This document shows positions 1 through 64,000 of a stretch of 64,000 nt of DNA, piece after piece. The stretch spans positions 248,001-312,000 of the forward strand of contig NZ_PVTF01000008.1 in the NCBI RefSeq assembly GCF_003002815.1, given 5' to 3'. Source of the DNA: Umezawaea tangerina. Lineage in GTDB: Bacteria; Actinomycetota; Actinomycetes; Mycobacteriales; Pseudonocardiaceae. The notes beneath the pieces were generated by a model. That model was not told the origin of the DNA and made no database searches. It saw only the letters and a list, made by a program, of their open reading frames with translations. Made by a program: the position numbers and the translations under genes. Each line of letters opens with the position of its first letter. Position 1 is the first letter of the stretch.

Positions 1-566
1 CAGATGTCCGGGTCGTCCTGGATGTTGCCGATGCCCTCGATGAAGGTGTGCGACCAGCGCCGCACGTCCTGCGGGTCGGCCATGGGCAGGCCAAGCATGT
101 CGACGAGGTTGTACGCGGCCAGCGGTGCCGCGAAGTCGTGGTCGAGGTCGGCTTCGTCGGGGCCCTTTTCGAGCAGCGCCGCGAGGCAGGTCTCCGCGTT
201 GCGTTCGAAGAGCGGAGCCCAGGCCTCGCGAACCCGCTTGGGACGCAGCGGCGGGTTGACCGGGCCGCGCTCGGTGGCGTGGTCGGGGTCGTCCCGGCGC
301 AGCATGGGTGTGCCTCCGAGGGCTCGGACCATGGTCGCGGCCGCGCCACCAGCGCGTGCCGAGTAGGTTTCCTGGTCGGACTCGATCGCGCGGCAGGCGT
401 CGGACGTCGTGACCAGGTAGCGGTTCAGGGCCGGGACGTGGACGACGGGTGCCAGGTCGCGAAGGCGGTCGTAGGTGTCGTAGGGGTCCCGCTGCATGGC
501 CAGGGGATCGACCCAGTCCGCGGTGGGCGGTGGGGTGGATGCGGCGGTGTCCGGCGTTGTGGTCAT
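1..566 (-). CDS. Cytochrome P450, N-terminal part (cut by window edge)
   Basis: About 188 codons are visible from the ATG at 566, and the frame is open to the left edge, so the heme-binding Cys motif lies outside the window. The translation begins MTTTPDTAASTPPPTADWVD and runs into the usual start of bacterial P450s: DPYDTYDRLRDLAPVVHVP, then LNRYLVTTSDACRAI, then a PMLRRDDPDHATERGPVNP segment (the B-C region 'D.P.H...R' pattern) and LVDMLGLPMADPQDVRRWS. It is a class I P450 by context: a [2Fe-2S] ferredoxin gene lies 15 bp upstream on the same strand and would supply electrons. The substrate is unknown. The divergent LysR gene is the likely regulator. Confidence 0.85.
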   Translation of the reverse strand, partial: MTTTPDTAASTPPPTADWVDPLAMQRDPYDTYDRLRDLAPVVHVPALNRYLVTTSDACRAIESDQETYSARAGGAAATMVRALGGTPMLRRDDPDHATERGPVNPPLRPKRVREAWAPLFERNAETCLAALLEKGPDEADLDHDFAAPLAAYNLVDMLGLPMADPQDVRRWSHTFIEGIGNIQDDPDI

Positions 567-581
567 GGTGATGCTCCGATG

Positions 582-908
582 TCAGGTCTGGCTCACTGGT
601 ATGTCGACCTCGATCTCGTCGGCCACCGCGTCGAGCGTCACCTGGCAGCCGAGCCGGCTGCGCCGTGGATCGCGTGGCGCGGCCACGCGGTCGAGCATCT
701 CGTTCTCGTCCTCACCCGGCCTGGGCAGTGCCCGGAGGTAGGGCTCCCGGACGTACACGTGGCAGGTGGCGCACATCGCCTGACCCCCGCACTCGCCGAC
801 GATGCCCCGAACGCCATTGGTCACCGCTGCCCGCATGAGGTTCATGCCCGCGGCGATGTCGAACGCCTCGCTGCTTCCCCCGTCGTGGTGGAAGGTCACC
901 CTGGGCAT
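582..908 (-). CDS. [2Fe-2S] ferredoxin (putidaredoxin/adrenodoxin type)
   Basis: This 108-residue protein carries the plant/vertebrate-type iron-sulfur motif: GECGGQAMCATCHVYV supplies three cysteines spaced C-x5-C-x2-C, and the fourth is in RLGCQV near residue 88. The size, the VTFHHDGG start and the acidic segment RPGEDENEML are typical of ferredoxins that serve P450s. It is transcribed just ahead of the truncated P450 (15 bp gap), so the two almost certainly form one operon and a redox pair. No ferredoxin reductase is seen nearby. The start at 908 is preceded by an AGGAGCGCG purine-rich stretch on the minus strand. Confidence 0.9.
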   Translation of the reverse strand: MPRVTFHHDGGSSEAFDIAAGMNLMRAAVTNGVRGIVGECGGQAMCATCHVYVREPYLRALPRPGEDENEMLDRVAAPRDPRRSRLGCQVTLDAVADEIEVDIPVSQT

Positions 909-1058
909 CGCGCTCCTTGTCGGTCAGTGGATCGTCTTCCCCGCCTGGTGCGGCGGCCGCCGACTGCTCCTGAGAGTGTCAGGGCTGCTCAAAACCTGTA
1001 AAGCAGTGGTTGTTCAAGCGGTAGTCCAGAAAAACTCAAGCGAGAGCAGGACGTCGAC

Positions 1059-1994
1059 ATGCCTGGTACGGGCCCGCGCTTCACCATGCGGCAGTTGGAC
1101 TACTTCGTCACCGTGGCGGACGAGGGCACGATGGCCGCCGCGGCCAAGCGGCACCACATCTCCCAGTCGGCCGTGTCGCTGGCGATCACCAAGCTCGAAC
1201 GCGCTCTCGGTGTGCAGCTGTTCCTGCGCCGCAAGTCCCGCGGTATCGAGCTGACCGGTGCCGCCCGCCACATGCTCCCGGAGGTGCGCAACCTGCTCGC
1301 GCACGCGGGCGAGGTGCAGTCGGCGGCGCAGAACCTGGGGCAGGTGGTGAGCGGCGAGCTGGCGCTCGGCTGCTACCCGACGCTCACGCCGTTCCTGGTT
1401 CCCAGGATCCTCAAGGGGTTCCCGGTCGAGTACCCGGAGGTCACCATCCGGTTGTTCGAGGGGTCGGTGGCCGACATGCTCGGGCGGCTGCTGGACGGCA
1501 CCTGCGAGATGGCGCTGATGTACGACCTCGGTGTGGGCCAGGACATCTCCACGACCGTCCTCTACCGCGTCCGCCCCTACGTCCTGCTCCCGTCCGACCA
1601 CCGGCTCGCGGTACCGGGGCCGCTCTCCCTGGCGGAGCTGAGGGACGAGCCGATGATCATGCTGGACATGCCGCCCAGCTCGGAGATGTTCCGCGAGGTG
1701 CTGGCAGCAGGGGGCATCGACCCGGCCGTGCGCTTCACGACCGCGAACTTCGAGTCCGTCCGGTCACTGGTCGCGAGCGGAGCCGGGTACTCGCTCCTGC
1801 TGCAACGCCCGTCGCCGGAGACGACCTACGCCGGGCCTTCGTTGGTGTACCGGGAGATCGTCGAGGAGGTCAGGCAGGTCGACGTCGTCCTGGCGCACGC
1901 TCGCGACGCCCGCCTGACCCGCCGCATGCAGGCCTTCGCCGAGTTCTGCCGCGTGACCTTCGACGGGTCGCGCGCCGGCCAGGGGCGGGACTGA
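1059..1994 (+). CDS. LysR-family transcriptional regulator
   Basis: This 311-residue protein has an N-terminal winged helix (MRQLDYFVTVADEGTMAAAA, then ISQSAVSLAITKLERALGV) followed by a periplasmic-binding-like effector domain from about residue 95 (SGELALGCYPTLTPFLVPRI). The HTH is typical of LysR regulators. An ATG nine codons downstream (MRQLDYF) is an alternative start. The gene is divergent from the ferredoxin-P450 operon with a 150 bp shared upstream region, the usual arrangement for a LysR protein controlling its neighbour. The effector is not predictable from sequence. Confidence 0.9.
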   Translation: MPGTGPRFTMRQLDYFVTVADEGTMAAAAKRHHISQSAVSLAITKLERALGVQLFLRRKSRGIELTGAARHMLPEVRNLLAHAGEVQSAAQNLGQVVSGELALGCYPTLTPFLVPRILKGFPVEYPEVTIRLFEGSVADMLGRLLDGTCEMALMYDLGVGQDISTTVLYRVRPYVLLPSDHRLAVPGPLSLAELRDEPMIMLDMPPSSEMFREVLAAGGIDPAVRFTTANFESVRSLVASGAGYSLLLQRPSPETTYAGPSLVYREIVEEVRQVDVVLAHARDARLTRRMQAFAEFCRVTFDGSRAGQGRD

Positions 1995-2091
1995 CGGCCT
2001 TGCGCGTCGGCGGATCGGTGCGCGAGTCGTGATCTGGTTCCGGCGATGTCGGCGGGGGTTTCCGACGCGGCCGAGGGGAGCGACTGTCCAC

Positions 2092-2296
2092 TCAGGACTC
2101 GACCGTTCCTGGGAGTTGCCCGTCGTGCCGTACGCAGGGGCACCGCGTTGACCTGGATACGGTGCGGGGCGAGCTCGCCGGCGAAGGATCGCATGGGAGG
2201 CGGCAGGGCCCCTTCGGCCACGGTCGTGGCCGCACCGATCCCCTCGCGGTCGGTCTCGACGAAGCGGCGCCGCTCGCCCTTGTGCCCGCGATGGAT
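2092..2296 (-). pseudogene. Remnant of a short-chain dehydrogenase (SDR)
   Basis: One minus-strand frame reads RRRFVETDREGIGAATTVAE followed by ALPPPMRSFAGELAPHRIQV and NAV. The last part is the diagnostic SDR segment after the catalytic YxxxK ('..R.LA.ELAPH.IRVN.V.P'). There is no Rossmann glycine motif, no YxxxK and no start. The similarity stops after about 45 residues, where the frame continues as low-complexity arginine-rich sequence. I read it as a deletion-scarred relic and not as a gene. It sits in an otherwise gene-free stretch between the LysR gene and a SnoaL-like gene. Confidence 0.45.
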
Positions 2297-2362
2297 CTTC
2301 GACCGTCCGGTGGGTGGGGATTTGAGGGGAGTCCAGATCGATGGGATTCTCCTGCCGTCGCA

Positions 2363-2785
2363 TCAGCTGCGAAAACGACCGGCTGACCTGAGGGCGTCGT
2401 CGAGCGACTCGCGTTGACGCATGTCGCCGAATTCGTCGATCTTGTTGATCTTACCGTTGCGGACCTCTGCCACCAGGCAGCGTGGGACACGGACGGGCCG
2501 ACCGTCCTCAAGTTCACCCTGAAGTGTGGCCGCAAGTGCGAAGCCGTCCTCGCCGACGAGAAAAGAAGACAAGGAGTCGGAGTGGTTTCGCACCACCTCG
2601 GTGGTGGCCCGCAGCATGCGAACCATGGCGGCGGCGAAATCGCCTCCGTTCATGGACATCGACTTTTCGTAGTTGTGCCTGATCTCGACGGATTCGGCAA
2701 ACAGATCCTCGAATCGGGGGTCGACTTCTTCGAGCAGGTAGGTGCGTCGAAAGCGTTGCGCGATCCTGTCGACGGAGATTGACAT
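2363..2785 (-). CDS. SnoaL-like / NTF2-fold protein
   Basis: The 140-residue product starts MSISVDRIAQRFRRTYLLEE and has the layout of the NTF2 superfamily: an N-terminal helix, DPRFEDLFAESVEIRHNYEK ('W.P...l.e.F.dDv....'), a central helix and a C-terminal sheet (LVAEVRNGKINKIDEFGDM). These folds act as small cyclases, isomerases or ligand binders, and no catalytic assignment is possible here. An ATG 13 codons upstream (2824) is in frame, but its residues (MLARSDHDWFRGF) do not look like part of the fold, so I prefer 2785. Base composition is slightly lower in GC than in the neighbouring genes. Confidence 0.6.
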   Translation of the reverse strand: MSISVDRIAQRFRRTYLLEEVDPRFEDLFAESVEIRHNYEKSMSMNGGDFAAAMVRMLRATTEVVRNHSDSLSSFLVGEDGFALAATLQGELEDGRPVRVPRCLVAEVRNGKINKIDEFGDMRQRESLDDALRSAGRFRS

Positions 2786-3084
2786 AAACCCACGAAACCA
2801 GTCATGGTCGGATCTGGCAAGCATCTTTGCCGTAGTGGCAAACCGAGGGCATGTGCACTCAGGCCGCCGAATTTCGGGTGGGGAGTTTCCGATGGCGTGT
2901 CTGGGATATTCCAGCTGGGCGGTAGCCGGCTTTTTGATGGCTCGTGTGATGGGGTAGGTTGTCGCTCAGCGCCGTGAGCGAAGCGTTTCGCCCGTGCGCC
3001 ACATGATCATGCGATCGTGGTCGAACCACGAGATGCGCTGGTGCCACTCGGGCACGGCGACACCCCCAAGCACCGAAGCCGTCC

Positions 3085-4026
3085 TCAATGCACCAACACG
3101 ATCTTCCCTCGCGCATGCCTCGTCTCGCACAGCTCATGCGCCGCCACCACCTCCCCGACCGGAAACGCCGCCGCCACCGGCACCCGCAGCCGTCCCTGCT
3201 CCGCCAACCCCACCGCGACCGCCAACCCGTGCACCGCCATCGGGTCGGCCGACGTCCCCGCGGCACCAGCGGGCACGCCGTGCGACATGTGCACGCCCAG
3301 CCCCGCCGCCGTGAAGTCCGGCGCGATCGTCACCACCTTCTCCGCTCCACCCGCGATCGCCACCAGATCCGGCAACGCCCCGCCCGCGCAGTCGAACACC
3401 GCGTCCACCCCCGACGGCGCCAGCGCCCGCACCCGTTGCACCAGCCCAGCTCCGTACGCGGTCGGCTCGGCACCCAGCGACCTCAGGAACTCGTGGTTCC
3501 CCTCGCTGGCCGTCCCGATCACCCGAGCACCGCGGGCCACCGCCATCTGCACCGCCACGGCACCGACCCCACCCGCGGCACCCTGGATCAGCACGGTGTC
3601 CCCGTCCGCGACGCCGAGCCGGTCCAGCACCCTGGTGGCCGTCTCCACCGCCCCGGCGGCACCACCGGCCTCCTCCCAACTCCACGACGCGGGCTTGGGC
3701 GCCCACGCCGTCAACACCGCGAAGTCCGCGTTGGCCGCCCGCGCGGCCGTGGTCGTCATGCCGAACACCTCGTCGCCGACCGCCACGCCGGTGACCCCGT
3801 CGCCCACCTCGTCCACCACACCGGCGGCGTCGAAGCCGGTCAGGTAGGGGAACGTCGTGGGCACGACGTCGCGGAACTCGCCTGACCTGATGTGCGTCTC
3901 GCCGGGGGAGATGCCGGAGGCGCGCACGGCCACGCGGACCGTGCCGGGGCGGGCGTGGGGTGCTTCCACCTCCGCGACGTGCATGACGGAGGGTGGGCCG
4001 AACTGGGTGAACCGGACTGCTCTCAT
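3085..4026 (-). CDS. NADPH-dependent quinone oxidoreductase-like MDR protein
   Basis: This 313-residue protein has a GroES-like N-terminal half (MRAVRFTQFGPPSVMHVAEV, GFDAAGVVDEVGDGVTGVAV) and a Rossmann half with the nucleotide motif GAAGGVGAVAVQMA near residue 150. It has no zinc-ligand cysteines, which places it with the zinc-free quinone oxidoreductase branch of the medium-chain dehydrogenases. The likely reaction is NADPH-dependent reduction of quinones or activated enones. It is divergent from a TetR regulator with only about 40 bp between the coding regions, and a perfect inverted repeat in that gap suggests direct control by that repressor. Confidence 0.88.
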   Translation of the reverse strand: MRAVRFTQFGPPSVMHVAEVEAPHARPGTVRVAVRASGISPGETHIRSGEFRDVVPTTFPYLTGFDAAGVVDEVGDGVTGVAVGDEVFGMTTTAARAANADFAVLTAWAPKPASWSWEEAGGAAGAVETATRVLDRLGVADGDTVLIQGAAGGVGAVAVQMAVARGARVIGTASEGNHEFLRSLGAEPTAYGAGLVQRVRALAPSGVDAVFDCAGGALPDLVAIAGGAEKVVTIAPDFTAAGLGVHMSHGVPAGAAGTSADPMAVHGLAVAVGLAEQGRLRVPVAAAFPVGEVVAAHELCETRHARGKIVLVH

Positions 4027-4039
4027 GGTTCGGGAACGT

Positions 4040-4059
4040 AACGGAGCACCCCGTCCGTT
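4040..4059. promoter_or_regulatory. Candidate TetR operator (inverted repeat)
   Basis: AACGGA (4040-4045) and TCCGTT (4054-4059) form a perfect 6 bp inverted repeat separated by 8 bp. It lies in the short gap between the divergent MDR oxidoreductase (start 4026) and TetR genes, where a repressor would block both promoters. TetR operators are commonly short palindromes in exactly this position. Confidence 0.45.
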
Positions 4060-4067
4060 TGGCTGAA

Positions 4068-4700
4068 GTGAGAGACGTGACGGCTGAAGTGGGAACGAAG
4101 CTCCGTTCGGACGCGCGCGACAACCGCGAGCGCATCCTCGCGGTCGCGCGCACGGCGTTCGCCGCGGACGGCCTCGACGTGCCGATCCGGGAGATCGCCC
4201 GGCGGGCCGAGCTCGGTGTGGCGACCGTGTACCGGCACTTCCAGACCAAGGAGGCGCTGCTCACCGAGGCGTTCGCCGAGCGGATGGCCTCGTGCTCGGT
4301 GATCGTGCAGGAGGGGCTGGCCGCGGACGACCCGTGGGAGGGCTTCAGCCTGGTGGTCTCCCGGCTCATGGAGGTGCACGCCCTGGACCGCGGGTTCGCC
4401 CGCGCGTTCACCTCGCAGCTGCCGCACGCGGTCGACCTGGCCGCCGAGCGCGACCGCACGCTGCGCCTGCTGCTGGAGCTGGTGCGGCGCGCGAAGGAGA
4501 CGGGCCCGCTGCGGTCGGACTTCGTGCTGGAGGACATCAGCATGGCGCTGATGGCGAACGAGGGCATCCGCGCCGAGTCACCCGCCCTGCGCGTCGCCGC
4601 GTCCCGCCGCTTCGCCGCCCTCATGCTCCTGTCGTTCCGGACCGACCCCGTGCGGAGCCCGCTCCCACCGGCCGTCCGGCTACCGCTGTCCAGGGGCTAG
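4068..4700 (+). CDS. TetR-family repressor
   Basis: The N-terminal DNA-binding domain is clear: NRERILAVARTAFAADGLDV, then IREIARRAELGVATVYRHFQ and TKEALL, the canonical TetR helix-turn-helix ending in 'yrhF.sKe.L'. A variable ligand-binding domain of about 130 residues follows. Several in-frame starts exist: TTG 4059, GTG 4068, GTG 4077 and GTG 4089. The putative operator covers 4059, so a downstream GTG and a nearly leaderless message are more likely. The gene is divergent from the quinone oxidoreductase and probably represses it. Its 3' end overlaps the convergent SnoaL gene by 21 bp. Confidence 0.88.
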   Translation: MRDVTAEVGTKLRSDARDNRERILAVARTAFAADGLDVPIREIARRAELGVATVYRHFQTKEALLTEAFAERMASCSVIVQEGLAADDPWEGFSLVVSRLMEVHALDRGFARAFTSQLPHAVDLAAERDRTLRLLLELVRRAKETGPLRSDFVLEDISMALMANEGIRAESPALRVAASRRFAALMLLSFRTDPVRSPLPPAVRLPLSRG

Positions 4701-5057
4701 GGCGGCCTGCCGGGCCGCGTCGAACGGCGCCCGGTCGAACACGATCCGGATGTGCGTGATCAGGCCGTCGTGGACCGTCACGCACTCGCTGCCCGGTGCG
4801 TGGTCCACCGGGACGGTCCTGGTGTCGTACATCAGCAGCGCGGTCCGGTCGTCGCCGAACGCGGCGATCAGGGTCGACCCGGTCACGAGCCGGGTGAACG
4901 GGCCCATGAAGTCGCGGAACGCCGCCGCGCCCTCGATGCGGCCCGCCGGGGCGTCGCAGACGACGTCCTCGGCGACGTGGGTCATCGCGCGCTCGAAGTC
5001 GTGGGCGGTCCAGGCGCGGTGGTAGGCGAGCGCGGTGTCGAGAGCCTTGGTGGTCAT
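4680..5057 (-). CDS. SnoaL-like / NTF2-fold protein
   Basis: The 125-residue product MTTKALDTALAYHRAWTAHD is a typical SnoaL-like polypeptide: 'ALAYHRAWTAHDFERAMTHV' forms the first helix, then AEDVVCDAPAGRIEGAAAFR and a C-terminal strand CVTVHDGLITHIRIVFDR. It is divergent from the ECF sigma factor, whose own C-terminus is a SnoaL domain. In this class of sigma factor such domains modulate activity, so a functional link is plausible but not shown. A 20 bp palindrome lies between the two starts. The reading frame runs 21 bp into the convergent TetR gene. Confidence 0.8.
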   Translation of the reverse strand: MTTKALDTALAYHRAWTAHDFERAMTHVAEDVVCDAPAGRIEGAAAFRDFMGPFTRLVTGSTLIAAFGDDRTALLMYDTRTVPVDHAPGSECVTVHDGLITHIRIVFDRAPFDAARQAALAPGQR

Positions 5058-5075
5058 GGTTGGTTTCCCTTCGTC

Positions 5076-5095
5076 GGTGTCCCTGGTTGGACACC
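5076..5095. promoter_or_regulatory. Inverted repeat in SnoaL/sigma divergent region
   Basis: GGTGTCC (5076-5082) and GGACACC (5089-5095) are perfect 7 bp arms around a 6 bp spacer, 19 bp upstream of the SnoaL start and 60 bp upstream of the sigma-factor start. The position fits an operator affecting the SnoaL gene. No cognate regulator can be named. Confidence 0.4.
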
Positions 5096-5155
5096 ACGGG
5101 GGTGCGCGGCGGAACGGTCCGCGCCCGACCCGCGCCCCCGTGCGAGGATGCCGAG

Positions 5156-6106
5156 GTGACCCGGAGCACGCGCACGGTCGACGAGCAGGCGTTCCGCGAG
5201 CTCGTCACCGCGCACGAGCGCGAGCTGCTGCTGCACTGCTACCGGATGCTCGGGTCGTTCGCCGACGCCGAGGACGTGCTCCAGGAGACGCTGGTCGCGG
5301 CGTGGCGAGGGCTGGACGGCTTCGAGGGCCGGTCGTCGGTGCGGACCTGGCTGTACCGCATCGCGACCAACCGCTGCCTCAACGCCCAGCGCGACGCCCG
5401 CCGACGCCGCCCACCCGAGCCGGTGCCGCCGTTCGACCCGCCCACGCCCACCCGGCGCGGCGAGGTCACCTGGCTGCAGCCCTACCCCGACGCCCTCCTG
5501 GACACCGCGCCCGGCCCCGAGGCCAGGTCCTCCGCCAGGGAGGCGGTCGAGCTGGCGTTCATCGCGGGACTCCAGCGGCTCCCACCGCGCCAGGCCGCCG
5601 TCCTGGTGCTCCGCGACGTGCTCGACTTCTCCACCGCGGAGGTCGCCGACCTGCTGGGGACCACAGCGACCGCGGTCAAGGGAGCCTTGCAACGCGCCCG
5701 TGCGCGGCTGGACGGACAGGTGCCCGACCACGCGCCGCGGCCGGGCTCACCGGGGGAGCGCGACCTCGTCCGGCGGTTCGCCGACGCGTACACCGCCGAC
5801 GACGTGGAGGGCGTGGTCGCGCTGCTCACCGACGACGCCTGGCTGGCCATGCCGCCCGCGCCCCACGAGTACCGGGGCCCGGCGGCCATCGCGGGGTTCC
5901 TGGGCGCGAGCGCCGCCTCGCGCGCGGGTCGCCGGTTCCTGCTGGTGCCCACCCGCGCCAACACCCAGCCCGCGTTCGGCTGCTACCTGGCCGGTCTCGA
6001 CCAACCGGTCGGACTGCTCGTGCTGACCGTGCGCGACGACCGGATCAGCGCCATCACCCGCTTCCTCGGCGAGGACCTGCCCCGGCGCTTCGGCCTGCCG
6101 TGCTGA
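5156..6106 (+). CDS. ECF sigma factor with C-terminal SnoaL domain (SigG/ECF41-like)
   Basis: The 316-residue protein from GTG 5156 (VTRSTRTVDEQAFRELVTAH) has region 2 at about residues 15-85 (YRMLGSFADAEDVLQETLVA, VRTWLYRIATNRCLNAQ), region 4 at about 145-200 (LQRLPPRQAAVLVLRDVLDF, TAEVADLLGTTATAVKGALQ) and a long SnoaL-like tail starting RFADAYTADDVEGVVALLTD. This is the layout of sigma factors whose fused NTF2 domain replaces a separate anti-sigma factor. Upstream in-frame codons exist to 5060, but the homology begins here. The DoxX gene downstream carries an ECF-type promoter, so it is a likely target. Confidence 0.88.
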   Translation: MTRSTRTVDEQAFRELVTAHERELLLHCYRMLGSFADAEDVLQETLVAAWRGLDGFEGRSSVRTWLYRIATNRCLNAQRDARRRRPPEPVPPFDPPTPTRRGEVTWLQPYPDALLDTAPGPEARSSAREAVELAFIAGLQRLPPRQAAVLVLRDVLDFSTAEVADLLGTTATAVKGALQRARARLDGQVPDHAPRPGSPGERDLVRRFADAYTADDVEGVVALLTDDAWLAMPPAPHEYRGPAAIAGFLGASAASRAGRRFLLVPTRANTQPAFGCYLAGLDQPVGLLVLTVRDDRISAITRFLGEDLPRRFGLPC

Positions 6107-6141
6107 CCGCGTCCGACAGCGGCGAGAAGTTTTTCGAGGTC

Positions 6142-6179
6142 GGTGTCGATCCGGTGTCTCCCTGTTCGACGCAGGGGTA
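6142..6179 (+). promoter_or_regulatory. ECF-type promoter of the DoxX gene (shared motif)
   Basis: TGTCGAT at 6144-6150 and CGAC at 6167-6170 are separated by 16 bp and embedded in GGTGTCGAT...TTCGACGCAGGGGTA. The same two blocks with the same spacing occur at 40633-40670 directly upstream of the PNPOx gene, while the spacer between them differs. The -35/-10 pattern (TGTC...CGnC) is the type read by ECF sigma factors with SnoaL tails, one of which is encoded immediately upstream. Confidence 0.65.
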
Positions 6180-6222
6180 GAGGCAGGGCGACGGAAGCCC
6201 CGCCGGACCGAGGGGACCCGAC

Positions 6223-6669
6223 ATGACCACCACGACCGCCCAGCGCACCGCGACCACCTCCGCCGCCGCTCCGCTCACCCGCCACCTGCCGACCGCGGGC
6301 CGGGTCGTCCTGGGCCTGCTGTTCGTGGTCATGGGGCTCAACGGCTTCCTGAACTTCCTGCCCCAGCCCGAAGGCGCCGCGATGCCCGCCGAGGCGCTCG
6401 CGTTCAGCATGGCGCTGGCCCAGACCGGCTACATGATGCAGATGACGATGGGCGTCCAGGTGCTGTGCGGGATCCTGTTGCTGGCCAACCGCTTCGTCCC
6501 GCTGGCACTCGTCCTGCTCGCGCCGGTCGTCGTCAACATCGTCGCCTTCCACCTGTTCCTCGAACAGGGCGGACTGCCGATCGCCGTCGCCGTGGCCGCC
6601 ATCGAGCTCGGCCTGGCCTGGACCCACCGCGCCGCGTTCCGCTCGGTCCTGCGCGCCACCTCGGCGTGA
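6223..6669 (+). CDS. DoxX-family membrane protein
   Basis: This 148-residue protein has four predicted membrane helices: GRVVLGLLFVVMGLNGFLNF, MMQMTMGVQVLCGILLLANR, FVPLALVLLAPVVVNIVAFH and LPIAVAVAAIELGLAW. The first contains the G-x-x-F-x-x-G-x-x-x-F pattern of DoxX/DoxD-like proteins. The family is linked to redox and thiol-stress functions in actinobacteria, but its chemistry is uncertain. The start at 6223 follows CGAGGGGACCCGAC, a fair ribosome binding site. The upstream ECF promoter makes it a candidate member of the regulon of the sigma factor encoded just before it. Confidence 0.82.
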   Translation: MTTTTAQRTATTSAAAPLTRHLPTAGRVVLGLLFVVMGLNGFLNFLPQPEGAAMPAEALAFSMALAQTGYMMQMTMGVQVLCGILLLANRFVPLALVLLAPVVVNIVAFHLFLEQGGLPIAVAVAAIELGLAWTHRAAFRSVLRATSA

Positions 6670-6678
6670 CGGGCGGGG

Positions 6679-7281
6679 CTAGTCGAGGAACCTCCGGGCC
6701 GCCGCCGCACCCGCGGCGGCGTCGCCCTTGGTCCCGAGAACGGCCGCGACCAGCTCCTCGGTGACGTCGGCGTCCGCCGCGACCAGCGCGTCGATCGCGG
6801 AGCTCCGCCCGGTGGCGTCGGCGTACGCGGCGATCAGCTCGTGGCACCGCTCGTCGGACGCGAACGGCGGGTCGACCGAGGAGAAGCCGTCGGGCAGGTC
6901 GTAGGGGACCCGCCGCCACCCGCCGTCCTCGTAGCCGTAGACGAACCCGATCCACTGGCCGGGACCCTCGGTCGCCCGAACCGGTCCGCCCCACCAGTCC
7001 GGGGCACCGGCCAGCAGGTCGGTCTCCGGCTCACCGAAGTACTCGGCCGCCAGGTTGTAGTAGGTCTCCGACATCTCGTGGTCGTGCCCGATCAGCACCG
7101 CCCGCCCACCGTCGAGCCGGTGGAGCTCCGCCCAGTTGCCCCCGCCGTCGTCGTAGTACCACCGACCGCCCTCCGCGTTCGAGCCGTCCCCGAACCCGAG
7201 CGCCCCGAGCACCGCCGAGTGCGCCGCCCACCGCCCTCGCATCTCCCGCGGAGCGGGCAGCTCCACCGCGACCAGACCCAC
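6679..7281 (-). CDS. Conserved hypothetical protein (200 aa)
   Basis: I do not recognise a family. The product (MGLVAVELPAPREMRGRWAA) is acidic, rich in Trp and Gly, with segments such as WYYDDGGGNWAELHRLDGGR, GHDHEMSETYYNLAAEYFGE, DLLAGAPDWWGGP and GQWIGFVYGYEDGGWRRVPY. The last third is alanine-rich and helical (DVTEELVAAVLGTKGDAAAG). It has no signal peptide or membrane helix, so a cytoplasmic location is likely. The GTG start at 7281 is preceded by GGGGGAAGCAC, a good ribosome binding site. It is convergent with the DoxX gene, 9 bp apart, and is probably monocistronic. Confidence 0.65.
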   Translation of the reverse strand: MGLVAVELPAPREMRGRWAAHSAVLGALGFGDGSNAEGGRWYYDDGGGNWAELHRLDGGRAVLIGHDHEMSETYYNLAAEYFGEPETDLLAGAPDWWGGPVRATEGPGQWIGFVYGYEDGGWRRVPYDLPDGFSSVDPPFASDERCHELIAAYADATGRSSAIDALVAADADVTEELVAAVLGTKGDAAAGAAAARRFLD

Positions 7282-7338
7282 GTGCTTCCCCCATCGTCGA
7301 CAGTGGACAACAGGGGGTCATCCTGCCAAAGGACCCGA

Positions 7339-7785
7339 CTACCCGCCGAGCCGTTCGACGGTGAAGGCCGTCAGGAACCCCACCGTCGTGATCAGTCCGG
7401 TGTAGAGCCCGCTGCGCTCGAACGCCTCGGGGATCATCGTGTCCGCCACCATCGCCAGGATCGCACCGGCCGCCACGGCCGTGATCACCGCGATCGTCGC
7501 GGGCGAGGCGTCGCGCAGCAACAGGTTCCCCAACAGGGCCGCCACCCCGCTGGCCACCGCGATCCCGCCCCACACCCCGAACACGTACCGGGCCCCGCGC
7601 CCAGCCTGCTTCATCCCCGCCGCGCTGGACAGTCCTTCCGGGACGTTCGAGATGAACACGGCCACCAGCACCGCCACCCCGACCCCGCCTCCGCTGAGCA
7701 GGGAAAGCCCCAGCACCACCGACTCCGGCACCCCGTCCAGCAACGCCCCCACGGCGATCGCCGCCCCCACCACCAACGCCCCGCC
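7339..7785 (-). pseudogene. 5'-truncated ZIP-family metal transporter
   Basis: The C-terminal half of a ZIP permease is intact: GAAIAVGALLDGVPESVVLG, AVFISNVPEGLSSAAGMKQA, YVFGVWGGIAVASGVAALLG and AGAILAMVADTMIPEAFERS, including the conserved metal-pathway His-poor 'NxPEG' and 'MIPEA' segments. Full-length relatives are about 240 residues with three further helices ahead of this point. Here the frame instead continues upstream into low-complexity Gly/Arg sequence generated by a repeat-rich patch. A short product from GTG codons near 7770 is possible but would lack the first half of the channel. I call it a decayed gene. Confidence 0.6.
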
Positions 7786-7904
7786 CCGCCCCCGAACCAC
7801 CCGCAAAGCCAAGGCGCCAAACGATGCACAGCCGCCACCCCTCCCGCTACGGACCGCCCGCCCCTTCCCCGGCGGCAAAGCCGAGCAGCCACCCCAGCCA
7901 CGTT

Positions 7905-8180
7905 GGGCGAAGCCCGCCAGCGCGCATCCGGCGCGAAGCGCCTGGGGCCTTGTCCGCCGCGAAGCAAGGATGTCCTGTCCGCGGCGAAGCGCGGATGCTT
8001 GGTCCAATGGCGCAGCCGAGGATGCAGTGTCGAGCGGAGCTCGATGCTGGCGAAGCCAGACTTCTCCTCTGTCCCCGATCCACAGCGCCCTCCTGCCCGA
8101 TCTTGCTTGTCAAGATAGCTCTATCGTCTTGACAAGCAAGATCGGGCATTGAGACAATCGCGCACCGGGGGCCGGGCTTC
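7905..8180. repeat. Cluster of GCGAAGC mini-hairpins
   Basis: The heptamer GCGAAGC, or its complement GCTTCGC, occurs about six times here, mostly centred in short palindromes: GGGCGAAGCCC, GCGCGAAGCGC, GCGGCGAAGCGC, TGGCGAAGCCA and GGGCTTCGCCC. GCGAAGC is known to fold into an unusually stable DNA mini-hairpin. The patch joins the truncated ZIP gene to the MerR gene and encodes nothing recognisable. Confidence 0.55.
8094..8148. repeat. Perfect 22-bp inverted repeat (long hairpin)
   Basis: The arms 8094-8115 (TGCCCGATCTTG...) and 8127-8148 (...CAAGATCGGGCA) are perfectly complementary over 22 bp with an 11 bp loop. A smaller palindrome, GATAG-CT-CTATC (8114-8125), overlaps the loop. The arms are AT-richer than the surroundings. 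No T-run follows on either strand, so a simple intrinsic terminator is less likely than a relic of a mobile element or a structural hairpin. It lies between the MerR stop and the decayed ZIP gene. Confidence 0.7.
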
Positions 8181-8242
8181 GCCCCGCCGGTGACCAGGCT
8201 CCACCCCCCCGGTGACCCCCTACTCACCAAACCCCACCCCGC

Positions 8243-9073
8243 TCACCGCAAAGGCACAGCGAACTCCCCGTCCGGCCCCGTCCGCTCCCCACCGGCATTC
8301 GGCACCAGCACCATCCTCAACGCCCCCGCGGGCTCCCGCCCCTCCCGCACCACCCAGGCCGCCAACGACCTCAGCGCCTGTTCCGCCTGAGCCGCGCTGT
8401 CCCACCGCCCGGCCGCACCCTGCCGGATGAACGCCTCCTGGTGCGCCGCCTCCCGCCTCACCGTCAGGTCCGGGAACCGCGCCGCGACCTCCTCGGCCCC
8501 GTCGTCGGGCACCGGCCAGCACCACTCCACCGGGCCGTCGCTGTCCCCGCCGACCTCGCCGTGGTAGATCATGAACGGCGCCCCGGCGATGCCGTCGACC
8601 CGCGCGACACCCCCACCCCTCAACCGGTGGATGAACAGCTCCCGCCCGGTGGGCACCAGCTCCTCCTGCCGCACCCTCCGGACCATGCCCACCACGCTGC
8701 GCGCGGGCACGTCCCGCACCTCGACCTCGTCCATCTCCGACTCCTCCTCGTGCAGCCTCTCCACGAGCCCGCCCACGACCCGGCGCCGCGCCGCGTGTTC
8801 CGCCTCGGTCCCGGCCCAGTGCGCCCGGATCTCCTCGGCCGCCGCGGCGGGGTCCAGTGCCAGCAGCTCCTTCACGCGCGCCAACGGGATCCCGATCCGC
8901 CGCAGCGCGGCCACCAGCCCGGCCCGCTCCAGCTGCCCGGCCGAGTACCACCGGTACCCGGTCTCGGCATCGACGCGGGCGGGTACCAGGAGTCCCAGCT
9001 CGTCGTACAGCCGCAGCGCCTTGGCCGACAGCCGCGACAACCGCGAGAACTCCCCGATGCTGACCAGCTCCAT
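8243..9073 (-). CDS. MerR-family regulator with GyrI-like effector domain
   Basis: The 276-residue protein starts MELVSIGEFSRLSRLSAKAL and continues RLYDELGLLVPARVDAETGY, the MerR winged helix, with a dimerisation coiled coil at about residues 75-115 (KELLALDPAAAAEEIRAHW). From about residue 125 (VEVRDVPARSVVGMVRRVRQ) the sequence is a GyrI/BmrR-type ligand-binding fold ending in EPAGALRMVLVPNA. Such proteins bind amphipathic drugs and activate transport or detoxification genes. The reading frame is open far upstream, but homology and the ATG at 9073 set the start. Its target may be itself, since no transporter is adjacent. Confidence 0.88.
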   Translation of the reverse strand: MELVSIGEFSRLSRLSAKALRLYDELGLLVPARVDAETGYRWYSAGQLERAGLVAALRRIGIPLARVKELLALDPAAAAEEIRAHWAGTEAEHAARRRVVGGLVERLHEEESEMDEVEVRDVPARSVVGMVRRVRQEELVPTGRELFIHRLRGGGVARVDGIAGAPFMIYHGEVGGDSDGPVEWCWPVPDDGAEEVAARFPDLTVRREAAHQEAFIRQGAAGRWDSAAQAEQALRSLAAWVVREGREPAGALRMVLVPNAGGERTGPDGEFAVPLR

Positions 9074-9141
9074 GGACGGCTCCTCCGTTCCCGACGAGGC
9101 CCACTCTGCGGCCTGCCCGAGGGTGAAGGTCAACCAGGACC

Positions 9142-10623
9142 TCAGCGCCGCCCGTCCCACAGCACGCGCTCGTCCGCCCGGTCGTCCTCGACGGTCGCTG
9201 AGTCGGTGTCGAACACCATCGCGACGCGGTGGTCGGGGGAGTACACCGGCCAGCCCGGATCGCCGGAGGTGGCGAAGTCCACCCACGCGCGGTGCACGGT
9301 GTCGGCCAGCTTCTGCGGCGCGTGCCCGTCCGAGAGGGCGGCGAACGCGGGTTCGTCGAGGTTGTCGAAGACGAACGGGAGCTCGATCACGTGGCAGGCA
9401 CCGAGAGCGCCGTCGTAGGCGGGGGACCGCCAGGCGAACTCGTAGACGTGCGTGCGGCCGTGGGCCTCGGCCAGGCGGAGCGCGGGGATCCGGTAGTACC
9501 AGTCGGTGATCACGGCGGCCAGCACGTCGCCCGGTGTGCTCCCCGGCCGGTTCGCGCGGTAGCGGCGCACGGCACTCCCGACGGGCAGCCCGTAGCGGAG
9601 CGCCGCGAGGTGCAGCACCGCGGAACGGATCTTCGAGATCGCCCCGGTCGGCACCACGAACAGCCGCGCCTCCTCGGTGTTGGTGCCGATCAGCACGTCC
9701 ACGTCCGACCCGGCCCCCCCGGCGATGCGCTCGATCGGCGGGCCGGGGAGCACGTCCCCGTCGACCACCGGCTCGAACGGCATCAGGTTGCGGGCGACCT
9801 CGCCCCACAGCTTCGCCCTCGGTCGGGCCCCGACCTCGGTGGCGACCCGGGTCTGCGCGGCCAACAACCGGTCCGTGGACACGGAGGCGACACCCTCACG
9901 GGTCGGCGCGACACCGAGGATCGCGGCCAACCGGGTGCCGATCAGCCGGGCGGTGGCGGGGGAGACGACGCTGTGCGCCGCACCCGACTGCGCGATCGCC
10001 CGGTGGAACAGGCCGCGGGCCAAGGGCATGGCGAGCAGCGTGCACACGCTCATGGCGCCCGCCGACTCGCCGAAGACGGTGACGTTGGCCGGGTCCCCGC
10101 CGAACCCGGCGATGTTGTCGCGCACCCAGGTCAGCGCGGCCACCTGGTCGAGCAGCCCGAGGTTGGGGGTGCCGTCGCCGAACCAGAGGAAGCCGTCCGC
10201 GCCGAGCCGGTAGTTGAGGGTGACCAGGACGACCCCGTCGCGGGCGAAGCGGGTGCCGTCGTAGCCGCCGATCGAGCCGGAGCCGCTGGTGAACGCGCCA
10301 CCGTGGACGAACACCATGACCGGCGCCGCGCCCGAGGTGTCCGGCGTCCACACGTTGAGGTTGAGGTAGTCGTCGCCGGGGATGATCGACCGGGGCACCA
10401 GGTCGGCCAGCGGTCCCGTGCCCTCGGCCTGCGGCGCGGTGGGCCCGAACCGGGTGGCGTCGCGCGTCGACGTCCACGGCTCCACCGGCCGCGGCGGCTG
10501 GAACCGGTTGGGGCCGACCGGCGGCGCGGCGTAGGGGATGCCCTTGAACACGAGGACGCCGCCGTCCGCGACGGCGCCGCGGACGCTCCCGTGGCTGGTG
10601 GTGGCGATCGGCTGGTCGGTCAA
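9142..10623 (-). CDS. Type-B carboxylesterase
   Basis: This 493-residue alpha/beta hydrolase has the signature of the carboxylesterase/cholinesterase family: GIPYAAPPVGPNRFQPPRPV near the N-terminus, YLNLNVWTPDTSGAAPVMVF with HGGAF (oxyanion hole), nucleophile elbow FGESAGAMS near residue 190, acidic member in IGTNTEEARLF, and histidine in GACHVIELPFVFDN. No signal peptide is evident. It follows a TetR gene by 52 bp on the same strand and is probably co-transcribed and repressed by it. The substrate could be any carboxylic ester. Confidence 0.9.
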   Translation of the reverse strand: MTDQPIATTSHGSVRGAVADGGVLVFKGIPYAAPPVGPNRFQPPRPVEPWTSTRDATRFGPTAPQAEGTGPLADLVPRSIIPGDDYLNLNVWTPDTSGAAPVMVFVHGGAFTSGSGSIGGYDGTRFARDGVVLVTLNYRLGADGFLWFGDGTPNLGLLDQVAALTWVRDNIAGFGGDPANVTVFGESAGAMSVCTLLAMPLARGLFHRAIAQSGAAHSVVSPATARLIGTRLAAILGVAPTREGVASVSTDRLLAAQTRVATEVGARPRAKLWGEVARNLMPFEPVVDGDVLPGPPIERIAGGAGSDVDVLIGTNTEEARLFVVPTGAISKIRSAVLHLAALRYGLPVGSAVRRYRANRPGSTPGDVLAAVITDWYYRIPALRLAEAHGRTHVYEFAWRSPAYDGALGACHVIELPFVFDNLDEPAFAALSDGHAPQKLADTVHRAWVDFATSGDPGWPVYSPDHRVAMVFDTDSATVEDDRADERVLWDGRR

Positions 10624-10675
10624 CGATCCTCCGGGCGTCGTGCGGTCCGAAACGGTGGTCAGCGCATCGTGCCGG

Positions 10676-11302
10676 TCACGCGGCGAGCCCGCCGACGAGG
10701 AGGGCCACGACCCGGCGGGCGAGGTCGTCGACCTCGGCGGCGGTCTGGCCCTCGACCTTGCGGTACCACATGTCCACGGCGTTGAGGCTGCTCAGCAGCG
10801 TCCTGGTGGCCAGGCTCGGGTCCACCGCGCGCAGCGAGCCGTCGTCCACGCCCGCCACCACGACACCGTGGAACAGCTGCTCGTAGTCGCGGCGGAGCTG
10901 GTTCAACGCCACCAGGGCGTCGCGCTGGCGGGTCTTGAGCGCGGTCGACACCTCGCCCCGCACGGCCTGGTGGACGATGTGGTGGAACGCCAGGTCCTCC
11001 ATCAGGTTGAGCAGGTGCGCGACCGACATGGCCACGAGCCGGTCCTTCCCGCTCCCGGTACGGGTCGCGTGCGGCTCGACGCGGTCGCGGACGCGCCGCA
11101 TGGCCTCCTCGTACACCGCGAGGAAGATGTCGAACTTCGACCGGAAGTGGTAGTAGACCAGGCCCTTGGTCGCGCCGAGGACGTCGGCGATGTCGTCGAT
11201 CGTGGTGTTGGCGAACCCCGTGACCATGAACGCCTCGGCGGCCGCGTCGAGGATCCTGCTCCGGGCGTCGGGCGCCGCCTCCGGGCTCGCGCTCACCGGC
11301 AT
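10676..11302 (-). CDS. TetR-family regulator
   Basis: This 208-residue regulator begins MPVSASPEAAPDARSRILDA, with the HTH TTIDDIADVLGATKGLVYYH and FRSK immediately after, and a C-terminal ligand domain typical of AcrR/FadR-like proteins (LVAMSVAHLLNLMEDLAFHH). The reading frame is open for a long way upstream, but the homology and the ATG at 11302 with GGAGAT ahead of it fix the start. It precedes the esterase and is divergent from the MFS gene, so it may control both units. The intergenic region contains AGTCAACTGTGACGGTTGAC, a near-palindrome (GTCAAC...GTTGAC) that could be its operator. Confidence 0.88.
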   Translation of the reverse strand: MPVSASPEAAPDARSRILDAAAEAFMVTGFANTTIDDIADVLGATKGLVYYHFRSKFDIFLAVYEEAMRRVRDRVEPHATRTGSGKDRLVAMSVAHLLNLMEDLAFHHIVHQAVRGEVSTALKTRQRDALVALNQLRRDYEQLFHGVVVAGVDDGSLRAVDPSLATRTLLSSLNAVDMWYRKVEGQTAAEVDDLARRVVALLVGGLAA

Positions 11303-11491
11303 CTCCTCTCGCCCGACTCGGCCATCGTCGCACACAGTCAACTGTGACGGTTGACACACCAGTCCGCTCGAAATACCGTAATACTCAGTAGTATCCCAGG
11401 TGAAGGGGTCTTTGCGAATCCGCCGCACTGGCCTGAACCAGCCGCAGGACCCGGACACCCCCGTGGAGCGCCAACTCCGGAGGGGCCGTCG

Positions 11492-12850
11492 ATGACGACG
11501 AACGAGCACGACCTGCCGCACGAGAACGCCACCAGGAAGGCGATGGCTCGGCTGCTGCCGGTCCTGGGCATCGCCTACTTCATGTCCTACGTCGACCGCA
11601 CGAACATCGCGCTCGCGAAGACCTCGCTGGAAGCCGACATCGGCCTCGGCGCCGCCGCCTACGGGCTCGGCGCGGGCCTGTTCTTCCTGAGCTACGCGCT
11701 GCTGGAGGTGCCGAGCAACCTGGTGCTCTACCGGGTCGGCGCCAGGGTGTGGATCGCCCGCATCGCCGTGACGTGGGGCGCGGTGTCCGCGGCGATGATG
11801 TTCGTGCAGGACGAGATCTCCTTCTACGCCCTGCGCCTGCTGCTCGGCGCGACGGAGGCGGGCCTGTTCCCGGCCCTGATGTACACGGTCACGCTGTGGT
11901 TCTCCCAGAAGCACCGGGTCACGGTGGTCGGCCTGATCTACACCGCCCCCTGCGTCGCCATCGTCATCGGCTCGCCCATGGGCGGCGCGCTGATGGAGCT
12001 GCAAGGAGTGGGCGGGCTGCACGGCTGGCAGTGGATGTTCCTCGTCGAGGGGCTCGTGACGATCCTCGTCGGCGTGCTGGTCTGGTTCGTCCTGCCCGGC
12101 CGTCCCGCCGACGCCAAGTGGCTCACCCGCGAGGAGGCCGACCTGCTCGCGGAGCGGGCCGTCACGCGGGGAGTGCCGTCGCCGACGCGGATGCGCGGGA
12201 ACCTGCGGCTGGCGTTCGGGCGCCCGACCGTGCTCGTCCTCGCGTCGATCTACTTCGTCAACCAGGCCATCAGCTCCGGCATCGGGTTCAACTTCCCCGC
12301 GCTGCTGCAGTCGCTGGGCCTCAAGAGTCCTTTCCTCATCGGCCTGCTGGCCGGTGGCGGCGGCATCACCGCGCTGGCGGGCGTGCTCTTCTTCCCCTGG
12401 CTCAAACGCCGGGTCGGCCGCGAGGTCCAGCTGATCGGCCTGTGCGCCGGGGCGGGGCTGCTGATCCTCGTCGGCTTCCTGTCCTCCGCGAACCCGTTGT
12501 GGCGCATCAGCCTCGTCTTCGTCGCCAACTTCTTCGCCCTCGGCACGCTGCCGCTGTTCTGGTCGATCGCGATGTCCCGGATGTCCGGCCTGGTCGCCGT
12601 GGCGGGGCTCGCGTTCATCAACATGGTCGGCATCACCGGCGGGTTCGCCGGTCCGTACGCCTACGGCCTCGTCGAGGAGGCGACCGGCAGCCTCATCGCC
12701 CCCTACTACCTGATCACCGCCGCCTCCTGCGTCGGCGTGGCCCTCGTGCCCGTCCTCGCCCTGTGCATCCGCCGCGAGAAGCAGCACGAGGACACCGCCG
12801 AACCGCTGCCCACCGCCGGAGCCGACACGGCGAACGCGGGTGCGTCATGA
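11492..12850 (+). CDS. MFS transporter, anion:cation symporter type
   Basis: The 452-residue protein has 12 hydrophobic segments and the ACS-family pattern: FMSYVDRTNIALAKTSLEAD after helix 1, LLGATEAGLFPALMYTVTLW at helix 4-5, and a central cytoplasmic loop carrying WLTREEADLLAERAV. Relatives take up organic acids such as tartrate, phthalate or aromatic acids. The ATG at 11492 is preceded by GGAGGGGCCGTCG, a strong ribosome binding site. The stop overlaps the start of the lipase gene (ATGA at 12847), so the two are translationally coupled. It is divergent from a TetR gene. Confidence 0.88.
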   Translation: MTTNEHDLPHENATRKAMARLLPVLGIAYFMSYVDRTNIALAKTSLEADIGLGAAAYGLGAGLFFLSYALLEVPSNLVLYRVGARVWIARIAVTWGAVSAAMMFVQDEISFYALRLLLGATEAGLFPALMYTVTLWFSQKHRVTVVGLIYTAPCVAIVIGSPMGGALMELQGVGGLHGWQWMFLVEGLVTILVGVLVWFVLPGRPADAKWLTREEADLLAERAVTRGVPSPTRMRGNLRLAFGRPTVLVLASIYFVNQAISSGIGFNFPALLQSLGLKSPFLIGLLAGGGGITALAGVLFFPWLKRRVGREVQLIGLCAGAGLLILVGFLSSANPLWRISLVFVANFFALGTLPLFWSIAMSRMSGLVAVAGLAFINMVGITGGFAGPYAYGLVEEATGSLIAPYYLITAASCVGVALVPVLALCIRREKQHEDTAEPLPTAGADTANAGAS

Positions 12851-13689
12851 GGGCCCGGTGGCTGGTTCTCCTGGTGGTGGCGGCGTTCGCCACCGGCACC
12901 GCGCCCGCGGTGGCGAGCGCGCCGCTGCGGTACGCGGCCCTCGGCGACTCGTCGGCTTCGGGTCCGCTGATCCCCAACCAGATCGACGAGCGGTGCCTGC
13001 GCTCGGACCGCAACTGGCCGCACGTGCTGGCCGGGCGGCTGCGCGCCGCGCTGGTCGACGTGACCTGCTCGGGCGCGCGGACGGTCGACCTCGCGGGCAG
13101 GCAGTCCGGTGTGGTGCCGCCGCAGTACGACGCGCTGCGCCGCGACACCGAGCTGGTCACGATCGCCATAGCCGCCAACGACATCGCGATGTACGAGGCC
13201 TTCACCGAGTGCGCGACCCCGGCACCGCCGCCCGTCCCCGCGGGGCCGACGTGCCAGCAGAAGTCCACTTCGGGCGGAGTCGACAAGTACACCGCCCGCA
13301 CGGCCGCGACCGCGCCGAAGGTGGGGGCCGCGCTGGAGGAGATCCACCGCAGGTCGCCCAACGCGCGGGTGGTCGTCGTCGGGTACCTGACCTACTGGCG
13401 TTCCGGCGGCTGCTACCCGACCGACCCGTACCTGCCCGCCGACGCGGACTACATCCAGAGCCGGATGGACGGGGTCGCCACGATGCTGGCGCAGCAGGCG
13501 AACGCGCACGGCGCGACCTTCGTGGACATCCGGCGGCCCAGTTCCGACCGCGGCCTGTGCGAGCAGCCCGCCCGCCGGTGGCTGGAGGGCGGGAACCCGG
13601 CTTCCCCGACCTACCCGTACCACCCGAACGCCGCCGGGATGGCCGCCGCGGCCTCGATCATCGCGGGGGTGGTGCAGACCCGCCGCTGA
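12847..13689 (+). CDS. Secreted SGNH/GDSL-type lipase/esterase
   Basis: A signal peptide (MRARWLVLLVVAAFATGTAP, cleavage near AVASA) is followed by the SGNH blocks: block I YAALGDSSASG with the nucleophile Ser, a Gly-containing block II in CSGARTVDLAG, block III TIAIAANDIAMY with the Asn, and block V YPYHPNAAGM with the catalytic His. Six or more cysteines suggest disulfides, as in the streptomycete esterase/lipase fold. Its start overlaps the MFS stop by 4 bp. Co-expression suggests extracellular ester hydrolysis followed by import of the released acid, which is inference. A strong hairpin follows the gene. Confidence 0.88.
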   Translation: MRARWLVLLVVAAFATGTAPAVASAPLRYAALGDSSASGPLIPNQIDERCLRSDRNWPHVLAGRLRAALVDVTCSGARTVDLAGRQSGVVPPQYDALRRDTELVTIAIAANDIAMYEAFTECATPAPPPVPAGPTCQQKSTSGGVDKYTARTAATAPKVGAALEEIHRRSPNARVVVVGYLTYWRSGGCYPTDPYLPADADYIQSRMDGVATMLAQQANAHGATFVDIRRPSSDRGLCEQPARRWLEGGNPASPTYPYHPNAAGMAAAASIIAGVVQTRR

Positions 13690-13715
13690 GCGCGGGGACG
13701 AGCGCCCCGCGGAAC

Positions 13716-13786
13716 GGCGCGGGCGGGCTCCGGTGCGGTCCGCGATCGGCGTCGCGGACGCGCAGGGAGCGGAGTCCGCCCGCGCC
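13716..13786. terminator. Bidirectional terminator-like nested hairpin
   Basis: Outer arms 13716-13731 and 13771-13786 pair over 16 bp with one mismatch (GGCGCGGGCGGGCTCC against GGAGTCCGCCCGCGCC). Inside, GTCCGCGA (13738-13745) pairs perfectly with TCGCGGAC (13752-13759). It lies between the convergent lipase and RICIN/GSDH genes, where a shared terminator is expected. A U-tract is absent, as is common in high-GC actinobacteria. Confidence 0.65.
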
Positions 13787-13794
13787 CCCGACCA

Positions 13795-15885
13795 CTACCC
13801 GCCGAGTGCGACGTGCAGCAGCTTCTCGTTGCTGTTGTTGGGAGTGCTGTCCTTGTCGCCGGTGGTCGACGTCGTCAGCCACAGACCGCCGTCGGGGGCA
13901 GGTTCCACCGTGCGCAGCCGCCCGTAGGTGCCGTTGAAGTAGACCTGCGCCTCGGGCAGGCTCTCACCCGAGATCGGCTCCCGGTACAGCCGGGTGCCGC
14001 GCTCGCAGGCCACGTACAGCACGTCGCGGACCACGGTGATGCCCGAGCACGAGCCGTCGGCGGTGGAGTAGGTGCGCTTGGGCGCGATGAACCCGGCGGT
14101 GCCGCAGGACCCCGTGCCGTTCGTGGTGCCCTCGCACGCGGGCCAGCCGTAGTTGCCGCCCTTGGTGATCAGGTTGGTCTCGTCCATGACCGAGTTGCCG
14201 AACTCCTGCTCCCACAGCCGTCCCTGGGAGTCGAACGCCAGCCCCTGCGGGTTGCGGTGGCCGTAGCTCCACACGTAGTTGCCGAACGGGTTGTCCGACG
14301 GCACGCCGCCGTCCGGGTTCAGCCGCAGGACCTTGCCGTTGAGCCCGGACTTGTTCTGCGCGTTGTCGCCGTTCTGGGCGTCGCCGGTGCTGGCGTAGAG
14401 CTTGCCGTCCGGGCCGAACCGCAGCCTGCCGCCGTCGTGGAACTTGTTGCGCAGGATGCCGCTGAGCAGGATCTGCTCGGACCCGGTGTCGAGCCGGTCG
14501 TTCTCCAGCTTCATCCGCACGATCCGGTTGTCGTTCGGGGAGGTGTGCATGACGTAGAGCCAGTGGTCGCTCGCGAACGACGGCGAGATCGCCAGGCCCA
14601 TCAGGCCGCCCTCGCCGTCGGTGCCGGACACGTTGGGCACCGTGCCGACCGTCGTCTTCGCGCCGGTGGCCGGGTTGAGGTGGACGATGTCCTGCGCGTC
14701 GCGGCGGCTGTAGAGGACCGTGCTGTCGGGCAGGGTGACCAGGCCCCACGGGATGTCGGTGTCGGTCCCGACCTGCGTCACCCCGCACACCGGGTTGCTG
14801 CACCCGGCGCCGGTGGTCACCGAGGCGGTGTTGCTGCGGCCCGAGGTGTTGGCCTGCCCGTCGCGCGCCGCGACGGAGTACTGGTACCGGGTGTTCGCGG
14901 CCAGCCCGCTGTCGATGAACGAGGTGGCGGGCGGGACGGTGGCGGTGCCGGTGACCGTGCCGACCTTGGTGTCCCCGCGGAACACGTCGTAGGCGCGGAC
15001 ACCGATGTTGTCGGTCGACGCGGCCCACGACAGCGTCACCGTGGTGCCGGACGCGGACCCCACCAACTGCGAGGGCGCGGTCGGCGGCTGGGTGTCGGCC
15101 TGGCACTGCGGCGGCGTGATCGGCACCGTCGTGCTGGCCTGCGACACGTTGCCCGCGGCGTCGCGCGCGTTCACGAACAGCCCCCAGGTGACACCGGCGA
15201 CCACGTCGAGGCTGGTGGACAGGGTGGTGCCGCTGACCGACTTCATCAGCTGGCCGTCGTGGTAGACGTCGTAGAAGGCGACGCCGACGTTGTCGGTCGA
15301 GGCGTTCCAGGAGAACGTCACCGAGTCGCACGCCAGGTTGCCGACCCTGGCGTTGCCCGGCACCGTCGGGGCCTGGGTGTCGACGCTGCCGCCGGAGGTG
15401 CGCCACTTCTGGTTGTCCTGGCCGTTGCAGGTCCACATGCCCACCAGGGCGCTGTTGGCCGTGCTCTGGCCCTTCACGTCCAGGCAGAGGCCGGACTGCG
15501 CGCCGACGATCGTGCCGTTCGCGTTGAGCGACCAGCGCTGGTTGGCGCCTCCGTTGCAGGTGTAGACCTGCACGTCGGCAGGCGACGTCGTGTCCGCGCC
15601 GACCACGTCCAGGCACAGGGTGTCGTCGTAGACCCGGATCTCGCCGGTCGAGGTGAGGTTCCACGACTGGTTGGCCTGGCCGTGGCAGTCGAAGATGTTG
15701 ACGGCGGTACCCGACTCGCGGGAGCCGCCCACCACGTCGAGGCAGCGGCCGGAGGCCACGCCGACCACGGCCGTCCCCGCCGCCGCGGAGGCGGGCACCG
15801 CGCTCGCGGTCGAGGCGATCGTCGCCAGGGTCGCCACGATGGCCAGCAGGCGGGCCGTCCCGGCCCTCGTCGTGCTTCGTCGCAT
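13795..15885 (-). CDS. Secreted RICIN-FN3-FN3-sorbosone dehydrogenase protein
   Basis: The 696-residue exported protein has a signal peptide (MRRSTTRAGTARLLAIVATL...ASA), then a RICIN-type CBM13 trefoil at about residues 35-165 with three QxW-like repeats (ANQSWNLTSTGE, ANQRWSLNANGT, DNQKWRTSGG). Two fibronectin type III domains follow at about 175-360, and the last part, from about 375 (VGTDTDIPWGLVTLPDSTVL), is a PQQ-type glucose/sorbosone dehydrogenase propeller (FHDGGRLRFGPDGKLYASTG, YGHRNPQGLAFDSQGRLWEQ). It probably binds polysaccharide and oxidises sugars outside the cell. A CebR-like operator lies 114 bp upstream. The ATG at 15885 is chosen because the signal peptide begins there. Confidence 0.9.
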   Translation of the reverse strand: MRRSTTRAGTARLLAIVATLATIASTASAVPASAAAGTAVVGVASGRCLDVVGGSRESGTAVNIFDCHGQANQSWNLTSTGEIRVYDDTLCLDVVGADTTSPADVQVYTCNGGANQRWSLNANGTIVGAQSGLCLDVKGQSTANSALVGMWTCNGQDNQKWRTSGGSVDTQAPTVPGNARVGNLACDSVTFSWNASTDNVGVAFYDVYHDGQLMKSVSGTTLSTSLDVVAGVTWGLFVNARDAAGNVSQASTTVPITPPQCQADTQPPTAPSQLVGSASGTTVTLSWAASTDNIGVRAYDVFRGDTKVGTVTGTATVPPATSFIDSGLAANTRYQYSVAARDGQANTSGRSNTASVTTGAGCSNPVCGVTQVGTDTDIPWGLVTLPDSTVLYSRRDAQDIVHLNPATGAKTTVGTVPNVSGTDGEGGLMGLAISPSFASDHWLYVMHTSPNDNRIVRMKLENDRLDTGSEQILLSGILRNKFHDGGRLRFGPDGKLYASTGDAQNGDNAQNKSGLNGKVLRLNPDGGVPSDNPFGNYVWSYGHRNPQGLAFDSQGRLWEQEFGNSVMDETNLITKGGNYGWPACEGTTNGTGSCGTAGFIAPKRTYSTADGSCSGITVVRDVLYVACERGTRLYREPISGESLPEAQVYFNGTYGRLRTVEPAPDGGLWLTTSTTGDKDSTPNNSNEKLLHVALGG

Positions 15886-15998
15886 GGGGTTCCTTCGGTG
15901 TCGCACAGGGACCGCGACGGTGGGAGGACCCCGGCGCCGCGGAGGGGAACGGCTCCGCGACCAGGCGGGTGGCGACGGTGCCGCGGCGGGCGGACCAG

Positions 15999-16012
15999 TG
16001 GAAGCGCTCTCA
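15999..16012. promoter_or_regulatory. CebR/CelR-like LacI-family operator
   Basis: TGGAAGCGCTCTCA matches the published cellulose-repressor box TGGGAGCGCTCCCA at 12 of 14 positions, with the AGCGCT core intact. It sits upstream of the RICIN/GSDH gene. The rest of the 306 bp gap (15886-16191) shows no gene. Confidence 0.5.
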
Positions 16013-16191
16013 CCCACCTGGAGGCCACTGTCCCAACGGTCCGCCTCCCCGTCAACTCGAGAGCGGCGAGGCGGGCTTCGTCGGACGACGGGGCCCTTGC
16101 GCCACCGGCGTTTTCCCGCCGTCGACCGTTCGCCACCTGAGACGGCCCTGTCCGGACCGGACCACAAAGGACGGTGCGTGGACCCGTCGGT

Positions 16192-17070
16192 CTACTCCGG
16201 GGTCGTCGCGTGGTCGGCGAAAGCACGCGCGTAGGAGTCCGCGCAGCTCTCCGGGGTGGTCAGCGACGTGACCACATGACCGTCCACGCTCAGCGGCGGG
16301 TCGACCGGTAGCGCGCGCACGCGGCGCGAGACCAGCCCGGCGAGCTGCTCGGCGGGCAGCAGCGTCCAGGCCCTCGGGTCGGCGCCGACCTCGATCAGGA
16401 CGTTCACCGGGGTGCCGCCCGACGGCCCGGTCAGCGGACCCACCCCCGCCTGGCGCAGCGCGGACACGATCGCGTCGTGCAACGGCGGGTCGACGTCGCG
16501 CGAGGGCAGCCGCACGGCCGTGCGGTCCAGGTCGGCGAGCACGACCGCGGGGCGGTCGGCCGCCGGGTGGGTCTCGGACACCGCCACCCACAGGGCCTCC
16601 GACCACACCCGCACCGCGCGGACACCGGCCGTCGTCACCTGCCCGCGCACGAGCGCCAGGTCCAGCTCCCCGTCGCGGACTGCGTCGAGCCGCGCGGGCA
16701 CGGGCAGGTCCACGAGCACCGGTTCCGCGGGCCGCTCCGCCTCGCGCATGCGGGCGACACCGCGTTCCAGCCGGTTGGTGAACCCCGAGGCCACCCCGAT
16801 CCGCACCCGCGCCGCCGACTCACCCGCGACCACCCGCACGCGGGCCGCCACGGCCAGGGTCTCGCGCGCGGCCTCCAGCACCCGGACACCGGCCTCGGTG
16901 AGCCGCACGTGCCGGGGCGACCGGTCCAGCAGCACCACGCCCAGCTCGCGTTCCAGCCTGGCGATCTGCTGGCTCACGGCGGACTGCACGATGTCCAGCC
17001 GCTGGGCGGCCCGCCCGAAGTGCAGTTCTTCGGCGACGGTCACGAAGTACCGCAACGCCCGGAGCTCCAC
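16192..17070 (-). CDS. LysR-family transcriptional regulator
   Basis: The 292-residue protein begins VELRALRYFVTVAEELHFGR, followed by the helix-turn-helix LDIVQSAVSQQIARLERELG and a substrate-binding-like domain (VRIGVASGFTNRLERGVARM). GTG 17070 is chosen over ATG 17088 because GAGGAGG lies 6-12 bp ahead of it and because LysR proteins of this subgroup begin exactly at '(M)ELRALRYF'. It is divergent from an LLM-class oxidoreductase and probably regulates it. The frame ends in DSYARAFADHATTPE, a normal C-terminus. Confidence 0.9.
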   Translation of the reverse strand: MELRALRYFVTVAEELHFGRAAQRLDIVQSAVSQQIARLERELGVVLLDRSPRHVRLTEAGVRVLEAARETLAVAARVRVVAGESAARVRIGVASGFTNRLERGVARMREAERPAEPVLVDLPVPARLDAVRDGELDLALVRGQVTTAGVRAVRVWSEALWVAVSETHPAADRPAVVLADLDRTAVRLPSRDVDPPLHDAIVSALRQAGVGPLTGPSGGTPVNVLIEVGADPRAWTLLPAEQLAGLVSRRVRALPVDPPLSVDGHVVTSLTTPESCADSYARAFADHATTPE

Positions 17071-17155
17071 GGCGCCCTCCTCGATCACGAAATGTGATTA
17101 CTGCGGAGTCTAGGTGGGGCTGGTTCGGGCCCGCCGGGTCGACTGGGATCGACCC

Positions 17156-18031
17156 ATGCGCATCGGAACCGGACTGATCGGCCCAGCCACGCCCGCGGAC
17201 GTGGTGGAGGCCGCCGCGGACGCCGCCCACCGCGGCCTGGACAGCTTCTGGACCAACCAGAACCCCGGCGGGTGGGACCCGCTCACGCTGCTGGCCACCC
17301 TCGGCGAACGGCCGCCCGAGATCGGCACCTCGATCGTCGCGACCTACCCCCGGCACCCGGTGACCTTGGCGGCCGAGGCCGTCACCCTGCAGGCCGCGAC
17401 CGGCGGTCTGACGCTGGGCATCGGGCCCAGCCACGCCTGGTACGTGCGCGACCAGCTCGGCCTGCCCTACACCTCGCCCCTGCGGCACACCCGCGAGTAC
17501 CTCACCGTGCTGCGCCCGCTGCTGCGCGGCGAGCACGTGCGGCACACGGGGGAGTTCTTCACCGTCGACACCGAGCTGTCGGTCTCCGCACCGCCCCCGC
17601 CGCTGCTGATGTCGGCGCTCGGGCCGCGGATGCTCGACCTCGCGCGGGAGCTCGCCGACGGGGTCGTGACCACCTGGGTGACACCCGAGCTCATCGCCGA
17701 GCACGTCGTGCCCCGCGTCGGACCCGGCCTCCGCGTCGTGGCCGGGGTGATCACCCTGCTGACCACCGACCCCGACGCCGCCCGCGAGGCGCTGGCCGTG
17801 GACCTCGCCTTCGTCGGCGACATGCCCGCCTACCGCGCGTCGCTCGGTCGCGCGGGCCTGTCGAACCCGGCCGACACCGTCGTCGTCGGCGACGAGGCGA
17901 CGATCCTCGACGCCCTCGCCCGGTTCCGCGACGCCGGGGTCACCGACGCCGTCGTGACGCCCCTGGGCAGCGCGGCCGACCGGGCGCGGACCCTCGACCT
18001 GGTCGGCGCGTTCACGGCCACCGCGGGCTGA
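17156..18031 (+). CDS. LLM-class, F420-dependent-type oxidoreductase
   Basis: This 291-residue TIM-barrel protein starts MRIGTGLIGPATPADVVEAA and shows luciferase-like monooxygenase features: DSFWTNQNPGGWDPLTLLAT, PEIGTSIVATYPRHPVTLAA (the conserved 'gt.v...yprhP..lA'), LTLGIGPSHAWYVRDQLGLP and REYLTVLRPLLRGEHVRHTG. The subgroup normally uses coenzyme F420 as hydride carrier. The last 40 residues (DAVVTPLGSAADRARTLDLV) complete the barrel. It is divergent from a LysR gene. The substrate is unknown. Confidence 0.88.
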   Translation: MRIGTGLIGPATPADVVEAAADAAHRGLDSFWTNQNPGGWDPLTLLATLGERPPEIGTSIVATYPRHPVTLAAEAVTLQAATGGLTLGIGPSHAWYVRDQLGLPYTSPLRHTREYLTVLRPLLRGEHVRHTGEFFTVDTELSVSAPPPPLLMSALGPRMLDLARELADGVVTTWVTPELIAEHVVPRVGPGLRVVAGVITLLTTDPDAAREALAVDLAFVGDMPAYRASLGRAGLSNPADTVVVGDEATILDALARFRDAGVTDAVVTPLGSAADRARTLDLVGAFTATAG

Positions 18032-18037
18032 CCGGCG

Positions 18038-18676
18038 TCAGGCCCGCCTCGCGGTGGTGAGCGCGTCGAACCAGGTGGGCACCACCGCGTCGGGGTCGGG
18101 GGTGGGGCGGCGGTGGCGGATCGCGTCGACCCCCGCCGCCCGTGCCGCCGCGAGGTCCACGGGCAGGGTGCCCACGAACGCGCACGCCTCCGCGGGCGTG
18201 GCACCGGTCAGCACCGCCGTGGCGACCAGGTCCGGCGCGGGCGGCAGGACGGCCGGGTCGGACCCGCTCCGCCCCGCCACCCTGCCCACGTGCTCGACCA
18301 GCCCGTGCAGCACGAGGAACGCCCGGATCGCGCCCACGTCGAGCGAGCCGACCACGGTGATCCGGGTCCCGCCCGCGGCCAACGCGGCGAAGGCCTCGCG
18401 GACACCGGGCGTGACCCGCGCCGCGGCCACCAGCTCGTGCTCGATCCGGCACCACTGCGCGTACACCGCGTGCTCGGTGGCGGGGCCGATCGTCGCCGCG
18501 TAGGCCAGCACGGCGAACGGGTCCTCGGTCCGCACGACCTTCCTCGGCAACCGGTCCTCGGCCACCATCATCCGCAGCCGGGCGGCGACCGGCCCCCGCA
18601 CCAGCCCCTCGGCCACCGGTCCGTCCAACGCCACCAGCACGTGGTCCCGGTCCGCGAGCAGTTCCCCGGCACGCAT
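18038..18676 (-). CDS. HAD-like protein lacking all catalytic residues
   Basis: The 212-residue product (MRAGELLADRDHVLVALDGP) follows the fold of actinobacterial HAD phosphatases with a helical cap, and the alignment is easy by eye. However, motif I should read DxD and here reads VALDGPV, so the nucleophile is Ala. Motif II (VVGSLDVGAIRAFLVLHGLV) is kept in shape. Motif III normally has Lys before PSPHLV, but here it is LPPAPDLV. Motif IV (GDSxxD) is GTLPVD. It is probably a non-catalytic binder or a decaying gene. Neighbours on both sides are on the other strand. Confidence 0.75.
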   Translation of the reverse strand: MRAGELLADRDHVLVALDGPVAEGLVRGPVAARLRMMVAEDRLPRKVVRTEDPFAVLAYAATIGPATEHAVYAQWCRIEHELVAAARVTPGVREAFAALAAGGTRITVVGSLDVGAIRAFLVLHGLVEHVGRVAGRSGSDPAVLPPAPDLVATAVLTGATPAEACAFVGTLPVDLAAARAAGVDAIRHRRPTPDPDAVVPTWFDALTTARRA

Positions 18677-18785
18677 CGGATCCCCCTTCCCCCGAGGTCC
18701 AGCATGCCGCCGATCACCCGTCCTGTCAGGGGTGTCGGGCAGGATTGCGCCGATCACCCCGAGACCACGAGACCGAGGATCGACG

Positions 18786-19601
18786 ATGCCGCGACGGACC
18801 TCCACGACCCTGCACCACATCGAGGTGGGGGAGGGCGTCCCCGTGCTGGCGCTGCACGGGTGGACGCTGGACCACCGGGTGGTGCTGGGCTGCCTGGAGC
18901 CGGTGTTCGCCGGGCTGCCCGGCTACCGGCGGCTCTACCCGGACCTGCCGGGGATGGGGCGCTCGCCCGCGCCGGAGTCCGTGGCCGGGTCGGACGACCT
19001 GCTCGACGCCGTGCTGGACTTCGTGGACGACGAGCTCGGCGACGAGCCGTTCCTGCTGGTCGGCGAGTCCTTCGGCGGCTACCTCGCCCGCGCGCTCACC
19101 CGCGCTCGTCCGGAACGGGTGCTCGGGCTGGCGCTGGTGTGCCCGGTCGGCACGGCGGTGGACAGGACCGAGCGCGTCCTGCCGCCGCCGGAGGTGCTGG
19201 AGGACGAACCGGGGCTGCTGGACGGGGTCGACCCGCGAGTCGCCGAGGAGTTCACCGAGGACGCCGTCGTCCGGACCACCGAGACGCTGCGCCGGTTCCG
19301 CGAGGACGTCATGGTCGGCATCGAGCTCGCCGACGAGACCGCGTTGGCGCGCCTCGAAGGCAACCGGCGGCTGTCGCTGGACCCGGAGGGCGGGGCCCCG
19401 TTCACCCGGCCGACGCTCATCGTCGCCGGGCGGCAGGACTCCGTCGTCGGCCACGTCGACCAGTACGCCCTGCTGCCGCACTACCCGAGGGCGAGCTTCG
19501 CGGTGCTCGACCTGGCCGGGCACAACCTCCAGTTCGAGCGGCCCGAGCTGTTCGGGGCGCTGGTGGTCGACTGGGTCGACCGCGTCGCCCGCCACCGCTG
19601 A
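18786..19601 (+). CDS. Alpha/beta hydrolase
   Basis: This 271-residue hydrolase starts MPRRTSTTLHHIEVGEGVPV. It contains the oxyanion segment LHGWTLDHRV, the nucleophile elbow LVGESFGGYLAR (Ser near residue 95), the acid in IVAGRQDSVVGH and the catalytic His in LAGHNLQFERP close to the C-terminus. The fold matches small-molecule esterases, lactonases and C-C hydrolases, and the substrate cannot be told. A ribosome binding site GAGGATCGACG precedes the ATG. It converges with the PfkB kinase gene (7 bp gap). Confidence 0.88.
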   Translation: MPRRTSTTLHHIEVGEGVPVLALHGWTLDHRVVLGCLEPVFAGLPGYRRLYPDLPGMGRSPAPESVAGSDDLLDAVLDFVDDELGDEPFLLVGESFGGYLARALTRARPERVLGLALVCPVGTAVDRTERVLPPPEVLEDEPGLLDGVDPRVAEEFTEDAVVRTTETLRRFREDVMVGIELADETALARLEGNRRLSLDPEGGAPFTRPTLIVAGRQDSVVGHVDQYALLPHYPRASFAVLDLAGHNLQFERPELFGALVVDWVDRVARHR

Positions 19602-19608
19602 GCCGGAC

Positions 19609-20442
19609 TCAGGCCAGGTTCGGCGAGCCGAGGCAGTGGGCGGCGGAGGTCGCGGCGGCGGTGAGGGCCGCGGGCACGTCGGCGCCCGCGAGGTGGGCCA
19701 GCAGGAAGCCCGCGAAGAACGCGTCGCCGGCCCCGTTGGTGTCCACGACCCGTTCGACCGGGACCGCCGCCACCCGGTGGTGCACGCCGTCGGCCACCGC
19801 CATGGCACCGTCCGCGCCCAGCGTCGCCACCGCGACCCGGCACCCGGCCGAGGCGAGCAGGGCGGCCAGGTCGGCGCGGTCGGGCACGCCGTCGTCGTTG
19901 AGGAACAGGTAGTCGGCGGCGTCCAGGAAGTCCTGGTGGTAGGCCGAACTGCCGTCGTAGTCGTGCAGGTCGCACCAGACGGGGAGACCGGAGGTCGCGG
20001 CCAGCAGGGGGCGGGAGTGCTCGGCGAGGTCGATCACGACGGCGTCGGCGTCGGCCAGGGCGGCCAGCGCCCGGTCGTCGTGCCGGGGAGCCGTCAGCAC
20101 CGGCACCTCCAGGTAGATCGACACCCGGCCGCCGTGGGAGTCCATCAGGTTGAGGTGCTGCTCGGTCGGCCCGTCGGCGATCTCCGCGATCACCTCGACC
20201 CCGGCCGCCGCGAGGGTGTCCACGATCCTGCGCCCGTGGTCGTCGTCGCCCACGGCGGTCCGCAGGGTGACCCGCGCGCCGAGCCTGGCGAGGTTCAGCG
20301 CCTTGCCCGCCGACGTGCCGCCGATGGTCTCCCAGTGGCGCCGGGCGGACGCCTTGTGCGGACGGGCCTCGGGCAGCTCCTCCAGTTCCACCAGGCGGTT
20401 CCAGGACACCGGGCCCGCGACGAACACCCTCGGATCGGTCAT
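19609..20442 (-). CDS. PfkB-family carbohydrate/nucleoside kinase
   Basis: The 277-residue protein starts MTDPRVFVAGPVSWNRLVEL. The ribokinase-family signatures are present: GGTSAGKALNLARLGARVTL (first PfkB pattern) and VDTNGAGDAFFAGFLLAHLA (second pattern with the catalytic Asp and anion-hole GAGD). It would phosphorylate a sugar or nucleoside hydroxyl with ATP. It lies 14 bp downstream of the nitrosuccinate-lyase-like gene on the same strand, so it may be the last gene of the biosynthetic operon, though its function is not obviously needed there. Confidence 0.88.
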   Translation of the reverse strand: MTDPRVFVAGPVSWNRLVELEELPEARPHKASARRHWETIGGTSAGKALNLARLGARVTLRTAVGDDDHGRRIVDTLAAAGVEVIAEIADGPTEQHLNLMDSHGGRVSIYLEVPVLTAPRHDDRALAALADADAVVIDLAEHSRPLLAATSGLPVWCDLHDYDGSSAYHQDFLDAADYLFLNDDGVPDRADLAALLASAGCRVAVATLGADGAMAVADGVHHRVAAVPVERVVDTNGAGDAFFAGFLLAHLAGADVPAALTAAATSAAHCLGSPNLA

Positions 20443-20456
20443 CGGCCCATTGTGGA

Positions 20457-21851
20457 TCACGAACCGGTGTAGCTGCGGTAGCGCAGCAGCACCCGGTCCA
20501 CCAGCGGCCCGGCGGCCCCGGTGTAGCAGGCCGGGTCCAGCAGCTCGGCGAGGTCGGCCGCGGCCAGCTCGGGCGCCTCGGCGAGGACGTCGCCGAGCGG
20601 GACGTCCGCCGCCGCGGCGCGGAACGCGGCCCCGGTCAGCAGCGACTTGGCCTTCGCCTTGCCCACCAACGGGGTCAGGGCCACCGCGAGGCGTTCCGCC
20701 ACGATGGCGCCGCGGGTGAGGGCGACGTTGGCCAGCATCCGCTCGGGGTGGACCTCCAGGCCCTCGGCCAGCTCCACGGCGGCGAACGCCGCGCCCCCGG
20801 CCAGCCGCAGCGCCTCCCGCAACGGCTGCCACTCGGCGTGCCAGGCCCCGGCGGGGCGCTCGTCCTCGGCGACCATGGACTGCGCCAGGACCATCGCGTG
20901 GGCGGGCACCTGCCGGGCGGCCGACACGATCAGCGTCGACAGCACCGGGTTGCGCTTCTGCGGCATCGCCGACGACGCGCCGCGCCCCTCGGCCGCGGGC
21001 TCGGTGACCTCGCCGATCTCCGTGCGGGACAACGTCTGCACGTCCACCGCGAACTTCCCCAGCGCCCCGGTGACGAAGCTCAGCACCGCGCCGAGGTCCG
21101 CGATCGGCGTGCGCACGGTGTGCCACGGCAGCACCGGCTCGGCCAGGCCCAGCTCCTCGGCGAACGGCGCGATCAGCTCCACACCGCCCAGCGGCAGCCC
21201 GCCCTCCCGCTTCGCGTGCTCCCCGTAGGCGGCCAGGGTCCCGGCCGCGCCGCCGAGCGAGGCGGGCAGCCCGGCGGAGGCCACCGACCGGACCCGCGCC
21301 AGCGCGTCGAGCACGAGCTGCAACCACCCGGCGGCCTTGAGCCCGAACGTCGTCGGCACCGCGTGCTGCGCCAGCGTCCGCCCGGCCACCAGGGTGTCGC
21401 GGTGCTCCTCGGCCAACGCGGCCAGCGCGGCCGCGACCCGGCTCAGGTCGGCGTCGATCCCGGCCAGCACCCGGCGGGCCACCAGCATCGCCGCCGAGTC
21501 CAGCACGTCCTGGCTGGTGGACCCGCGGTGCACGTGCTCGGCCGCCGCCGGGTCGACGGTCGCGACGAGCGCCGTGAACGCGGGCACCAGCGCCACCACG
21601 GGGTTCGCCGCCGCCCGCGACGCGCGGGCCAGCGCGACCAGGTCCAGCCTGTCGGCCTCGGCGGACTTGGTGATCACCTCGGCGTGCGCCGCGGGCACCA
21701 TGCCGATCCGCGCCTGCGCCCGCGCCAGCGCGGCCTCGACCTCCAGCATGGCCTGCAACCAGGCCTCGTCGCACGTCGACGCCTCGGCGGGCGTCCCTGT
21801 CCAGGTGGGGGCTAGCAGTCCGGAGTCGGTCCCGGCGGCGGTTCGGCTCAT
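20457..21851 (-). CDS. Fumarase/aspartase-superfamily lyase, CreD-like nitrosuccinate lyase candidate
   Basis: This 464-residue protein belongs to the PcaB/adenylosuccinate lyase branch. EHVHRGSTSQDVLDSAAMLV contains the conserved 'STSQD' active-site region, and ASSAMPQKRNPVLSTL is the superfamily signature SSxMPxKxNP. In the cremeomycin cluster CreD, a member of this branch, releases nitrous acid from nitrosuccinate, and it is always paired with the flavin enzyme CreE. Here the upstream gene overlaps it by 4 bp and is a CreE-type flavoprotein. A true 3-carboxymuconate cycloisomerase is less likely because no protocatechuate genes are nearby. The function is inferred from family and context. 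Confidence 0.72.
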   Translation of the reverse strand: MSRTAAGTDSGLLAPTWTGTPAEASTCDEAWLQAMLEVEAALARAQARIGMVPAAHAEVITKSAEADRLDLVALARASRAAANPVVALVPAFTALVATVDPAAAEHVHRGSTSQDVLDSAAMLVARRVLAGIDADLSRVAAALAALAEEHRDTLVAGRTLAQHAVPTTFGLKAAGWLQLVLDALARVRSVASAGLPASLGGAAGTLAAYGEHAKREGGLPLGGVELIAPFAEELGLAEPVLPWHTVRTPIADLGAVLSFVTGALGKFAVDVQTLSRTEIGEVTEPAAEGRGASSAMPQKRNPVLSTLIVSAARQVPAHAMVLAQSMVAEDERPAGAWHAEWQPLREALRLAGGAAFAAVELAEGLEVHPERMLANVALTRGAIVAERLAVALTPLVGKAKAKSLLTGAAFRAAAADVPLGDVLAEAPELAAADLAELLDPACYTGAAGPLVDRVLLRYRSYTGS

Positions 21852-23740
21852 GCTGTGGCGCTCCTGTACGGGCTGTGGATGGTGAGCACGGCGCGGGCGA
21901 TGGCGTCGGCGTCCTCCAACGTGACCGATCCGACGCCGGGGCGGATGCCCGCCGCCGTCACCCAGTGCACGCCCTCGGTGGGCACGCCGAAGGCGAACCG
22001 CGCGGGGTGCGCGGCACCCGTGCGGTCGACCAGGCGGTACGGGCGCCCGGTCACGGCGAGGCCGCCGCTCTCGTAGCCCCCGACCAGGTAGGGCCGCGAA
22101 CGGCCGGTGGTGAGCAGGTAGCGCAGCAGCGGGTTCGCGCTGCGCCGCACGTCGACGTCGGGCAGCCGGGCCTCCACGAGCGCGCGGCAGCGGACCGGGT
22201 CGCCGGGGACCTCCTGGGAGTCCACCAGGAACACCCCCTCCGCGGTAGACCGGCGGATCCTGATCCCCGGCCCGACCGCGTGCAGCACACCGGCCTCGAC
22301 CAGGGCGATCATCTCCTCGACCCGCCGCGCGGGCGGGCCGATCGAGGTGAACGCGTTGAGCGGGCTGTACCAGCCCTCCAGCTCGTCGCGGTAGGACGTG
22401 CCGCTGATGCCGCCGTGGTCCACCACCAGCCGGATCTCGTTGCGCAGGTCCCGCAGCACGTCGAGCGCGGACTTGAGCGGGCTGGACAGGTTGCCCATCC
22501 TGGCCTGCCGCACGTCCTGGTGCAGGTGCTCCAGCAGCCACGCCTGGAACTCCTCGCGCCCGCCGAACACGCGGTCGCCCTGCGGGCGTTCGACCAGCGC
22601 CCAGTCCCACCGCTGCTCGACCGGGACGCCGTACTTCTCCAGCAGGGCGTCGTCCTCGGCCGGGTCACCGTCCACGAAGGACCTGGTGAACGAGTCCGAG
22701 TCCACGTCGCCGCTCGCCGCGCGGATCAGGATCCCGTAGTAGACGGCCCTGACCTCGCGGTCCACCAGCGGCCACACGGCCTTGCGGAAGCCCACCGGCT
22801 CCCCGGACCCGGCCCGCGCGCGCAGCCCGGCGATCACCTCCTCGGTGAGGAAGAACGGCTGGTGCCTGCCGTGCGCGCCCTTCTGGTTCTCCCCGCGGGC
22901 GTGGTAGGGGATGCCGCGGCGGGATCCCGCGTGCAGCACGGGTTCCAGCCCGGACGGCTCGTAGCGCAGCCCGTCGGCGACGCGGTGGAACCGCCCGCCC
23001 CGGCCGACGGTGAGCAGCGCCAGGTAGTCGAAGAAGTTGAGCCCGACACCGCGCACCGCCACCACCGTGCCCGGAGCGATCGCGCTCAGGTCGACGTCGG
23101 CGGGGTTGGCGGGTTCGACGTGGGCCAGCCGGTGCCGCCGGGCGAACCGCCGGTTCTCGTCCTGCTCGCGGCTGCGCGCGAGTGGACCGTGGCCCAGCGC
23201 CAGCACGACCGCGTCCAGGCCGGTGAGCCGAGAGCCGTCCAGCAGCGTCACGGTCTGCGTGCCGTCCTCGTCGTCGTCGACCGCTACCGCGGTGCCCGCG
23301 TGCACCGAGATCGCGACCGACCCCGGCGCGGTCGCGACCAGCCGCTGGAACACCCAGTCCAGGTACCGCCCGTAGAACGCCCTGGTGGGGTAGTCGTCCG
23401 GGCCGAGCGAGGACGCCTGGGAGGCAACGGGTTCCGCGCACTCGACCGCGCCCGCGACCACCAGCCGGGCCCACTCGTACAGGCTCGGCCCCGGCACCAC
23501 GGGCCCCTCGCAGGGCACGCTGTCGTCGGTGTACAGGCTGATCTGCGAGGTGACCGTGTTCATCAGCAGGTGGTCGGACTGGTGGGTGCGCCACACGCCG
23601 CCCGGCCCCGGCGGGTACGGGTCGACCACGTGCACCTCCACCGGGCGGCCGTCCGCGTTGGCGCACAGGCGTTCCAGCACCGAGGTCCCGCGCGGGCCCG
23701 CCCCGACCAGGCAGACCCGCAGGGTGGCCCGCGCGCTCAT
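21848..23740 (-). CDS. FAD-dependent N-monooxygenase, CreE-like aspartate oxidase candidate
   Basis: The 630-residue protein starts MSARATLRVCLVGAGPRGTS, a GxGxxG dinucleotide-binding fold at the very N-terminus, followed by HVVDPYPPGPGGVWRTHQSD (the 'GG.W' FAD motif). A second NAD(P)-type glycine segment is around TVVAVRGVGLNFFDYLALLT. It matches the FAD-NAD(P)-binding family that contains CreE, which oxidises L-aspartate to nitrosuccinate. The gene overlaps both neighbours by 4 bp (reductase upstream, lyase downstream), so the pair is made stoichiometrically. A general flavin oxygenase role cannot be excluded. ATG 23740 is chosen from the glycine motif position. Confidence 0.72.
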   Translation of the reverse strand: MSARATLRVCLVGAGPRGTSVLERLCANADGRPVEVHVVDPYPPGPGGVWRTHQSDHLLMNTVTSQISLYTDDSVPCEGPVVPGPSLYEWARLVVAGAVECAEPVASQASSLGPDDYPTRAFYGRYLDWVFQRLVATAPGSVAISVHAGTAVAVDDDEDGTQTVTLLDGSRLTGLDAVVLALGHGPLARSREQDENRRFARRHRLAHVEPANPADVDLSAIAPGTVVAVRGVGLNFFDYLALLTVGRGGRFHRVADGLRYEPSGLEPVLHAGSRRGIPYHARGENQKGAHGRHQPFFLTEEVIAGLRARAGSGEPVGFRKAVWPLVDREVRAVYYGILIRAASGDVDSDSFTRSFVDGDPAEDDALLEKYGVPVEQRWDWALVERPQGDRVFGGREEFQAWLLEHLHQDVRQARMGNLSSPLKSALDVLRDLRNEIRLVVDHGGISGTSYRDELEGWYSPLNAFTSIGPPARRVEEMIALVEAGVLHAVGPGIRIRRSTAEGVFLVDSQEVPGDPVRCRALVEARLPDVDVRRSANPLLRYLLTTGRSRPYLVGGYESGGLAVTGRPYRLVDRTGAAHPARFAFGVPTEGVHWVTAAGIRPGVGSVTLEDADAIARAVLTIHSPYRSATA

Positions 23741-24642
23741 CCGGACGCCAGCCCGCGCCGCCACGACACCGACGGCTTCCACCCGAGCCGTTCGCGGGCC
23801 CGGTCGGTGCTCGCGCCGCGCATCGCGGTGAGCTGGTGGTTGGTGAACCACCCCAGCACCCGCTGCGCCATCTCCGCGTCCAGCACCCGCGGCTCGGGCG
23901 CGCCCAGCATCCGGGCGTACTCCGGCAGCCAGGCCGCCCCCTCGGCCGGGTCGTCGTCGGCGATGTTGAACACTCCGGTCACCTCACTGTCCACAGCGGA
24001 CAGAGCGGCGGTCGCGGCGTCGTCGACGTGCAGGAACGACGTCACGCCCACGGCGTCCTCCGGCAACGGCATCCGACCGCGGCCGACCCTGGCGCCGAAC
24101 GGGCCCTCCGGGTCGTACTGCGTCCGGGCGCCGAACAGGGTGCCGTAGCGCAGGATCGTGCCCGCGATGTCGGGCGTGCCCAGCACCAGCCGTTCCAGCT
24201 CGGCCACGGCCTGCACCGTCCGCGCCCACGACGGGTCGGGCGCGTCCAGGTGCAGCGGCGCGTCCTCGTCCAGCACGGGCCCGCCGAGCGGCGCGGTGGC
24301 GAACGCGATGCTCTGCACCACCAGCTTCCGCGTGCCCGCCTCCCTGGCCGCGGTGATGAGGTTCGCGGTGCCCTCGGTGCGCAGCCGGGCCGTGGTCTCC
24401 ATCGCGTCCGCGCTCATCTGCCGCAACGCGGTCAGCTGGTGCACCACGACGTCCGCGCGGGCGGCGCGCAGCGCGAGCCGCACCGCCACCGGGTCCAGGG
24501 CGTCGGCCACCACGACCTCGTCCGCCTCGGCGGTCCGCGACCCGTCGCGGACCATGGCGGTGACGTGGTGGCCCCTGGCCCGCAGCAACGGCAGCAGGGC
24601 GCTGCCGACAAGGCCGGTCGCACCGGCGACGAGCACCCGCAC
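23737..24642 (-). CDS. NAD(P)-dependent epimerase/dehydratase-family (extended SDR) reductase
   Basis: The 301-residue protein begins with GTG: VRVLVAGATGLVGSALLPLL, an N-terminal GxxGxxG motif. It continues as an extended/atypical SDR (EGTANLITAAREAGTRKLVV, LRYGTLFGA, SFLHVDDAATAALSAV). The region where YxxxK is expected reads SWARTVQAVAELERLV, so the catalytic Tyr appears absent, as in atypical members. In the avenalumic-acid pathway an NADPH-dependent reductase of this broad class removes the diazonium group after diazotisation. A comparable role is an attractive guess. It starts 2 bp after the stop of the Cys-rich gene and overlaps the flavoprotein gene. Confidence 0.75.
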   Translation of the reverse strand: MRVLVAGATGLVGSALLPLLRARGHHVTAMVRDGSRTAEADEVVVADALDPVAVRLALRAARADVVVHQLTALRQMSADAMETTARLRTEGTANLITAAREAGTRKLVVQSIAFATAPLGGPVLDEDAPLHLDAPDPSWARTVQAVAELERLVLGTPDIAGTILRYGTLFGARTQYDPEGPFGARVGRGRMPLPEDAVGVTSFLHVDDAATAALSAVDSEVTGVFNIADDDPAEGAAWLPEYARMLGAPEPRVLDAEMAQRVLGWFTNHQLTAMRGASTDRARERLGWKPSVSWRRGLASG

Positions 24643-24644
24643 CG

Positions 24645-25169
24645 CTAGTCCCCTTCCGCCGGAGCGATCCGCATCAGCAGCCTGCACGCCGGGTCGCCGT
24701 GCCGCAGGCACCCCGTCGAGCAGTTCTCCACCAGGGCCACGCCGAGACCGTCCGACCAGCCCGCGTGCACCTCGGTGCACGGGCACTCGTAGCCCTCGGT
24801 CGACCCGGCCATCCGCACCATGGTGAGCGCGAAGTTCTGCCGGATGGTGATCTCCACCAGCTCGTCGTCGAGCACCTCCGACCGGATGTCGCGCAGCTCG
24901 TGGGGGAACATCCGGTCGGCGCACGCGTCGTAGCGCTGCCGCAGCTCCTCCATGTCCCGCGCGGGCTTCCCACCGAAGTGGCGCGCGACCTTGCGGCCCA
25001 CGGCCGTGGCCACGTACCGCAGCGCCTCGGCGTTGACCTCGTTCGCGACCTCCTGGCCGAACCGCTTGGCCACGCCCTGGTACCAGCGGGCGTCGTGCAG
25101 CCACCAGGAGCGGTAGACGTCCATCATCTCCGCACGGGTGGTGCTGTCGACCTCCTCCACCGCCGTCAT
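24645..25169 (-). CDS. Small Cys-rich protein, DUF6125/V4R-like
   Basis: This 174-residue protein starts MTAVEEVDSTTRAEMMDVYR. The first half is helical and resembles the L-2-amino-thiazoline-4-carboxylate hydrolase/DUF6125 group (WWLHDARWYQGVAKRFGQEV, ANEVNAEALRYVATAVGRKV). The second half ends in a cysteine cluster, YECPCTEVHAGWSDG, then VENCSTGCLRHGDPACRLLM, resembling the metal- or ligand-binding end of V4R domains. The function is unknown. It overlaps the AMP ligase by 4 bp, so it belongs to the pathway. Family placement is by eye only. Confidence 0.6.
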   Translation of the reverse strand: MTAVEEVDSTTRAEMMDVYRSWWLHDARWYQGVAKRFGQEVANEVNAEALRYVATAVGRKVARHFGGKPARDMEELRQRYDACADRMFPHELRDIRSEVLDDELVEITIRQNFALTMVRMAGSTEGYECPCTEVHAGWSDGLGVALVENCSTGCLRHGDPACRLLMRIAPAEGD

Positions 25170-26824
25170 CGACCACCGCCGGAGAGCTGTTCCTGGAAGC
25201 GCTCGCGCATGAGCCGCTTGAGGACCTTGCCGGTCGCGCCCTTGACCACGTCGGTCGCGTCCATCCGCAGCGCCCGCGTCAGCGTCGGGAAGCCCTTGGC
25301 GCGCAACACCTCGTTGACCAGCTCGGTCCACTTCGCGTCGTCGGTGCCGTCGTCGGCGACCTGGAGCAGCACGTAGGCGTCGGCCAGCCCGTCGCCGTCC
25401 CAGTCGGCCCGGACGCCCTCGGGCGCCACGCCGACCACGGTGCAGTCGGCCAGCACGGGCAGCTCGGCCAGCAGCAGCTCCTCGGTGCGGGTGCTGAAGA
25501 CGATGCCCTCGGCGGTGCGGATCGCGTCCGGCGCCCGGTCGAGGTGGTAGAAGTTGCCCTGCTCGTCCTGCATCGACAGGTCGCCGGTCAACCAGTACCC
25601 GCCCAGCCGCAACCGGTGGAACGTCAGGGAGTCGTTCCAGTAGCCGGGGGTCAGCGTGGGGGAGCGCACCCCGAGCCTGCCGACCACGCCGGGCGGCAGC
25701 GGCTCGCCGTCCTCGGAGAGCACCGCGGCCTCGGCGAAGCTGATCGGCTTGCCGATGCACCGGCCGTAGGCGGCGCTGCCCGGCTTGTGGCCGTTGTGGA
25801 AGATCGAGTACCCGGTCTCCGACGAGCCGAGCCCGTCGGTGAACACCGAGCCCGCGACCCGCACGCGCTGGAAGTCCTCGCCCACGGTCTCGTGGCTGCC
25901 CTGCGCGATCAGCTCCCGCACGTGCGCCTCGTGCGCCGCGTCCCCGGTGTTGTACCAGGCCTCGACGCTGTCCAGGTCGCGCGCGGACAGGTCCTCCGCG
26001 GCCATCTCGCCGTAGGTGCCGGCGAACGCGAAGATCGTGGTCGGGTGGAACCCCTCCGCCGCGTCGAGCACGTCCACACCGCGCTGGCTGGACAGCAGCT
26101 TCACCGGCGAGCGCAGCAGGAAGCCGAACAGCATCACCGAGATCGCGGCGTTGTGCGAGCCCGGCAGCGCCACCAGCAGCCTGCCCATCGCGGCCCCGAC
26201 CGACAGCCGCAGGCGGTGCAGCTGCGCGTACAGCAGGGTCTCGTGGGTGTGCGGCACGGCCTTGGGCATGCCGGTCGTGCCGGAGGAGTGCGAGATGATG
26301 ATCGGGTCGGTCTTGTGGTGGGAGTAGGGGTAGCTCTCGGGCAGCGGCCCGGACGCGGTGATGTCCTGGGCCGTGACCAGGAAACCGAGCTCCAGGTCGT
26401 CGTGCGCGAGCGTCGGGTGGTGCTCGACGTCGGCCACCGCGCCGACCGCGCCCTGGCGGCGGATGTACTCGCGGGCGATCTCGGGGCGCAGGTTGCCGTT
26501 GACGAACGACGGGATGGCGCCCAGCGAGGTCAGCGCCAGGAAGTTCACCGCGAACTCGGTGCTGGACCGGGTCTGGATGGCCACCGGGTCCCTCGGCTTC
26601 ACGCCCCTGGCGTGGAACCAGGAGGCGTAGGCCTCGACGGCGGCGTGCAGCTCGCCGAGCGTGAGCACCTCGGGGTGGGTCCCGTCGGGCGCGAGCCAGG
26701 TGCCGTCGGTCCAGAGCACGTCGTCGTCCATCGACCTGCCGTAGGCCTTCAGCCGGTGGATGACGTTGCCCGCGCCGAGCGTGCCGTCGTTCAGCACCTG
26801 CGCGCGTTCCGCTTTGCTGATCAT
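25166..26824 (-). CDS. AMP-forming acyl-CoA ligase homologue (possible CreM/AvaA6-like diazotase)
   Basis: The 552-residue ANL enzyme (MISKAERAQVLNDGTLGAGN) has core motif IISHSSGTTGMPKAVPHTHE, the acyl-binding loop DGLGSSETGYSIF, GGYWLTGDLSMQDEQGNFYH and a C-terminal Lys in VVKGATGKVLKR. By length and position it is distinct from the second ligase in the operon. In cremeomycin and avenalumic-acid pathways an enzyme of this class uses ATP to activate nitrite for aromatic diazotisation. Because nitrite-forming enzymes are encoded just downstream, I suggest that role. Ordinary CoA or ACP ligation is the alternative. Genes on both sides overlap by 4 bp. Confidence 0.75.
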   Translation of the reverse strand: MISKAERAQVLNDGTLGAGNVIHRLKAYGRSMDDDVLWTDGTWLAPDGTHPEVLTLGELHAAVEAYASWFHARGVKPRDPVAIQTRSSTEFAVNFLALTSLGAIPSFVNGNLRPEIAREYIRRQGAVGAVADVEHHPTLAHDDLELGFLVTAQDITASGPLPESYPYSHHKTDPIIISHSSGTTGMPKAVPHTHETLLYAQLHRLRLSVGAAMGRLLVALPGSHNAAISVMLFGFLLRSPVKLLSSQRGVDVLDAAEGFHPTTIFAFAGTYGEMAAEDLSARDLDSVEAWYNTGDAAHEAHVRELIAQGSHETVGEDFQRVRVAGSVFTDGLGSSETGYSIFHNGHKPGSAAYGRCIGKPISFAEAAVLSEDGEPLPPGVVGRLGVRSPTLTPGYWNDSLTFHRLRLGGYWLTGDLSMQDEQGNFYHLDRAPDAIRTAEGIVFSTRTEELLLAELPVLADCTVVGVAPEGVRADWDGDGLADAYVLLQVADDGTDDAKWTELVNEVLRAKGFPTLTRALRMDATDVVKGATGKVLKRLMRERFQEQLSGGGR

Positions 26825-27384
26825 GGTGTCGACCCTTTGTTCTGGGCGGCCAGTGCGGCCAGCTGTCGGAGGTCTTGGCCGCCGGGTTCGGCGGCGGGGG
26901 AGTCGCGGTCGACGAGCAGGGCGACCGCGTAGTCCTCGGTGGGGGGCGGGACGTCCAGCTCCCGCAGCGCCGCGGTGGCGCGGTCGTTCGCGGCCAGCTC
27001 GACGCCGACGACGAGCACCCGGTCGAGCTCCGGGTCGTCCAGCAGGACGGCCGCGGCGTCGAGCAGCTCGAAGCCCAGGTCCGCGGTCGCGGACAGCGCC
27101 ACCAGCGGTCCGGTGATCCCGAACTCCTTGCTCAGGTAGCCGAGGACGGCGTTCGGGGTGGCCTGCATGAACAGCAGCGGGTTGCCCACCTGCCCGCCGA
27201 CCATCAGCGTGCTCGCCAGGTCGGTCGTGGTGGCGTCGCCGACGACGCTGCCCAGCACGACCGCGGTCCGCGTGCCGTCGCCGGGGTGCTCGACCAGGCA
27301 GCGGTGCGCGACCGCGTTCACCAGCGGGCTGAACGTGGACTCGATGAAGCCGGGCAGCGGCTCGGCGCTGCTCGCGGTCGTCAC
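26821..27384 (-). CDS. Short ketosynthase-like protein without active Cys (chain-length-factor candidate)
   Basis: The 187-residue product MTTASSAEPLPGFIESTFSP matches only the N-terminal half of a beta-ketoacyl synthase (Ketoacyl-synt_2-type): LFMQATPNAVLGYLSKEFGI, TGPLVALSATADLGFELLDA, LDDPELDRVLVVGVELAAND. Where active KSs have TACSSG it has SATADLG, so it cannot carry out condensation. In aryl-polyene systems a protein of this sort (ApeC) pairs with the KS as chain-length factor. It overlaps the true KS gene by 4 bp, which supports a heterodimer. A start at 27384 is fixed by that overlap. Confidence 0.75.
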   Translation of the reverse strand: MTTASSAEPLPGFIESTFSPLVNAVAHRCLVEHPGDGTRTAVVLGSVVGDATTTDLASTLMVGGQVGNPLLFMQATPNAVLGYLSKEFGITGPLVALSATADLGFELLDAAAVLLDDPELDRVLVVGVELAANDRATAALRELDVPPPTEDYAVALLVDRDSPAAEPGGQDLRQLAALAAQNKGSTP

Positions 27385-28523
27385 GGGCGCTCCAGCAGGA
27401 GCGCGGTGTTGGCCCCGCCGAACGCCGCGTTGATGCTCAGCACCCGCCGCACGTCGGCTTCGCGGCTCCGGTTGGGCACGACGTCGAGGTCGCAGTCCGG
27501 GTCGGGCCCGGTGAGGTTCGCGGTGGGCGGCAGCACGCCGTCGCTGAGCGCCAGCAGCGCGATCACCAGCTCCACGACCCCGGCGGCTTCCAGCAGGTGG
27601 CCGGTCGTGCTCTTGGTGGAGCTGACCGGGACCCGGTCGGCGCGCGTGCCGAACACCTCGCGCAGCCCGCGGGTCTCGGCCGGGTCGTTGTGCTTGGTCG
27701 CGGTGCCGTGCGCGTTCACGTAGTCGACCCGCAGCCCGTCCGGGTCGCCGGCGCGGCGCAGCGCCCGACCGACCGCGGCGGCCAGCCCGGCGCCCTCCGG
27801 GTGCGGCCGGGCGATGTGGTGCGCGTCGGAGGCGGCGCCCCAGCCGACGACACCCGCCAGCGGTCGCGCGCCCCGGCGCCGCGCGGCCGTCGCCGACTCC
27901 AGCACCACCGCGGCCGCGCCGTCACCGAGCAGCAGCCCGTCGCGGTCCGCGCTGAACGGCCGGATCACGCCTCCGCGCGACAACGCCCGGCCCGAGTCGA
28001 ACTTGGCGAAGTTCTCCTCCTCCACCAGGTAGGCGCCCGCGCACACGGCCGACTCCAGCCGCCCGGACGCGATCAGCCCGCAGGCGTGGATGATCGCGGT
28101 CGCGGAGGCGACGCAGGCGTTGGTGAACGCCAGCCGCCGCCCCGTCGCGCCGAGCCGCGCGGCGAGCAGGTCGGCCAGCCGCGAGGGCACCGTGTCGGCC
28201 ACCTCGACACCCGCCTCGCCGCGCCGGAACCGGGTCAGCGCGGCGAAGTCGCCCGCCGTGCCGACCAGCACGGCGGTGTCCTCGCCCGCGGTGAACCCGG
28301 CCATCCCCACGGCGTCGTCGGCGCACTCGCCGAGCACGTCGCGCAGCGCGTCGGGCTTGTCGCCCCCGGTCGTGGCGGCGAACCGGGTCCGGTAGGGGGC
28401 GGTGTCGAACCGGGTCGTCGGCGCGAACGCGTGCACACCGCCGAAGACACCGCGCCGCACGGCGTCGGCGCCCCGGCCGAAGGCCGTCCGCACCCCGAAC
28501 CCGGTCACCACGACCTCACCCAT
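27381..28523 (-). CDS. Beta-ketoacyl-ACP synthase (type II PKS/FabF-like)
   Basis: The 380-residue enzyme from ATG 28523 (MGEVVVTGFGVRTAFGRGAD) has the full KS triad: Cys near residue 137 in AFTNACVASATA, His in VNAHGTATKHND, and the second His with its Lys in SSTKSTTGHLLEAAG. It would extend an ACP-bound aryl starter with malonyl units. The active-site Cys context (TNACVAS) is closer to KSs of aryl-polyene and avenalumic-type systems than to aromatic PKSs, a judgement by eye. It overlaps the ACP gene by 8 bp and the KS-like gene by 4 bp. ATG 28535 is a possible earlier start. Confidence 0.88.
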   Translation of the reverse strand: MGEVVVTGFGVRTAFGRGADAVRRGVFGGVHAFAPTTRFDTAPYRTRFAATTGGDKPDALRDVLGECADDAVGMAGFTAGEDTAVLVGTAGDFAALTRFRRGEAGVEVADTVPSRLADLLAARLGATGRRLAFTNACVASATAIIHACGLIASGRLESAVCAGAYLVEEENFAKFDSGRALSRGGVIRPFSADRDGLLLGDGAAAVVLESATAARRRGARPLAGVVGWGAASDAHHIARPHPEGAGLAAAVGRALRRAGDPDGLRVDYVNAHGTATKHNDPAETRGLREVFGTRADRVPVSSTKSTTGHLLEAAGVVELVIALLALSDGVLPPTANLTGPDPDCDLDVVPNRSREADVRRVLSINAAFGGANTALLLERP

Positions 28524-28788
28524 CGACGCGTCCACCGGCCTTGTTGACGTAGTCGGTGATGCCGCGGATCGAGCCGAACGCCGTGATCAGCTCGTCCTCG
28601 GGCTCGATCACCAGGTCGTGCTTGGTGCCCAGCAGGTGCAGGAACCACACCAGCCCCAACGAGTCCAGCGCCAGCTCGGCGTCCTCGTCGAGCTCGGCGG
28701 GCAGCTCGGGGAAGATCTTGGGGTCGGACAGCAGCTCCCGCACCACGTCCGTGGTGATCTCCACCCGTGCCGAGGATCCGGTCGTCAT
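28516..28788 (-). CDS. Acyl carrier protein (first of two)
   Basis: The 90-residue acidic helical protein MTTGSSARVEITTDVVRELL contains the phosphopantetheine site LALDSLGLVWFLHLL (Ser 43). The loop PELPAELDEDAELALD and helix 3 are typical of ACPs, although the recognition helix ends in the less common HLLGTKHDL. Its start overlaps the stop of the second ACP by 4 bp. Two consecutive ACPs of different sequence suggest separate roles, for instance one carrying the starter and the other the growing chain. Confidence 0.85.
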   Translation of the reverse strand: MTTGSSARVEITTDVVRELLSDPKIFPELPAELDEDAELALDSLGLVWFLHLLGTKHDLVIEPEDELITAFGSIRGITDYVNKAGGRVDG

Positions 28789-29057
28789 GCTGTCGCGCCC
28801 CTCCCGGCCACGTCGGCCGCCAGCTCGCCGAGCGTCATGGCGCCGAGCGGTTCGATGTCGGTCTCCGGGAACTGCACGTTGAACCGCCGCTCCAGCCTCA
28901 TCGTCAGCTCGATCAGGCTCAACGAGTCCAGGTCGATGCCGCCGCTGCCCAGCGGGCTGGCGACGTCGACCTCGCCGTCGTCGATCGGGTGGTTCATGTC
29001 CTTGGTGACCGTGGTGACGATGAACTCGCGGATCTCGTTCTCGAGTGCTGCTGGCAT
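28785..29057 (-). CDS. Acyl carrier protein (second of two)
   Basis: This 90-residue protein MPAALENEIREFIVTTVTKD has the attachment motif GIDLDSLSLIELTMRLERRF (Ser 45) and PETDIEPLGAMTLGELAADV in helix 4, a standard ACP pattern. The ATG at 29057 follows AGAAGGGGTCGACCC, a good ribosome binding site, 26 bp after the AMP ligase stop. This is one of the few non-overlapping junctions of the operon. It is only weakly similar to the neighbouring ACP, so the two did not arise by recent duplication. Confidence 0.88.
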   Translation of the reverse strand: MPAALENEIREFIVTTVTKDMNHPIDDGEVDVASPLGSGGIDLDSLSLIELTMRLERRFNVQFPETDIEPLGAMTLGELAADVAGRGATA

Positions 29058-29083
29058 GGGTCGACCCCTTCTGTGGTGGGACT

Positions 29084-30502
29084 TCAGGACGGTTCCGGCA
29101 CGGCGGCGCGCAGGGTCTGCGTGCGCCGGATCAACTTCCCGTTCGGCGTGCGCGGCAACGACGGCAGCACCCGGACCAGCCGCGGCACCTTGTAGGCGGC
29201 CAGCCGGTCGCGGCACCAGCCGACGAGCTCACCCGCGCCCGGCCCGTCGTCCTCGGCGGACACGTAGGCCTCGATGGACTCGGCGTGGACCACGACGACG
29301 TCGGTGACGCGGGGGTGCTGGCGCAGCACGGACTCGACCTCGACCAGGTCGACCTTGAGCCCGCCGATCACGACCAGCGAGTCGCTGCGGCCCAGCAGCC
29401 GGACGGCTCCGCGCTCGTCCTGCGAGGCGCGGTCGTGCGTGCGCAACCAGCCGTCGACGTACCGCTCCGTCGCGGGGTGACCGGACGCGGCCGCGCCGCT
29501 CCCGGACTCGAACAGGTAGGGCGTGCCCTCCGGCAGCTCCACCTCCAGCTCGCCGTCGGCGACCCGCAGCACGACGCCGGGCGCGGCCCTGCCGACCGCG
29601 GGCCGCAGGTCCCCGCTCACGTCCATCGCGATCACACCGGTCTCGGTGGTGCCGTAGGACTCGCCGAGCCCCACGCCGAACCGCTCCCGGAACGCCTCCG
29701 CGACCCCGGCGGGCATCAGCTCGCCACCGGACACCGCCGCCCGCAGGGACGGCAGCACCGGCACGGACCTCGTCGTGGTCAGCAGCTCGTAGTGGAACGG
29801 CGTGCCGAAGATCGCGTGCACGTCGTGCCGCTCGGCCGTGGCCAGGACGTCCTTCGCGGACAGTCGGGGCGTGAACACCGCCGCCACCCCCGCGGCGAGC
29901 GAGTGCAGCAGCCCGGCGACCAGGCCGAAGCTGTGCGCGGTGGAGCTGAGCAGCAGCACCCGTTCGCCCGCCGTGGGCATGCGGTCGATCCGGGTGAACC
30001 GCTCGACCTCCGCCGCCAGCGACCCCGGCGTCCGGCCGATCACCTTGGGCAGCCCCGTGGACCCCGAGCTGAACTGGACCAGCCGGTGGTCGGTCGCGGC
30101 CCGCTCGCCGTCGCGGTGGTGCTTGGTGACCAGCTCGTAGGTCGGCTGGAACGCCATCGCGAACCGGCCGCCCGCCGTGGCCCGCACGGTGAACTCCGGG
30201 CGGCACAGCCCGCGCAGCGCCTCGACCTCCGCGGGCGCGAGCCGGTGGTCCACCAGCATCACCTGCGCCCCCAACGACCACAGGGCGAACACCACCTCGA
30301 CCTGGGTCCGGCTCGACGGCACCTGCACCAGGACCGCCGACCCGTCCCCGATGCCGAAACCGCCGAACACCTTGGCCTCCGCGGCGACGGACGCGCGGAC
30401 CTCGTCGCGGTCCACGACGCGCTCGTCGTGCACGAGGTAGGGCAGGCCGCCGGGGTGCGCCTCGAACAGCTCGTCGAGCAGGGCCCGCATTCCGCCGCCC
30501 AT
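29084..30502 (-). CDS. AMP ligase, likely aryl-ACP ligase for 3,4-AHBA
   Basis: The 472-residue ANL enzyme starts MGGGMRALLDELFEAHPGGL. It shows the phosphate-binding loop VQFSSGSTGLPKVIGRTP, GLGESYGTTETGVIAMDVSG, hinge segment LGRSDSLVVIGGLKVDLVEV and catalytic Lys in RTPNGKLIRRTQTL. It lies directly between the gene for 3-amino-4-hydroxybenzoate formation and the ACPs, so loading that acid onto an ACP is the natural hypothesis. It overlaps the upstream gene by 1 bp. The frame is open upstream, but the homology and overlap set ATG 30502. Confidence 0.82.
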   Translation of the reverse strand: MGGGMRALLDELFEAHPGGLPYLVHDERVVDRDEVRASVAAEAKVFGGFGIGDGSAVLVQVPSSRTQVEVVFALWSLGAQVMLVDHRLAPAEVEALRGLCRPEFTVRATAGGRFAMAFQPTYELVTKHHRDGERAATDHRLVQFSSGSTGLPKVIGRTPGSLAAEVERFTRIDRMPTAGERVLLLSSTAHSFGLVAGLLHSLAAGVAAVFTPRLSAKDVLATAERHDVHAIFGTPFHYELLTTTRSVPVLPSLRAAVSGGELMPAGVAEAFRERFGVGLGESYGTTETGVIAMDVSGDLRPAVGRAAPGVVLRVADGELEVELPEGTPYLFESGSGAAASGHPATERYVDGWLRTHDRASQDERGAVRLLGRSDSLVVIGGLKVDLVEVESVLRQHPRVTDVVVVHAESIEAYVSAEDDGPGAGELVGWCRDRLAAYKVPRLVRVLPSLPRTPNGKLIRRTQTLRAAVPEPS

Positions 30503-31599
30503 CAGCTCTCCTTGCAGAATTCGCCGATCGGGATGCCCACGTGCCGCTGGTCGGTGGCCAGGTAGCCCAGCAGCTCGTCGCCCTGGCGCAGCTCGGTCAC
30601 GTTGCGGACCTTGCCGCCGGGGCCGAGCAGCCGGACGTGCCAGTCGTCCTGCACCGTCAGGCTGACCTCGACGCCGTCCACCGAGTGCGCGGTGATGCTC
30701 AGCAGCGGCCGGGACTCGAGCTTGGACCGCCCCACCACGACCCGGCGGGTGCGGCCCTCGGAGTTGACCGCGAGCACCGTGCTGCCGGAGTGCAGCTCGC
30801 TGAGGTAGTTCGTCCGGTTGTCCGGGCCGAGCACGTAGGAGTGCAGCGCGCCCGCGTTGACCCGGAACGGCCGGGTCGGCATGTAGGGCAACGGGTGCGT
30901 CTCGCTGCAGGACAGCAGGAACCCGGTCGAGAACGACCCGACCAGGATGCCCTCGTCCTCCTCGAAGTGCGTGCAGGTGTCCACGCACACCCGGTCGCCG
31001 AGGCCGTGGTGCTCGATGCGGTCCACGATCAGCGTCGCCAGCTCCAGCTTCGGGCTGGTCGCCTCCAGCAGCCTGCTCAGCGCGAACACCTCGGTGGCGT
31101 CCTTGGGCGCCAGCATCACGCCCTCGGAGCCGCGTTCCAGCACGTCCACGACGATCGAGGCCTCCTCGATGTCGGCGCAGACGGTGAACAGGCTGCCCGG
31201 CGCGCGGTCGGCCGCCGCCAGCACGATCTCCAGCGGGATCTTCGTCGGGTCGGCGAACCGCACCACGCTGTAGGGCAGCGCGACCGCGGCCGCGCACGCC
31301 AGCTGCAGGGTGCGGTCGTCGTGCACGTCCACCCACGCGGCGGCGTTCTCGTCGCCGCGGCTGGCGAGCACGAGCTCGTCGAGCTGGGCCTGGTCGGCGA
31401 CCACGGTGGTGGTGATGCCGCCGAACCCCTCACCGCCGTCGGCGCCGACGAGCACGCCCGCGATGGTCGGGGGCAGCGTCGCGAGCACGGCGGGGTCGTC
31501 GGACACCAGGCCGTGCAGCCGGGAGTGGATCGCGGCGTCGACGACGCCTTCCACGTGCTGCGGGGCCACGGTGCGGAGGTCGATCCAAGCGAGCGTCAT
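30502..31599 (-). CDS. 3-dehydroquinate synthase II homologue (GriH-like, 3-amino-4-hydroxybenzoate synthase)
   Basis: This 365-residue protein starts [20 protein letters not shown]. It belongs to the archaeal-type AroB' family: GVMLAPKDATEVFALSRLLE, RVCVDTCTHFEEDEGILVGS, FSTGFLLSCSETHPLPYMPT, RPFRVNAGALHSYVLGPDNR and TNYLSELHSGSTVLAVNSEG are its conserved blocks. In actinomycetes the homologue GriH converts the GriI aldol product to 3-amino-4-hydroxybenzoate. The aldolase gene overlaps it by 4 bp just upstream, which makes this role much more likely than shikimate synthesis. Bacteria normally make dehydroquinate with the unrelated AroB. Confidence 0.88.
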   Translation of the reverse strand: MTLAWIDLRTVAPQHVEGVVDAAIHSRLHGLVSDDPAVLATLPPTIAGVLVGADGGEGFGGITTTVVADQAQLDELVLASRGDENAAAWVDVHDDRTLQLACAAAVALPYSVVRFADPTKIPLEIVLAAADRAPGSLFTVCADIEEASIVVDVLERGSEGVMLAPKDATEVFALSRLLEATSPKLELATLIVDRIEHHGLGDRVCVDTCTHFEEDEGILVGSFSTGFLLSCSETHPLPYMPTRPFRVNAGALHSYVLGPDNRTNYLSELHSGSTVLAVNSEGRTRRVVVGRSKLESRPLLSITAHSVDGVEVSLTVQDDWHVRLLGPGGKVRNVTELRQGDELLGYLATDQRHVGIPIGEFCKES

Positions 31600-32405
31600 A
31601 CGGCACCTGTCGTCATCGTCGGAAGAGGGGGGAAGTCGGCCCGCGGGCCGGGCGCGTGCACGACGGCGGCGAGCCGGGCGACGAGCGAGGCGGGGTTGGA
31701 CGAGGTGAAGACCTTGCGCCCCACGGCGAGCCCGGCGCAGCCCGCGGCCATCACCTGGGTGGCGTGGGCGACCACGTCGGAGCCGTCGGTCGGGCCGCCC
31801 GCGACGAGCACGGGCACCGGTGAGCTGGCGACGACCTCCGCCATGCGGTGCACGGGCAGCGTCACCGAGGTCTTCACGATGTCGGCGCCCAGGTCGGCCG
31901 CGATGTTGACGACGTGCGCCAGCAGGGCGGGGTCGTGCGGGTCGGTGATGCGGGGACCGCGCGGGTAGGCCATCGCGATCAGCGGCAGCCCCCAGGCGTC
32001 GCACGCCGTCGCGACCGCGCCGAGGTCGGCCAGTTGCCGCTCCTCGGTGTCCGAGCCGATGTTCACGTGCACGCTGACCGCGTCCGCGCCGAGCCGCAGC
32101 GCGTCCTCGGCCTCGCCGACGAGCACCTTGGCGTTGGTGTCGGCCGCGTGGGACGTGCCCGCGCTCAGGTGCACCACGAGCGCGCAGGTCGCCAGCACGT
32201 CCGGTGGCACCGTGCGCGCCCGTCCCTTGTGGACGATGATCGCGTCGGCGCCGCCCGCGACGAGGTCGCGGAGCAGGTCGTGCCACCGGTCGTTGGGGAC
32301 GACCGGGCCGTCGGACACGCTGTGGTCCAGGGGGACGAACAGGTGCCTGCCGTCGTTCGCCGAGGACAGCCTGCGCATTCGGAAGAGCTTCCCGGTATTC
32401 GCCAT
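31596..32405 (-). CDS. DhnA-type class I aldolase (GriI-like)
   Basis: The 269-residue TIM-barrel aldolase starts [20 protein letters not shown] and reads [62 protein letters not shown] (Schiff-base Lys) and [16 protein letters not shown]. GriI condenses aspartate semialdehyde with dihydroxyacetone phosphate to give the precursor of 3-amino-4-hydroxybenzoate. It is the first gene of the long operon. A near-perfect Shine-Dalgarno AAAAGGAGGTG lies about 9 bp ahead of ATG 32405, which fixes the start despite open frame upstream. Confidence 0.88.
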
Positions 32406-32502
32406 GGCCGTTGACACCTCCTTTTCGTGAACTGGTCGGAGAGAAGGAAGTGGAGGGGGAATCTGCGCCGCCACGCTAGCCGGGGGCCGGGATCGCGGAC
32501 AA

Positions 32503-32531
32503 ATAACTTCTACCGATAACCCGGCAGTTAT
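32503..32531. promoter_or_regulatory. Repeated ATAAC half-sites in the cluster's divergent promoter
   Basis: The 279 bp between the aldolase and flavodoxin starts contains no gene. Within it ATAAC occurs at 32503-32507 and again at 32516-32520, and GTTAT at 32527-32531 completes a 5-6-5 inverted repeat with the second copy. It is AT-rich against the background. A LysR-type or similar regulator could bind here and control both directions. The LysR gene at the end of the rightward operon is the first candidate. Confidence 0.4.
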
Positions 32532-32684
32532 GGCCGGTCGGGGCGAATTCGTCGGCATCGGTTACCGGGGTGTATACCGCCGATCGGCGCATCCGGTTCC
32601 CAGGGAATGGGCTCTAAGAAGTTTCTCATTTCCGGCTGGCACATTCGTGGGGTCGCCGGGCTCGGCGTTGAGCGGGAGGTCGTC

Positions 32685-33290
32685 TTGAGAGGTCCGACGG
32701 ATCCGGTGCTGCTGGTCGTGGCCAGCCACGACGGGCGAGGGCACACCGGCAGGCTCGCCGAGGCGGTCCGCAAGGGCGCCGGCGAGGTCGAGGGCACCGA
32801 GGTGGTGGCCATCGCCGTCGACGACATGGCACCTGAGCAGTGGTTCCTGCTCGACGACGCGGACGCGGTCATCTTCGGCGCCCCGACCTACATGGGGTCG
32901 GCGTCGGCGGCGTTCCACCGGTTCGCGGAGGCCAGCAGCAGGCGGTGGCTGACCCGCCGGTGGCAGGACAAGCTCGCTGCGGGGTTCACCAACTCGGGCG
33001 CGAAGGCGGGGGACAAGTCCGGCACGCTCGGGTACCTCACCACATTCGCGGCCCAGCACGGAATGGTGTGGGTCAACCTCGGCCTGCGTTCCGGCTGGAA
33101 CTCCACGAAGGGCAGCGAGGACGACCTCAACCGGCTGGGCTTTTCCCACGGGGTCGCCGCTCAGTCCAACACCGACGAGGGGCCGGAACGGATGCACGAG
33201 TCCGACCTGGCCACCGCCGAGTACCTGGGGAAAAGGGTTGCCTCCTACGCGCGGATCGTCGCCGAGGGAAAGAAGGCGATGGGCGGGTGA
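32685..33290 (+). CDS. Flavodoxin-family NAD(P)H oxidoreductase
   Basis: The 201-residue protein is a WrbA/flavodoxin-like fold: PVLLVVASHDGRGHTGRLAE is the FMN phosphate loop, DADAVIFGAPTYMGSASAAF the second FMN loop, and AAGFTNSGAKAGDKSGTLGY the third. TTG 32685 is chosen because GCGGGAGG lies 5 bp before it and the fold begins there; ATG 32607 has no ribosome binding site. It is the first gene of the rightward operon and overlaps the exporter start (GTGA at 33287). It may reduce a quinone-like or nitroso intermediate of the cluster, which is inference. Confidence 0.8.
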   Translation: MRGPTDPVLLVVASHDGRGHTGRLAEAVRKGAGEVEGTEVVAIAVDDMAPEQWFLLDDADAVIFGAPTYMGSASAAFHRFAEASSRRWLTRRWQDKLAAGFTNSGAKAGDKSGTLGYLTTFAAQHGMVWVNLGLRSGWNSTKGSEDDLNRLGFSHGVAAQSNTDEGPERMHESDLATAEYLGKRVASYARIVAEGKKAMGG

Positions 33291-34819
33291 AAAGGGTTTC
33301 CGAGATCGGCGGCACCGCGGCGGGGGAGCGCGTGGTCGCGCACCCGTGGCTGGTGGTCGCCGTCGCGGTGGGAGCCCAGACGCTGCTCTGGCTGGACAAC
33401 TCCATCCTCAACATCGCGCTGGAGACCCTCGCGGACCCGGTGCGCGGGCTCGGCGCGACCGCGGGCGAGCTCGCCTGGGCGGGCAGCTCGTACTCGCTGG
33501 TCTTCGCCGCCGCCATGTTCGCAGGCGGCGCGCTCGGCGACCGCTACGGGCCGCGCGCGACCATGGTCGTCGGCCTGGTGGTGTTCTCCACGGCGTCGGC
33601 GTTCGGCGCGGTCAGCAGCACCATGCCGGAGCTGGTCGTGGCCCGCGGGTTCATGGGCGCGGGCAGCGCGCTGCTGATGCCCGCGACGCTGTCGGTCGTC
33701 GTGCGCTCGACCTCGGAGGCCGACCGGCCCAAGGCCATCGCGCTGTGGGCGTCGGCCAGCGGCATCGGCGTCGCGCTGGGACCGGTGCTGGGCGGCGCGC
33801 TGCTGGCCCGGTTCTGGTGGGGCTCGGTGTTCCTGGTCAACGTGCCGATCGTGCTGGTCTGCCTGGTGGGCGTCGCGGCCTTCGTGCCGCGGCTGCGGCT
33901 GCCCGAGCGGCGACCGCTGGACCCGGCCGGGCTGGTGCTCTCGGTGCTGGGGCTGGGCAGCCTGGTCTACGGGATCATCGAGGGCGGCGACCATGCCGAC
34001 TGGACGGCGCCGGGCGCCCTCGTGCCGCTGGTGCTGGGCGTGCTGCTGCTGGCGTGGTTCGTGCGCGTGCAGCGTTCGGCCGAGCACCCGAGCTTCGACG
34101 TGACGTTGTTCACGGTCCGGCGGTTCGCAGGCGGCAGCGTCGCCCTGCTGGTCGCGTTCTTCGGGTTGACGGGGCAGCTTTTCGCCAACGCCTTCTACCT
34201 CCAGGGCATCCGCGGGCTCACCCCGTTCGGCGCCGGTGTGGTCATGGTGGCCGCGGCCGTGGGCATCGTCGTCGGCAACCTGGTCTCGCCGCGGGTCACC
34301 GGGTACCTCACGGTCCGCTGGACGGTGGTCGGCGGGATGCTGCTGGCCATCGCCACGTTCGCGGGCTACGTGTTCTTCGACCAGCGCACGCCCATCGCGG
34401 TGCTGGTGGCGGTCCTGGTGGCGCAGGGCTTCGGCATGGGCATGATCAGCGCCCCGATCACCACCGCGATGATGGCCGTCCTGCCACCCGCGGTCAGCGG
34501 CGCGGGCGCGGCGATCAACAGCGCCATGCGGCAGGTCGGCGGAGCGCTGGGCACCGCGGTGCTCGGGTCCGTGCTCACGGCGGCCTACCACCGCGCGATC
34601 ACCCCGAGCCTGGCCCGGTTGCCGGAGCCCGTGCGCGACCAGGCGGCGGAGTCCGCGCAGGGCGCCAGGGCGGTGGCCGCGACCTCCGGGCAGCCGTGGC
34701 TCGCCGACGCGGCGGACAGCGCTTTCCTGCACGCGATGCGCACGTCCTCGACCTGGGGCACCCTGCTGTGCCTGGTCGGGGTCGTGTTCGTCGCCAGAAG
34801 TCTTCGACCGGAGAGGTGA
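33287..34819 (+). CDS. 14-TM MFS exporter (DHA2 family)
   Basis: The 510-residue membrane protein starts with GTG (VKRVSEIGGTAAGERVVAHP). The drug:H+ antiporter-2 features are visible: LLWLDNSILNIALETLADPV (motif D1), GGALGDRYGPRATMVVGLVV (motif A), GSALLMPATLSVVVRSTSEA and ASGIGVALGPVLGGALLARF (motif C). Fourteen hydrophobic segments are countable. Placed between the flavodoxin and LysR genes and next to the biosynthetic operon, it probably exports the cluster's product and gives self-resistance. Confidence 0.88.
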   Translation: MKRVSEIGGTAAGERVVAHPWLVVAVAVGAQTLLWLDNSILNIALETLADPVRGLGATAGELAWAGSSYSLVFAAAMFAGGALGDRYGPRATMVVGLVVFSTASAFGAVSSTMPELVVARGFMGAGSALLMPATLSVVVRSTSEADRPKAIALWASASGIGVALGPVLGGALLARFWWGSVFLVNVPIVLVCLVGVAAFVPRLRLPERRPLDPAGLVLSVLGLGSLVYGIIEGGDHADWTAPGALVPLVLGVLLLAWFVRVQRSAEHPSFDVTLFTVRRFAGGSVALLVAFFGLTGQLFANAFYLQGIRGLTPFGAGVVMVAAAVGIVVGNLVSPRVTGYLTVRWTVVGGMLLAIATFAGYVFFDQRTPIAVLVAVLVAQGFGMGMISAPITTAMMAVLPPAVSGAGAAINSAMRQVGGALGTAVLGSVLTAAYHRAITPSLARLPEPVRDQAAESAQGARAVAATSGQPWLADAADSAFLHAMRTSSTWGTLLCLVGVVFVARSLRPER

Positions 34820-34827
34820 AGGGCGTC

Positions 34828-35784
34828 ATGGAGTTGGGACTTCGACACCTGCGGGTCGTCGTGGCCGTGGCCGAGGCGGGCAGCGTCAGCCGGGCCGCCT
34901 CCGCGCTGCGCATCGCGCAGTCGGGGCTCACCGCGCAGCTGGCCAGGATCGAGCGGGAGTTCGGCGCGCCGCTGTTCGTCCGGCGGTCGCAGGGCGTGGA
35001 GCCGACGGAGCTGGGCACGCATGTCCTGCTGGGCGCCAAGGGCGTGATCGCCGGGTTCGAGGAGCTCGTCGCGTCGACCCGCCGCCGGGCCCACGCGGGG
35101 TCGACGACGGCGGTCCGGCTCGGCGGCGTGGACAGCCCGTGGATCCCCGCGGCCGCGGCCGCGCTGCGCGGCCTGCTGCCCGGCCACGAGCAGATCACCT
35201 ACGTGGAGGACAGCTCCGCCGAGGTCGTGGAGCTGGTCCGCACCGGGGGCCTCGACCTCGCGGTGATCACCGAGTTCCCGGACGTGCCCGCGCCGACCGA
35301 CCACCGGCTGGTCGTGCGCGAGGTCGACGTCGAGCCGCTGCTCGTCGGGATGCGCGCCGACCACCCCGACGCCGCCCGCGACCGGGTCCGGCTCGCCGAC
35401 CTCGCCCGGCACGACTGGATCGCGCCACCGGACCGGGCGGGAGGGCTGCGGCGCAGCCTGCGCACGGCGTGCGAACGGGCCGGGTTCGCGCCGCGGTTCC
35501 GGCACTTCGGCGTCGACCAGGCCACCGCCGCCACGATCGTCGCCTCCGGCACGGCCGTCGGGATCTTCCCGGCGCACACCGGCCACGTGCCGGGCGTGGT
35601 GTTCCGCGCCGTGTCCGACGAACCGCTGTGGTGCCGCACGTCCCTGCTCTGGCAACCGGGCTCGCCGGTGGCGCACCTGGCCGCGGAGCTGGTCGGGGCG
35701 GTGGTGGACGAGCGGTTCGGCAGGCGCCCCCAGCCGTTCCGCGTCCTGGACCGGGTGACCGGCGACTACCCGCGGGCCGGGTGA
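34828..35784 (+). CDS. LysR-family regulator of the cluster (candidate)
   Basis: This 318-residue protein starts MELGLRHLRVVVAVAEAGSV with HTH SRAASALRIAQSGLTAQLAR and an effector domain (VRLGGVDSPWIPAAAAALRG; VVELVRTGGLDLAVITEFPD). It begins 8 bp after the exporter stop with GAGAGGTGAAGGGCGTC ahead of the ATG, so it is in the same operon. It may be the pathway-specific regulator acting on the divergent promoter around 32500. Its 3' end overlaps the convergent histidine kinase by 19 bp. Confidence 0.88.
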   Translation: MELGLRHLRVVVAVAEAGSVSRAASALRIAQSGLTAQLARIEREFGAPLFVRRSQGVEPTELGTHVLLGAKGVIAGFEELVASTRRRAHAGSTTAVRLGGVDSPWIPAAAAALRGLLPGHEQITYVEDSSAEVVELVRTGGLDLAVITEFPDVPAPTDHRLVVREVDVEPLLVGMRADHPDAARDRVRLADLARHDWIAPPDRAGGLRRSLRTACERAGFAPRFRHFGVDQATAATIVASGTAVGIFPAHTGHVPGVVFRAVSDEPLWCRTSLLWQPGSPVAHLAAELVGAVVDERFGRRPQPFRVLDRVTGDYPRAG

Positions 35785-37112
35785 CCCCGCTGGACCTTGG
35801 CCTTGCAGGCGGCCACCGGGTTCGTCGCCGCGCGCGGCGACGGGATCGGGGTCGCGACCGACGGCAGCTCGACGGTGAACACCGCGCCGACACCGGGACT
35901 GCCCTGCGCTGACAACCTGCCGTGATGGCTCTCCACCACCTCGCGCACCAGCGCGAGACCGATGCCGAACCGCTGGCCGCGACCGTCGTGGCCGCGGGTG
36001 AACCGGTCAAACAGCGCGGGCCCCTCCGCCTGGTCGAAGCCCACCCCGCTGTCGCGCACCGAGAGCCGCACGGTGTCGGGGGCGGGGTTGTCCAGCGTCA
36101 CCACGACGCGGCCGCCCGACGGGGTGTGGCCGATCGCGTTGTCCACCAGCGCCGTGACGACCCGGCGCAACGCGGACTCCGCCCCGTTGACCAGGTAGCC
36201 GCCGGGCTCGCGGCGCACCCGCAGCACCAGGCCGATCTCGGCGGCGCGCACGTCCTCCGCGGCGACGACCTCGTCGGCCACGGCGGCCAGGTCCACCTCG
36301 TCCAACGGGTCCGGCGGCCGCTCACCCGGCCCGCCGACCAGCGTCGAGCGCAGGATGTCGTCCACCACGTCACCGAGCTGGCGGGTGCCGGTCACCAGCT
36401 TGCGCATCTCGCTGGCGAGGGTCTGCGGGCAGTCCAGCGACTCCGCCTTGCGCGCCAGCATCTGCGCGCGGGTGTGCAGCTGGGTCAGCGGCGCGCGCAG
36501 CTCGTGGCTCGCGTCGGAGACGAACCGGCGCTGCCGGGTCAGGGCGTCGGTGAGCGGCGCGGTCGCGCGGTCGCACAGGAAGCGGGTCGCGCTGGACACC
36601 ACGGCGGCCACCACCAGCGCGGTCAGCAGCATCGCGACCCCGAACGCGACCAGCAGGTTCCGCTGTTCCAGCAGGGAGAACCGCTGGTCGAACACCACCT
36701 GCACGACCTCGTCGCCCCGCCGCCGGGTCAGCACGCTGTAGTCGCGGTCGCCGAAGCCGACGTCCTGGAACAGCTCGGGCCCGCCCCGGCGCACCGAGTC
36801 GAGGCTCGCGGTCAACGGGAACTCCGCGGGCAGCCCGGCGGTGCCCTCGGCGATGCCGCCGCGGTCGACGACCAGCCAGGTGCACGCGGGCGGGCTGGAC
36901 AGGGAGCTGTGCTCGACGGCCCAGCCCATGTCGCGGCGGGCGTCGTCGGCGCGCATGTCCGCGGTGAGGAAGTAGACCAGGCACTCGACCAGCAGCACGA
37001 CGACCGTGGTCAGCACGGTCATCCGGGTGGTCATCGACCAGCGCGCGCGGCGCAGGTCGGCGTGCTCCCGCCGCGGTGTCCTGGTGGGGGCGGGTCGGAC
37101 GAGCAGCGCCAT
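35766..37112 (-). CDS. Sensor histidine kinase
   Basis: The 448-residue kinase has a membrane helix at about residues 28-50 (TRMTVLTTVVVLLVECLVYF), an extracytoplasmic sensor of about 100 residues and a second helix at about 152-175 (LLVAFGVAMLLTALVVAAVV). HisKA follows (FVSDASHELRAPLTQLHTRA, His in SHELR) and then HATPase_c (VVTALVDNAIGHTPSGGRVV, VRLSVRDSGVGFD, RFGIGLALVREVVESHHGRL). It overlaps the response regulator gene by 1 bp, so the pair is one operon. The signal is unknown. Confidence 0.92.
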   Translation of the reverse strand: MALLVRPAPTRTPRREHADLRRARWSMTTRMTVLTTVVVLLVECLVYFLTADMRADDARRDMGWAVEHSSLSSPPACTWLVVDRGGIAEGTAGLPAEFPLTASLDSVRRGGPELFQDVGFGDRDYSVLTRRRGDEVVQVVFDQRFSLLEQRNLLVAFGVAMLLTALVVAAVVSSATRFLCDRATAPLTDALTRQRRFVSDASHELRAPLTQLHTRAQMLARKAESLDCPQTLASEMRKLVTGTRQLGDVVDDILRSTLVGGPGERPPDPLDEVDLAAVADEVVAAEDVRAAEIGLVLRVRREPGGYLVNGAESALRRVVTALVDNAIGHTPSGGRVVVTLDNPAPDTVRLSVRDSGVGFDQAEGPALFDRFTRGHDGRGQRFGIGLALVREVVESHHGRLSAQGSPGVGAVFTVELPSVATPIPSPRAATNPVAACKAKVQRGHPARG

Positions 37113-37801
37113 CAGACGGCCCCCGCCCGGTAGCCGAGCCCGTGCACGGTGCGGACGGACTCACGGCCCAGCTTGCGGCGCAGGTAGTGCACGTACGTGT
37201 CCACGATGGACTCCGATGTCGCCTCCGGGAAGACCTGCGTGCGCAGGTCCGTGCGGCGGTAGATGGTGTTGGGGGCGGTGGCCAGCGTGCGGAGCAGGTC
37301 GCACTCGCGCGCGGACAGCCCGACCACCTCGCCGGTGGAGGTCAGCACCTCGCGGTGCTGCAGGTCGAGGTGGCCGCCGCCCAGGGGGAGCAGGTCGGTG
37401 TGCTCGAGGTGCCGCCGGTGCAGGGCGTTCACCCTGGCCAGCAGCTCGTCCAGCTCGAACGGCTTGCCGAGGTAGTCGTCAGCGCCCGCGTTCAGGCCCT
37501 CGACGCGGGCGGTCACGTCGCCGAGCCCGGTCAGCATCAGGACCCGCGCGGTCACCCCGGCGCGCCGCAGCCGGACCAGCAGGTCCAGCCCGTCGATCCC
37601 CGGTAGACCGCGGTCCAGCACCATGATCCGGTGCTTGCGGCTCAACGCCAGGTGCAGTCCTTGCTGGCCGTCGAGGGCCACGTCGACCGCGTAGCCCTCG
37701 CTGGTGAGCAGCTCGGCCAGCATGGCCGCGACCTCCCGGTCGTCCTCGACGAGGAGCAGGCCGATCGGCTCCGTCTCGGCTGGGTTCGGCACGGTGACCA
37801 C
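37112..37801 (-). CDS. OmpR/PhoB-family response regulator
   Basis: The 229-residue protein has a receiver domain (IGLLLVEDDREVAAMLAELL; phospho-acceptor Asp in RIMVLDRGLPGIDG; VLMLTGLGD; YLGKPFELDELLARV) and a winged-helix output domain (VGLSARECDLLRTLATAPNT, SIVDTYVHYLRRKLGRE, VHGLGYRAG). The in-frame codon at 37828 would add an unrelated N-terminus, so I take GTG 37801 or 37792. It is the upstream gene of a two-gene operon with the histidine kinase. Its regulon is unknown, though the pseudo-transpeptidase gene next to it is a possible target. Confidence 0.9.
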   Translation of the reverse strand: MVTVPNPAETEPIGLLLVEDDREVAAMLAELLTSEGYAVDVALDGQQGLHLALSRKHRIMVLDRGLPGIDGLDLLVRLRRAGVTARVLMLTGLGDVTARVEGLNAGADDYLGKPFELDELLARVNALHRRHLEHTDLLPLGGGHLDLQHREVLTSTGEVVGLSARECDLLRTLATAPNTIYRRTDLRTQVFPEATSESIVDTYVHYLRRKLGRESVRTVHGLGYRAGAV

Positions 37802-37881
37802 CTTGGCACTTCCGGCCCGCCGCCACACCCCCTATCTGACTGTGAGTCGTGTCCCTGGTACGGAAAGCTACGGGAAAGCGG

Positions 37882-39639
37882 TCACCGCACCGACAGCATC
37901 AACTTCGCCACGAGACTCGCCCTGGTGAGCCCCGACTCGCTCTCCACCGGTGCCCGCGACTCCGGGGGGTGCGACGGCGACATCCCGTCGAGCCTGCGGT
38001 TCCCCTTGCCGTCGGGCCCCGTCGCGAACAGCGCCACGGCGGTCGTGACCGCCTGGTCCTGGCCCACCGCCCACGCCCATTGGCCGCCGTCGTCCACGGC
38101 CTGGTGCAAACCCTGCGCGGGTACCGCGAACGTGCCCGCCCTGGCCTTCTCCTGGGCTTCCGCCCGCGTGTCCCGCTCCGGTTCGGGAGCGCGCCACACG
38201 ACCTCGCCGTCCTTGCGGACCTCCACCACGTGGTGCGGCTCGTGGTAGTCGGTGCCGATCGCGGCGAACGCGGCGGCCGCGCGCATCGGGGTCGTCGCGA
38301 AGTCGTTGGGGCCCGGCGGTTTGCCGTCGTCGCGGGCGTCGAAGATCCGCATGGACTCCAGCGACCGCTCCGAGGAGTCCAGCAGGCTCTTCACCAGCAG
38401 ACCGCCGAGGCGACCGATCGGTCCGTTGGCCTGGAAGGCGTCGTTGAAGCTCTGCTGCAGGTAGCCGGGCCCGCCGCGGAAGCCGACCACCGCGCCGGTG
38501 GCGGTGTCCACGCACGCGACGGCCAGGTGGACGTCGCGGTCCTCCGGCCGCGCCGGGTCGAGGTTCGCCAGACCCGCGGTCACGGCCCGCTCGACCGCGC
38601 TCATCACCTCGGGGCGGTAGGTCGTCTGGACTGTGTAGCCTCCCCTGGTCAGCATCGCGGCGTCCGGAACGGACGGATCCCGCTCGTGCAACCCGTTGAG
38701 GTACTGGGTGGCCGCGTCGACCGCGTACCCGTTCACGCCCGTCAGCTCGTCCGGCTCGTACTTCACCGGCTCCGGGAACGCCAGCCCCGCTCGTTTCCCG
38801 GCCTCCAGCCATCCTTCCTGGACCATGCCGTCCAGGACGTAGTCCCACCGCTCCCGCAACGCCTTCGCCGCCTCCGGGTCGTCCGGCGCGGTGGCGTAGT
38901 AGTACGGCGCCTGGATGATCGCGGCGATGTAGGCGGCACGCGCCGGGTCCTCGGCGAGATCGCCGACGGGGACACCGAAGTAGGCGCGCGAGGCGGCCTC
39001 GACGCCGTAGGTGCCGCGCGCGAAGAACGCGGTGTTGAGGTAGTCGCGCAGCACGATGTCCTTCGGGACCTCGTTGGCGATCTTGATCGACACCAGGATC
39101 TCCTCGGCCTTGCGGCTGAAGGTCTGCTCCTGCGTGAGGTAGTAGTTCTTGACGTACTGCTGGGTGATCGTCGACCCGCCCTGCAGGCTCCCGCCGTCGC
39201 TGGTGATGTTGTTCTTCACCGCCCGCAGCAGCCCCGTGACCGAGACACCGGGGTCGCCGTAGAACGAGCGGTCCTCCGCCGCCAGCACGGCGTCGCGCAC
39301 CACCTTCGGGATCCGGTCGAACTCGACGGGCTGCCGGTTCACCCCGACGTGGGTGATGCGCGACCCGTCGTCCCACGTGAAGATCGACGCCTCGCGGGTC
39401 GCGAAGTCGTTGGGCTCCGGGATCTCCACCACGGCCAGCGCGATCGCGAACGCCGCCCCGGCGAGGGACACCACCAGCAGGACGAGGCTCGCGGCCAGCT
39501 TCGGCGACGGCAGGAACCGCCGCACGCCCCCGCGACCGCCGGCTCTGTGCCGGGGTCGCGTGGTCCGGGTGGTCCCCTGGTCCGCGGGATCACCGCCGAC
39601 ATCGCCCGCCGCCGTGACTTCGCTGTCGTTGCTCATCAC
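37882..39639 (-). CDS. Class A penicillin-binding protein with degenerate transpeptidase domain
   Basis: The 585-residue bitopic protein has one membrane anchor (PKLAASLVLLVVSLAGAAFA) and an intact GT51 glycosyltransferase: DAVLAAEDRSFYGDPGVSVT (catalytic Glu), LQGGSTITQQYVKNYYLT, RKAEEILVSIKIANEVPKDI and YLNTAFFARGTYGVEAASRA. The second domain starts as a normal transpeptidase (GYTVQTTYRPEVMSAVERAV), but the SxxK segment reads FQANGPIGRLGGLLVKS, and the region expected to hold KTG reads KARAGTFAVPAQGLHQAVDD. No nucleophile Ser-Lys or KTG is visible. It should polymerise glycan strands but not cross-link them, and should not bind beta-lactams. Confidence 0.88.
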   Translation of the reverse strand: MMSNDSEVTAAGDVGGDPADQGTTRTTRPRHRAGGRGGVRRFLPSPKLAASLVLLVVSLAGAAFAIALAVVEIPEPNDFATREASIFTWDDGSRITHVGVNRQPVEFDRIPKVVRDAVLAAEDRSFYGDPGVSVTGLLRAVKNNITSDGGSLQGGSTITQQYVKNYYLTQEQTFSRKAEEILVSIKIANEVPKDIVLRDYLNTAFFARGTYGVEAASRAYFGVPVGDLAEDPARAAYIAAIIQAPYYYATAPDDPEAAKALRERWDYVLDGMVQEGWLEAGKRAGLAFPEPVKYEPDELTGVNGYAVDAATQYLNGLHERDPSVPDAAMLTRGGYTVQTTYRPEVMSAVERAVTAGLANLDPARPEDRDVHLAVACVDTATGAVVGFRGGPGYLQQSFNDAFQANGPIGRLGGLLVKSLLDSSERSLESMRIFDARDDGKPPGPNDFATTPMRAAAAFAAIGTDYHEPHHVVEVRKDGEVVWRAPEPERDTRAEAQEKARAGTFAVPAQGLHQAVDDGGQWAWAVGQDQAVTTAVALFATGPDGKGNRRLDGMSPSHPPESRAPVESESGLTRASLVAKLMLSVR

Positions 39640-39750
39640 CAGACGTGACTCGCCGGGCGCGTGCCGAGTTGCACGGTGGCGAGTTCGAGCCGCCGCGACG
39701 GGCGGTTGAACCGGGTGCGCCCATCCGTACGTGGCGCACCCGGTCGACTC

Positions 39751-40500
39751 CTACCCGCTGACCGCCGCGGAGAAGTTCGCCACCGCCAACCCGGTCCCGC
39801 CGTTCCACGGCTCGAACCCGGCCTGGACGCTCGTCAGGTACCACGAGGTGGTGATCGCCCCGCGGGCCTTCACGTCGTTGACGAAGTCCATGACGCTGAA
39901 CGACCAGGAGGACAGCGCGGACGGCGCAACGTACGAGATCACGTTGTTCCCGCCGTTGTTTCCGCGCCACACCTCCCAGGTACGACCACCGACGGAGGTC
40001 GTCCCCACGACGCTCCCGATCGGCTGGATCGACCCCTGCCGGTTGAACCAGATCATGATCTCCACCTGGTTCACCCCGGTGGTCTTCGGCGTCGGGTCCA
40101 GCCAGATGTCGTACGCGGCGTCGTAGGTGCCGCCGGTGTACTGGTAGGTGATGGACGAGGTCGCGCTGCGGATCCGGCTCACCTGCATCGGCAGGGTGGA
40201 ACCGGGGGAGCAGTTGCCGTAGTGGCACCCCAGGTAGACCGACGGGTACGACACCGGTGCGCCGTTGGTCGGGGCCGAGCCCTGCTGGGTGGTGATCCGG
40301 AAGCCGGTCGAGGTCACGTTGAGGCACTGCGTGGCCGACGTGCCCCACCGGTTGTTCTGGACCACGTAGCGGCCCTGGATGGTGGTCGACCCGTACTGGT
40401 CGCAGATCGTCGTGTCCGCCTGCGCCTGAGCGCTCGTGGCGACCACGGTGCCCGCGGCCAGCAGGACGGCCAGCGCGAGGGCGCGGATGGTGCTAACCAT
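39751..40500 (-). CDS. Secreted GH12 endoglucanase/xyloglucanase
   Basis: The 249-residue exported enzyme has a signal peptide (MVSTIRALALAVLLAAGTVV, cleavage near AQA-DTT) followed by a single GH12 jelly roll: YVVQNNRWGTSATQCLNVTS, PSVYLGCHYGNCSPGSTLP, YDIWLDPTPKTTGVNQVEIM with nucleophile Glu in EIMIW, and SVQAGFEPWNGGTGLAV with the acid/base Glu in FEPW. It hydrolyses beta-1,4-glucans. No carbohydrate-binding module is attached. A near-consensus cellulose-repressor operator lies 44 bp upstream of the ATG, so expression is probably induced by cello-oligosaccharides. Confidence 0.92.
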   Translation of the reverse strand: MVSTIRALALAVLLAAGTVVATSAQAQADTTICDQYGSTTIQGRYVVQNNRWGTSATQCLNVTSTGFRITTQQGSAPTNGAPVSYPSVYLGCHYGNCSPGSTLPMQVSRIRSATSSITYQYTGGTYDAAYDIWLDPTPKTTGVNQVEIMIWFNRQGSIQPIGSVVGTTSVGGRTWEVWRGNNGGNNVISYVAPSALSSWSFSVMDFVNDVKARGAITTSWYLTSVQAGFEPWNGGTGLAVANFSAAVSG

Positions 40501-40543
40501 CGAACTCCTTCCGATGAGCCCGCGGCGACGGTGACGGGGCTTC

Positions 40544-40557
40544 TGGGAGCGTTCCCA
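40544..40557. promoter_or_regulatory. CebR/CelR-type operator of the GH12 gene
   Basis: TGGGAGCGTTCCCA differs at one position from the published LacI-family cellulose-repressor operator TGGGAGCGCTCCCA. It lies 44 bp upstream of the GH12 start. A second, weaker match is upstream of the RICIN/GSDH gene at 15999. The cognate repressor is not encoded in this window. Confidence 0.75.
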
Positions 40558-40632
40558 GACTAGGTACCCGCCCGTGGGCGCGCTACACCTGGCGAGCTCG
40601 GCGTCGGTGTCCGGCGGAAAAAATCCGCGACG

Positions 40633-40670
40633 GGTGTCGATCGGCGGGCGGCCCGTTCGACGCAGGGGTA
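40633..40670 (+). promoter_or_regulatory. ECF-type promoter of the PNPOx gene (shared motif)
   Basis: TGTCGAT (40635-40641) and CGAC (40658-40661) are 16 bp apart, and the flanking blocks GGTGTCGAT and TTCGACGCAGGGGTA are identical to those at 6142-6179 upstream of the DoxX gene. The last base of the motif is the A of the start codon, so the transcript should be leaderless or nearly so. Confidence 0.65.
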
Positions 40671-41200
40671 TGACCGACACCGTGAACGAACCGACCTCGA
40701 CCGGCAACCTCGACCGCTACGGCTCCGCCGAGCTGCCGTGGAGCCGTGCGCGCGACGTCCTCGTCGCCGACACGCCCACCGCCGACCTGACCTTCTTCGT
40801 GGCCACCACCCGGCCCGACGGACGCCCGCACTCGGCGGGCGTCGGCGCGGTGTGGGTGGACGACGCCCTGTACTTCACCAGCGGACCGGGCACCCGCAAG
40901 GCGCGCAACCTCGCGGCGAACCCGGCGTGCAGCGTGTCCGTGCGCCTGCGCGGCGTCGACCTGGTGCTGGAGGGCGACGCCCACCGGGTCACCGACGCCA
41001 CCACCCTGGACCGCCTGGTCGCCGTCTACCGCACCGGCGGCTGGCCCGCCGAGGTCGACGGCGACGCCCTCACCGCGCCCTACAGCGCCCCCAGCGCCGG
41101 CCCTGCCCCCTGGCACCTCTACCGGCTCACCCTGCGCAGGGCGGTCGGCGTGGCCACCGCCGAACCCCACGGCGCCACCCGCTGGGACTTCACGGGCTGA
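40670..41200 (+). CDS. Pyridoxamine 5'-phosphate oxidase-like (FMN/F420) protein
   Basis: The 176-residue split-barrel protein starts MTDTVNEPTSTGNLDRYGSA and contains FFVATTRPDGRPHSAGVGAV, WVDDALYFTSGPGTRKARNL, ANPACSVSVRLRGVDLVLEG and a C-terminal WHLYRLTLRRAVGVATAEP, the normal order of PNPOx-like flavin- or F420-dependent reductases. The ATG is directly at the predicted transcription start, which suggests leaderless translation. It shares its promoter with the DoxX gene and is therefore a likely member of the same ECF sigma regulon, with a plausible redox or detoxification role. Confidence 0.85.
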   Translation: MTDTVNEPTSTGNLDRYGSAELPWSRARDVLVADTPTADLTFFVATTRPDGRPHSAGVGAVWVDDALYFTSGPGTRKARNLAANPACSVSVRLRGVDLVLEGDAHRVTDATTLDRLVAVYRTGGWPAEVDGDALTAPYSAPSAGPAPWHLYRLTLRRAVGVATAEPHGATRWDFTG

Positions 41201-41215
41201 GGTCGGGCGCGGCCG

Positions 41216-41899
41216 TCACAGGCCGGACGTGTCGGTCTGCTCGATCAGCCCGTGGTGGTGGGCGAACCGCACGGCGTGCACCCGGTCGCGCAGCCCCAGC
41301 TTGGCGAGCACGCGCGACACGTGGGTCTTCACCGTCTGGCTCCCGACGTAGAGCTGGTCGCAGATCTCGGCGTTGGAGAGACCGGCCGCCATCAGCAGGA
41401 ACACCTCGTGCTCGCGCGCGGTGAGCCGGTCGACACCCGGTGCCGCGCCGCGCGGCCGGGCGGTGGGGACGAGGGCGTCGGCCAGTCGGGGGACGAGTCG
41501 TCGGGTGACCGAGGGGTCGATGTAGGTGTCGCCCCGCGCGGCGACGCGGATCGCGGTGACCAGCTCCTCGGGCGGCAGGCTCTTCAGCACGAACCCGCTC
41601 ACGCCCGACGCCAGCGCCTTGCGGACGTAGTCGTCGGCGTCGAACGTGGTGAGCAGCACGACCTTGAGGTCCTTGTTGCCCGCCGCCATCAGCTCGTGGG
41701 TGGCCGCGAGCCCGTCCATCTTGGGCATGCGCACGTCGAGGATCACCAGGTCCGGCCGCAGCCGCCTGGTGGCCTCCACGGCGCTGTAGCCGTCGCCGAC
41801 GTCGGCGACGCAGGTCATGTCCGGCTGCGCGTCGAGCACCGCGCGCAGGCCCGAGCGGAACATCGCGTGGTCGTCGGCGATGACGATGCGCAGCGTCAT
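41216..41899 (-). CDS. NarL/LuxR-family response regulator
   Basis: The 227-residue regulator has a receiver domain (RIVIADDHAMFRSGLRAVLD; Asp in PDLVILDVRMPKMDG; LKVVLLTTFDADDYVRKALA; SGFVLKSLPPEELVTAIRVA) and a LuxR-type HTH (VDRLTAREHEVFLLMAAGLS, NAEICDQLYVGSQTVKTHVS, RVLAKLGLRDRVHAV). Its start overlaps the histidine kinase stop by 4 bp (ATGA). The pair forms a standard actinobacterial two-component system of unknown signal. Confidence 0.93.
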   Translation of the reverse strand: MTLRIVIADDHAMFRSGLRAVLDAQPDMTCVADVGDGYSAVEATRRLRPDLVILDVRMPKMDGLAATHELMAAGNKDLKVVLLTTFDADDYVRKALASGVSGFVLKSLPPEELVTAIRVAARGDTYIDPSVTRRLVPRLADALVPTARPRGAAPGVDRLTAREHEVFLLMAAGLSNAEICDQLYVGSQTVKTHVSRVLAKLGLRDRVHAVRFAHHHGLIEQTDTSGL

Positions 41900-43125
41900 G
41901 ACCCGGTCCCGGTCGGCATCGTCACGGTCGTCTCCCAGAACTGCCCGTCCTCGACGGGACCGCAGGTCGCGGACCCGCCCGCCATCTCTGCGCGCTGCGC
42001 CATGCCGCGCAGCCCCCGCGACGAACCCTGGTGCGCTATCAGGGAACCCCGCCCCGCCAGCACCGTGCCGGAGGCGATCCGGTTGCGGGACGTGAGCGTC
42101 ACGCGGTCGCCGCCGTACTCGAGCTCCACCCGCACCGCCGTCCCGTCGCCGTGCCGCAGCGCGTTGGTCATCATCTCCTGCGCCACCCGGTACAGGGCCG
42201 TGTCGACGGACCGCGCGATGGGGCACGGGTCGTTGTAGACCGCGAAAGCCACCCGCAGCCCGGAGGACCGGACCCCGTCGAACAGCTCCTGGAGCTTGCC
42301 GAGTCCCGGTTGGCCCTCGGAGTCGTCACCCTGGTGCAGCAGGTCGAGCAACCGCCGCAGGTCCACCATCGCCGCGCGGCTGGACGCCTCCACCGCGGCG
42401 AGCGAGGTGTTTACCGGACCCGGTTCCGCCGACGACCGGTCGACCAGGTTCAGCCGGGCCGCCGCCGCGTGCACGCCGATCGCGCTGACGTGGTGGGAGA
42501 TCACGTCGTGCAGGTCGTTCGCGATCGTCTCGCGCTCCCTGGCCACGGCCTTGCCCACCTCCGCCTCGGCGTCGCGCAACGCGTCCTCCCGTTGCCTGCG
42601 CAGCTCGTCCACGTGGGCCTTGCGCGCGGTGGTGTAGCGGCCGACCAGCCACGGCAGCACGCTGTTGGCGGTCACCAGGGTCAGCAGCGCGAACGGCGCC
42701 GTCGACCCGCCGATCAGCATCGACGTCAACGCGCCGAGCGCCAGGACGGCCAGCGTCAGCGCCGCGGACCAGCCGCGCAGCCAGGCACCGGCCCGGTAGG
42801 CGGACACCAGGAACCCCGCGGTGATCGCGCTGCGCCCCGGGAGGACGACCGCCAGCACGGGCACCAGGGCGGCGTGCGCGAGCGCGACCCACCCCGAGTA
42901 GCGCGGCGAGGACGCGAGCGCGGCGTCCGCGGCGACGAGCCCCAGCAGCAGCAGCCCGTCCAGGACACCGATGCTCTCCGGCCCCCTGGTCGCGAAGCTC
43001 ACCGCGTCCGTCACCAGGCACACCGCCGCGACCAGGAACGACTGGCGTGCCAGGGACTGCTCCACCTCGCGCCCGAACACCCGGTGGGCGAGAGCCCTGC
43101 CCACGTCGAGGGCGCTGCTGGTCAT
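41896..43125 (-). CDS. Sensor histidine kinase (HisKA_3 type)
   Basis: The 409-residue kinase has about five membrane helices in the first 150 residues (FLVAAVCLVTDAVSFA, GLLLLGLVAADAALA, WVALAHAALVPVLAVVLPG and others) and a short coiled coil. HisKA_3 follows (RETIANDLHDVISHHVSAIG, His in LHDVISHH) and an HATPase (YRVAQEMMTNALRHGDGTAV, SRGLRGMAQRAEMAGGS). The frame is open upstream, but the membrane domain begins at ATG 43125. It overlaps its response regulator by 4 bp. With no extracellular domain of note, it probably senses membrane or lipid-soluble signals. Confidence 0.9.
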   Translation of the reverse strand: MTSSALDVGRALAHRVFGREVEQSLARQSFLVAAVCLVTDAVSFATRGPESIGVLDGLLLLGLVAADAALASSPRYSGWVALAHAALVPVLAVVLPGRSAITAGFLVSAYRAGAWLRGWSAALTLAVLALGALTSMLIGGSTAPFALLTLVTANSVLPWLVGRYTTARKAHVDELRRQREDALRDAEAEVGKAVARERETIANDLHDVISHHVSAIGVHAAAARLNLVDRSSAEPGPVNTSLAAVEASSRAAMVDLRRLLDLLHQGDDSEGQPGLGKLQELFDGVRSSGLRVAFAVYNDPCPIARSVDTALYRVAQEMMTNALRHGDGTAVRVELEYGGDRVTLTSRNRIASGTVLAGRGSLIAHQGSSRGLRGMAQRAEMAGGSATCGPVEDGQFWETTVTMPTGTGS

Positions 43126-43318
43126 GCGCACATTGTGCTGACCGCCGGATGGCGGGGCGTCACTCCCCAGGGGGAGGGCTCCTCCCCACCGGGTACGACG
43201 GCATCTTCCTGCCGTTCCGCGAACCCGGCGCCGCCCGTTCACGGGTATCGCGATCGCCGGCGATCTCCTGGATCCTGTCTTCTGCACGTCATCGGACGAC
43301 CGGCCTTGGGAGTATCCA

Positions 43319-44500
43319 GTGACCCTCAACCAGTTGGCTGACCGGGTGGTCCTCGCCGACCCGGCCGCGGTGCTCGTCGGAAGGGTCTTCGACCCCGACG
43401 CCGACGGGCCGTGCCTGGTCGTCAGGCGCGGCGACGAGCTCGTCGACATCACCCCGCACGGCCCGACCTCCGCCGACCTCCTGGCCCGGCCGGACGTCCT
43501 GGACGTCGCCCGCCATGCGGAGGGGCGGACCTGGAACCTCCACGAGGTCGTCCACTCGACCATGTCCGGTGCCGGGGGGAGTGCCCACCTGCTCGCTCCC
43601 TGCGACCTCCAGGTGATCAAGGCGGCGGGCGTGACCTTCGTCAGCAGCATGATCGAGCGGGTCATCGAGGAACGCGTCGCGGGAGACGCCGCACGCGCGG
43701 ACGCCATCCGCGCGTCCCTGCACGACATCGTCGGCACGGCCCTCACCGTCACCCCCGGCAGCCCCGAAGCCGCCGCGGTCAAGCAAGCGCTGGTCGAGCA
43801 AGGCCTGTGGTCGCAGTACCTCGAAGTCGGCATCGGACCCGACCCGGAGATCTTCACCAAGGCACCCGTCCTGTCCGCGGTGGGCGTCGGCGCCGACGTG
43901 GGCGTCCTGTCCAGCTCCTCCTGGAACAACCCCGAACCCGAACTGGTCCTCGTCGCCGGTCCAGACGGCACCGCGGTCGGCGCGACCCTCGGCAACGACG
44001 TCAACCTGCGCGACTACGAAGGTCGCAGCGCCCTGCTCCTGGGCAAGGCCAAGGACAACAACGCCTCCTGCGCCATCGGTCCGTTCATCCGCCTGTTCGA
44101 CGACCAATTCGGCCTCACGGACATCGCTACCACCACCATCACGATCCACGTCACCGGCAACGACGGGTTCCACACCGAACACACGGGCCGCATCACGGAC
44201 ATCAGCCGCCCACTCCCCACCCTCCTCGCCGCCACCTGCGGCCCCCACCACCAGTACCCGGACGGCTTCATCCTCTTCACCGGCACCTCCTTCGCCCCGG
44301 CTATGGACCGCGGCGAGCCCGGCATGGGCTTCACCCACCACGACGGCGACATCGTCACCATCGAATCCCCCCACCTCGGCCTGCTCGCGAACACCGTCGT
44401 CAAAAGCGAAGCCGCCACCCCCTGGACATCCGGCGTCAGAACACTCATGCACAACCTGGCCACCCGCGGACTCCTCGGCACTCCGAACGGTGCCCGATGA
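43319..44500 (+). CDS. Fumarylacetoacetate hydrolase-family protein
   Basis: The 393-residue protein (VTLNQLADRVVLADPAAVLV) has the FAH core: GIGPDPEIFTKAPVLSAVGV, NNPEPELVLVAGPDGTAVGA with metal-binding Glu residues, TLGNDVNLRDYEGRSALLLG, and KAKDNNASCAIGPFIRLFDD. The C-terminal part TSFAPAMDRGEPGMGFTHHD corresponds to the end of the hydrolase/decarboxylase fold. This length class includes sugar-acid dehydratases such as arabinonate dehydratase relatives. GTG 43319 follows TTGGGAGTATCCA. No catabolic genes adjoin it, so its substrate is not deducible. Confidence 0.85.
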   Translation: MTLNQLADRVVLADPAAVLVGRVFDPDADGPCLVVRRGDELVDITPHGPTSADLLARPDVLDVARHAEGRTWNLHEVVHSTMSGAGGSAHLLAPCDLQVIKAAGVTFVSSMIERVIEERVAGDAARADAIRASLHDIVGTALTVTPGSPEAAAVKQALVEQGLWSQYLEVGIGPDPEIFTKAPVLSAVGVGADVGVLSSSSWNNPEPELVLVAGPDGTAVGATLGNDVNLRDYEGRSALLLGKAKDNNASCAIGPFIRLFDDQFGLTDIATTTITIHVTGNDGFHTEHTGRITDISRPLPTLLAATCGPHHQYPDGFILFTGTSFAPAMDRGEPGMGFTHHDGDIVTIESPHLGLLANTVVKSEAATPWTSGVRTLMHNLATRGLLGTPNGAR

Positions 44501-44782
44501 GTTCGTGTGTGCGGTCGGCACCGCACTGAGCAAGAAGAACGACAACGACGCCGTGGTGCGGCTGGTCCGGCTGGACACCGCCCACATCCACATCCTGCTG
44601 TCCGACCGCCACACCGGAGTCCGTCGTCGTGCGGGAGGACACCAAGCCCAGCAGCGCCTTCTCGCGTTCGCAACCAGTCGTGAAGACCGGACAGACCGCG
44701 CACATTTCTGAGCTGACCGCAGTTTTGCGGCCGCGCATAAGGGGAGTTGACTATTAGGTAGGGGTGACGATGGGGGAGACGC
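44501..44782. other. Intergenic gap, no gene seen
   Basis: The 282 bp between the FAH gene and the NACHT gene show only short unsupported frames. Base composition drops toward the right, with AT-rich sequence at 44705-44765 (TTGACTATTAGGTAGGGGTG) that may hold the promoter of the NACHT gene. This marks the start of the accessory island. Confidence 0.4.
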
Positions 44783-46993
44783 GTGGCGGACGGCCGGATT
44801 CCACGAGGTCGGGTCGTCTTCGTCGGTGTGGCGGCGATCGTCGGTGCTGTGCTGGTGCCCACCGCGATCAACGTCGGCACAGGCGGGGTTCTGCCGGCCC
44901 CGTTGGCGGGTTTCGAGCCGTGGGCGTGGCCGGTCGTGGGGGCGGGACTCGCTGTCCTGATCACGTTGGGAGTGCTGGAGATCCAGCGTTCCCGCGATTC
45001 CGTGCGTGCTTATGACCATCCCCGGAATCGGGCGAACGCGTTGGCGCAGGTGGAGAACTACGTGACCAAGAGGTCGGCACAAGCCTTGGCCGAACGCGTG
45101 CACATCACCCTTGTCCTGGACCAAGCGTCTTCCGCCGTACGGCCGACTCCCCACCTGGTCCAACCCGTGGACGAGATCCAACTCCCCCCGAACTCGAGCA
45201 TCGTCGACGCGTTCGGCATGTTCCAGGAATCGCTGCTGCTACTGGGTGAACCGGGCGCGGGCAAAAGCACGTTGCTCCTGGAGCTGGGTCACCACCTGGT
45301 CGAACGCGCCAAACACGACGTCGGCCAACCCATTCCGGTACTGGTGGATCTGGGCGCGTGGTCGAGGTCCGGGAGGGTGCGATCCCGACACGACCCCGAG
45401 CCCGTCGGGGTGATTCGTCAGCGGGTGGACGGGTCGCCCGTCGTGGCACGGGACTTCGCGGGTTGGCTGTTCGCCGAACTGCAGCGCCGCTACACCTTTC
45501 CGCCGCAGATCGCCCGCGCGTGGCTGGCAGCAGGGCGGTTGGCGTTGCTGTTCGACGGCCTGGACGAGGTGGAACCCGCCGACCGCGAGCGATGTGTGCA
45601 TGAGCTCAACCTCTTGCAGAAGACGTTCGCCGTGCCGCACTTGGTCGTGTGCAGCAGGGACGAGGTGTACAAACGGCTCCAGGGACATCTGCGCTTGCAG
45701 GGCGCGGTATCGATCAGACCGGTGGATCCCGGCCAGGTGGAGGAGTACTTCGACAAGGCGCAGGGACGGCTCGACGGACTGCGGGAAGCCATGCGCACCG
45801 ACGGAGCGCTGCGGAACCTGGCTCGGACCCCGCTCGTGCTGAGCATCATGTTCCTGGCGTACCACGACCGTCCGGCAGCGGCGCTGGCCGGACATGCCCG
45901 ACTTGGCTGGTTGTTCGACGCCTACGTCAGCGAGATGGTGGTCCGTCGCCGCGTCCCGCGCACCCGGTACACCGCTGAGCAGGTGGCGCGTTGGCTGTGG
46001 ATGCTGGCCAACCTCGACGACTACGGACGTCGGATGCTGCTTGCGGGGTTGCCCGCCGGCGCGCGGCGCCGGATCACCCGCGAAGACCTGCCCGTGCTGC
46101 TCGCCGGATGCGTAGCTGGGATGGTGGTGCCGATGGCGTTGGCGTACGGCACGGTCGCTGGACTGGCGACCGCGCTGGTCGGTGTCGGACATGTTGCGCT
46201 GCTGGACCACACCATCGGACTCGGCACCGTTGTCAGCCCTGTACCGGAAAGGAAGTGGCGACTGTCCGCAGGGATGCCGCTGTGCCTGCTCGGCGGGCTC
46301 GCGCTGGGGACTGGTGCGTTCCTGTTGGGCGATGCCGCGAGCGGCATGTTGAGTCGCTGGGTGTTCACGGCTTTGTGCGGGTGCGCAGCGCTGAACATCG
46401 TGTTGTACGTGGCTCGACTTCGTTGGCCGTTCGCGATTCCCACGGTTCCGCTGGCGATCCTGGGTGGCCACGAACTGTCCGAAGTGGATGGCGTGATGGT
46501 CGGCTTCGGTTTCGGGGCAACGTTCGGATGGGCGTTGGCGAGCCTGTGCGTGGTGGGCGACATGATCCTTTTCGCCGTGTTCAACTCCGAGTGGGACCTG
46601 CGCGGTTTCACAATCCGGGTTGTCGTGTGTTCGTCGCCCGTGGCTCCAATAGTGTTGCTCGTGGGGGAGAACGGCTCGATCGAGTGGCCCTTGCTCGCCG
46701 GGGTCGTGATCGGTGGCCTGCTCGCACCGACCGCCACCGAGACCACGTGGGCCTGGCTGGAGCGGCTTCGTCAGGAGTGGTGTGGGTTGGTGGTGCGGTT
46801 GCTGCTTGTGTGGGACGGCTACCTCCCATGGAGACGGCGTGCGTTCGTCCGGTACGCGGTCGACCGCGGTGTGCTCGTCACGGACAGCGGGGGAAAGCAC
46901 CGGTTCGCGCACGCCCTGCTTCGCGATCACCTGAAACGACGCGATCCGACGCAGTTGGCCGATCTGATCCGAGAACGCGCCGCTCGCTCATGA
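44783..46993 (+). CDS. Membrane-bound NACHT/STAND NTPase
   Basis: The 736-residue protein starts with GTG (VADGRIPRGRVVFVGVAAIV). Residues 10-65 form two membrane helices. A NACHT domain spans about residues 145-330: ESLLLLGEPGAGKSTLLLEL (Walker A), GRLALLFDGLDEVEPADRER (Walker B with the extra acidic residues typical of NACHT), PHLVVCSRDEVY (sensor) and RTPLVLSIMFLAYHD. From about residue 440 to 670 there are seven or more further membrane helices (LLAGCVAGMVVPMALAYGTV and on), and the tail (FVRYAVDRGVLVTDSGGKHR) may form a winged helix. It has no leucine-rich or TPR sensor. Such proteins are common in actinobacteria but functionally uncharacterised; a conflict or envelope-stress role is inference. 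Confidence 0.9.
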   Translation: MADGRIPRGRVVFVGVAAIVGAVLVPTAINVGTGGVLPAPLAGFEPWAWPVVGAGLAVLITLGVLEIQRSRDSVRAYDHPRNRANALAQVENYVTKRSAQALAERVHITLVLDQASSAVRPTPHLVQPVDEIQLPPNSSIVDAFGMFQESLLLLGEPGAGKSTLLLELGHHLVERAKHDVGQPIPVLVDLGAWSRSGRVRSRHDPEPVGVIRQRVDGSPVVARDFAGWLFAELQRRYTFPPQIARAWLAAGRLALLFDGLDEVEPADRERCVHELNLLQKTFAVPHLVVCSRDEVYKRLQGHLRLQGAVSIRPVDPGQVEEYFDKAQGRLDGLREAMRTDGALRNLARTPLVLSIMFLAYHDRPAAALAGHARLGWLFDAYVSEMVVRRRVPRTRYTAEQVARWLWMLANLDDYGRRMLLAGLPAGARRRITREDLPVLLAGCVAGMVVPMALAYGTVAGLATALVGVGHVALLDHTIGLGTVVSPVPERKWRLSAGMPLCLLGGLALGTGAFLLGDAASGMLSRWVFTALCGCAALNIVLYVARLRWPFAIPTVPLAILGGHELSEVDGVMVGFGFGATFGWALASLCVVGDMILFAVFNSEWDLRGFTIRVVVCSSPVAPIVLLVGENGSIEWPLLAGVVIGGLLAPTATETTWAWLERLRQEWCGLVVRLLLVWDGYLPWRRRAFVRYAVDRGVLVTDSGGKHRFAHALLRDHLKRRDPTQLADLIRERAARS

Positions 46994-47139
46994 CCGAACG
47001 TCGATGCAGCCGCATCCGCTGTCCTCCCATGACCGTGGCGCTGTGCTGATCGGAGGCCTGTGCCGCGGAGTCGCCTCTTCGGGTGAACGTGTCCGCGATC
47101 CGTAACGGATACGACCACTTGGCCTATCTCACAGAGGTG

Positions 47140-48933
47140 ATGGCGCGGCGGTTCGCACTTCGTCTCCCTCGCCGGGTGGTGATCTCGGTGGCGGTGGTCC
47201 TCGTGCTGGCCTGCGTCGCAGCAGGGGTTGTCGCGGTGCGCTCCGGGTGGTTCGGCAAGGAACCGTCGTCCGCCAAGGAAAATGCGATCTCCGCAGTGGT
47301 GGGTACGGACGGTCTCGACGTGACGTTGAGCGGTGTCCACCTCAGCGGCCCGGCAGGCTTGGCTCCCGCCGGCACGGTTGTCACCGCCACGCCGACGACC
47401 TCTTCTCCTCCCGAACTCCCGACCGCGATCACCACGAACCTCGGCGCGGGTGTGGACATCTCCTTGCAGGGGCGACAACCCGACAAACCGTTGGAGGTGC
47501 GCTTCCCGGTGGTGGGCACACCTCCGGAAGGGCAGCACGCGGTGCTGGTCACCGTTCCTTCCGACGGGTCCGGCGCACATCTGGTCCCTGCCTCGTTCGA
47601 CGCTGGTACCGGCACGATCACCGCCACCACCAACCACCTGAGCCTGTTCTGGCCCGCGTTCATCGATCTCCGTGAGGTCGGCCGGACGTTCGACAAGTTC
47701 GTCACGCAGACCCTCGGCATCACCTCACCCCGACCGGACTGCGCGGGCGAGAAGGTCACCGACCCGTCCGGCACGACGATTTCCCCCGTGGGTGACTACT
47801 CGCCGACGGCGAAGCCCGCCGCGTGGCCTTGCGTGTCCACGAAGGACGGTCAGGTGGTCGTCGAGCTCACCAGCAACTCGCCCCTGCCGTGGCGCACCCG
47901 CGCCACACCGGCAGCTACCCTCGACCCACAGGGCACCCCTGACCTCGCCAAGGCCGCGATCCTCGCCGGCTACCACACCCTGGTGACCGAACGGCCCTAC
48001 GCCGAGGGCCTGCTCATCCCCGGAACGACCATGTCCTACCGGTTTCCGGCGGGATCGTCGACGGCGACCGTGCAGGGGCAGGTGGACCTCGGCACCTGGC
48101 TGGCCATGGACCTGGTGTTCGCCGTCCAGTCGTTGATGGCGTTGTTCCACGTCGACTACCAGGACGTGGGCACGAACGCGGACAGGCTCACGTGCCTGGG
48201 CGACGCGGTAGAAGCCGCCCAACTCGGTGCCAAACCCGGTGTGGACGCGGTGACGAACCTCGCCCGCGCGGTCCTCTCCTGCCTGGCGCCGCTCGCCGGC
48301 GACGCCCTGAAGGACGCGGCCGCGTTCGTCCTGCTCGTCTTGTCCAGCGGCATCAGCCTGGTCGTCGGCGGGTTCCTCGGCGCGGCCCTGACCGCGACCT
48401 CGGCGGACACCTTCCGGATCGACGTCGAGTCGACCGGCAAACCGATCACCGCGGCCGACCTCTCCACCGCACCGGTGCCGGGGATGTGCCAACACCCCGC
48501 GGGCACGCTGGTCGACGGCTCCCTACCCGGCATCCCCACGCACGACGGTTTCGTCCAACTCGTCGCCAAGGGTTCGCCCTCGGAAGTCGACAACCCCATC
48601 GTCGTCGGCGACTTGACCGCCGACGGGACACCCGACGCGGCGGCGGTGTTCATGTGCTCACGCGGCGGCGTCGGCTGGCCCCACCACGTCGTCCTCTACG
48701 GACCGGGACCGGAGGTTCTCGGCTCGGTCGACCTTGGTTCGGTCACCGACGGCGAACACTCGAACGTGCGGAACATGAGCATCGAGGGTGGTGACGTCGC
48801 GCTGGAGTGGAACTCCTACCAGGGCGCGTCCTTCTGCCTACGGGGATGGTCGGCTCGCATCCACTGGACCGGGTCGCAGGCGTCGGTGACCGGACTTGTG
48901 CAGACGTCAGGTCCAGCGAAAGGCACGTGCTAG
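47140..48933 (+). CDS. Uncharacterised exported/anchored protein, paralogue of the next gene
   Basis: The 597-residue product starts MARRFALRLPRRVVISVAVV, an N-terminal signal/anchor (LVLACVAAGVVAV). CAGAGGTG ahead of ATG 47140 supports this start over GTG 47083. A beta-rich region (VVGTDGLDVTLSGVHLSGPA, GLAPAGTVVTATPT, LEVRFPVVGTPPEGQHAVLV) resembles ZU5-like sandwiches and leads into TTNHLSLFWPAFIDLREVG. A hydrophobic stretch near residues 395-425 (AAAFVLLVLSSGISLVVGGF) may be a second membrane segment, and the C-terminus (VVGDLTADGTPDAAAVFMCS) is FG-GAP-like. The function is unknown. Its domain order matches the downstream protein. Confidence 0.75.
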   Translation: MARRFALRLPRRVVISVAVVLVLACVAAGVVAVRSGWFGKEPSSAKENAISAVVGTDGLDVTLSGVHLSGPAGLAPAGTVVTATPTTSSPPELPTAITTNLGAGVDISLQGRQPDKPLEVRFPVVGTPPEGQHAVLVTVPSDGSGAHLVPASFDAGTGTITATTNHLSLFWPAFIDLREVGRTFDKFVTQTLGITSPRPDCAGEKVTDPSGTTISPVGDYSPTAKPAAWPCVSTKDGQVVVELTSNSPLPWRTRATPAATLDPQGTPDLAKAAILAGYHTLVTERPYAEGLLIPGTTMSYRFPAGSSTATVQGQVDLGTWLAMDLVFAVQSLMALFHVDYQDVGTNADRLTCLGDAVEAAQLGAKPGVDAVTNLARAVLSCLAPLAGDALKDAAAFVLLVLSSGISLVVGGFLGAALTATSADTFRIDVESTGKPITAADLSTAPVPGMCQHPAGTLVDGSLPGIPTHDGFVQLVAKGSPSEVDNPIVVGDLTADGTPDAAAVFMCSRGGVGWPHHVVLYGPGPEVLGSVDLGSVTDGEHSNVRNMSIEGGDVALEWNSYQGASFCLRGWSARIHWTGSQASVTGLVQTSGPAKGTC

Positions 48934-49001
48934 AGCTCGCGGTCGACGACAGAAGGCGCTCACCCGGTTCAAAACCCCACCGACCCAGGAAACAGGTCGA
49001 C

Positions 49002-51128
49002 ATGCGTGCTCCTTCGCGGTTCACCGCAATCCTCGCGGTGCTGGCGATGGCCGCCATGAGCCCCGGCACGGTTCGGGTTGCCCCAGAGCCGACGGGGGCC
49101 TCCCCTTTCGCCGTGTCCGACCCGGCGCCGCGCACCGCGGGCTCGGGGACGGCCGTCGGCCCGGAGGGCACCTCGGTCGTGGTCGGTGCCGCGCAGGTGG
49201 TCGTGCCGCCGGACGCGGTGCCCGCCGGGCACACGTTCCGGATCGCCGACACGCTGGCGATCCGGCGGAACGCGGCCGAGATCTACGGGCAGCCGGTCGG
49301 ACTGGACCACGACGCCCCCTTGGCCAAGCCGGTCACGGTCCGGTGGACCCTCCCCTTGCTGTCCGATGTGCAGCGGGCATCGCTGGTCCTTGTGCGCTGG
49401 GACAGCCAGAGAAACGCCTGGAGGCCCGAACCAGAGGTGCCGTTCCGGATCGAGGACGACGTCCTGGTCGCGGATCTCGACGAGTTCTCCTTCTGGGACT
49501 GGGTGGCCAACGTGGGCCAGGTTGTCGGGGAGATCGTCGGTGTTCGCAAGGACGGGCCGACTTGTGGTGGTGCCGAGCTTCCCGTGTGGGTCCGCGATGT
49601 CGTGGACCCGGACGAAGGCATGAGTGCGGCCGCCATCCGGGTGTGCTTCGAAGCAGACCACGACGACATCGTCACGGTCAGAGTCGTCAACAACCGGACC
49701 TTCACCCAGCAGTTGGTGATGTCCCAAGGCGGCCAACGCTGGGCGTGGACCTGGCCGGGTCCGGACGGGTTCGACGTGTCGGCAGCCCTTGACGGCGCGG
49801 CTCACCTCGCCTTGGACAGCGACACCGCGTACCTGCTGCCGCCACTGACCGAGGTGGCGGTGGGGATCGACCGCCCCTCCGAGCCGGGCAGCGTCGTGAT
49901 CGCGGCGAAGGCGTCCGCGACCCCGATCAGCGTGCTGGTCGACGTACTGCGATTCGCCCTGGACCAGGTGAACATCGGCGGCTTCGACAACCCCCTGCTC
50001 AACGCTTTGGTCCAGGCGACCTTTGAGTGCGGTGGACAGCAGTTGCTGGCCCGTCCGGACCTGTCGGACGCCGCCCAGTTCGTGCAGGTCGCCATCGACG
50101 CGATCGGCACCTGCGCCACGGAGATCCGTCGCTCGGACAGCGAGTTCGGCATGCGCTTCGAACAGCTCTCACTCGCGGCGATCAAGAAGGTCGGCAAGGT
50201 CGGCGACGACGTGGTCATCAAGGCCAACCGGCTCGCCTACCAAGCAGCCGGTGCGTTCAAGGCGTTGACCTTCGCCAAGATGGCCTTCTACGTCAGCGAC
50301 CAGTTGCAGAACGCCGCAGTGGGTCCGCTGTCGTTCAGCGTCCGCGGCGATGGCCGACCGCCGCAACTCGGCGCATGGACACCGAGCTGCGGTGACGTGC
50401 GGGCCGACGCCAACCTGCTCTACCGCAACCTCGCGCTCCAGGACGCATTCCGCGACACGGCCAAGCAGCTGTGGGAGTACCCCGACTGGGACTCCGCCTC
50501 GGCCACCGCGGTGCGACCGTTGAAAACCTGCTCCACCTCTTACCTGCGCGACCTCGCCGTCGAGTTGTCGAACGGCTGGGCCGACCGGAAGTCGGCCGAG
50601 ATCGTCGCCGACAAGATCCGCGCCCTGGTCGCGGCGGTGGACCCGAAGGTGATCGGGTTCGGCGGTGTCGGCACCTTCACCCTCGGCCTGACCGCCACCG
50701 AACTCGGCGCCATGGGTTTCGCCAACAAGGGCAACCAGTACAGCGGGATGACCGCGGAGTGCGTGGGGTACGCCAAATCCGGGTCGCCCCTGACCTTCAG
50801 CGTCGAGTCGAAGACCGGCCGCGTGCTGTCCATCAACACCGCCGGCACGGACCCATCGCTGCGCACCGAGATCGGCGGGATCCGCGTTGGCTCCACCCTG
50901 GCCGACGTGCGGAAGGCCTTCGCAGGCTACGAGATCGAGGAACACCTCGCCGCGGACTTCGGCCAGGGCAGCAACGGCGTGATCATCAACGGCCCAAGCG
51001 GATCGATCGGACTCAGCCTCACCGATGCCACGCCGACCGACTACGCCTCCGGGCGCCCCACGGTCAGCTTTCTCAACGGGGTGGGTGTACCGGGGCACGC
51101 TCCGACAAACAAGGAGGACGGGTGCTGA
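49002..51128 (+). CDS. Uncharacterised secreted protein, paralogue of the preceding gene
   Basis: The 708-residue product starts MRAPSRFTAILAVLAMAAMS, a signal peptide. It repeats the layout of its neighbour: VGAAQVVVPPDAVPAGHTFR, then YGQPVGLDHDAPLAKPVTVR with WTLPLL immediately after, then LVLVRWDSQRNAWRPEPEVP, then DLDEFSFWDWVANVGQVVGE. This corresponds to the 'GVDISLQGRQPDKPLEVRFP ... NHLSLFWPAFIDLREVG' series of the upstream gene. Several Cys pairs suggest an extracellular location. The C-terminal 120 residues (GGIRVGSTLADVRKAFAGYE) look like a small alpha/beta module. No enzyme signature is visible. It starts 68 bp after its paralogue. Confidence 0.78.
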   Translation: MRAPSRFTAILAVLAMAAMSPGTVRVAPEPTGASPFAVSDPAPRTAGSGTAVGPEGTSVVVGAAQVVVPPDAVPAGHTFRIADTLAIRRNAAEIYGQPVGLDHDAPLAKPVTVRWTLPLLSDVQRASLVLVRWDSQRNAWRPEPEVPFRIEDDVLVADLDEFSFWDWVANVGQVVGEIVGVRKDGPTCGGAELPVWVRDVVDPDEGMSAAAIRVCFEADHDDIVTVRVVNNRTFTQQLVMSQGGQRWAWTWPGPDGFDVSAALDGAAHLALDSDTAYLLPPLTEVAVGIDRPSEPGSVVIAAKASATPISVLVDVLRFALDQVNIGGFDNPLLNALVQATFECGGQQLLARPDLSDAAQFVQVAIDAIGTCATEIRRSDSEFGMRFEQLSLAAIKKVGKVGDDVVIKANRLAYQAAGAFKALTFAKMAFYVSDQLQNAAVGPLSFSVRGDGRPPQLGAWTPSCGDVRADANLLYRNLALQDAFRDTAKQLWEYPDWDSASATAVRPLKTCSTSYLRDLAVELSNGWADRKSAEIVADKIRALVAAVDPKVIGFGGVGTFTLGLTATELGAMGFANKGNQYSGMTAECVGYAKSGSPLTFSVESKTGRVLSINTAGTDPSLRTEIGGIRVGSTLADVRKAFAGYEIEEHLAADFGQGSNGVIINGPSGSIGLSLTDATPTDYASGRPTVSFLNGVGVPGHAPTNKEDGC

Positions 51129-51278
51129 CGCGCCACCGAGACAGCGTCAGCCGTACACGTACGACTCCGAATCCACTGGGGTCATGGCTTCCAGGCCCTC
51201 CGGCAGGCGCAGCGAAGGGGATCTCGTAGTCACCGACGTCCTGCTGTCGGAAACGGAGAGATGACGGCTTGTCGTTCA

Positions 51279-52361
51279 TCAGCCGCCACCGCACTTCTGT
51301 ACGGCCTTCGGTGGCGAGGAGATACCGCAGAGGTAGCGAACGCCGTCATCGGTAGCGATTAACGGCCTGCCCGCCGAGCGCAGGAAGACGAGGCTGTAGA
51401 GGCCTTCGTCGACCTTCTTGAACCGGAACGAGTCCTGAACTTGATGGACGTACTTGGGTACCTCCGACACAGGGGAGCCGTTCATGCTGTACGAGAGCGA
51501 CACGTAAAACCCGATCAAGCCATCGTCAGTGGGCAAGAACTCGAGTTCGCCCGACTCCTCGCAGAACCCTACGGCGCCAGTGCACGGTCCGAGGTTGGAT
51601 GACACGCTGCCTCTGAGATCAGGGCCAATCTTGATCGTGGTCCCGTGGAACATCCATTCTCCCGCGTAGTTCGCCGGATCGAGTTGCGCCGTGCCGGTCG
51701 GGGGAGATGTCTGGCTCGCCGCCATGATGCCGCGAACAATTCGGACGGCGGTCAGGACATCGCGGGATTCCGAGGTGACCACGTCCTCGTCATCGCAGGA
51801 GGTGTAGTTCTGGGGTGAGGTGTTGACGCAGGTGATCGACACGAGTGAATCCCTCCCGCTCGACGTGCCGCCCGCCAGAGATGTCCTGTTCAGGAACCGG
51901 GCGTGAAGGGTCTTCTCGTCTGGCACCCACACCAGGCGGATACCGTTCACGTTCATTGTTGCCGCGCCAGGTTTTTCCTTCAGGGTGGCGAACACGTCGA
52001 TCCCGTTCTGCACGGCGGGAGTGAGGATGATCCGCAGCAGGTCGGCCGGTTGTGCATTGGACCCGGTCGCCTCGCACCCGGCGGATTGCGGAGGTGTTGG
52101 CAACAACGGTGCCACGGCGACGACCGCTTCTTCGATGCCGGTGAGCCGCTTGGACACGGCTTTGGTGTCGATGACCGAACACAAGCTCTCCACCTTGACA
52201 GGTGGTGCTTCTTCGAGTGGCGGTAATGATGTGGTGGCGGTCGTTCCGGGGCTCGGCGGTTCAGCCGGAGACGGCGTCTCGTCGACCCCGCAAGCCGTTG
52301 CCACGAGCAGGAGCAGCGCGACCGAGCCCGACCGGATTCTCCTTGTCGCCCTGACCATCAA
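51279..52361 (-). CDS. Secreted lipoprotein of unknown function
   Basis: The 360-residue protein MMVRATRRIRSGSVALLLLV ends its signal with the lipobox VATAC, so it should be lipidated at the membrane surface. A Pro/Thr-rich linker (PSPAEPPSPGTTATTSLPPL) follows. The first domain (VESLCSVIDTKAVSKRLTGI) resembles the DUF3558-type start of actinobacterial lipoproteins, and the second (YAGEWMFHGTTIKIGPDLRG, LIGFYVSLSYSMNG) is beta-rich. Its start overlaps the upstream membrane-protein gene by 4 bp (ATGA), so it is the last gene of the kinase operon. Confidence 0.8.
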   Translation of the reverse strand: MMVRATRRIRSGSVALLLLVATACGVDETPSPAEPPSPGTTATTSLPPLEEAPPVKVESLCSVIDTKAVSKRLTGIEEAVVAVAPLLPTPPQSAGCEATGSNAQPADLLRIILTPAVQNGIDVFATLKEKPGAATMNVNGIRLVWVPDEKTLHARFLNRTSLAGGTSSGRDSLVSITCVNTSPQNYTSCDDEDVVTSESRDVLTAVRIVRGIMAASQTSPPTGTAQLDPANYAGEWMFHGTTIKIGPDLRGSVSSNLGPCTGAVGFCEESGELEFLPTDDGLIGFYVSLSYSMNGSPVSEVPKYVHQVQDSFRFKKVDEGLYSLVFLRSAGRPLIATDDGVRYLCGISSPPKAVQKCGGG

Positions 52362-53323
52362 CCCGTGCCCTTGAACGACTTGGGATCTGCGGCGACGAAC
52401 TTTCCTGTTCTGCTGGCCACTCCTCCGGCATAGATCGCTTGGTAGGTGTCGAAAGCGACCATGGCAGTGGGGCTGCTGTCGGTGGTTGGCATCGCTGAAA
52501 CCTCGAAAGGCCTACCTGCGTTGTCCACCGCCTTGGTAAGCGTCGGCTGCCCGTCCCCTGGGTTCACGGTCAGGTCGAAGTGGAACGCGCAGTAGCTTTT
52601 GCTGGTCGCGACGTTGATGAGCAGGGTGGCCACCTCGCCGGGGACCAGCTGGATCGTCTGCGCGCTCGTTCCGGTGAAGTAGCCGCTCCCCTCACGGCCG
52701 TCGAGGGCGACCGGGTAGTCGGCGTCCAAGTCGAAGTACATGGCGATGCTGCCGGTGGGGCCCGCTGTCGGTGAGTACAGCAGAGTTCCGGTCAACGGCT
52801 CGCGGCACTGCTTGACGATCTTCACGTCGGTGATGTTCAGCGTTTCCCGCCCGGTACCGCGGAGCCCAACCTGTATCGTCGCTGCGTTGGGATAGACTCC
52901 GCCGTGAGCGAGTACCCAGTCGACGTAGCCCTTGCCGTCGCCCTTCTTCGAATCGAGTTCTGCCAGCTCCTCGGATGAGAAGGACTGGGCATCCGGGAAG
53001 ACGAAGTCGTGGTTGCCCCTGTTTTCCAGATAGGCGACTGATTCGACGGCTATGGGAGCTGTCGCGTTGGCAGTCTGACTGGCCGGCGGCAAGGCGATGT
53101 CGTTCTTCACCTGTCCGGTGTGCGACCGAACCGCCCAGACGATCGCGGACGCCCCAATGAGTGCCACGAGGAGAATCGCGCCGAGCAGGGTGTACACCCG
53201 CTTGTCGGTGGGGTTGAAGTTCACCGACCCGATGCTGCCGCTCTGGACGACATTGCTCTGCCCCAGTTCGGTCGCGGAGTTCGACGCCGTCGGCGGGTGT
53301 TCGTCGTGGTGATCCTCTGTCAC
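52358..53323 (-). CDS. Single-pass membrane protein with possible amyloid-signalling (BASS-like) motif
   Basis: The 321-residue protein has a cytoplasmic tail of about 43 residues containing LGQSNVVQSGSIGSVNFNPT, a membrane helix (VYTLLGAILLVALIGASAIV) and an extracellular domain of about 250 residues (YLENRGNHDFVFPDAQSFSS, CREPLTGTLLYSPTAGP, YCAFHFDLTV). The VVQsGsIgsVnF string resembles short bacterial amyloid signalling motifs (VxQxGxIxGxVxF) that link NLR-type ATPases to effectors. The assignment is by eye. It overlaps the receiver-like gene upstream and the lipoprotein gene downstream by 4 bp each. Confidence 0.72.
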   Translation of the reverse strand: MTEDHHDEHPPTASNSATELGQSNVVQSGSIGSVNFNPTDKRVYTLLGAILLVALIGASAIVWAVRSHTGQVKNDIALPPASQTANATAPIAVESVAYLENRGNHDFVFPDAQSFSSEELAELDSKKGDGKGYVDWVLAHGGVYPNAATIQVGLRGTGRETLNITDVKIVKQCREPLTGTLLYSPTAGPTGSIAMYFDLDADYPVALDGREGSGYFTGTSAQTIQLVPGEVATLLINVATSKSYCAFHFDLTVNPGDGQPTLTKAVDNAGRPFEVSAMPTTDSSPTAMVAFDTYQAIYAGGVASRTGKFVAADPKSFKGTG

Positions 53324-53673
53324 CTCATGGCTATCCTTCTGTGCCGAATTGCCGTTACGCGGTCGCTCTGGTTCAACCCGATTGGGTGCTGACCGGGTGC
53401 GTCAGGACGCCCGAAGCGGTGGTGGCCAGTGAAGAGACGGCTCACCCAACGCCCCGGCTGCCAGCGACTACGGGACGGCCTGTGACCACTCTTGCCCAGC
53501 TGCCGTGCCAGTTCGAACCTGTCGCGGTGGGACTGCATCACGTCGAGCAGGACCAGGTCGGCGTCCGGGCAAGCAGGCCCGGCCGCCGCCACATCGAACC
53601 CGGCGAACCGCAGTGTGCGTTCCGACAGTTCGCGGATCGTCGTCACCATCAGGATCAGCGCACGCTCACTCAC
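53320..53673 (-). CDS. Small receiver-like protein, probably degenerate
   Basis: The 117-residue frame starts with GTG (VSERALILMVTTIRELSERT). The first 60 residues look like a response-regulator receiver (RTLRFAGFDVAAAG, then ADLVLLDVMQSHRDRFELAR with the usual Asp), but the first acidic pair is missing (MVTTIREL). The second half is basic and low in complexity (HRPSRSRWQPGRWVSRLF), so the gene may be frameshifted or truncated. It is retained because it sits 27 bp after the kinase stop and overlaps the next gene by 4 bp, as expected for a real operon member. Confidence 0.5.
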   Translation of the reverse strand: MSERALILMVTTIRELSERTLRFAGFDVAAAGPACPDADLVLLDVMQSHRDRFELARQLGKSGHRPSRSRWQPGRWVSRLFTGHHRFGRPDAPGQHPIGLNQSDRVTAIRHRRIAMR

Positions 53674-53700
53674 GCTGCGGGCCCATGAGTGCCGCAGAGC

Positions 53701-55179
53701 TCAGCAGGTGATCAGCTGAGACGGCGGGGTCGTGTGGTCGAGCTGTTTCACGTAGGCGTCCCCGCCGACGGCGGCGCGCTGCGCGCACGCCTCGTCCTGG
53801 GTGGCGAAGGTGCCGTAGTACACGGCGTAGATGTCGACCCCGTCGAGCTGCTTGCGCAGGGAACCGCACCCGGTCGTCGGCGCGTGCAGGTACCGCGTGC
53901 CGGGGTGGTTCGACAGGAACTGCTGGACGTCCGCGCGGTACCGCGCCGGTACGACGGCCGCCCCGACGAACGTGACGTAGGCGCCGTTGCAGGCGGGCAC
54001 GCTCATCGGCTCGGTCAGGCCGAGGTCCGCACCGGGCGGCACCACGACAGCCGGCGGCGCGCTGACCGGCGGTGGTGAGGTCGCCACTGGTGCTGCTGTC
54101 GTCACCGGCAGAGGCGTCGCTGTCGACGCCGTCGTGGTGGTCTCGGCGCCGCTCGCCGGGGTGAACCGCTCCGCTCGCGTCTCGCCCGTGCTGGTCGCGG
54201 TCCCGGATGTCGACCGTCCCGAGAGGGCGACCGTCGTGATCACAGCTGTCGTCGCCACCACGACTGTCACAGCCGCGACCAGCCACTGCGTCCGTCGTGG
54301 CCGCGCACCCGCAGACACCAACGTCGGCCGGGGCGCGACCGACGGCGGCGGGGCGGGCGGCGTGTGTCCGGTGAGCGCCGCACGTGCGGCTGCGGCCAGT
54401 TCGCCCGCGCTCGCGAAGCGGTCTGCCGGGTTCTTCGCCATCCCACGCACCACGACGGCGTTCAGGGCGTGCGGCAGCCCAGGTCGTACCGAGTCAAGTG
54501 AAGGCGGCGGCTGGTTCAGGTGCGCGCCGATGAGCGACGCGGCGGTGGTGCCGGGGAACGGCTTGCTGCCGGTCAGGCACTCGTGGAGGAGGCACGCCAG
54601 TGAGTAGACGTCCACCCGGTAGTCGGTGGGGCCGTCACCGAACCGCTCCGGCGCCATGTAGTCCAGCGTGCCGATCACGGCGCCGGTCCCGGTCAGCCCC
54701 GTCGTCGCGTCCAGCGCCCGCGCGATCCCGAAGTCCACGAGGTAAGCGAACCCGGCCTCGGCGATGAGGACGTTGGACGGCTTCACGTCCCGGTGCACCA
54801 GGTTCTGCGCATGGGCGGCACCGAGTGCCTGCGCGATCTGTTCGACGATCCCCACGGCCTCACCGGGATCGAGCGGGCCGCCGTTCCGCAACCGCGCGGC
54901 CAAGTCCTGCCCGTCGACGAGGCGCATGTCCAGGTACAGCCGACCGTCCAGCTCGCCGTAAGCGTGAATCGGGACGATGTGCGGTTCTTGCAACCGCGCC
55001 ACCGCGTGCGCCTCGCGTCGAAACCGCTCCCGATACTGCTGGTCCTCCGCGAACTGCGGGGCGAGCAATTTCAGCGCGACCATCCGGTCGTGCCGGGTGT
55101 CGTAGGCACGCACGACCTCGCCCATTCCACCCCGAGCGATGAGCGACTCCACCCGATAAGGTCCATACTTCCAAACCAC
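53701..55179 (-). CDS. Membrane Ser/Thr protein kinase with SPOR-like extracellular tail
   Basis: The 492-residue kinase starts with GTG (VVWKYGPYRVESLIARGGMG), chosen because AAGGGG lies upstream and the kinase fold begins here. Motifs: glycine loop IARGGMGEVVRA, VALKLL (Lys), VHRDVKPSNVLI (catalytic Asp), VDFGIARAL (DFG), IGTLDYMAPERF. After the kinase domain (about residue 275) come a Pro-rich linker, a membrane helix (WLVAAVTVVVATTAVITTVA), a Thr/Pro-rich wall-spanning stretch and a C-terminal YAVYYGTFATQDEACAQRAA segment like SPOR domains, which bind denuded peptidoglycan. It heads the operon with the receiver-like, membrane and lipoprotein genes. Confidence 0.9.
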   Translation of the reverse strand: MVWKYGPYRVESLIARGGMGEVVRAYDTRHDRMVALKLLAPQFAEDQQYRERFRREAHAVARLQEPHIVPIHAYGELDGRLYLDMRLVDGQDLAARLRNGGPLDPGEAVGIVEQIAQALGAAHAQNLVHRDVKPSNVLIAEAGFAYLVDFGIARALDATTGLTGTGAVIGTLDYMAPERFGDGPTDYRVDVYSLACLLHECLTGSKPFPGTTAASLIGAHLNQPPPSLDSVRPGLPHALNAVVVRGMAKNPADRFASAGELAAAARAALTGHTPPAPPPSVAPRPTLVSAGARPRRTQWLVAAVTVVVATTAVITTVALSGRSTSGTATSTGETRAERFTPASGAETTTTASTATPLPVTTAAPVATSPPPVSAPPAVVVPPGADLGLTEPMSVPACNGAYVTFVGAAVVPARYRADVQQFLSNHPGTRYLHAPTTGCGSLRKQLDGVDIYAVYYGTFATQDEACAQRAAVGGDAYVKQLDHTTPPSQLITC

Positions 55180-55918
55180 CGAACGACCCCTTCGGCTCTC
55201 GTACCGTGCCTGACCACCCACACTTCGGATCATCCCGCCCGTTCGTTACAAAGGACCGGCGGCAGATGCAGATACCCGCAAACACCCGTGCCGAGACGTA
55301 GATTCACCATCGTGGCTGCCGAGGCGTTCCATAAGCAGGGACCTGCTGCGGGAAGTAGGGATCTGCTGTGGGCGTGGAAATGGGAGCACGGTTGTGAGAG
55401 CAGATTGGGAGAAGTCGAGCGCGTTGAATGGTGCTGAACTGCTCTCAACGTCCTGCTATAGCACCGTAATGACGTGTGGCGTCTCTATTTCCACTGGTCA
55501 GAACTCTTTGGGATTTATGTTGACGGTAGTGCTCATCGGGTGGTGATCGACAGTGATTTCCGCTGTTCGAACGCTCGGTTGAAGTGGGGAACTCGGCCAG
55601 AGACACCTGGTTCTACCCCGGCGAGCTCGCCGACGACCTGGAGTACGCCGGGGTGCTGGACGCCGTGGTTGCAGGCATCCCCGCCCATGCTGCGAGTTCC
55701 GCATGTTCCTACCCAGCTGAGGGGCATCCCGGTGCGTGCCGTCGCCGTCTTTGCCGGCTTGGAAGCGCAACTTTCGGAACTGTGAGCAATCGCACGAACA
55801 CGTAGGGTGGGAACCAAACGGACATTTGGGCCGTTCTGCCTCTCGTGGGTGGGGTTGGCTCCGCCCAACGGCCCAGTGCTGTGCCGGTACGGACCGCTGC
55901 TCTCCCGGAGGACCCCAC
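55180..55918. other. Gene-poor region with palindromes
   Basis: These 739 bp contain no gene I can support. They are AT-richer than the flanks. AGCAGG-GA-CCTGCT (55334-55347) is a perfect short palindrome, and TGAGAGCAG (55395-55403) pairs with CTGCTCTCA (55439-55447). A plus-strand frame at 55584-55805 reads TWFYPGELADDLEYAGVLDA and could be a remnant of a coding region, but it matches nothing I recognise. The promoters of the kinase operon and of the SulP gene should lie here. Confidence 0.4.
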
Positions 55919-58159
55919 GTGGACCCACGCGATGTGCCCTCGACCGTCCAGCACACCCGCCGCGCTGCCGTGCGGCGGTGGGCCAGGCGGGACCTGAGGT
56001 ACGACCTGTCGGCATCGTTGGTCGTGTTCCTGGTGGCGATGCCGTTGTCGTTGGGCATCGCGGTCGCCTCCGACGCGCCGATCACGGCCGGGTTGATCGC
56101 GGCGGTTGTCGGGGGTGTTGTCGCGGGGTTGCTTGGTGGGGCGCCGTTGCAGGTGAGTGGTCCGGCCGCGGGGTTGACGTTGGTGGTGGCGGGGTTCGTC
56201 GCGCAGTTCGGGTGGGCGGTGACGTGTGCCATCACGGTGGCGGCGGGTGTGTTGCAGGTCGGGCTTGGGGTGAGTCGGGTGGCTCGGGCGGCGCTCGCCA
56301 TCTCGCCCGCGGTGGTGCACGGGATGCTTGCGGGGATCGGGGTCACGATCGCGTTGGCGCAGCTGCACGTGCTGCTGGGTGGTGAGCCGGGTACGGGGGC
56401 GTGGGAGAACCTGACGCAGCTGCCCGCGCAGTTGCTCGGCGTGCACACCGGGGAGGCGGTGGTCGGGCTGGTCGTGCTCGGTGTGCTGCTGCTGTGGCCG
56501 GTTATGCCGGCGGCCGTGCGTGGGGTGCCGGCCTCGCTGGTCGGGGTCGTGGGTGCCACGTTGCTGGCGGGGGTGCTGTCGTGGGACGTGGACAGGGTGG
56601 AGCTGCCCGGTTCGCTGCTCGACTCCGTGCGGCTGCCGGAGCTGCCCGACGGGCGGTGGGGAGCGGTGGCGTTGGCGGTGTTCACGATGACCGTGATCGC
56701 CAGCGTCGAGAGCCTGCTGTCCGCGGTGGCCGTGGACAAGCTCAAGGACCGGGGTCGGTCGGCCGACCTGGACCGCGAGCTGGTCGGGCAGGGCGCGGCC
56801 AACGCGGTGTCCGGCCTGCTCGGCGGCCTGCCGGTCACCGGCGTCATCGTCCGCAGCTCCACCAACGTGGCCGCGGGCGCGCGGACCAGGGCGTCCGCGG
56901 TCCTGCACGGCGTGTGGGTGCTGCTGTTCTCGCTGCTGCTGGTCGGCCTGATCGAACAGGTGCCGATGGCCGCGCTCGCCGGGCTGCTGGTCTACGTCGG
57001 CTTCAAGCTGCTCAAGCTGCAGGACGTGCGCACGGCGCTGCGCCAGTCCGAGCTGCCGGTCTACGTCACCACCGTCACCTGCGTCGTGTTCCTCGACCTG
57101 CTGATGGGCGTGCTGATCGGGTTCGCCCTGTCCGTGGCGGTGATGCTGCGCCGCGTCGTGTGGGCGAAGCTGCGGGTGTCGCGGACCCCGGTGCCCGGCG
57201 GGCCGGACCACTGGACGGTCGTGGTCGAGGGCACGCTGAGCTTCCTGTCGATCCCGCGGCTGTCACGGGTGCTGTCCCACGTGCCCGACGGCGCCCCGGT
57301 GGACGTCGAGCTCGCCGTGGACTTCCTCGACCACGCCACCTACGAGCACCTCGTGATGTGGCGCGACCAGCACGAGAAGACCGGGGGAGTGGTGCACGTC
57401 GACGAGGTGTCCGGCATCCGCGGCGGCATGTCGCGGCGCGGTGCCGGAGCGGTGCTGCCGCGCTGGTTCGCGCCCTGGTCGTCCTGGCAGACCTCGGTAC
57501 CCGCGCAGCGCCACAGCGACCACGACGAGGCCGCCCGCCCGCTGGTGTCGGGCGTGCAGGAGTACCACCGCCGCTCGGCCCCGTTGCTGCGCCCGGTGTT
57601 CGAGGGGCTGTCGGACGGGCAGGAGCCGCAGGCGATGTTCCTGACGTGCGCGGACTCGCGGATCGTGCCGAACGTGATCACCAGCAGCGGACCGGGCGAC
57701 CTGTTCACGGTCCGCAACGTCGGCAACCTCGCGCCCTGCGACGACGACGGCGTGGGCGCCTCGGTGCACTACGCCGTGGACGTGCTGCGCGTGTCGGCTT
57801 TGGTGGTGTGCGGGCATTCCGGGTGCGGCGGGATGCGCGCCCTGCTCGATGGCGACGCGGGCTCGGACGGTCCGGTCGGCCGCTGGCTGCACTCGGGCGT
57901 CGGCAGCCTGCACGCCCTGCGCGCGGGCCATCCCGCCGACCCCGGCACGGGGTCCGAAGTGGACAGACTGGCCATGGTCAACGTCGCCGTCCAGGTCGCC
58001 TCCCTGGAACGCATGCCCGTCGTGCGCGACGCCGTCGCCGAGGGCAGGCTCAAGGTGATCGGCATGTTCTTCGACATCGGCGCCGCCCGGCTGTCGTTGC
58101 TCACCGACGACCGGACGGCGTTCTCGGCGTTGCCCGAAGGGGTGGACGTGCTGGGCTAG
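55919..58159 (+). CDS. SulP anion transporter fused to beta-carbonic anhydrase
   Basis: The 746-residue fusion starts with GTG (VDPRDVPSTVQHTRRAAVRR) after CCCGGAGGACCCCAC. Residues 25-400 are a SulP permease (DLSASLVVFLVAMPLSLGIA, APITAGLIAAVVGGVVAGLL, LVGQGAANAVSGLLGGLPVT, SSTNVAAGARTRASAVLHGV), followed by a shortened STAS-like region. From about residue 530 there is a beta-carbonic anhydrase with zinc/active-site motifs MFLTCADSRIVPN (near 576) and VVCGHSGCGGMRALLDGD (near 633). It probably couples bicarbonate transport with CO2 hydration, as proposed for similar mycobacterial fusions. Its TAG stop is provided at the edge of an inserted MITE. Confidence 0.92.
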   Translation: MDPRDVPSTVQHTRRAAVRRWARRDLRYDLSASLVVFLVAMPLSLGIAVASDAPITAGLIAAVVGGVVAGLLGGAPLQVSGPAAGLTLVVAGFVAQFGWAVTCAITVAAGVLQVGLGVSRVARAALAISPAVVHGMLAGIGVTIALAQLHVLLGGEPGTGAWENLTQLPAQLLGVHTGEAVVGLVVLGVLLLWPVMPAAVRGVPASLVGVVGATLLAGVLSWDVDRVELPGSLLDSVRLPELPDGRWGAVALAVFTMTVIASVESLLSAVAVDKLKDRGRSADLDRELVGQGAANAVSGLLGGLPVTGVIVRSSTNVAAGARTRASAVLHGVWVLLFSLLLVGLIEQVPMAALAGLLVYVGFKLLKLQDVRTALRQSELPVYVTTVTCVVFLDLLMGVLIGFALSVAVMLRRVVWAKLRVSRTPVPGGPDHWTVVVEGTLSFLSIPRLSRVLSHVPDGAPVDVELAVDFLDHATYEHLVMWRDQHEKTGGVVHVDEVSGIRGGMSRRGAGAVLPRWFAPWSSWQTSVPAQRHSDHDEAARPLVSGVQEYHRRSAPLLRPVFEGLSDGQEPQAMFLTCADSRIVPNVITSSGPGDLFTVRNVGNLAPCDDDGVGASVHYAVDVLRVSALVVCGHSGCGGMRALLDGDAGSDGPVGRWLHSGVGSLHALRAGHPADPGTGSEVDRLAMVNVAVQVASLERMPVVRDAVAEGRLKVIGMFFDIGAARLSLLTDDRTAFSALPEGVDVLG

Positions 58160-58321
58160 GGCGTGTGTCGAAGTCCGTGTTCGCGGTAGCCGGGCCTGAG
58201 GCGGCCCCTGGGGGCACGGCCGACTGACCCGCATACAACAGAGGTATGCGGGCCAGTCGGCCGCACCGCCAGGAACCACCTCAGGCGCGACTCCCATCGA
58301 ACGAGACTTCGACACACGCCC
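58159..58321. mobile_element. MITE with 17-bp terminal inverted repeats
   Basis: TAGGGCGTGTGTCGAAGTC (58157-58175) and GACTTCGACACACGCCCTA (58305-58323) are perfect inverted repeats, with TA as the likely target duplication. The element is about 163 bp and non-coding. Its centre is a second hairpin: 58218-58236 pairs with 58244-58262 over 19 bp with one mismatch. The whole element can fold back on itself. It must have been mobilised by a transposase encoded elsewhere, because its ends differ from those of the neighbouring IS. Confidence 0.85.
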
Positions 58322-58323
58322 TA

Positions 58324-59221
58324 AAGGTTGTCCCGTAACGCTATCCCCGCAAGATCGATGCCCCTGGTGTGGAGCAGGTGATCAGTGCGGACCGGCCCGA
58401 CTGGGTGCCGGTGTTCACGGGCTTGTCGGTGCGGGTGTTCCGCACGCTCGTGCGGGTCGTGGCCCGTCGGGGCGGCGAGCAGCCCGGAACCGGTCGACGC
58501 TGGGGGTTGCCGCTGGAGGATCGGGTGCTGCTGGTGGCGGTCTACTACCGGACGAACCTGACGTTCCGTCAGGTCGCGCTGCTGTTCGGCATCTCGAAAT
58601 TGGCCGCGGGCCGTGTCGTGGATCATCTGGCACCCTTGTTGGCGCTCGCGCCGGTGACCCGCAAGCACGGCCCGGACACCGTGCTGATCGTGGACGGCAC
58701 GCTGGTGCCCACCCACGACCGGAGCGTGTCCGCCTCGTCGAGGAACTACCGGTACTCGGTGAACATGCAGGTCGTCATCGACGCCAACACCCGCCTGGTC
58801 GTCGCGGTCGGCGACCCCGCACCGGGCAACCGCAACGACTGCCGGGCCTACACCGACTCAGGAGTGGACCGGCAGTGTCGGGGAGCGACGGTGATGGCCG
58901 ACGGCGGCTACCAGGGCAACCCCGAGGTGATCATGCCTTACCGGAAACCGCGTAAGGGACAACCGCCACTGCCGCAATGGAAGGAGGACCTCAACACCGT
59001 CCACCGGAGCGTCCGCGCGCGGGTGGAGCACGCCCTGGCACAGATGAAGTCCTACAACATCCTGCGCAACTGCCGCCGCAAACGCGACGGCGTCCTGCAC
59101 GCCACCCGAGGCATCGCCCAGATGCGGAACCTGGCCATGACGACCTGAGCGGCCAACAGGCCCAGACAGCACCGTGGTTACCTCTGCCCACCAACACTCT
59201 CGATCATTACGGGACAACCTT
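58324..59221 (+). mobile_element. IS5-family insertion sequence
   Basis: CTAAAGGTTGTCCCGTAA at 58321-58338 is repeated inverted at 59207-59224 (TTACGGGACAACCTTTAG), a perfect terminal repeat. TA at 58322-58323 and 59222-59223 is the target duplication, giving an element of about 898 bp. It encodes one complete DDE transposase. The left TA is also the right TA of the MITE, so the two elements abut. Confidence 0.88.
58369..59148 (+). CDS. IS5-family DDE transposase
   Basis: The 259-residue transposase (VEQVISADRPDWVPVFTGLS) has an N-terminal helix-turn-helix (LPLEDRVLLVAVYYRTNLTF, RQVALLFGISKLAAGRVVDH) and the DDE_4-type core: first Asp in VLIVDGTLVPTHD, second in VMADGGYQGNPEV and Glu in RARVEHALAQMKSYNIL. 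The frame is intact with no programmed frameshift, so the element may still be active. GTG 58369 is the first plausible start within the element. Confidence 0.88.
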   Translation: MEQVISADRPDWVPVFTGLSVRVFRTLVRVVARRGGEQPGTGRRWGLPLEDRVLLVAVYYRTNLTFRQVALLFGISKLAAGRVVDHLAPLLALAPVTRKHGPDTVLIVDGTLVPTHDRSVSASSRNYRYSVNMQVVIDANTRLVVAVGDPAPGNRNDCRAYTDSGVDRQCRGATVMADGGYQGNPEVIMPYRKPRKGQPPLPQWKEDLNTVHRSVRARVEHALAQMKSYNILRNCRRKRDGVLHATRGIAQMRNLAMTT

Positions 59222-61242
59222 TAGGCGACCGCGAAGCCGCCCGTGGCGCCGGTGAAGCCGGTGATCCGCCCGGTCCACCCGCTCTTCCAGTCGCCGAAGT
59301 GCACGATCCGGTAGGTCCCCGCGGGCGTGCCGGCCGGGATGGTCCAGGTGATGGTGGCCTCGGAGTCGGCGACGCCGGACCGGCGCCACCGGTAGCGGGT
59401 GGACCAGTCGCCGTCGTCGCCGTGGCGGGTCCACCTGCCGTCGACCAGGCGCTGCACCTCCAGGAAGGTGCCGTTGCGGTGCAGGTCGTTCTTGGGGTGG
59501 CCGGTGACGAACACGGCGGTGACGGTCTGGCCGGCGGTGTAGGACGCGGCGGGCTGGGTGAGGACCTGGCCGAAGGTCCGCGACGGGGCCTTGTCGTCGA
59601 AGACGACGCCGGTCTGCAGGTTCAGCTCGGTGAACGGCGGCCTGGTCGGCGTGGGGCCCGGCGTCAACGGCGTGCCCGCGCGCAGGGAGGCGGCGAGCTT
59701 GCCGAACTCCTGCTGGTAGGCGGGAGTGGTGTTGCGGCCGAACAGGGTGGAGCCGCCCTCGTACTGCTGGAGGTCGTACTCCTCGGGGGTGGTGACGTAC
59801 TGGCTGTAGTCGTTGGCGTAGCCCTGGATGAGCACGTCCTGCAACGGCACGCCCAGTTCCGCGGCCACCGAGCGGCGGATCCGCAGACCCGCGGTGATCG
59901 TGACCTCGCCGGGCACGGCGACCAGGTGCAGCTGTCCTATCCGGACGATCTGCAGCGGCACGACGTTCGGGGTGGCCTGGACGAGACCGGTCGGGACGAG
60001 GGAGGCCTTGGGGTACTGGCAGTCCTTGAGCCACTGGGGGACCGGGATGTCCAACGGCTCCAGCAACGACTTGATCGGGCTCTGCATCCCCTCGGTGAAG
60101 CCGGGGATGGCCGGGCCGTCCTCGACGCTGCCCGCGAGCGTCGAGGCGCCGACCACGCCCGAGCAGGTGGTGCCGGGCGTGCCGTCGGTGGTGTAGCGGC
60201 CGTCGACGGCGACCGATCCCATGTCCACGAACCGCATCCGGTGGCCGACGCCGCCGGTGACCGCGGTCTGCGGGCCCGCGAAGATCTGCTGCGCCTTGCG
60301 GTTCTGCCGCTCGCCGATGATCCGGGTGTTCTCGACGTAGTCCTCGGTCGGCCCGGATCCGGGGCGCAGGTCGAGGTTCGGCGACATGTCGCCCGCGTTG
60401 GTGTTGGGGAACGCCGCCACGAAACCGGGCCGCCCGTCGAGGTAGCGGACGCCCGCGTCGTCGTGCTCCCACTGGTAGGAGGCGTAACCCTTGTTGTCCG
60501 GGCTGATCAGGGTGTTCTCGCCGACCATCGACGTGTTGTGGGTGGCGAACCAGCTGACCGCGCCCACGTCGGTCCCGCCCTGCCGGAACTTCAGCACGGT
60601 CATCGACGGGTCGATCGCGTCGGGGAAGAAAGCCTTGTCCGAGGCGGGGTTCGCGTCGAACGCGACCCGCGACCGGTTGACGCTCGCGTCGGTCAGCTCA
60701 CCGCGGCCCAGCGACAACGAGCCCGGCTTCACGTCCTCGTGCGCCGCCACCACGGACTCGACGATGCCGTCGGTGACCGCGTCGAGCGTCTGCTGCTGCA
60801 TGCCGAGGACCGACAGGTTGTAGGCCAGGTTGTGGGAGTAGCCGCCGGGACCGGCGTGCGTGTGCGTCGCGGACAGCAGCAGGTTCTCGCGGGTGTAGAG
60901 CGACCCGTAGCGCTGCTGGAGCTTGGCCAGCACGCCCTCCTGGACCGCGCGGAAGACCATCGCCAGGTCGGCGTTGACGTAGGCGACCCGACCGCCGGTG
61001 GCCCGGTCGACCACGACGTAGGCGCGGGAGCGCTGGCGCTGGTGGATGCCGGTGGTCTTCTGGTCGAAGTCCGAGTACCCCATCATGCCGTTCTCGGCGG
61101 CGGGACCGGTCACGTCGGAGATGCCGCGGCCGACCAGGTAGGGCTCGGCGTCCGCCCGCGCGGACTGCTGCCCGGTGACCACGAGCAGGCCCGCCAGGGT
61201 GGCCAGCACCGTGGCGAGGGCCGAACGCCGAGTCGTCCGCAT
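59221..61242 (-). CDS. Secreted neutral/alkaline ceramidase
   Basis: The 673-residue enzyme has a twin-Arg-like signal peptide (MRTTRRSALATVLATLAGLL, cleavage near ARA-DAE). The family blocks follow: LVGRGISDVTGPAAENGMMG, LLLSATHTHAGPGGYSHNLA with zinc-binding His residues, VGAVSWFATHNTSMVGENTL, FPNTNAGDMSPNLDLRP with the catalytic Ser, and HLVAVPGEVTITAGLRIRRS. The C-terminal 130 residues form the usual beta domain (YTAGQTVTAVFVTGHPKNDL). It cleaves the amide bond of ceramides outside the cell. The stop codon TAA is partly made by the target duplication and terminal base of the adjacent IS. Confidence 0.93.
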   Translation of the reverse strand: MRTTRRSALATVLATLAGLLVVTGQQSARADAEPYLVGRGISDVTGPAAENGMMGYSDFDQKTTGIHQRQRSRAYVVVDRATGGRVAYVNADLAMVFRAVQEGVLAKLQQRYGSLYTRENLLLSATHTHAGPGGYSHNLAYNLSVLGMQQQTLDAVTDGIVESVVAAHEDVKPGSLSLGRGELTDASVNRSRVAFDANPASDKAFFPDAIDPSMTVLKFRQGGTDVGAVSWFATHNTSMVGENTLISPDNKGYASYQWEHDDAGVRYLDGRPGFVAAFPNTNAGDMSPNLDLRPGSGPTEDYVENTRIIGERQNRKAQQIFAGPQTAVTGGVGHRMRFVDMGSVAVDGRYTTDGTPGTTCSGVVGASTLAGSVEDGPAIPGFTEGMQSPIKSLLEPLDIPVPQWLKDCQYPKASLVPTGLVQATPNVVPLQIVRIGQLHLVAVPGEVTITAGLRIRRSVAAELGVPLQDVLIQGYANDYSQYVTTPEEYDLQQYEGGSTLFGRNTTPAYQQEFGKLAASLRAGTPLTPGPTPTRPPFTELNLQTGVVFDDKAPSRTFGQVLTQPAASYTAGQTVTAVFVTGHPKNDLHRNGTFLEVQRLVDGRWTRHGDDGDWSTRYRWRRSGVADSEATITWTIPAGTPAGTYRIVHFGDWKSGWTGRITGFTGATGGFAVA

Positions 61243-61817
61243 GCGCACTCCCGAGGTACGTGAAGCAGATTCATGTTCGCCTCGACCGTAGGTGATCCGC
61301 GCAATTCGGACAAGGGTCCGGACGTCGGTCGGGGTGTCCGACAAACGGACACGGCGGCGGTCGACGCCGCGGTGAAATCGACCGGCCATTCCTAGTACGC
61401 GTCCGCGGGCGGATTCGCCACCCGTGAGCAGCGTTGTTTATCGCTGCTATAGGGGTAGCTGATGGGAAAAGGCCAATCGGCCGAATTCGCGGCGCCCTGC
61501 CGAATGGTGATGTACGCCCGCCGGCCTCAGGTGGTCCATTTCCGGCCCGGAGGTCGCCACCGGGTATCGGGGCGGGGAACCGGGTTGACCTCGGGTGTCC
61601 CGGTGCGGCCGTCCGGTGGGGGTGGCGGCTCGAAATCGACTTCCTGTAGCCCACCGTCACGTGATACTGGAGGTTGACTTGAGTTGTACGCCAATCGGCT
61701 GACGTATTAACACCGGATGTCCATTGGCCATCGACAGGGTTCCACGCCGTGTATACGGTGAGGCCTCGGTAAGGCCCGACCGACTGGGGGAAGGGCCTCG
61801 TTCATGAATGGGTGGTC
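61243..61817. other. Gene-free intergenic region
   Basis: The 575 bp between the divergent ceramidase and phosphotransferase genes hold no coding region with actinobacterial codon bias. AGCAGCG (61427-61433) and CGCTGCT (61442-61448) form a short inverted repeat. AT-rich sequence at 61670-61715 (TTGACTTGAGTTGTACG, then TATTAACACC) probably includes the promoter of the rightward operon. Confidence 0.45.
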
Positions 61818-63224
61818 ATGGGGGATGCCGTCATGCGGTCGGCGACCGCGGGTGAGCTGGGCGGCCTGTACGCCGCGCTGGCGGGGGAGGACCCGGCGTT
61901 CGACGCGGGGTCGCCCGCCGTCGTGCTGGTCGGGGTGCCCGCCGACGCGGTCGTGTGCAAACGGTTGCGGCAGTTCGGGTTCGGCGTGCACACCCTGGAC
62001 GGGCAGGCGCCCGGCGTCTACGTCCTCGGCGGCTCGCTGCACGGGACGTGCCTGACCGGCCCCGACTTCGTCGAGGTGCTGGAACGGGCCCGGCTGCGCG
62101 ACCTCGCGGGCGACGTGGCCGCCGAGCCGCGGTTCACCACCCTGCACAAGCCCGGTTCCGACTCGCGCGGGGTCGTCCAGTTCCACCTGGACGGCCGCGA
62201 GGTCGTGGCCAAGATCGGCGAGGCGGAGGCGATCGCGGGCGAGGTCCGGTTCGCGGGCGCGGTCAACGACCTGCTGGCCCGCGAGGGTCGGCGCGCGCTC
62301 TTCCCCGTGGTGCACGGACTCCGCGTCGAGGGCGGCCAGGCCGTCAGCCTCATGGAGGCGGGCGAGCCGATGCCCATCGCGCTGCTGTTCGCCGACGACC
62401 GGCGCACCACGCTCGCCGACGACGCGCTGGGCCGCCTGGAGGCGCACCTGGACCAGGTCTCCGCCTGGTACCGGCTCACCGCCGCCGACCGGCGCCCCAC
62501 CGTGGCCGACTACCTCTACCGCGAGCGCTACCACGCGCTGCCCGCGGAACCCGTGTTCGCCTCCACGTTCCGCGCCCTGTTTGGCGAGGCGGACCTGGAG
62601 GAGGTCCTCGACGCGCGGGTGCTGCTGCCCGGCGGCGTCGACCTGCCGTCCTACCGGGAGTCGGTGCGGTGGCTGGACGAGGTCGTCCCCGGCCTGCTGC
62701 CCGACCACGGCAGCGCGGTGCACGGCGACATCTACGCGGCCAACATGCTCCTGCGCGCCGACGGCAGCGCGGTGCTCATCGACCCCCGCACCGTGTGGGA
62801 GGGCCGCGACCGCCCCGACGTCGGCTACGGCGACCCCGTGTTCGACTTCTCCACGCTGCTGCACGGCGTGTTCCCGATGGCCGCGATCCTGCGGGCGGTC
62901 GAGACCGGCACGACCGCCGACCTGTTCGACGGTCCGGTGCGCCCGGCGGCGGGCGTGCTCGACCTGTCCTCGCTGCGCCTGCCCGGCGAGTTCCCGGACG
63001 CCGTGGAGAAGCTGGAAGCCGTGATGCTGCAAGGGCTGCCGCGTCCCGACGGGCACGCGCGGACCCGGCTGCTCATCGGCGCGGCCACCTCGCTGCTGGG
63101 GTGGCTCAAGTACGAGAAGTCGCTGCGGTCGCCGCAGGCGTGGCTGGCCACCTTCGGCTACGTCGCCTGGTACCTCGACCGGGCCAGGAAGTCCTTTGAC
63201 GACAACGGGAGACGAGAGCTGTGA
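61818..63224 (+). CDS. APH/choline-kinase-like phosphotransferase
   Basis: The 468-residue protein has an unusual N-terminal extension of about 110 residues (DAVVCKRLRQFGFGVHTLDG), then a kinase-like fold: VVQFHLDGREVVAKIGEAEA (Lys), the catalytic loop GSAVHGDIYAANMLLRADGS (Brenner motif HGDxxxxN) and AVLIDPRTVWEGRD (metal-binding Asp). It probably phosphorylates a small hydroxylated substrate. Starts at 61812 (GTG), 61818 or 61833 are possible; 61833 has GGGGG 8 bp upstream. Its stop overlaps the methyltransferase start (GTGA), making a coupled trio with the next two genes. Confidence 0.8.
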   Translation: MGDAVMRSATAGELGGLYAALAGEDPAFDAGSPAVVLVGVPADAVVCKRLRQFGFGVHTLDGQAPGVYVLGGSLHGTCLTGPDFVEVLERARLRDLAGDVAAEPRFTTLHKPGSDSRGVVQFHLDGREVVAKIGEAEAIAGEVRFAGAVNDLLAREGRRALFPVVHGLRVEGGQAVSLMEAGEPMPIALLFADDRRTTLADDALGRLEAHLDQVSAWYRLTAADRRPTVADYLYRERYHALPAEPVFASTFRALFGEADLEEVLDARVLLPGGVDLPSYRESVRWLDEVVPGLLPDHGSAVHGDIYAANMLLRADGSAVLIDPRTVWEGRDRPDVGYGDPVFDFSTLLHGVFPMAAILRAVETGTTADLFDGPVRPAAGVLDLSSLRLPGEFPDAVEKLEAVMLQGLPRPDGHARTRLLIGAATSLLGWLKYEKSLRSPQAWLATFGYVAWYLDRARKSFDDNGRREL

Positions 63225-63952
63225 CGGCACTGGACTACGACGACCTCGCCACCGAGTACGCCAAGCACCGGCGTCCCTACCCCGGCCTGGTCGAGCACAT
63301 CGTGGAACGCGCGGGCGTGACGTCCGACTCGACCGTGCTGGAGGTCGGCTGCGGCACCGCGAACCACCTCGCCGCGGTGCGCCGCACGACGGGCGCGCGC
63401 TGCATCGGCGTCGAGCCGTCGGCTGAGATGCGCAAGCAGGCCGCCGAGCACCCGGAGGAGCTGGACCTGCGCGAGGGCTTCGCCGAGGAGCTGGACTTCC
63501 CCGAGGGCACCTTCGACCTGGTCATGTCGGTCGACATGATCCACTACGTGCGCGAGCCGCTGCGCTACTTCCAACGCGCCTTCGCCGCGCTCAAGCCGGG
63601 CGGCCACTTCCTCACGGTCACCGACTCCGACTGGGCCATCCGCAACCGGATCCCGATGGCCCGGTACTTCCCCGCCACGATCGAGGTCGAGTTCGCGCGC
63701 TACCAGCCGGTCCCGGCGCTCGCGGGCGACCTCGCGCTGGCCGGGTTCACCGACCTGTACGAGCGGATGATCGAGAGCACCTACCTGCTGCACGAGGCCA
63801 CCAAGTTCGAGGACAAGTCCCACTCCTGCCTGCACCTCATCGGCGACGAGGAGTTCGCGGCGGGCATCGCGGCCCTGCGCGCCGACCTCGCCAAGGGGCC
63901 GATCGAGGCGAACCAGCGGAGCCTCGCGCTCTGGGGGCGGCGGCCGCTGTGA
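63221..63952 (+). CDS. SAM-dependent methyltransferase (class I)
   Basis: This 243-residue methyltransferase starts with GTG (VTALDYDDLATEYAKHRRPY). Motif I is STVLEVGCGTANHLAAVRRT, the acidic end of strand 2 is CIGVEPSAEMRKQ, and DLVMSVDMIHYVREPLRYFQ and LKPGGHFLTVTDSDW are motifs II-III of the Methyltransf_11 group. The start overlaps the phosphotransferase stop, and its own stop overlaps the next start (GTGA at 63949). The substrate is unknown, but the tight coupling suggests a dedicated small-molecule pathway. Confidence 0.9.
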   Translation: MTALDYDDLATEYAKHRRPYPGLVEHIVERAGVTSDSTVLEVGCGTANHLAAVRRTTGARCIGVEPSAEMRKQAAEHPEELDLREGFAEELDFPEGTFDLVMSVDMIHYVREPLRYFQRAFAALKPGGHFLTVTDSDWAIRNRIPMARYFPATIEVEFARYQPVPALAGDLALAGFTDLYERMIESTYLLHEATKFEDKSHSCLHLIGDEEFAAGIAALRADLAKGPIEANQRSLALWGRRPL

Positions 63953-64000
63953 TCGACCGGTACGCCCTTCCCGAGATGAAGGGGCTCTGGACACCCGAGC
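63949..64000 (+). CDS. Adenylosuccinate-lyase-like protein, N-terminus only
   Basis: Only 17 codons are visible: VIDRYALPEMKGLWTPE. This matches the very conserved start of PurB-type lyases ('MI.RY.lPEM..lWt.e'). The GTG start overlaps the methyltransferase stop by 4 bp. Being in an operon with a phosphotransferase and a methyltransferase and not with purine genes, it may be a pathway-specific lyase, but the gene is cut by the window end and this cannot be tested here. Confidence 0.6.
   Translation, partial: MIDRYALPEMKGLWTPE

Follow-up and report, generated by a model that had tools for sequence, protein, structure and literature searches.

The closest described system is the cma gene cluster of Kutzneria albida which was shown in 2024 to make p-coumaric acid (PMC10777205) and carries its genes in the order R, F, G and I, H, A1, A2, A3, A4, A5, A6, B, A7, E, D. 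The same paper reports that expression of cma in Streptomyces albus yielded p-coumaric acid, that loading by CmaA1/CmaA3 and diazotisation by CmaA6 were demonstrated in vitro, and that the kinetics of A7 were measured for the ava enzyme (PMC10777205). Omission of cmaG reduced N-acetyl-3-aminocoumaric acid, and CmaG was proposed as a ketoreductase; the roles of G and B, and the identity of the dehydratase and thioesterase, are likewise presented there as proposals (PMC10777205). The ava cluster of Streptomyces sp. RI-77, which makes avenalumic acid with two malonyl extensions, has a FabG-like A8 and AvaC, and is without G and R (PMC10777205, Table 1). The cremeomycin (cre), grixazone (gri) and crexazone (crx) clusters are related through 3-amino-4-hydroxybenzoate (3,4-AHBA) and/or CreD/CreE nitrous-acid chemistry, as described in part in PMC11429834.

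The window analysed here, a stretch of 64,000 nucleotides from Umezawaea tangerina, has all 15 genes (R, F, G / I, H, A1-A6, B, A7, E, D) in common with the K. albida cluster. Twelve closely packed genes run on the minus strand from 32405 to 20457, and G, F and R are divergent from them, spanning approximately 32685-35784 on the plus strand; most of the open reading frames overlap, and every named gene is intact. This agrees with the preliminary description, which had proposed one overlapped operon with a divergent flavodoxin, exporter and LysR gene, and whose aryl ligase, two acyl carrier proteins (ACPs), ketosynthase (KS), second ANL ligase and reductase were all found by HMM searches at the level of family (A3 by its residues). 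On the plus strand, G (32685..33290) is a cmaG-like WrbA-type FMN oxidoreductase (Pfam FMN_red, 4.5e-10; WrbA-like structure 3d7n, 1.8e-43), which probably starts at the TTG at 32685, with GGGAGG just upstream, rather than at 32607, from where the frame is open. F (33287..34819) is a cmaF-like MFS exporter, export being predicted from homology (Pfam MFS_1, 5.8e-46), and R (34828..35784) is a cmaR-like LysR regulator (Pfam HTH_1 and LysR_substrate).

The minus-strand set begins with the predicted 3,4-AHBA genes. I (31596..32405; step 1) encodes a cmaI-like DeoC/LacD-type aldolase (Pfam DeoC, 8.4e-47) and H (30502..31599; step 2) a cmaH-like DHQS-II-type enzyme (Pfam DHQS, 3e-106). Both receive generic names only from NCBIfam, I from the ADH-synthase model NF005556 (307.8 bits, cut-off 241) and H from the DHQS-II subfamily model NF002625 (515.3 bits, cut-off 375). 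The GriI- and GriH-like calls made earlier held for the families, DeoC and DHQS, and did not reach the 3,4-AHBA-specific cut-offs, as I scored 281.7 bits against 500 for BagB/FevI and H 418.9 bits against 750 for BagC/FevH. Because these specific cut-offs were missed, the assignment of the pair to 3,4-AHBA synthesis draws on family, genomic context and synteny with cmaI and cmaH. Two canonical aroB genes, both over the cut-off of the aroB model, lie elsewhere in the genome, so that I and H need not serve the shikimate pathway; a shikimate role, which would have undercut the earlier proposal, is unlikely.

A cmaA1-like acyl-ACP ligase, A1 (29084..30490; Pfam AMP-binding and AMP-binding_C), would load 3,4-AHBA, and is followed by the two ACPs and the KS/chain-length factor (CLF) pair. 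A2 (28785..29057; Pfam PP-binding) is a cmaA2-like ACP and, by analogy, a malonyl carrier; its Ser45 and Glu50 are kept in 34/34 cma-type and 18/18 ava-type loci. A3 (28516..28788) has no Pfam match and was recognised as the cmaA3-like, putative 3,4-AHBA carrier by Ser43, Trp48 and His51, likewise kept in 34/34 cma-type and 18/18 ava-type loci. The Trp/His pair, absent from A2, has been tied to starter-ACP recognition in PMC10777205. A4 (27381..28535) is a cmaA4-like ketosynthase with both ketoacyl-synt domains (N and C), and its Cys141-His276-His313 triad is kept in 35/35 cma-type and 18/18 ava-type loci. A5 (26821..27384) is a cmaA5-like short chain-length factor of 187 residues which corresponds to the KS N-terminal half only (Pfam ketoacyl-synt, 4.7e-07); the earlier call of a 'Cys-less' KS-like partner was right as to the KS likeness, and wrong as to cysteine, of which A5 holds one.

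For the nitrous-acid enzymes, D (20457..21851), a cmaD-like nitrosuccinate lyase with the lyase signature SSAMPQKRNP, passes the nitrosuccinate-lyase equivalog NF052556 (671.1 bits, cut-off 650), in keeping with the CreD-like call made earlier. E (21848..23740) is an FAD/NAD(P)-binding protein (Pfam NAD_binding_9, 3.4e-45) for which NCBIfam gave no match; among solved structures it matched one, 8cp2 ('FAD-binding protein', 5.7e-205). Its putative role as a cmaE-like aspartate monooxygenase (nitrosuccinate synthase) is suggested by the 8cp2 match and by its position beside D. The second ANL enzyme, A6 (25166..26824), is a cmaA6-like ATP-dependent diazotase that scores 1097.6 bits against the 3-aminoavenalumate diazotase equivalog NF058622 (cut-off 975), its solved relative being 8ztz/9ijf (2.1e-272). 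A7 (23737..24642), a cmaA7-like NADPH-dependent diazo reductase of the SDR-type family, scores 519.8 bits against the 3-diazoavenalumate denitrifying reductase equivalog NF058621 (cut-off 400).

Taken with the KS-CLF pair, the two ACPs and the acyl-ACP ligase, these assignments identify the window cluster as very probably a new member of the cma type, a gene set already described. The cma subtype is marked by the presence of G and R and the absence of avaA8 and avaC; the window has G and R and a single MFS gene. The ava cluster shares I, H, A1-A7, B, E, D and an MFS homologue with the window; its combination of a FabG-like A8 with no G or R is not that of the window, where the assigned genes of the operon (open reading frames and Pfam) include no FabG/A8-like gene. 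The cre, gri and crx clusters are not known to have a KS/CLF extension or an AvaA7-type reductase. Inferred at every step from the cma precedent, the pathway would run as follows: I and H would form 3-amino-4-hydroxybenzoate, which A1 would load onto A3; A4/A5 with malonyl-A2 would add one C2 unit; E and D would convert aspartate to nitrous acid, with which A6 would diazotise the amino group; A7 would exchange the diazo group for an NADPH-derived hydride; and F would export p-coumarate. This is the logic of the preliminary description (3,4-AHBA starter, KS/CLF-ACP extension and nitrous-acid diazotisation), and it is supported by Pfam, NCBIfam and solved relatives. The further suggestion that the product may be new, made from the missing ketoreductase/dehydratase pair together with the Cys-rich protein and flavodoxin, was rejected: all three are normal in cma, which makes p-coumaric acid (PMC10777205), and so give no sign of a new product. 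The best reading is that the product would be p-coumaric acid or a chain-length homologue of it. The PfkB gene and other genes below 20457 were considered as members and rejected, since a comparison with 34 loci found a match to PfkB in one, L055 of the same genus, although some of the stretches end shortly after D.

Within the window's family, 22 of 390 genomes have a match to the A6 model above its cut-off, as do 25 of 392 sampled Streptomyces genomes, and the cluster is present in all three genomes of the window's genus examined. Fifty-three loci besides the window were compared and grouped by hand into 18 ava-type (Streptomyces, without G) and 35 cma-type loci; the ava-type loci are also without R, save for one weak 27% match. 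All 15 genes lie within the fetched stretch in 14 of the 35 other cma-type loci, and L053 becomes a 15th complete locus if its flank (L149) is counted; several kb separate G, F and R from I in this locus. The short contigs L004 and L010 lack G, L068 carries G on the opposite side and gave no match to B, F or R, and the remaining cma-type loci variously lack D/E, A7 or F. The FabG-like motif was found in 8/18 ava-type stretches and in 1/35 cma-type stretches (L121, 11.9 kb from A6).

With the machinery assigned, the chain length and the fate of the diazo group were weighed. The same machinery could make avenalumic acid or a longer or shorter homologue if its CLF sets another chain length, as CLFs are argued to do in PMC10777205, which also reports a third CLF clade of unknown product. 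The CLF tree places the window A5 in its own supported clade of six Umezawaea and Lentzea rows (99/98), apart from a Kutzneria-like clade of eight rows (seven of genus g24, one of g26) and from the ava clade of 18 rows (100/100), and the window A5 shares 47% overall identity with L060, a Kutzneria-like A5, and 37% with L123, an ava-type one. The label 'Kutzneria-like' for g24 is inferred from the g24 A5 (L060), which is 27-37% identical to the 18 ava-type rows (published CmaA5/AvaA5 identity, 35.4%), and from an A6 that is closer to 8ztz, which we guess to be CmaA6, than the window A6 is. Because the window CLF falls in a clade separate from the Kutzneria-like rows, the K. albida chain length cannot simply be transferred. 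However, the gene content is that of the cma subtype (the window has G and R, and its operon carries no A8-like gene), and the window CLF, at 187 residues, resembles the short Kutzneria-like CLFs (165-175), whereas ava-type CLFs are longer (233-314 residues; start codons chosen by script). A different chain length is rather unlikely, and p-coumarate is likely, not assured, as the product. Far less credible is a product in which the diazo intermediate is captured rather than reduced, so that a new diazo or N-N compound would result. In its favour, the cluster has A6, E and D, and five other cma-type loci have no A7 match (L003, L005, L012, L058 and L059), their genomes being without an over-cut-off A7 (that of L059 has a distant 220.7-bit match). 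In the window, however, A7 is intact and over its cut-off, and searches with neighbouring genes (PfkB, hydrolase, HAD, luciferase-like, transglycosylase and the gene at 39751-40707) found none of them at matching strength beyond a congener, so that no extra tailoring gene stands out. The five loci without A7 are themselves possible diazo-coumarate producers.

The cma-type cluster does not end with R. A sensor histidine kinase gene (35766..37112, minus strand; Pfam HisKA and HATPase_c) is convergent to R and overlaps its end at 35784, and is followed by the gene of its partner, an OmpR-type response regulator (37112..37828, minus strand; Pfam Response_reg and Trans_reg_C), adjacent to it in relatives as well; the conserved unit therefore extends past 35784 to 37828. 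The pair is present at 20 of 36 cma-type clusters (window counted) across several genera, beside R in 19 and on the other side in L059. Searches of their genomes found the pair absent from 13 of the 36, although in L011 and L053 R still adjoins a related regulator (51-55% identical), with no kinase, and L058 has a weaker one (45%); L004, L010 and L065 lie near contig ends, the genome of L065 also being without a match. The pair is absent from all 18 ava-type stretches, where the matches were 31% for a kinase and 34% for a regulator in L124 and 39% for a regulator fragment in L140. These 13 clusters without the pair, together with a weaker kinase relative elsewhere in six of their genomes (170-302 bits), are what would be expected if the pair were a chance neighbour. 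Against this, all eight kinases of at least 400 bits among the best four candidates scored per genome in 390 family genomes adjoin the cluster, in genomes with a diazotase over cut-off (hypergeometric 2.6e-11, treating genomes as unrelated), and the next-best family kinase scored 321 bits. The position on the opposite side in L059 and the spread over genera also speak against it, as does the next gene, a transglycosylase beyond 37828, which was matched in only 1 of 20 flank stretches and was for that reason rejected as a shared cluster member. A chance association is therefore improbable. The cluster kinase was the best match in 10 of 12 genomes reached through named loci (372-535 bits), with the second-best below 100 bits in nine of those ten and at 245 bits in Lentzea nigeriaca. 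The main text of PMC10777205, supplement aside, mentions no kinase or two-component system for the K. albida cluster. The link between this pair and cma clusters seems to be new here, with a regulatory role predicted from conservation alone. The transglycosylase gene itself (37882-39639, Pfam Transgly) adjoins the response regulator gene and was matched in one congener only.

Two candidate control sites, both of which seem to be new, were found between I and G. The LysR-type palindrome ATAAC-N6-GTTAT (32516..32531) is a putative operator of R, which would govern the divergent I/G promoters, and the direct repeat TGAGA-N6-TTAGA(G) (32612..32628, minus strand) is a candidate response-regulator site, through which the kinase/regulator pair may provide a second, signal-dependent input. 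Its 11-bp spacing is typical of OmpR/PhoB-family sites. Searches of the 400 bp upstream of I (35 cma-type loci, including the window and excluding L004, which has no I, and 18 ava-type loci) gave ATAA[CT]-N6-[AG]TTAT in 29/35 cma-type regions (33 when relaxed) and 0/18 ava-type regions (1 when relaxed), and T[CGT]A[GA]A-N6-T[CT]A[GA]A in 30/35 and 0/18, counts that describe rather than test, because both patterns were defined after inspecting the sequences. Elsewhere in 661 kb of cma-type loci, on both strands, the palindrome had no match and the direct repeat one, in the long I-G gap of L011. The repeat is present in 20/20 clusters with the pair and in 10/15 without it, so another protein may bind it. 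At genome scale, the looser TNAGA-N6-TNAGAG matched at four places, one here and three elsewhere, against two for the reversed pattern, and the repeat is accordingly not specific by itself. The repeat remains a candidate, without independent support of the palindrome's kind.

For the palindrome, that support comes from a second locus. The whole 10.68-Mb genome holds just two copies of ATAAC-N6-GTTAT, which have the same spacer, and no match to the reversed pattern. The second copy separates another I (68% identical) from another LysR gene (43%) in a 3,4-AHBA mini-locus (G000:C2:723957-729549, L154:3957-9549), where a further H (71%) and a ligase resembling A1 (50%) follow and an arylamine N-acetyltransferase gene lies nearby. 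The two other genomes of the genus keep this locus, as does one Lentzea, in which no acetyltransferase was matched; all 3 relatives examined have a palindrome fitting the pattern at the orthologous position. The second locus supports the palindrome as an operator of CmaR-type regulators and suggests that both 3,4-AHBA loci share control.

The match to cma ties an apparent orphan cluster to a characterised pathway, in which p-coumaric acid, a common plant phenol, is reached by a long and costly route that first makes an amino intermediate and from it a diazo one. The explanation is mostly known; the regulatory annex is the new and directly testable part, and candidate operators for two types of regulator, which the main text of PMC10777205 does not offer, make it testable when and why actinomycetes make p-coumaric acid. 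A more speculative and rather unlikely combination is that the Umezawaea/Lentzea CLF clade sets a length other than that of p-coumarate, while an envelope kinase and a LysR regulon join the two 3,4-AHBA loci to one diazotisation pathway.

Protein B (24645..25169, minus strand), the cmaB-like Cys-rich accessory protein, has only weak, sub-cut-off Pfam matches in its window copy, to DUF6125 and ATC_hydrolase, and a search of solved structures gave no match (best E 0.22). Fifty-three of its 174 positions are invariant in an alignment of 33 rows, including seven Cys/His residues (H25, C83, C129, C131, H135, C154 and C162). B may be an enzyme, and a part for it as the missing dehydratase or thioesterase is no more than an idea. 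Separately, D and E are missing from the 11 Streptomyces cma-type stretches long enough to show them (for example L003, L005 and L007-L009; L004 and L006 end too soon), and relatives of D, some over cut-off, occur elsewhere in those genomes. Five g24 genomes (L141-L145) have a second, distant E-like flavoprotein (36-45% identical) several kb beyond R.
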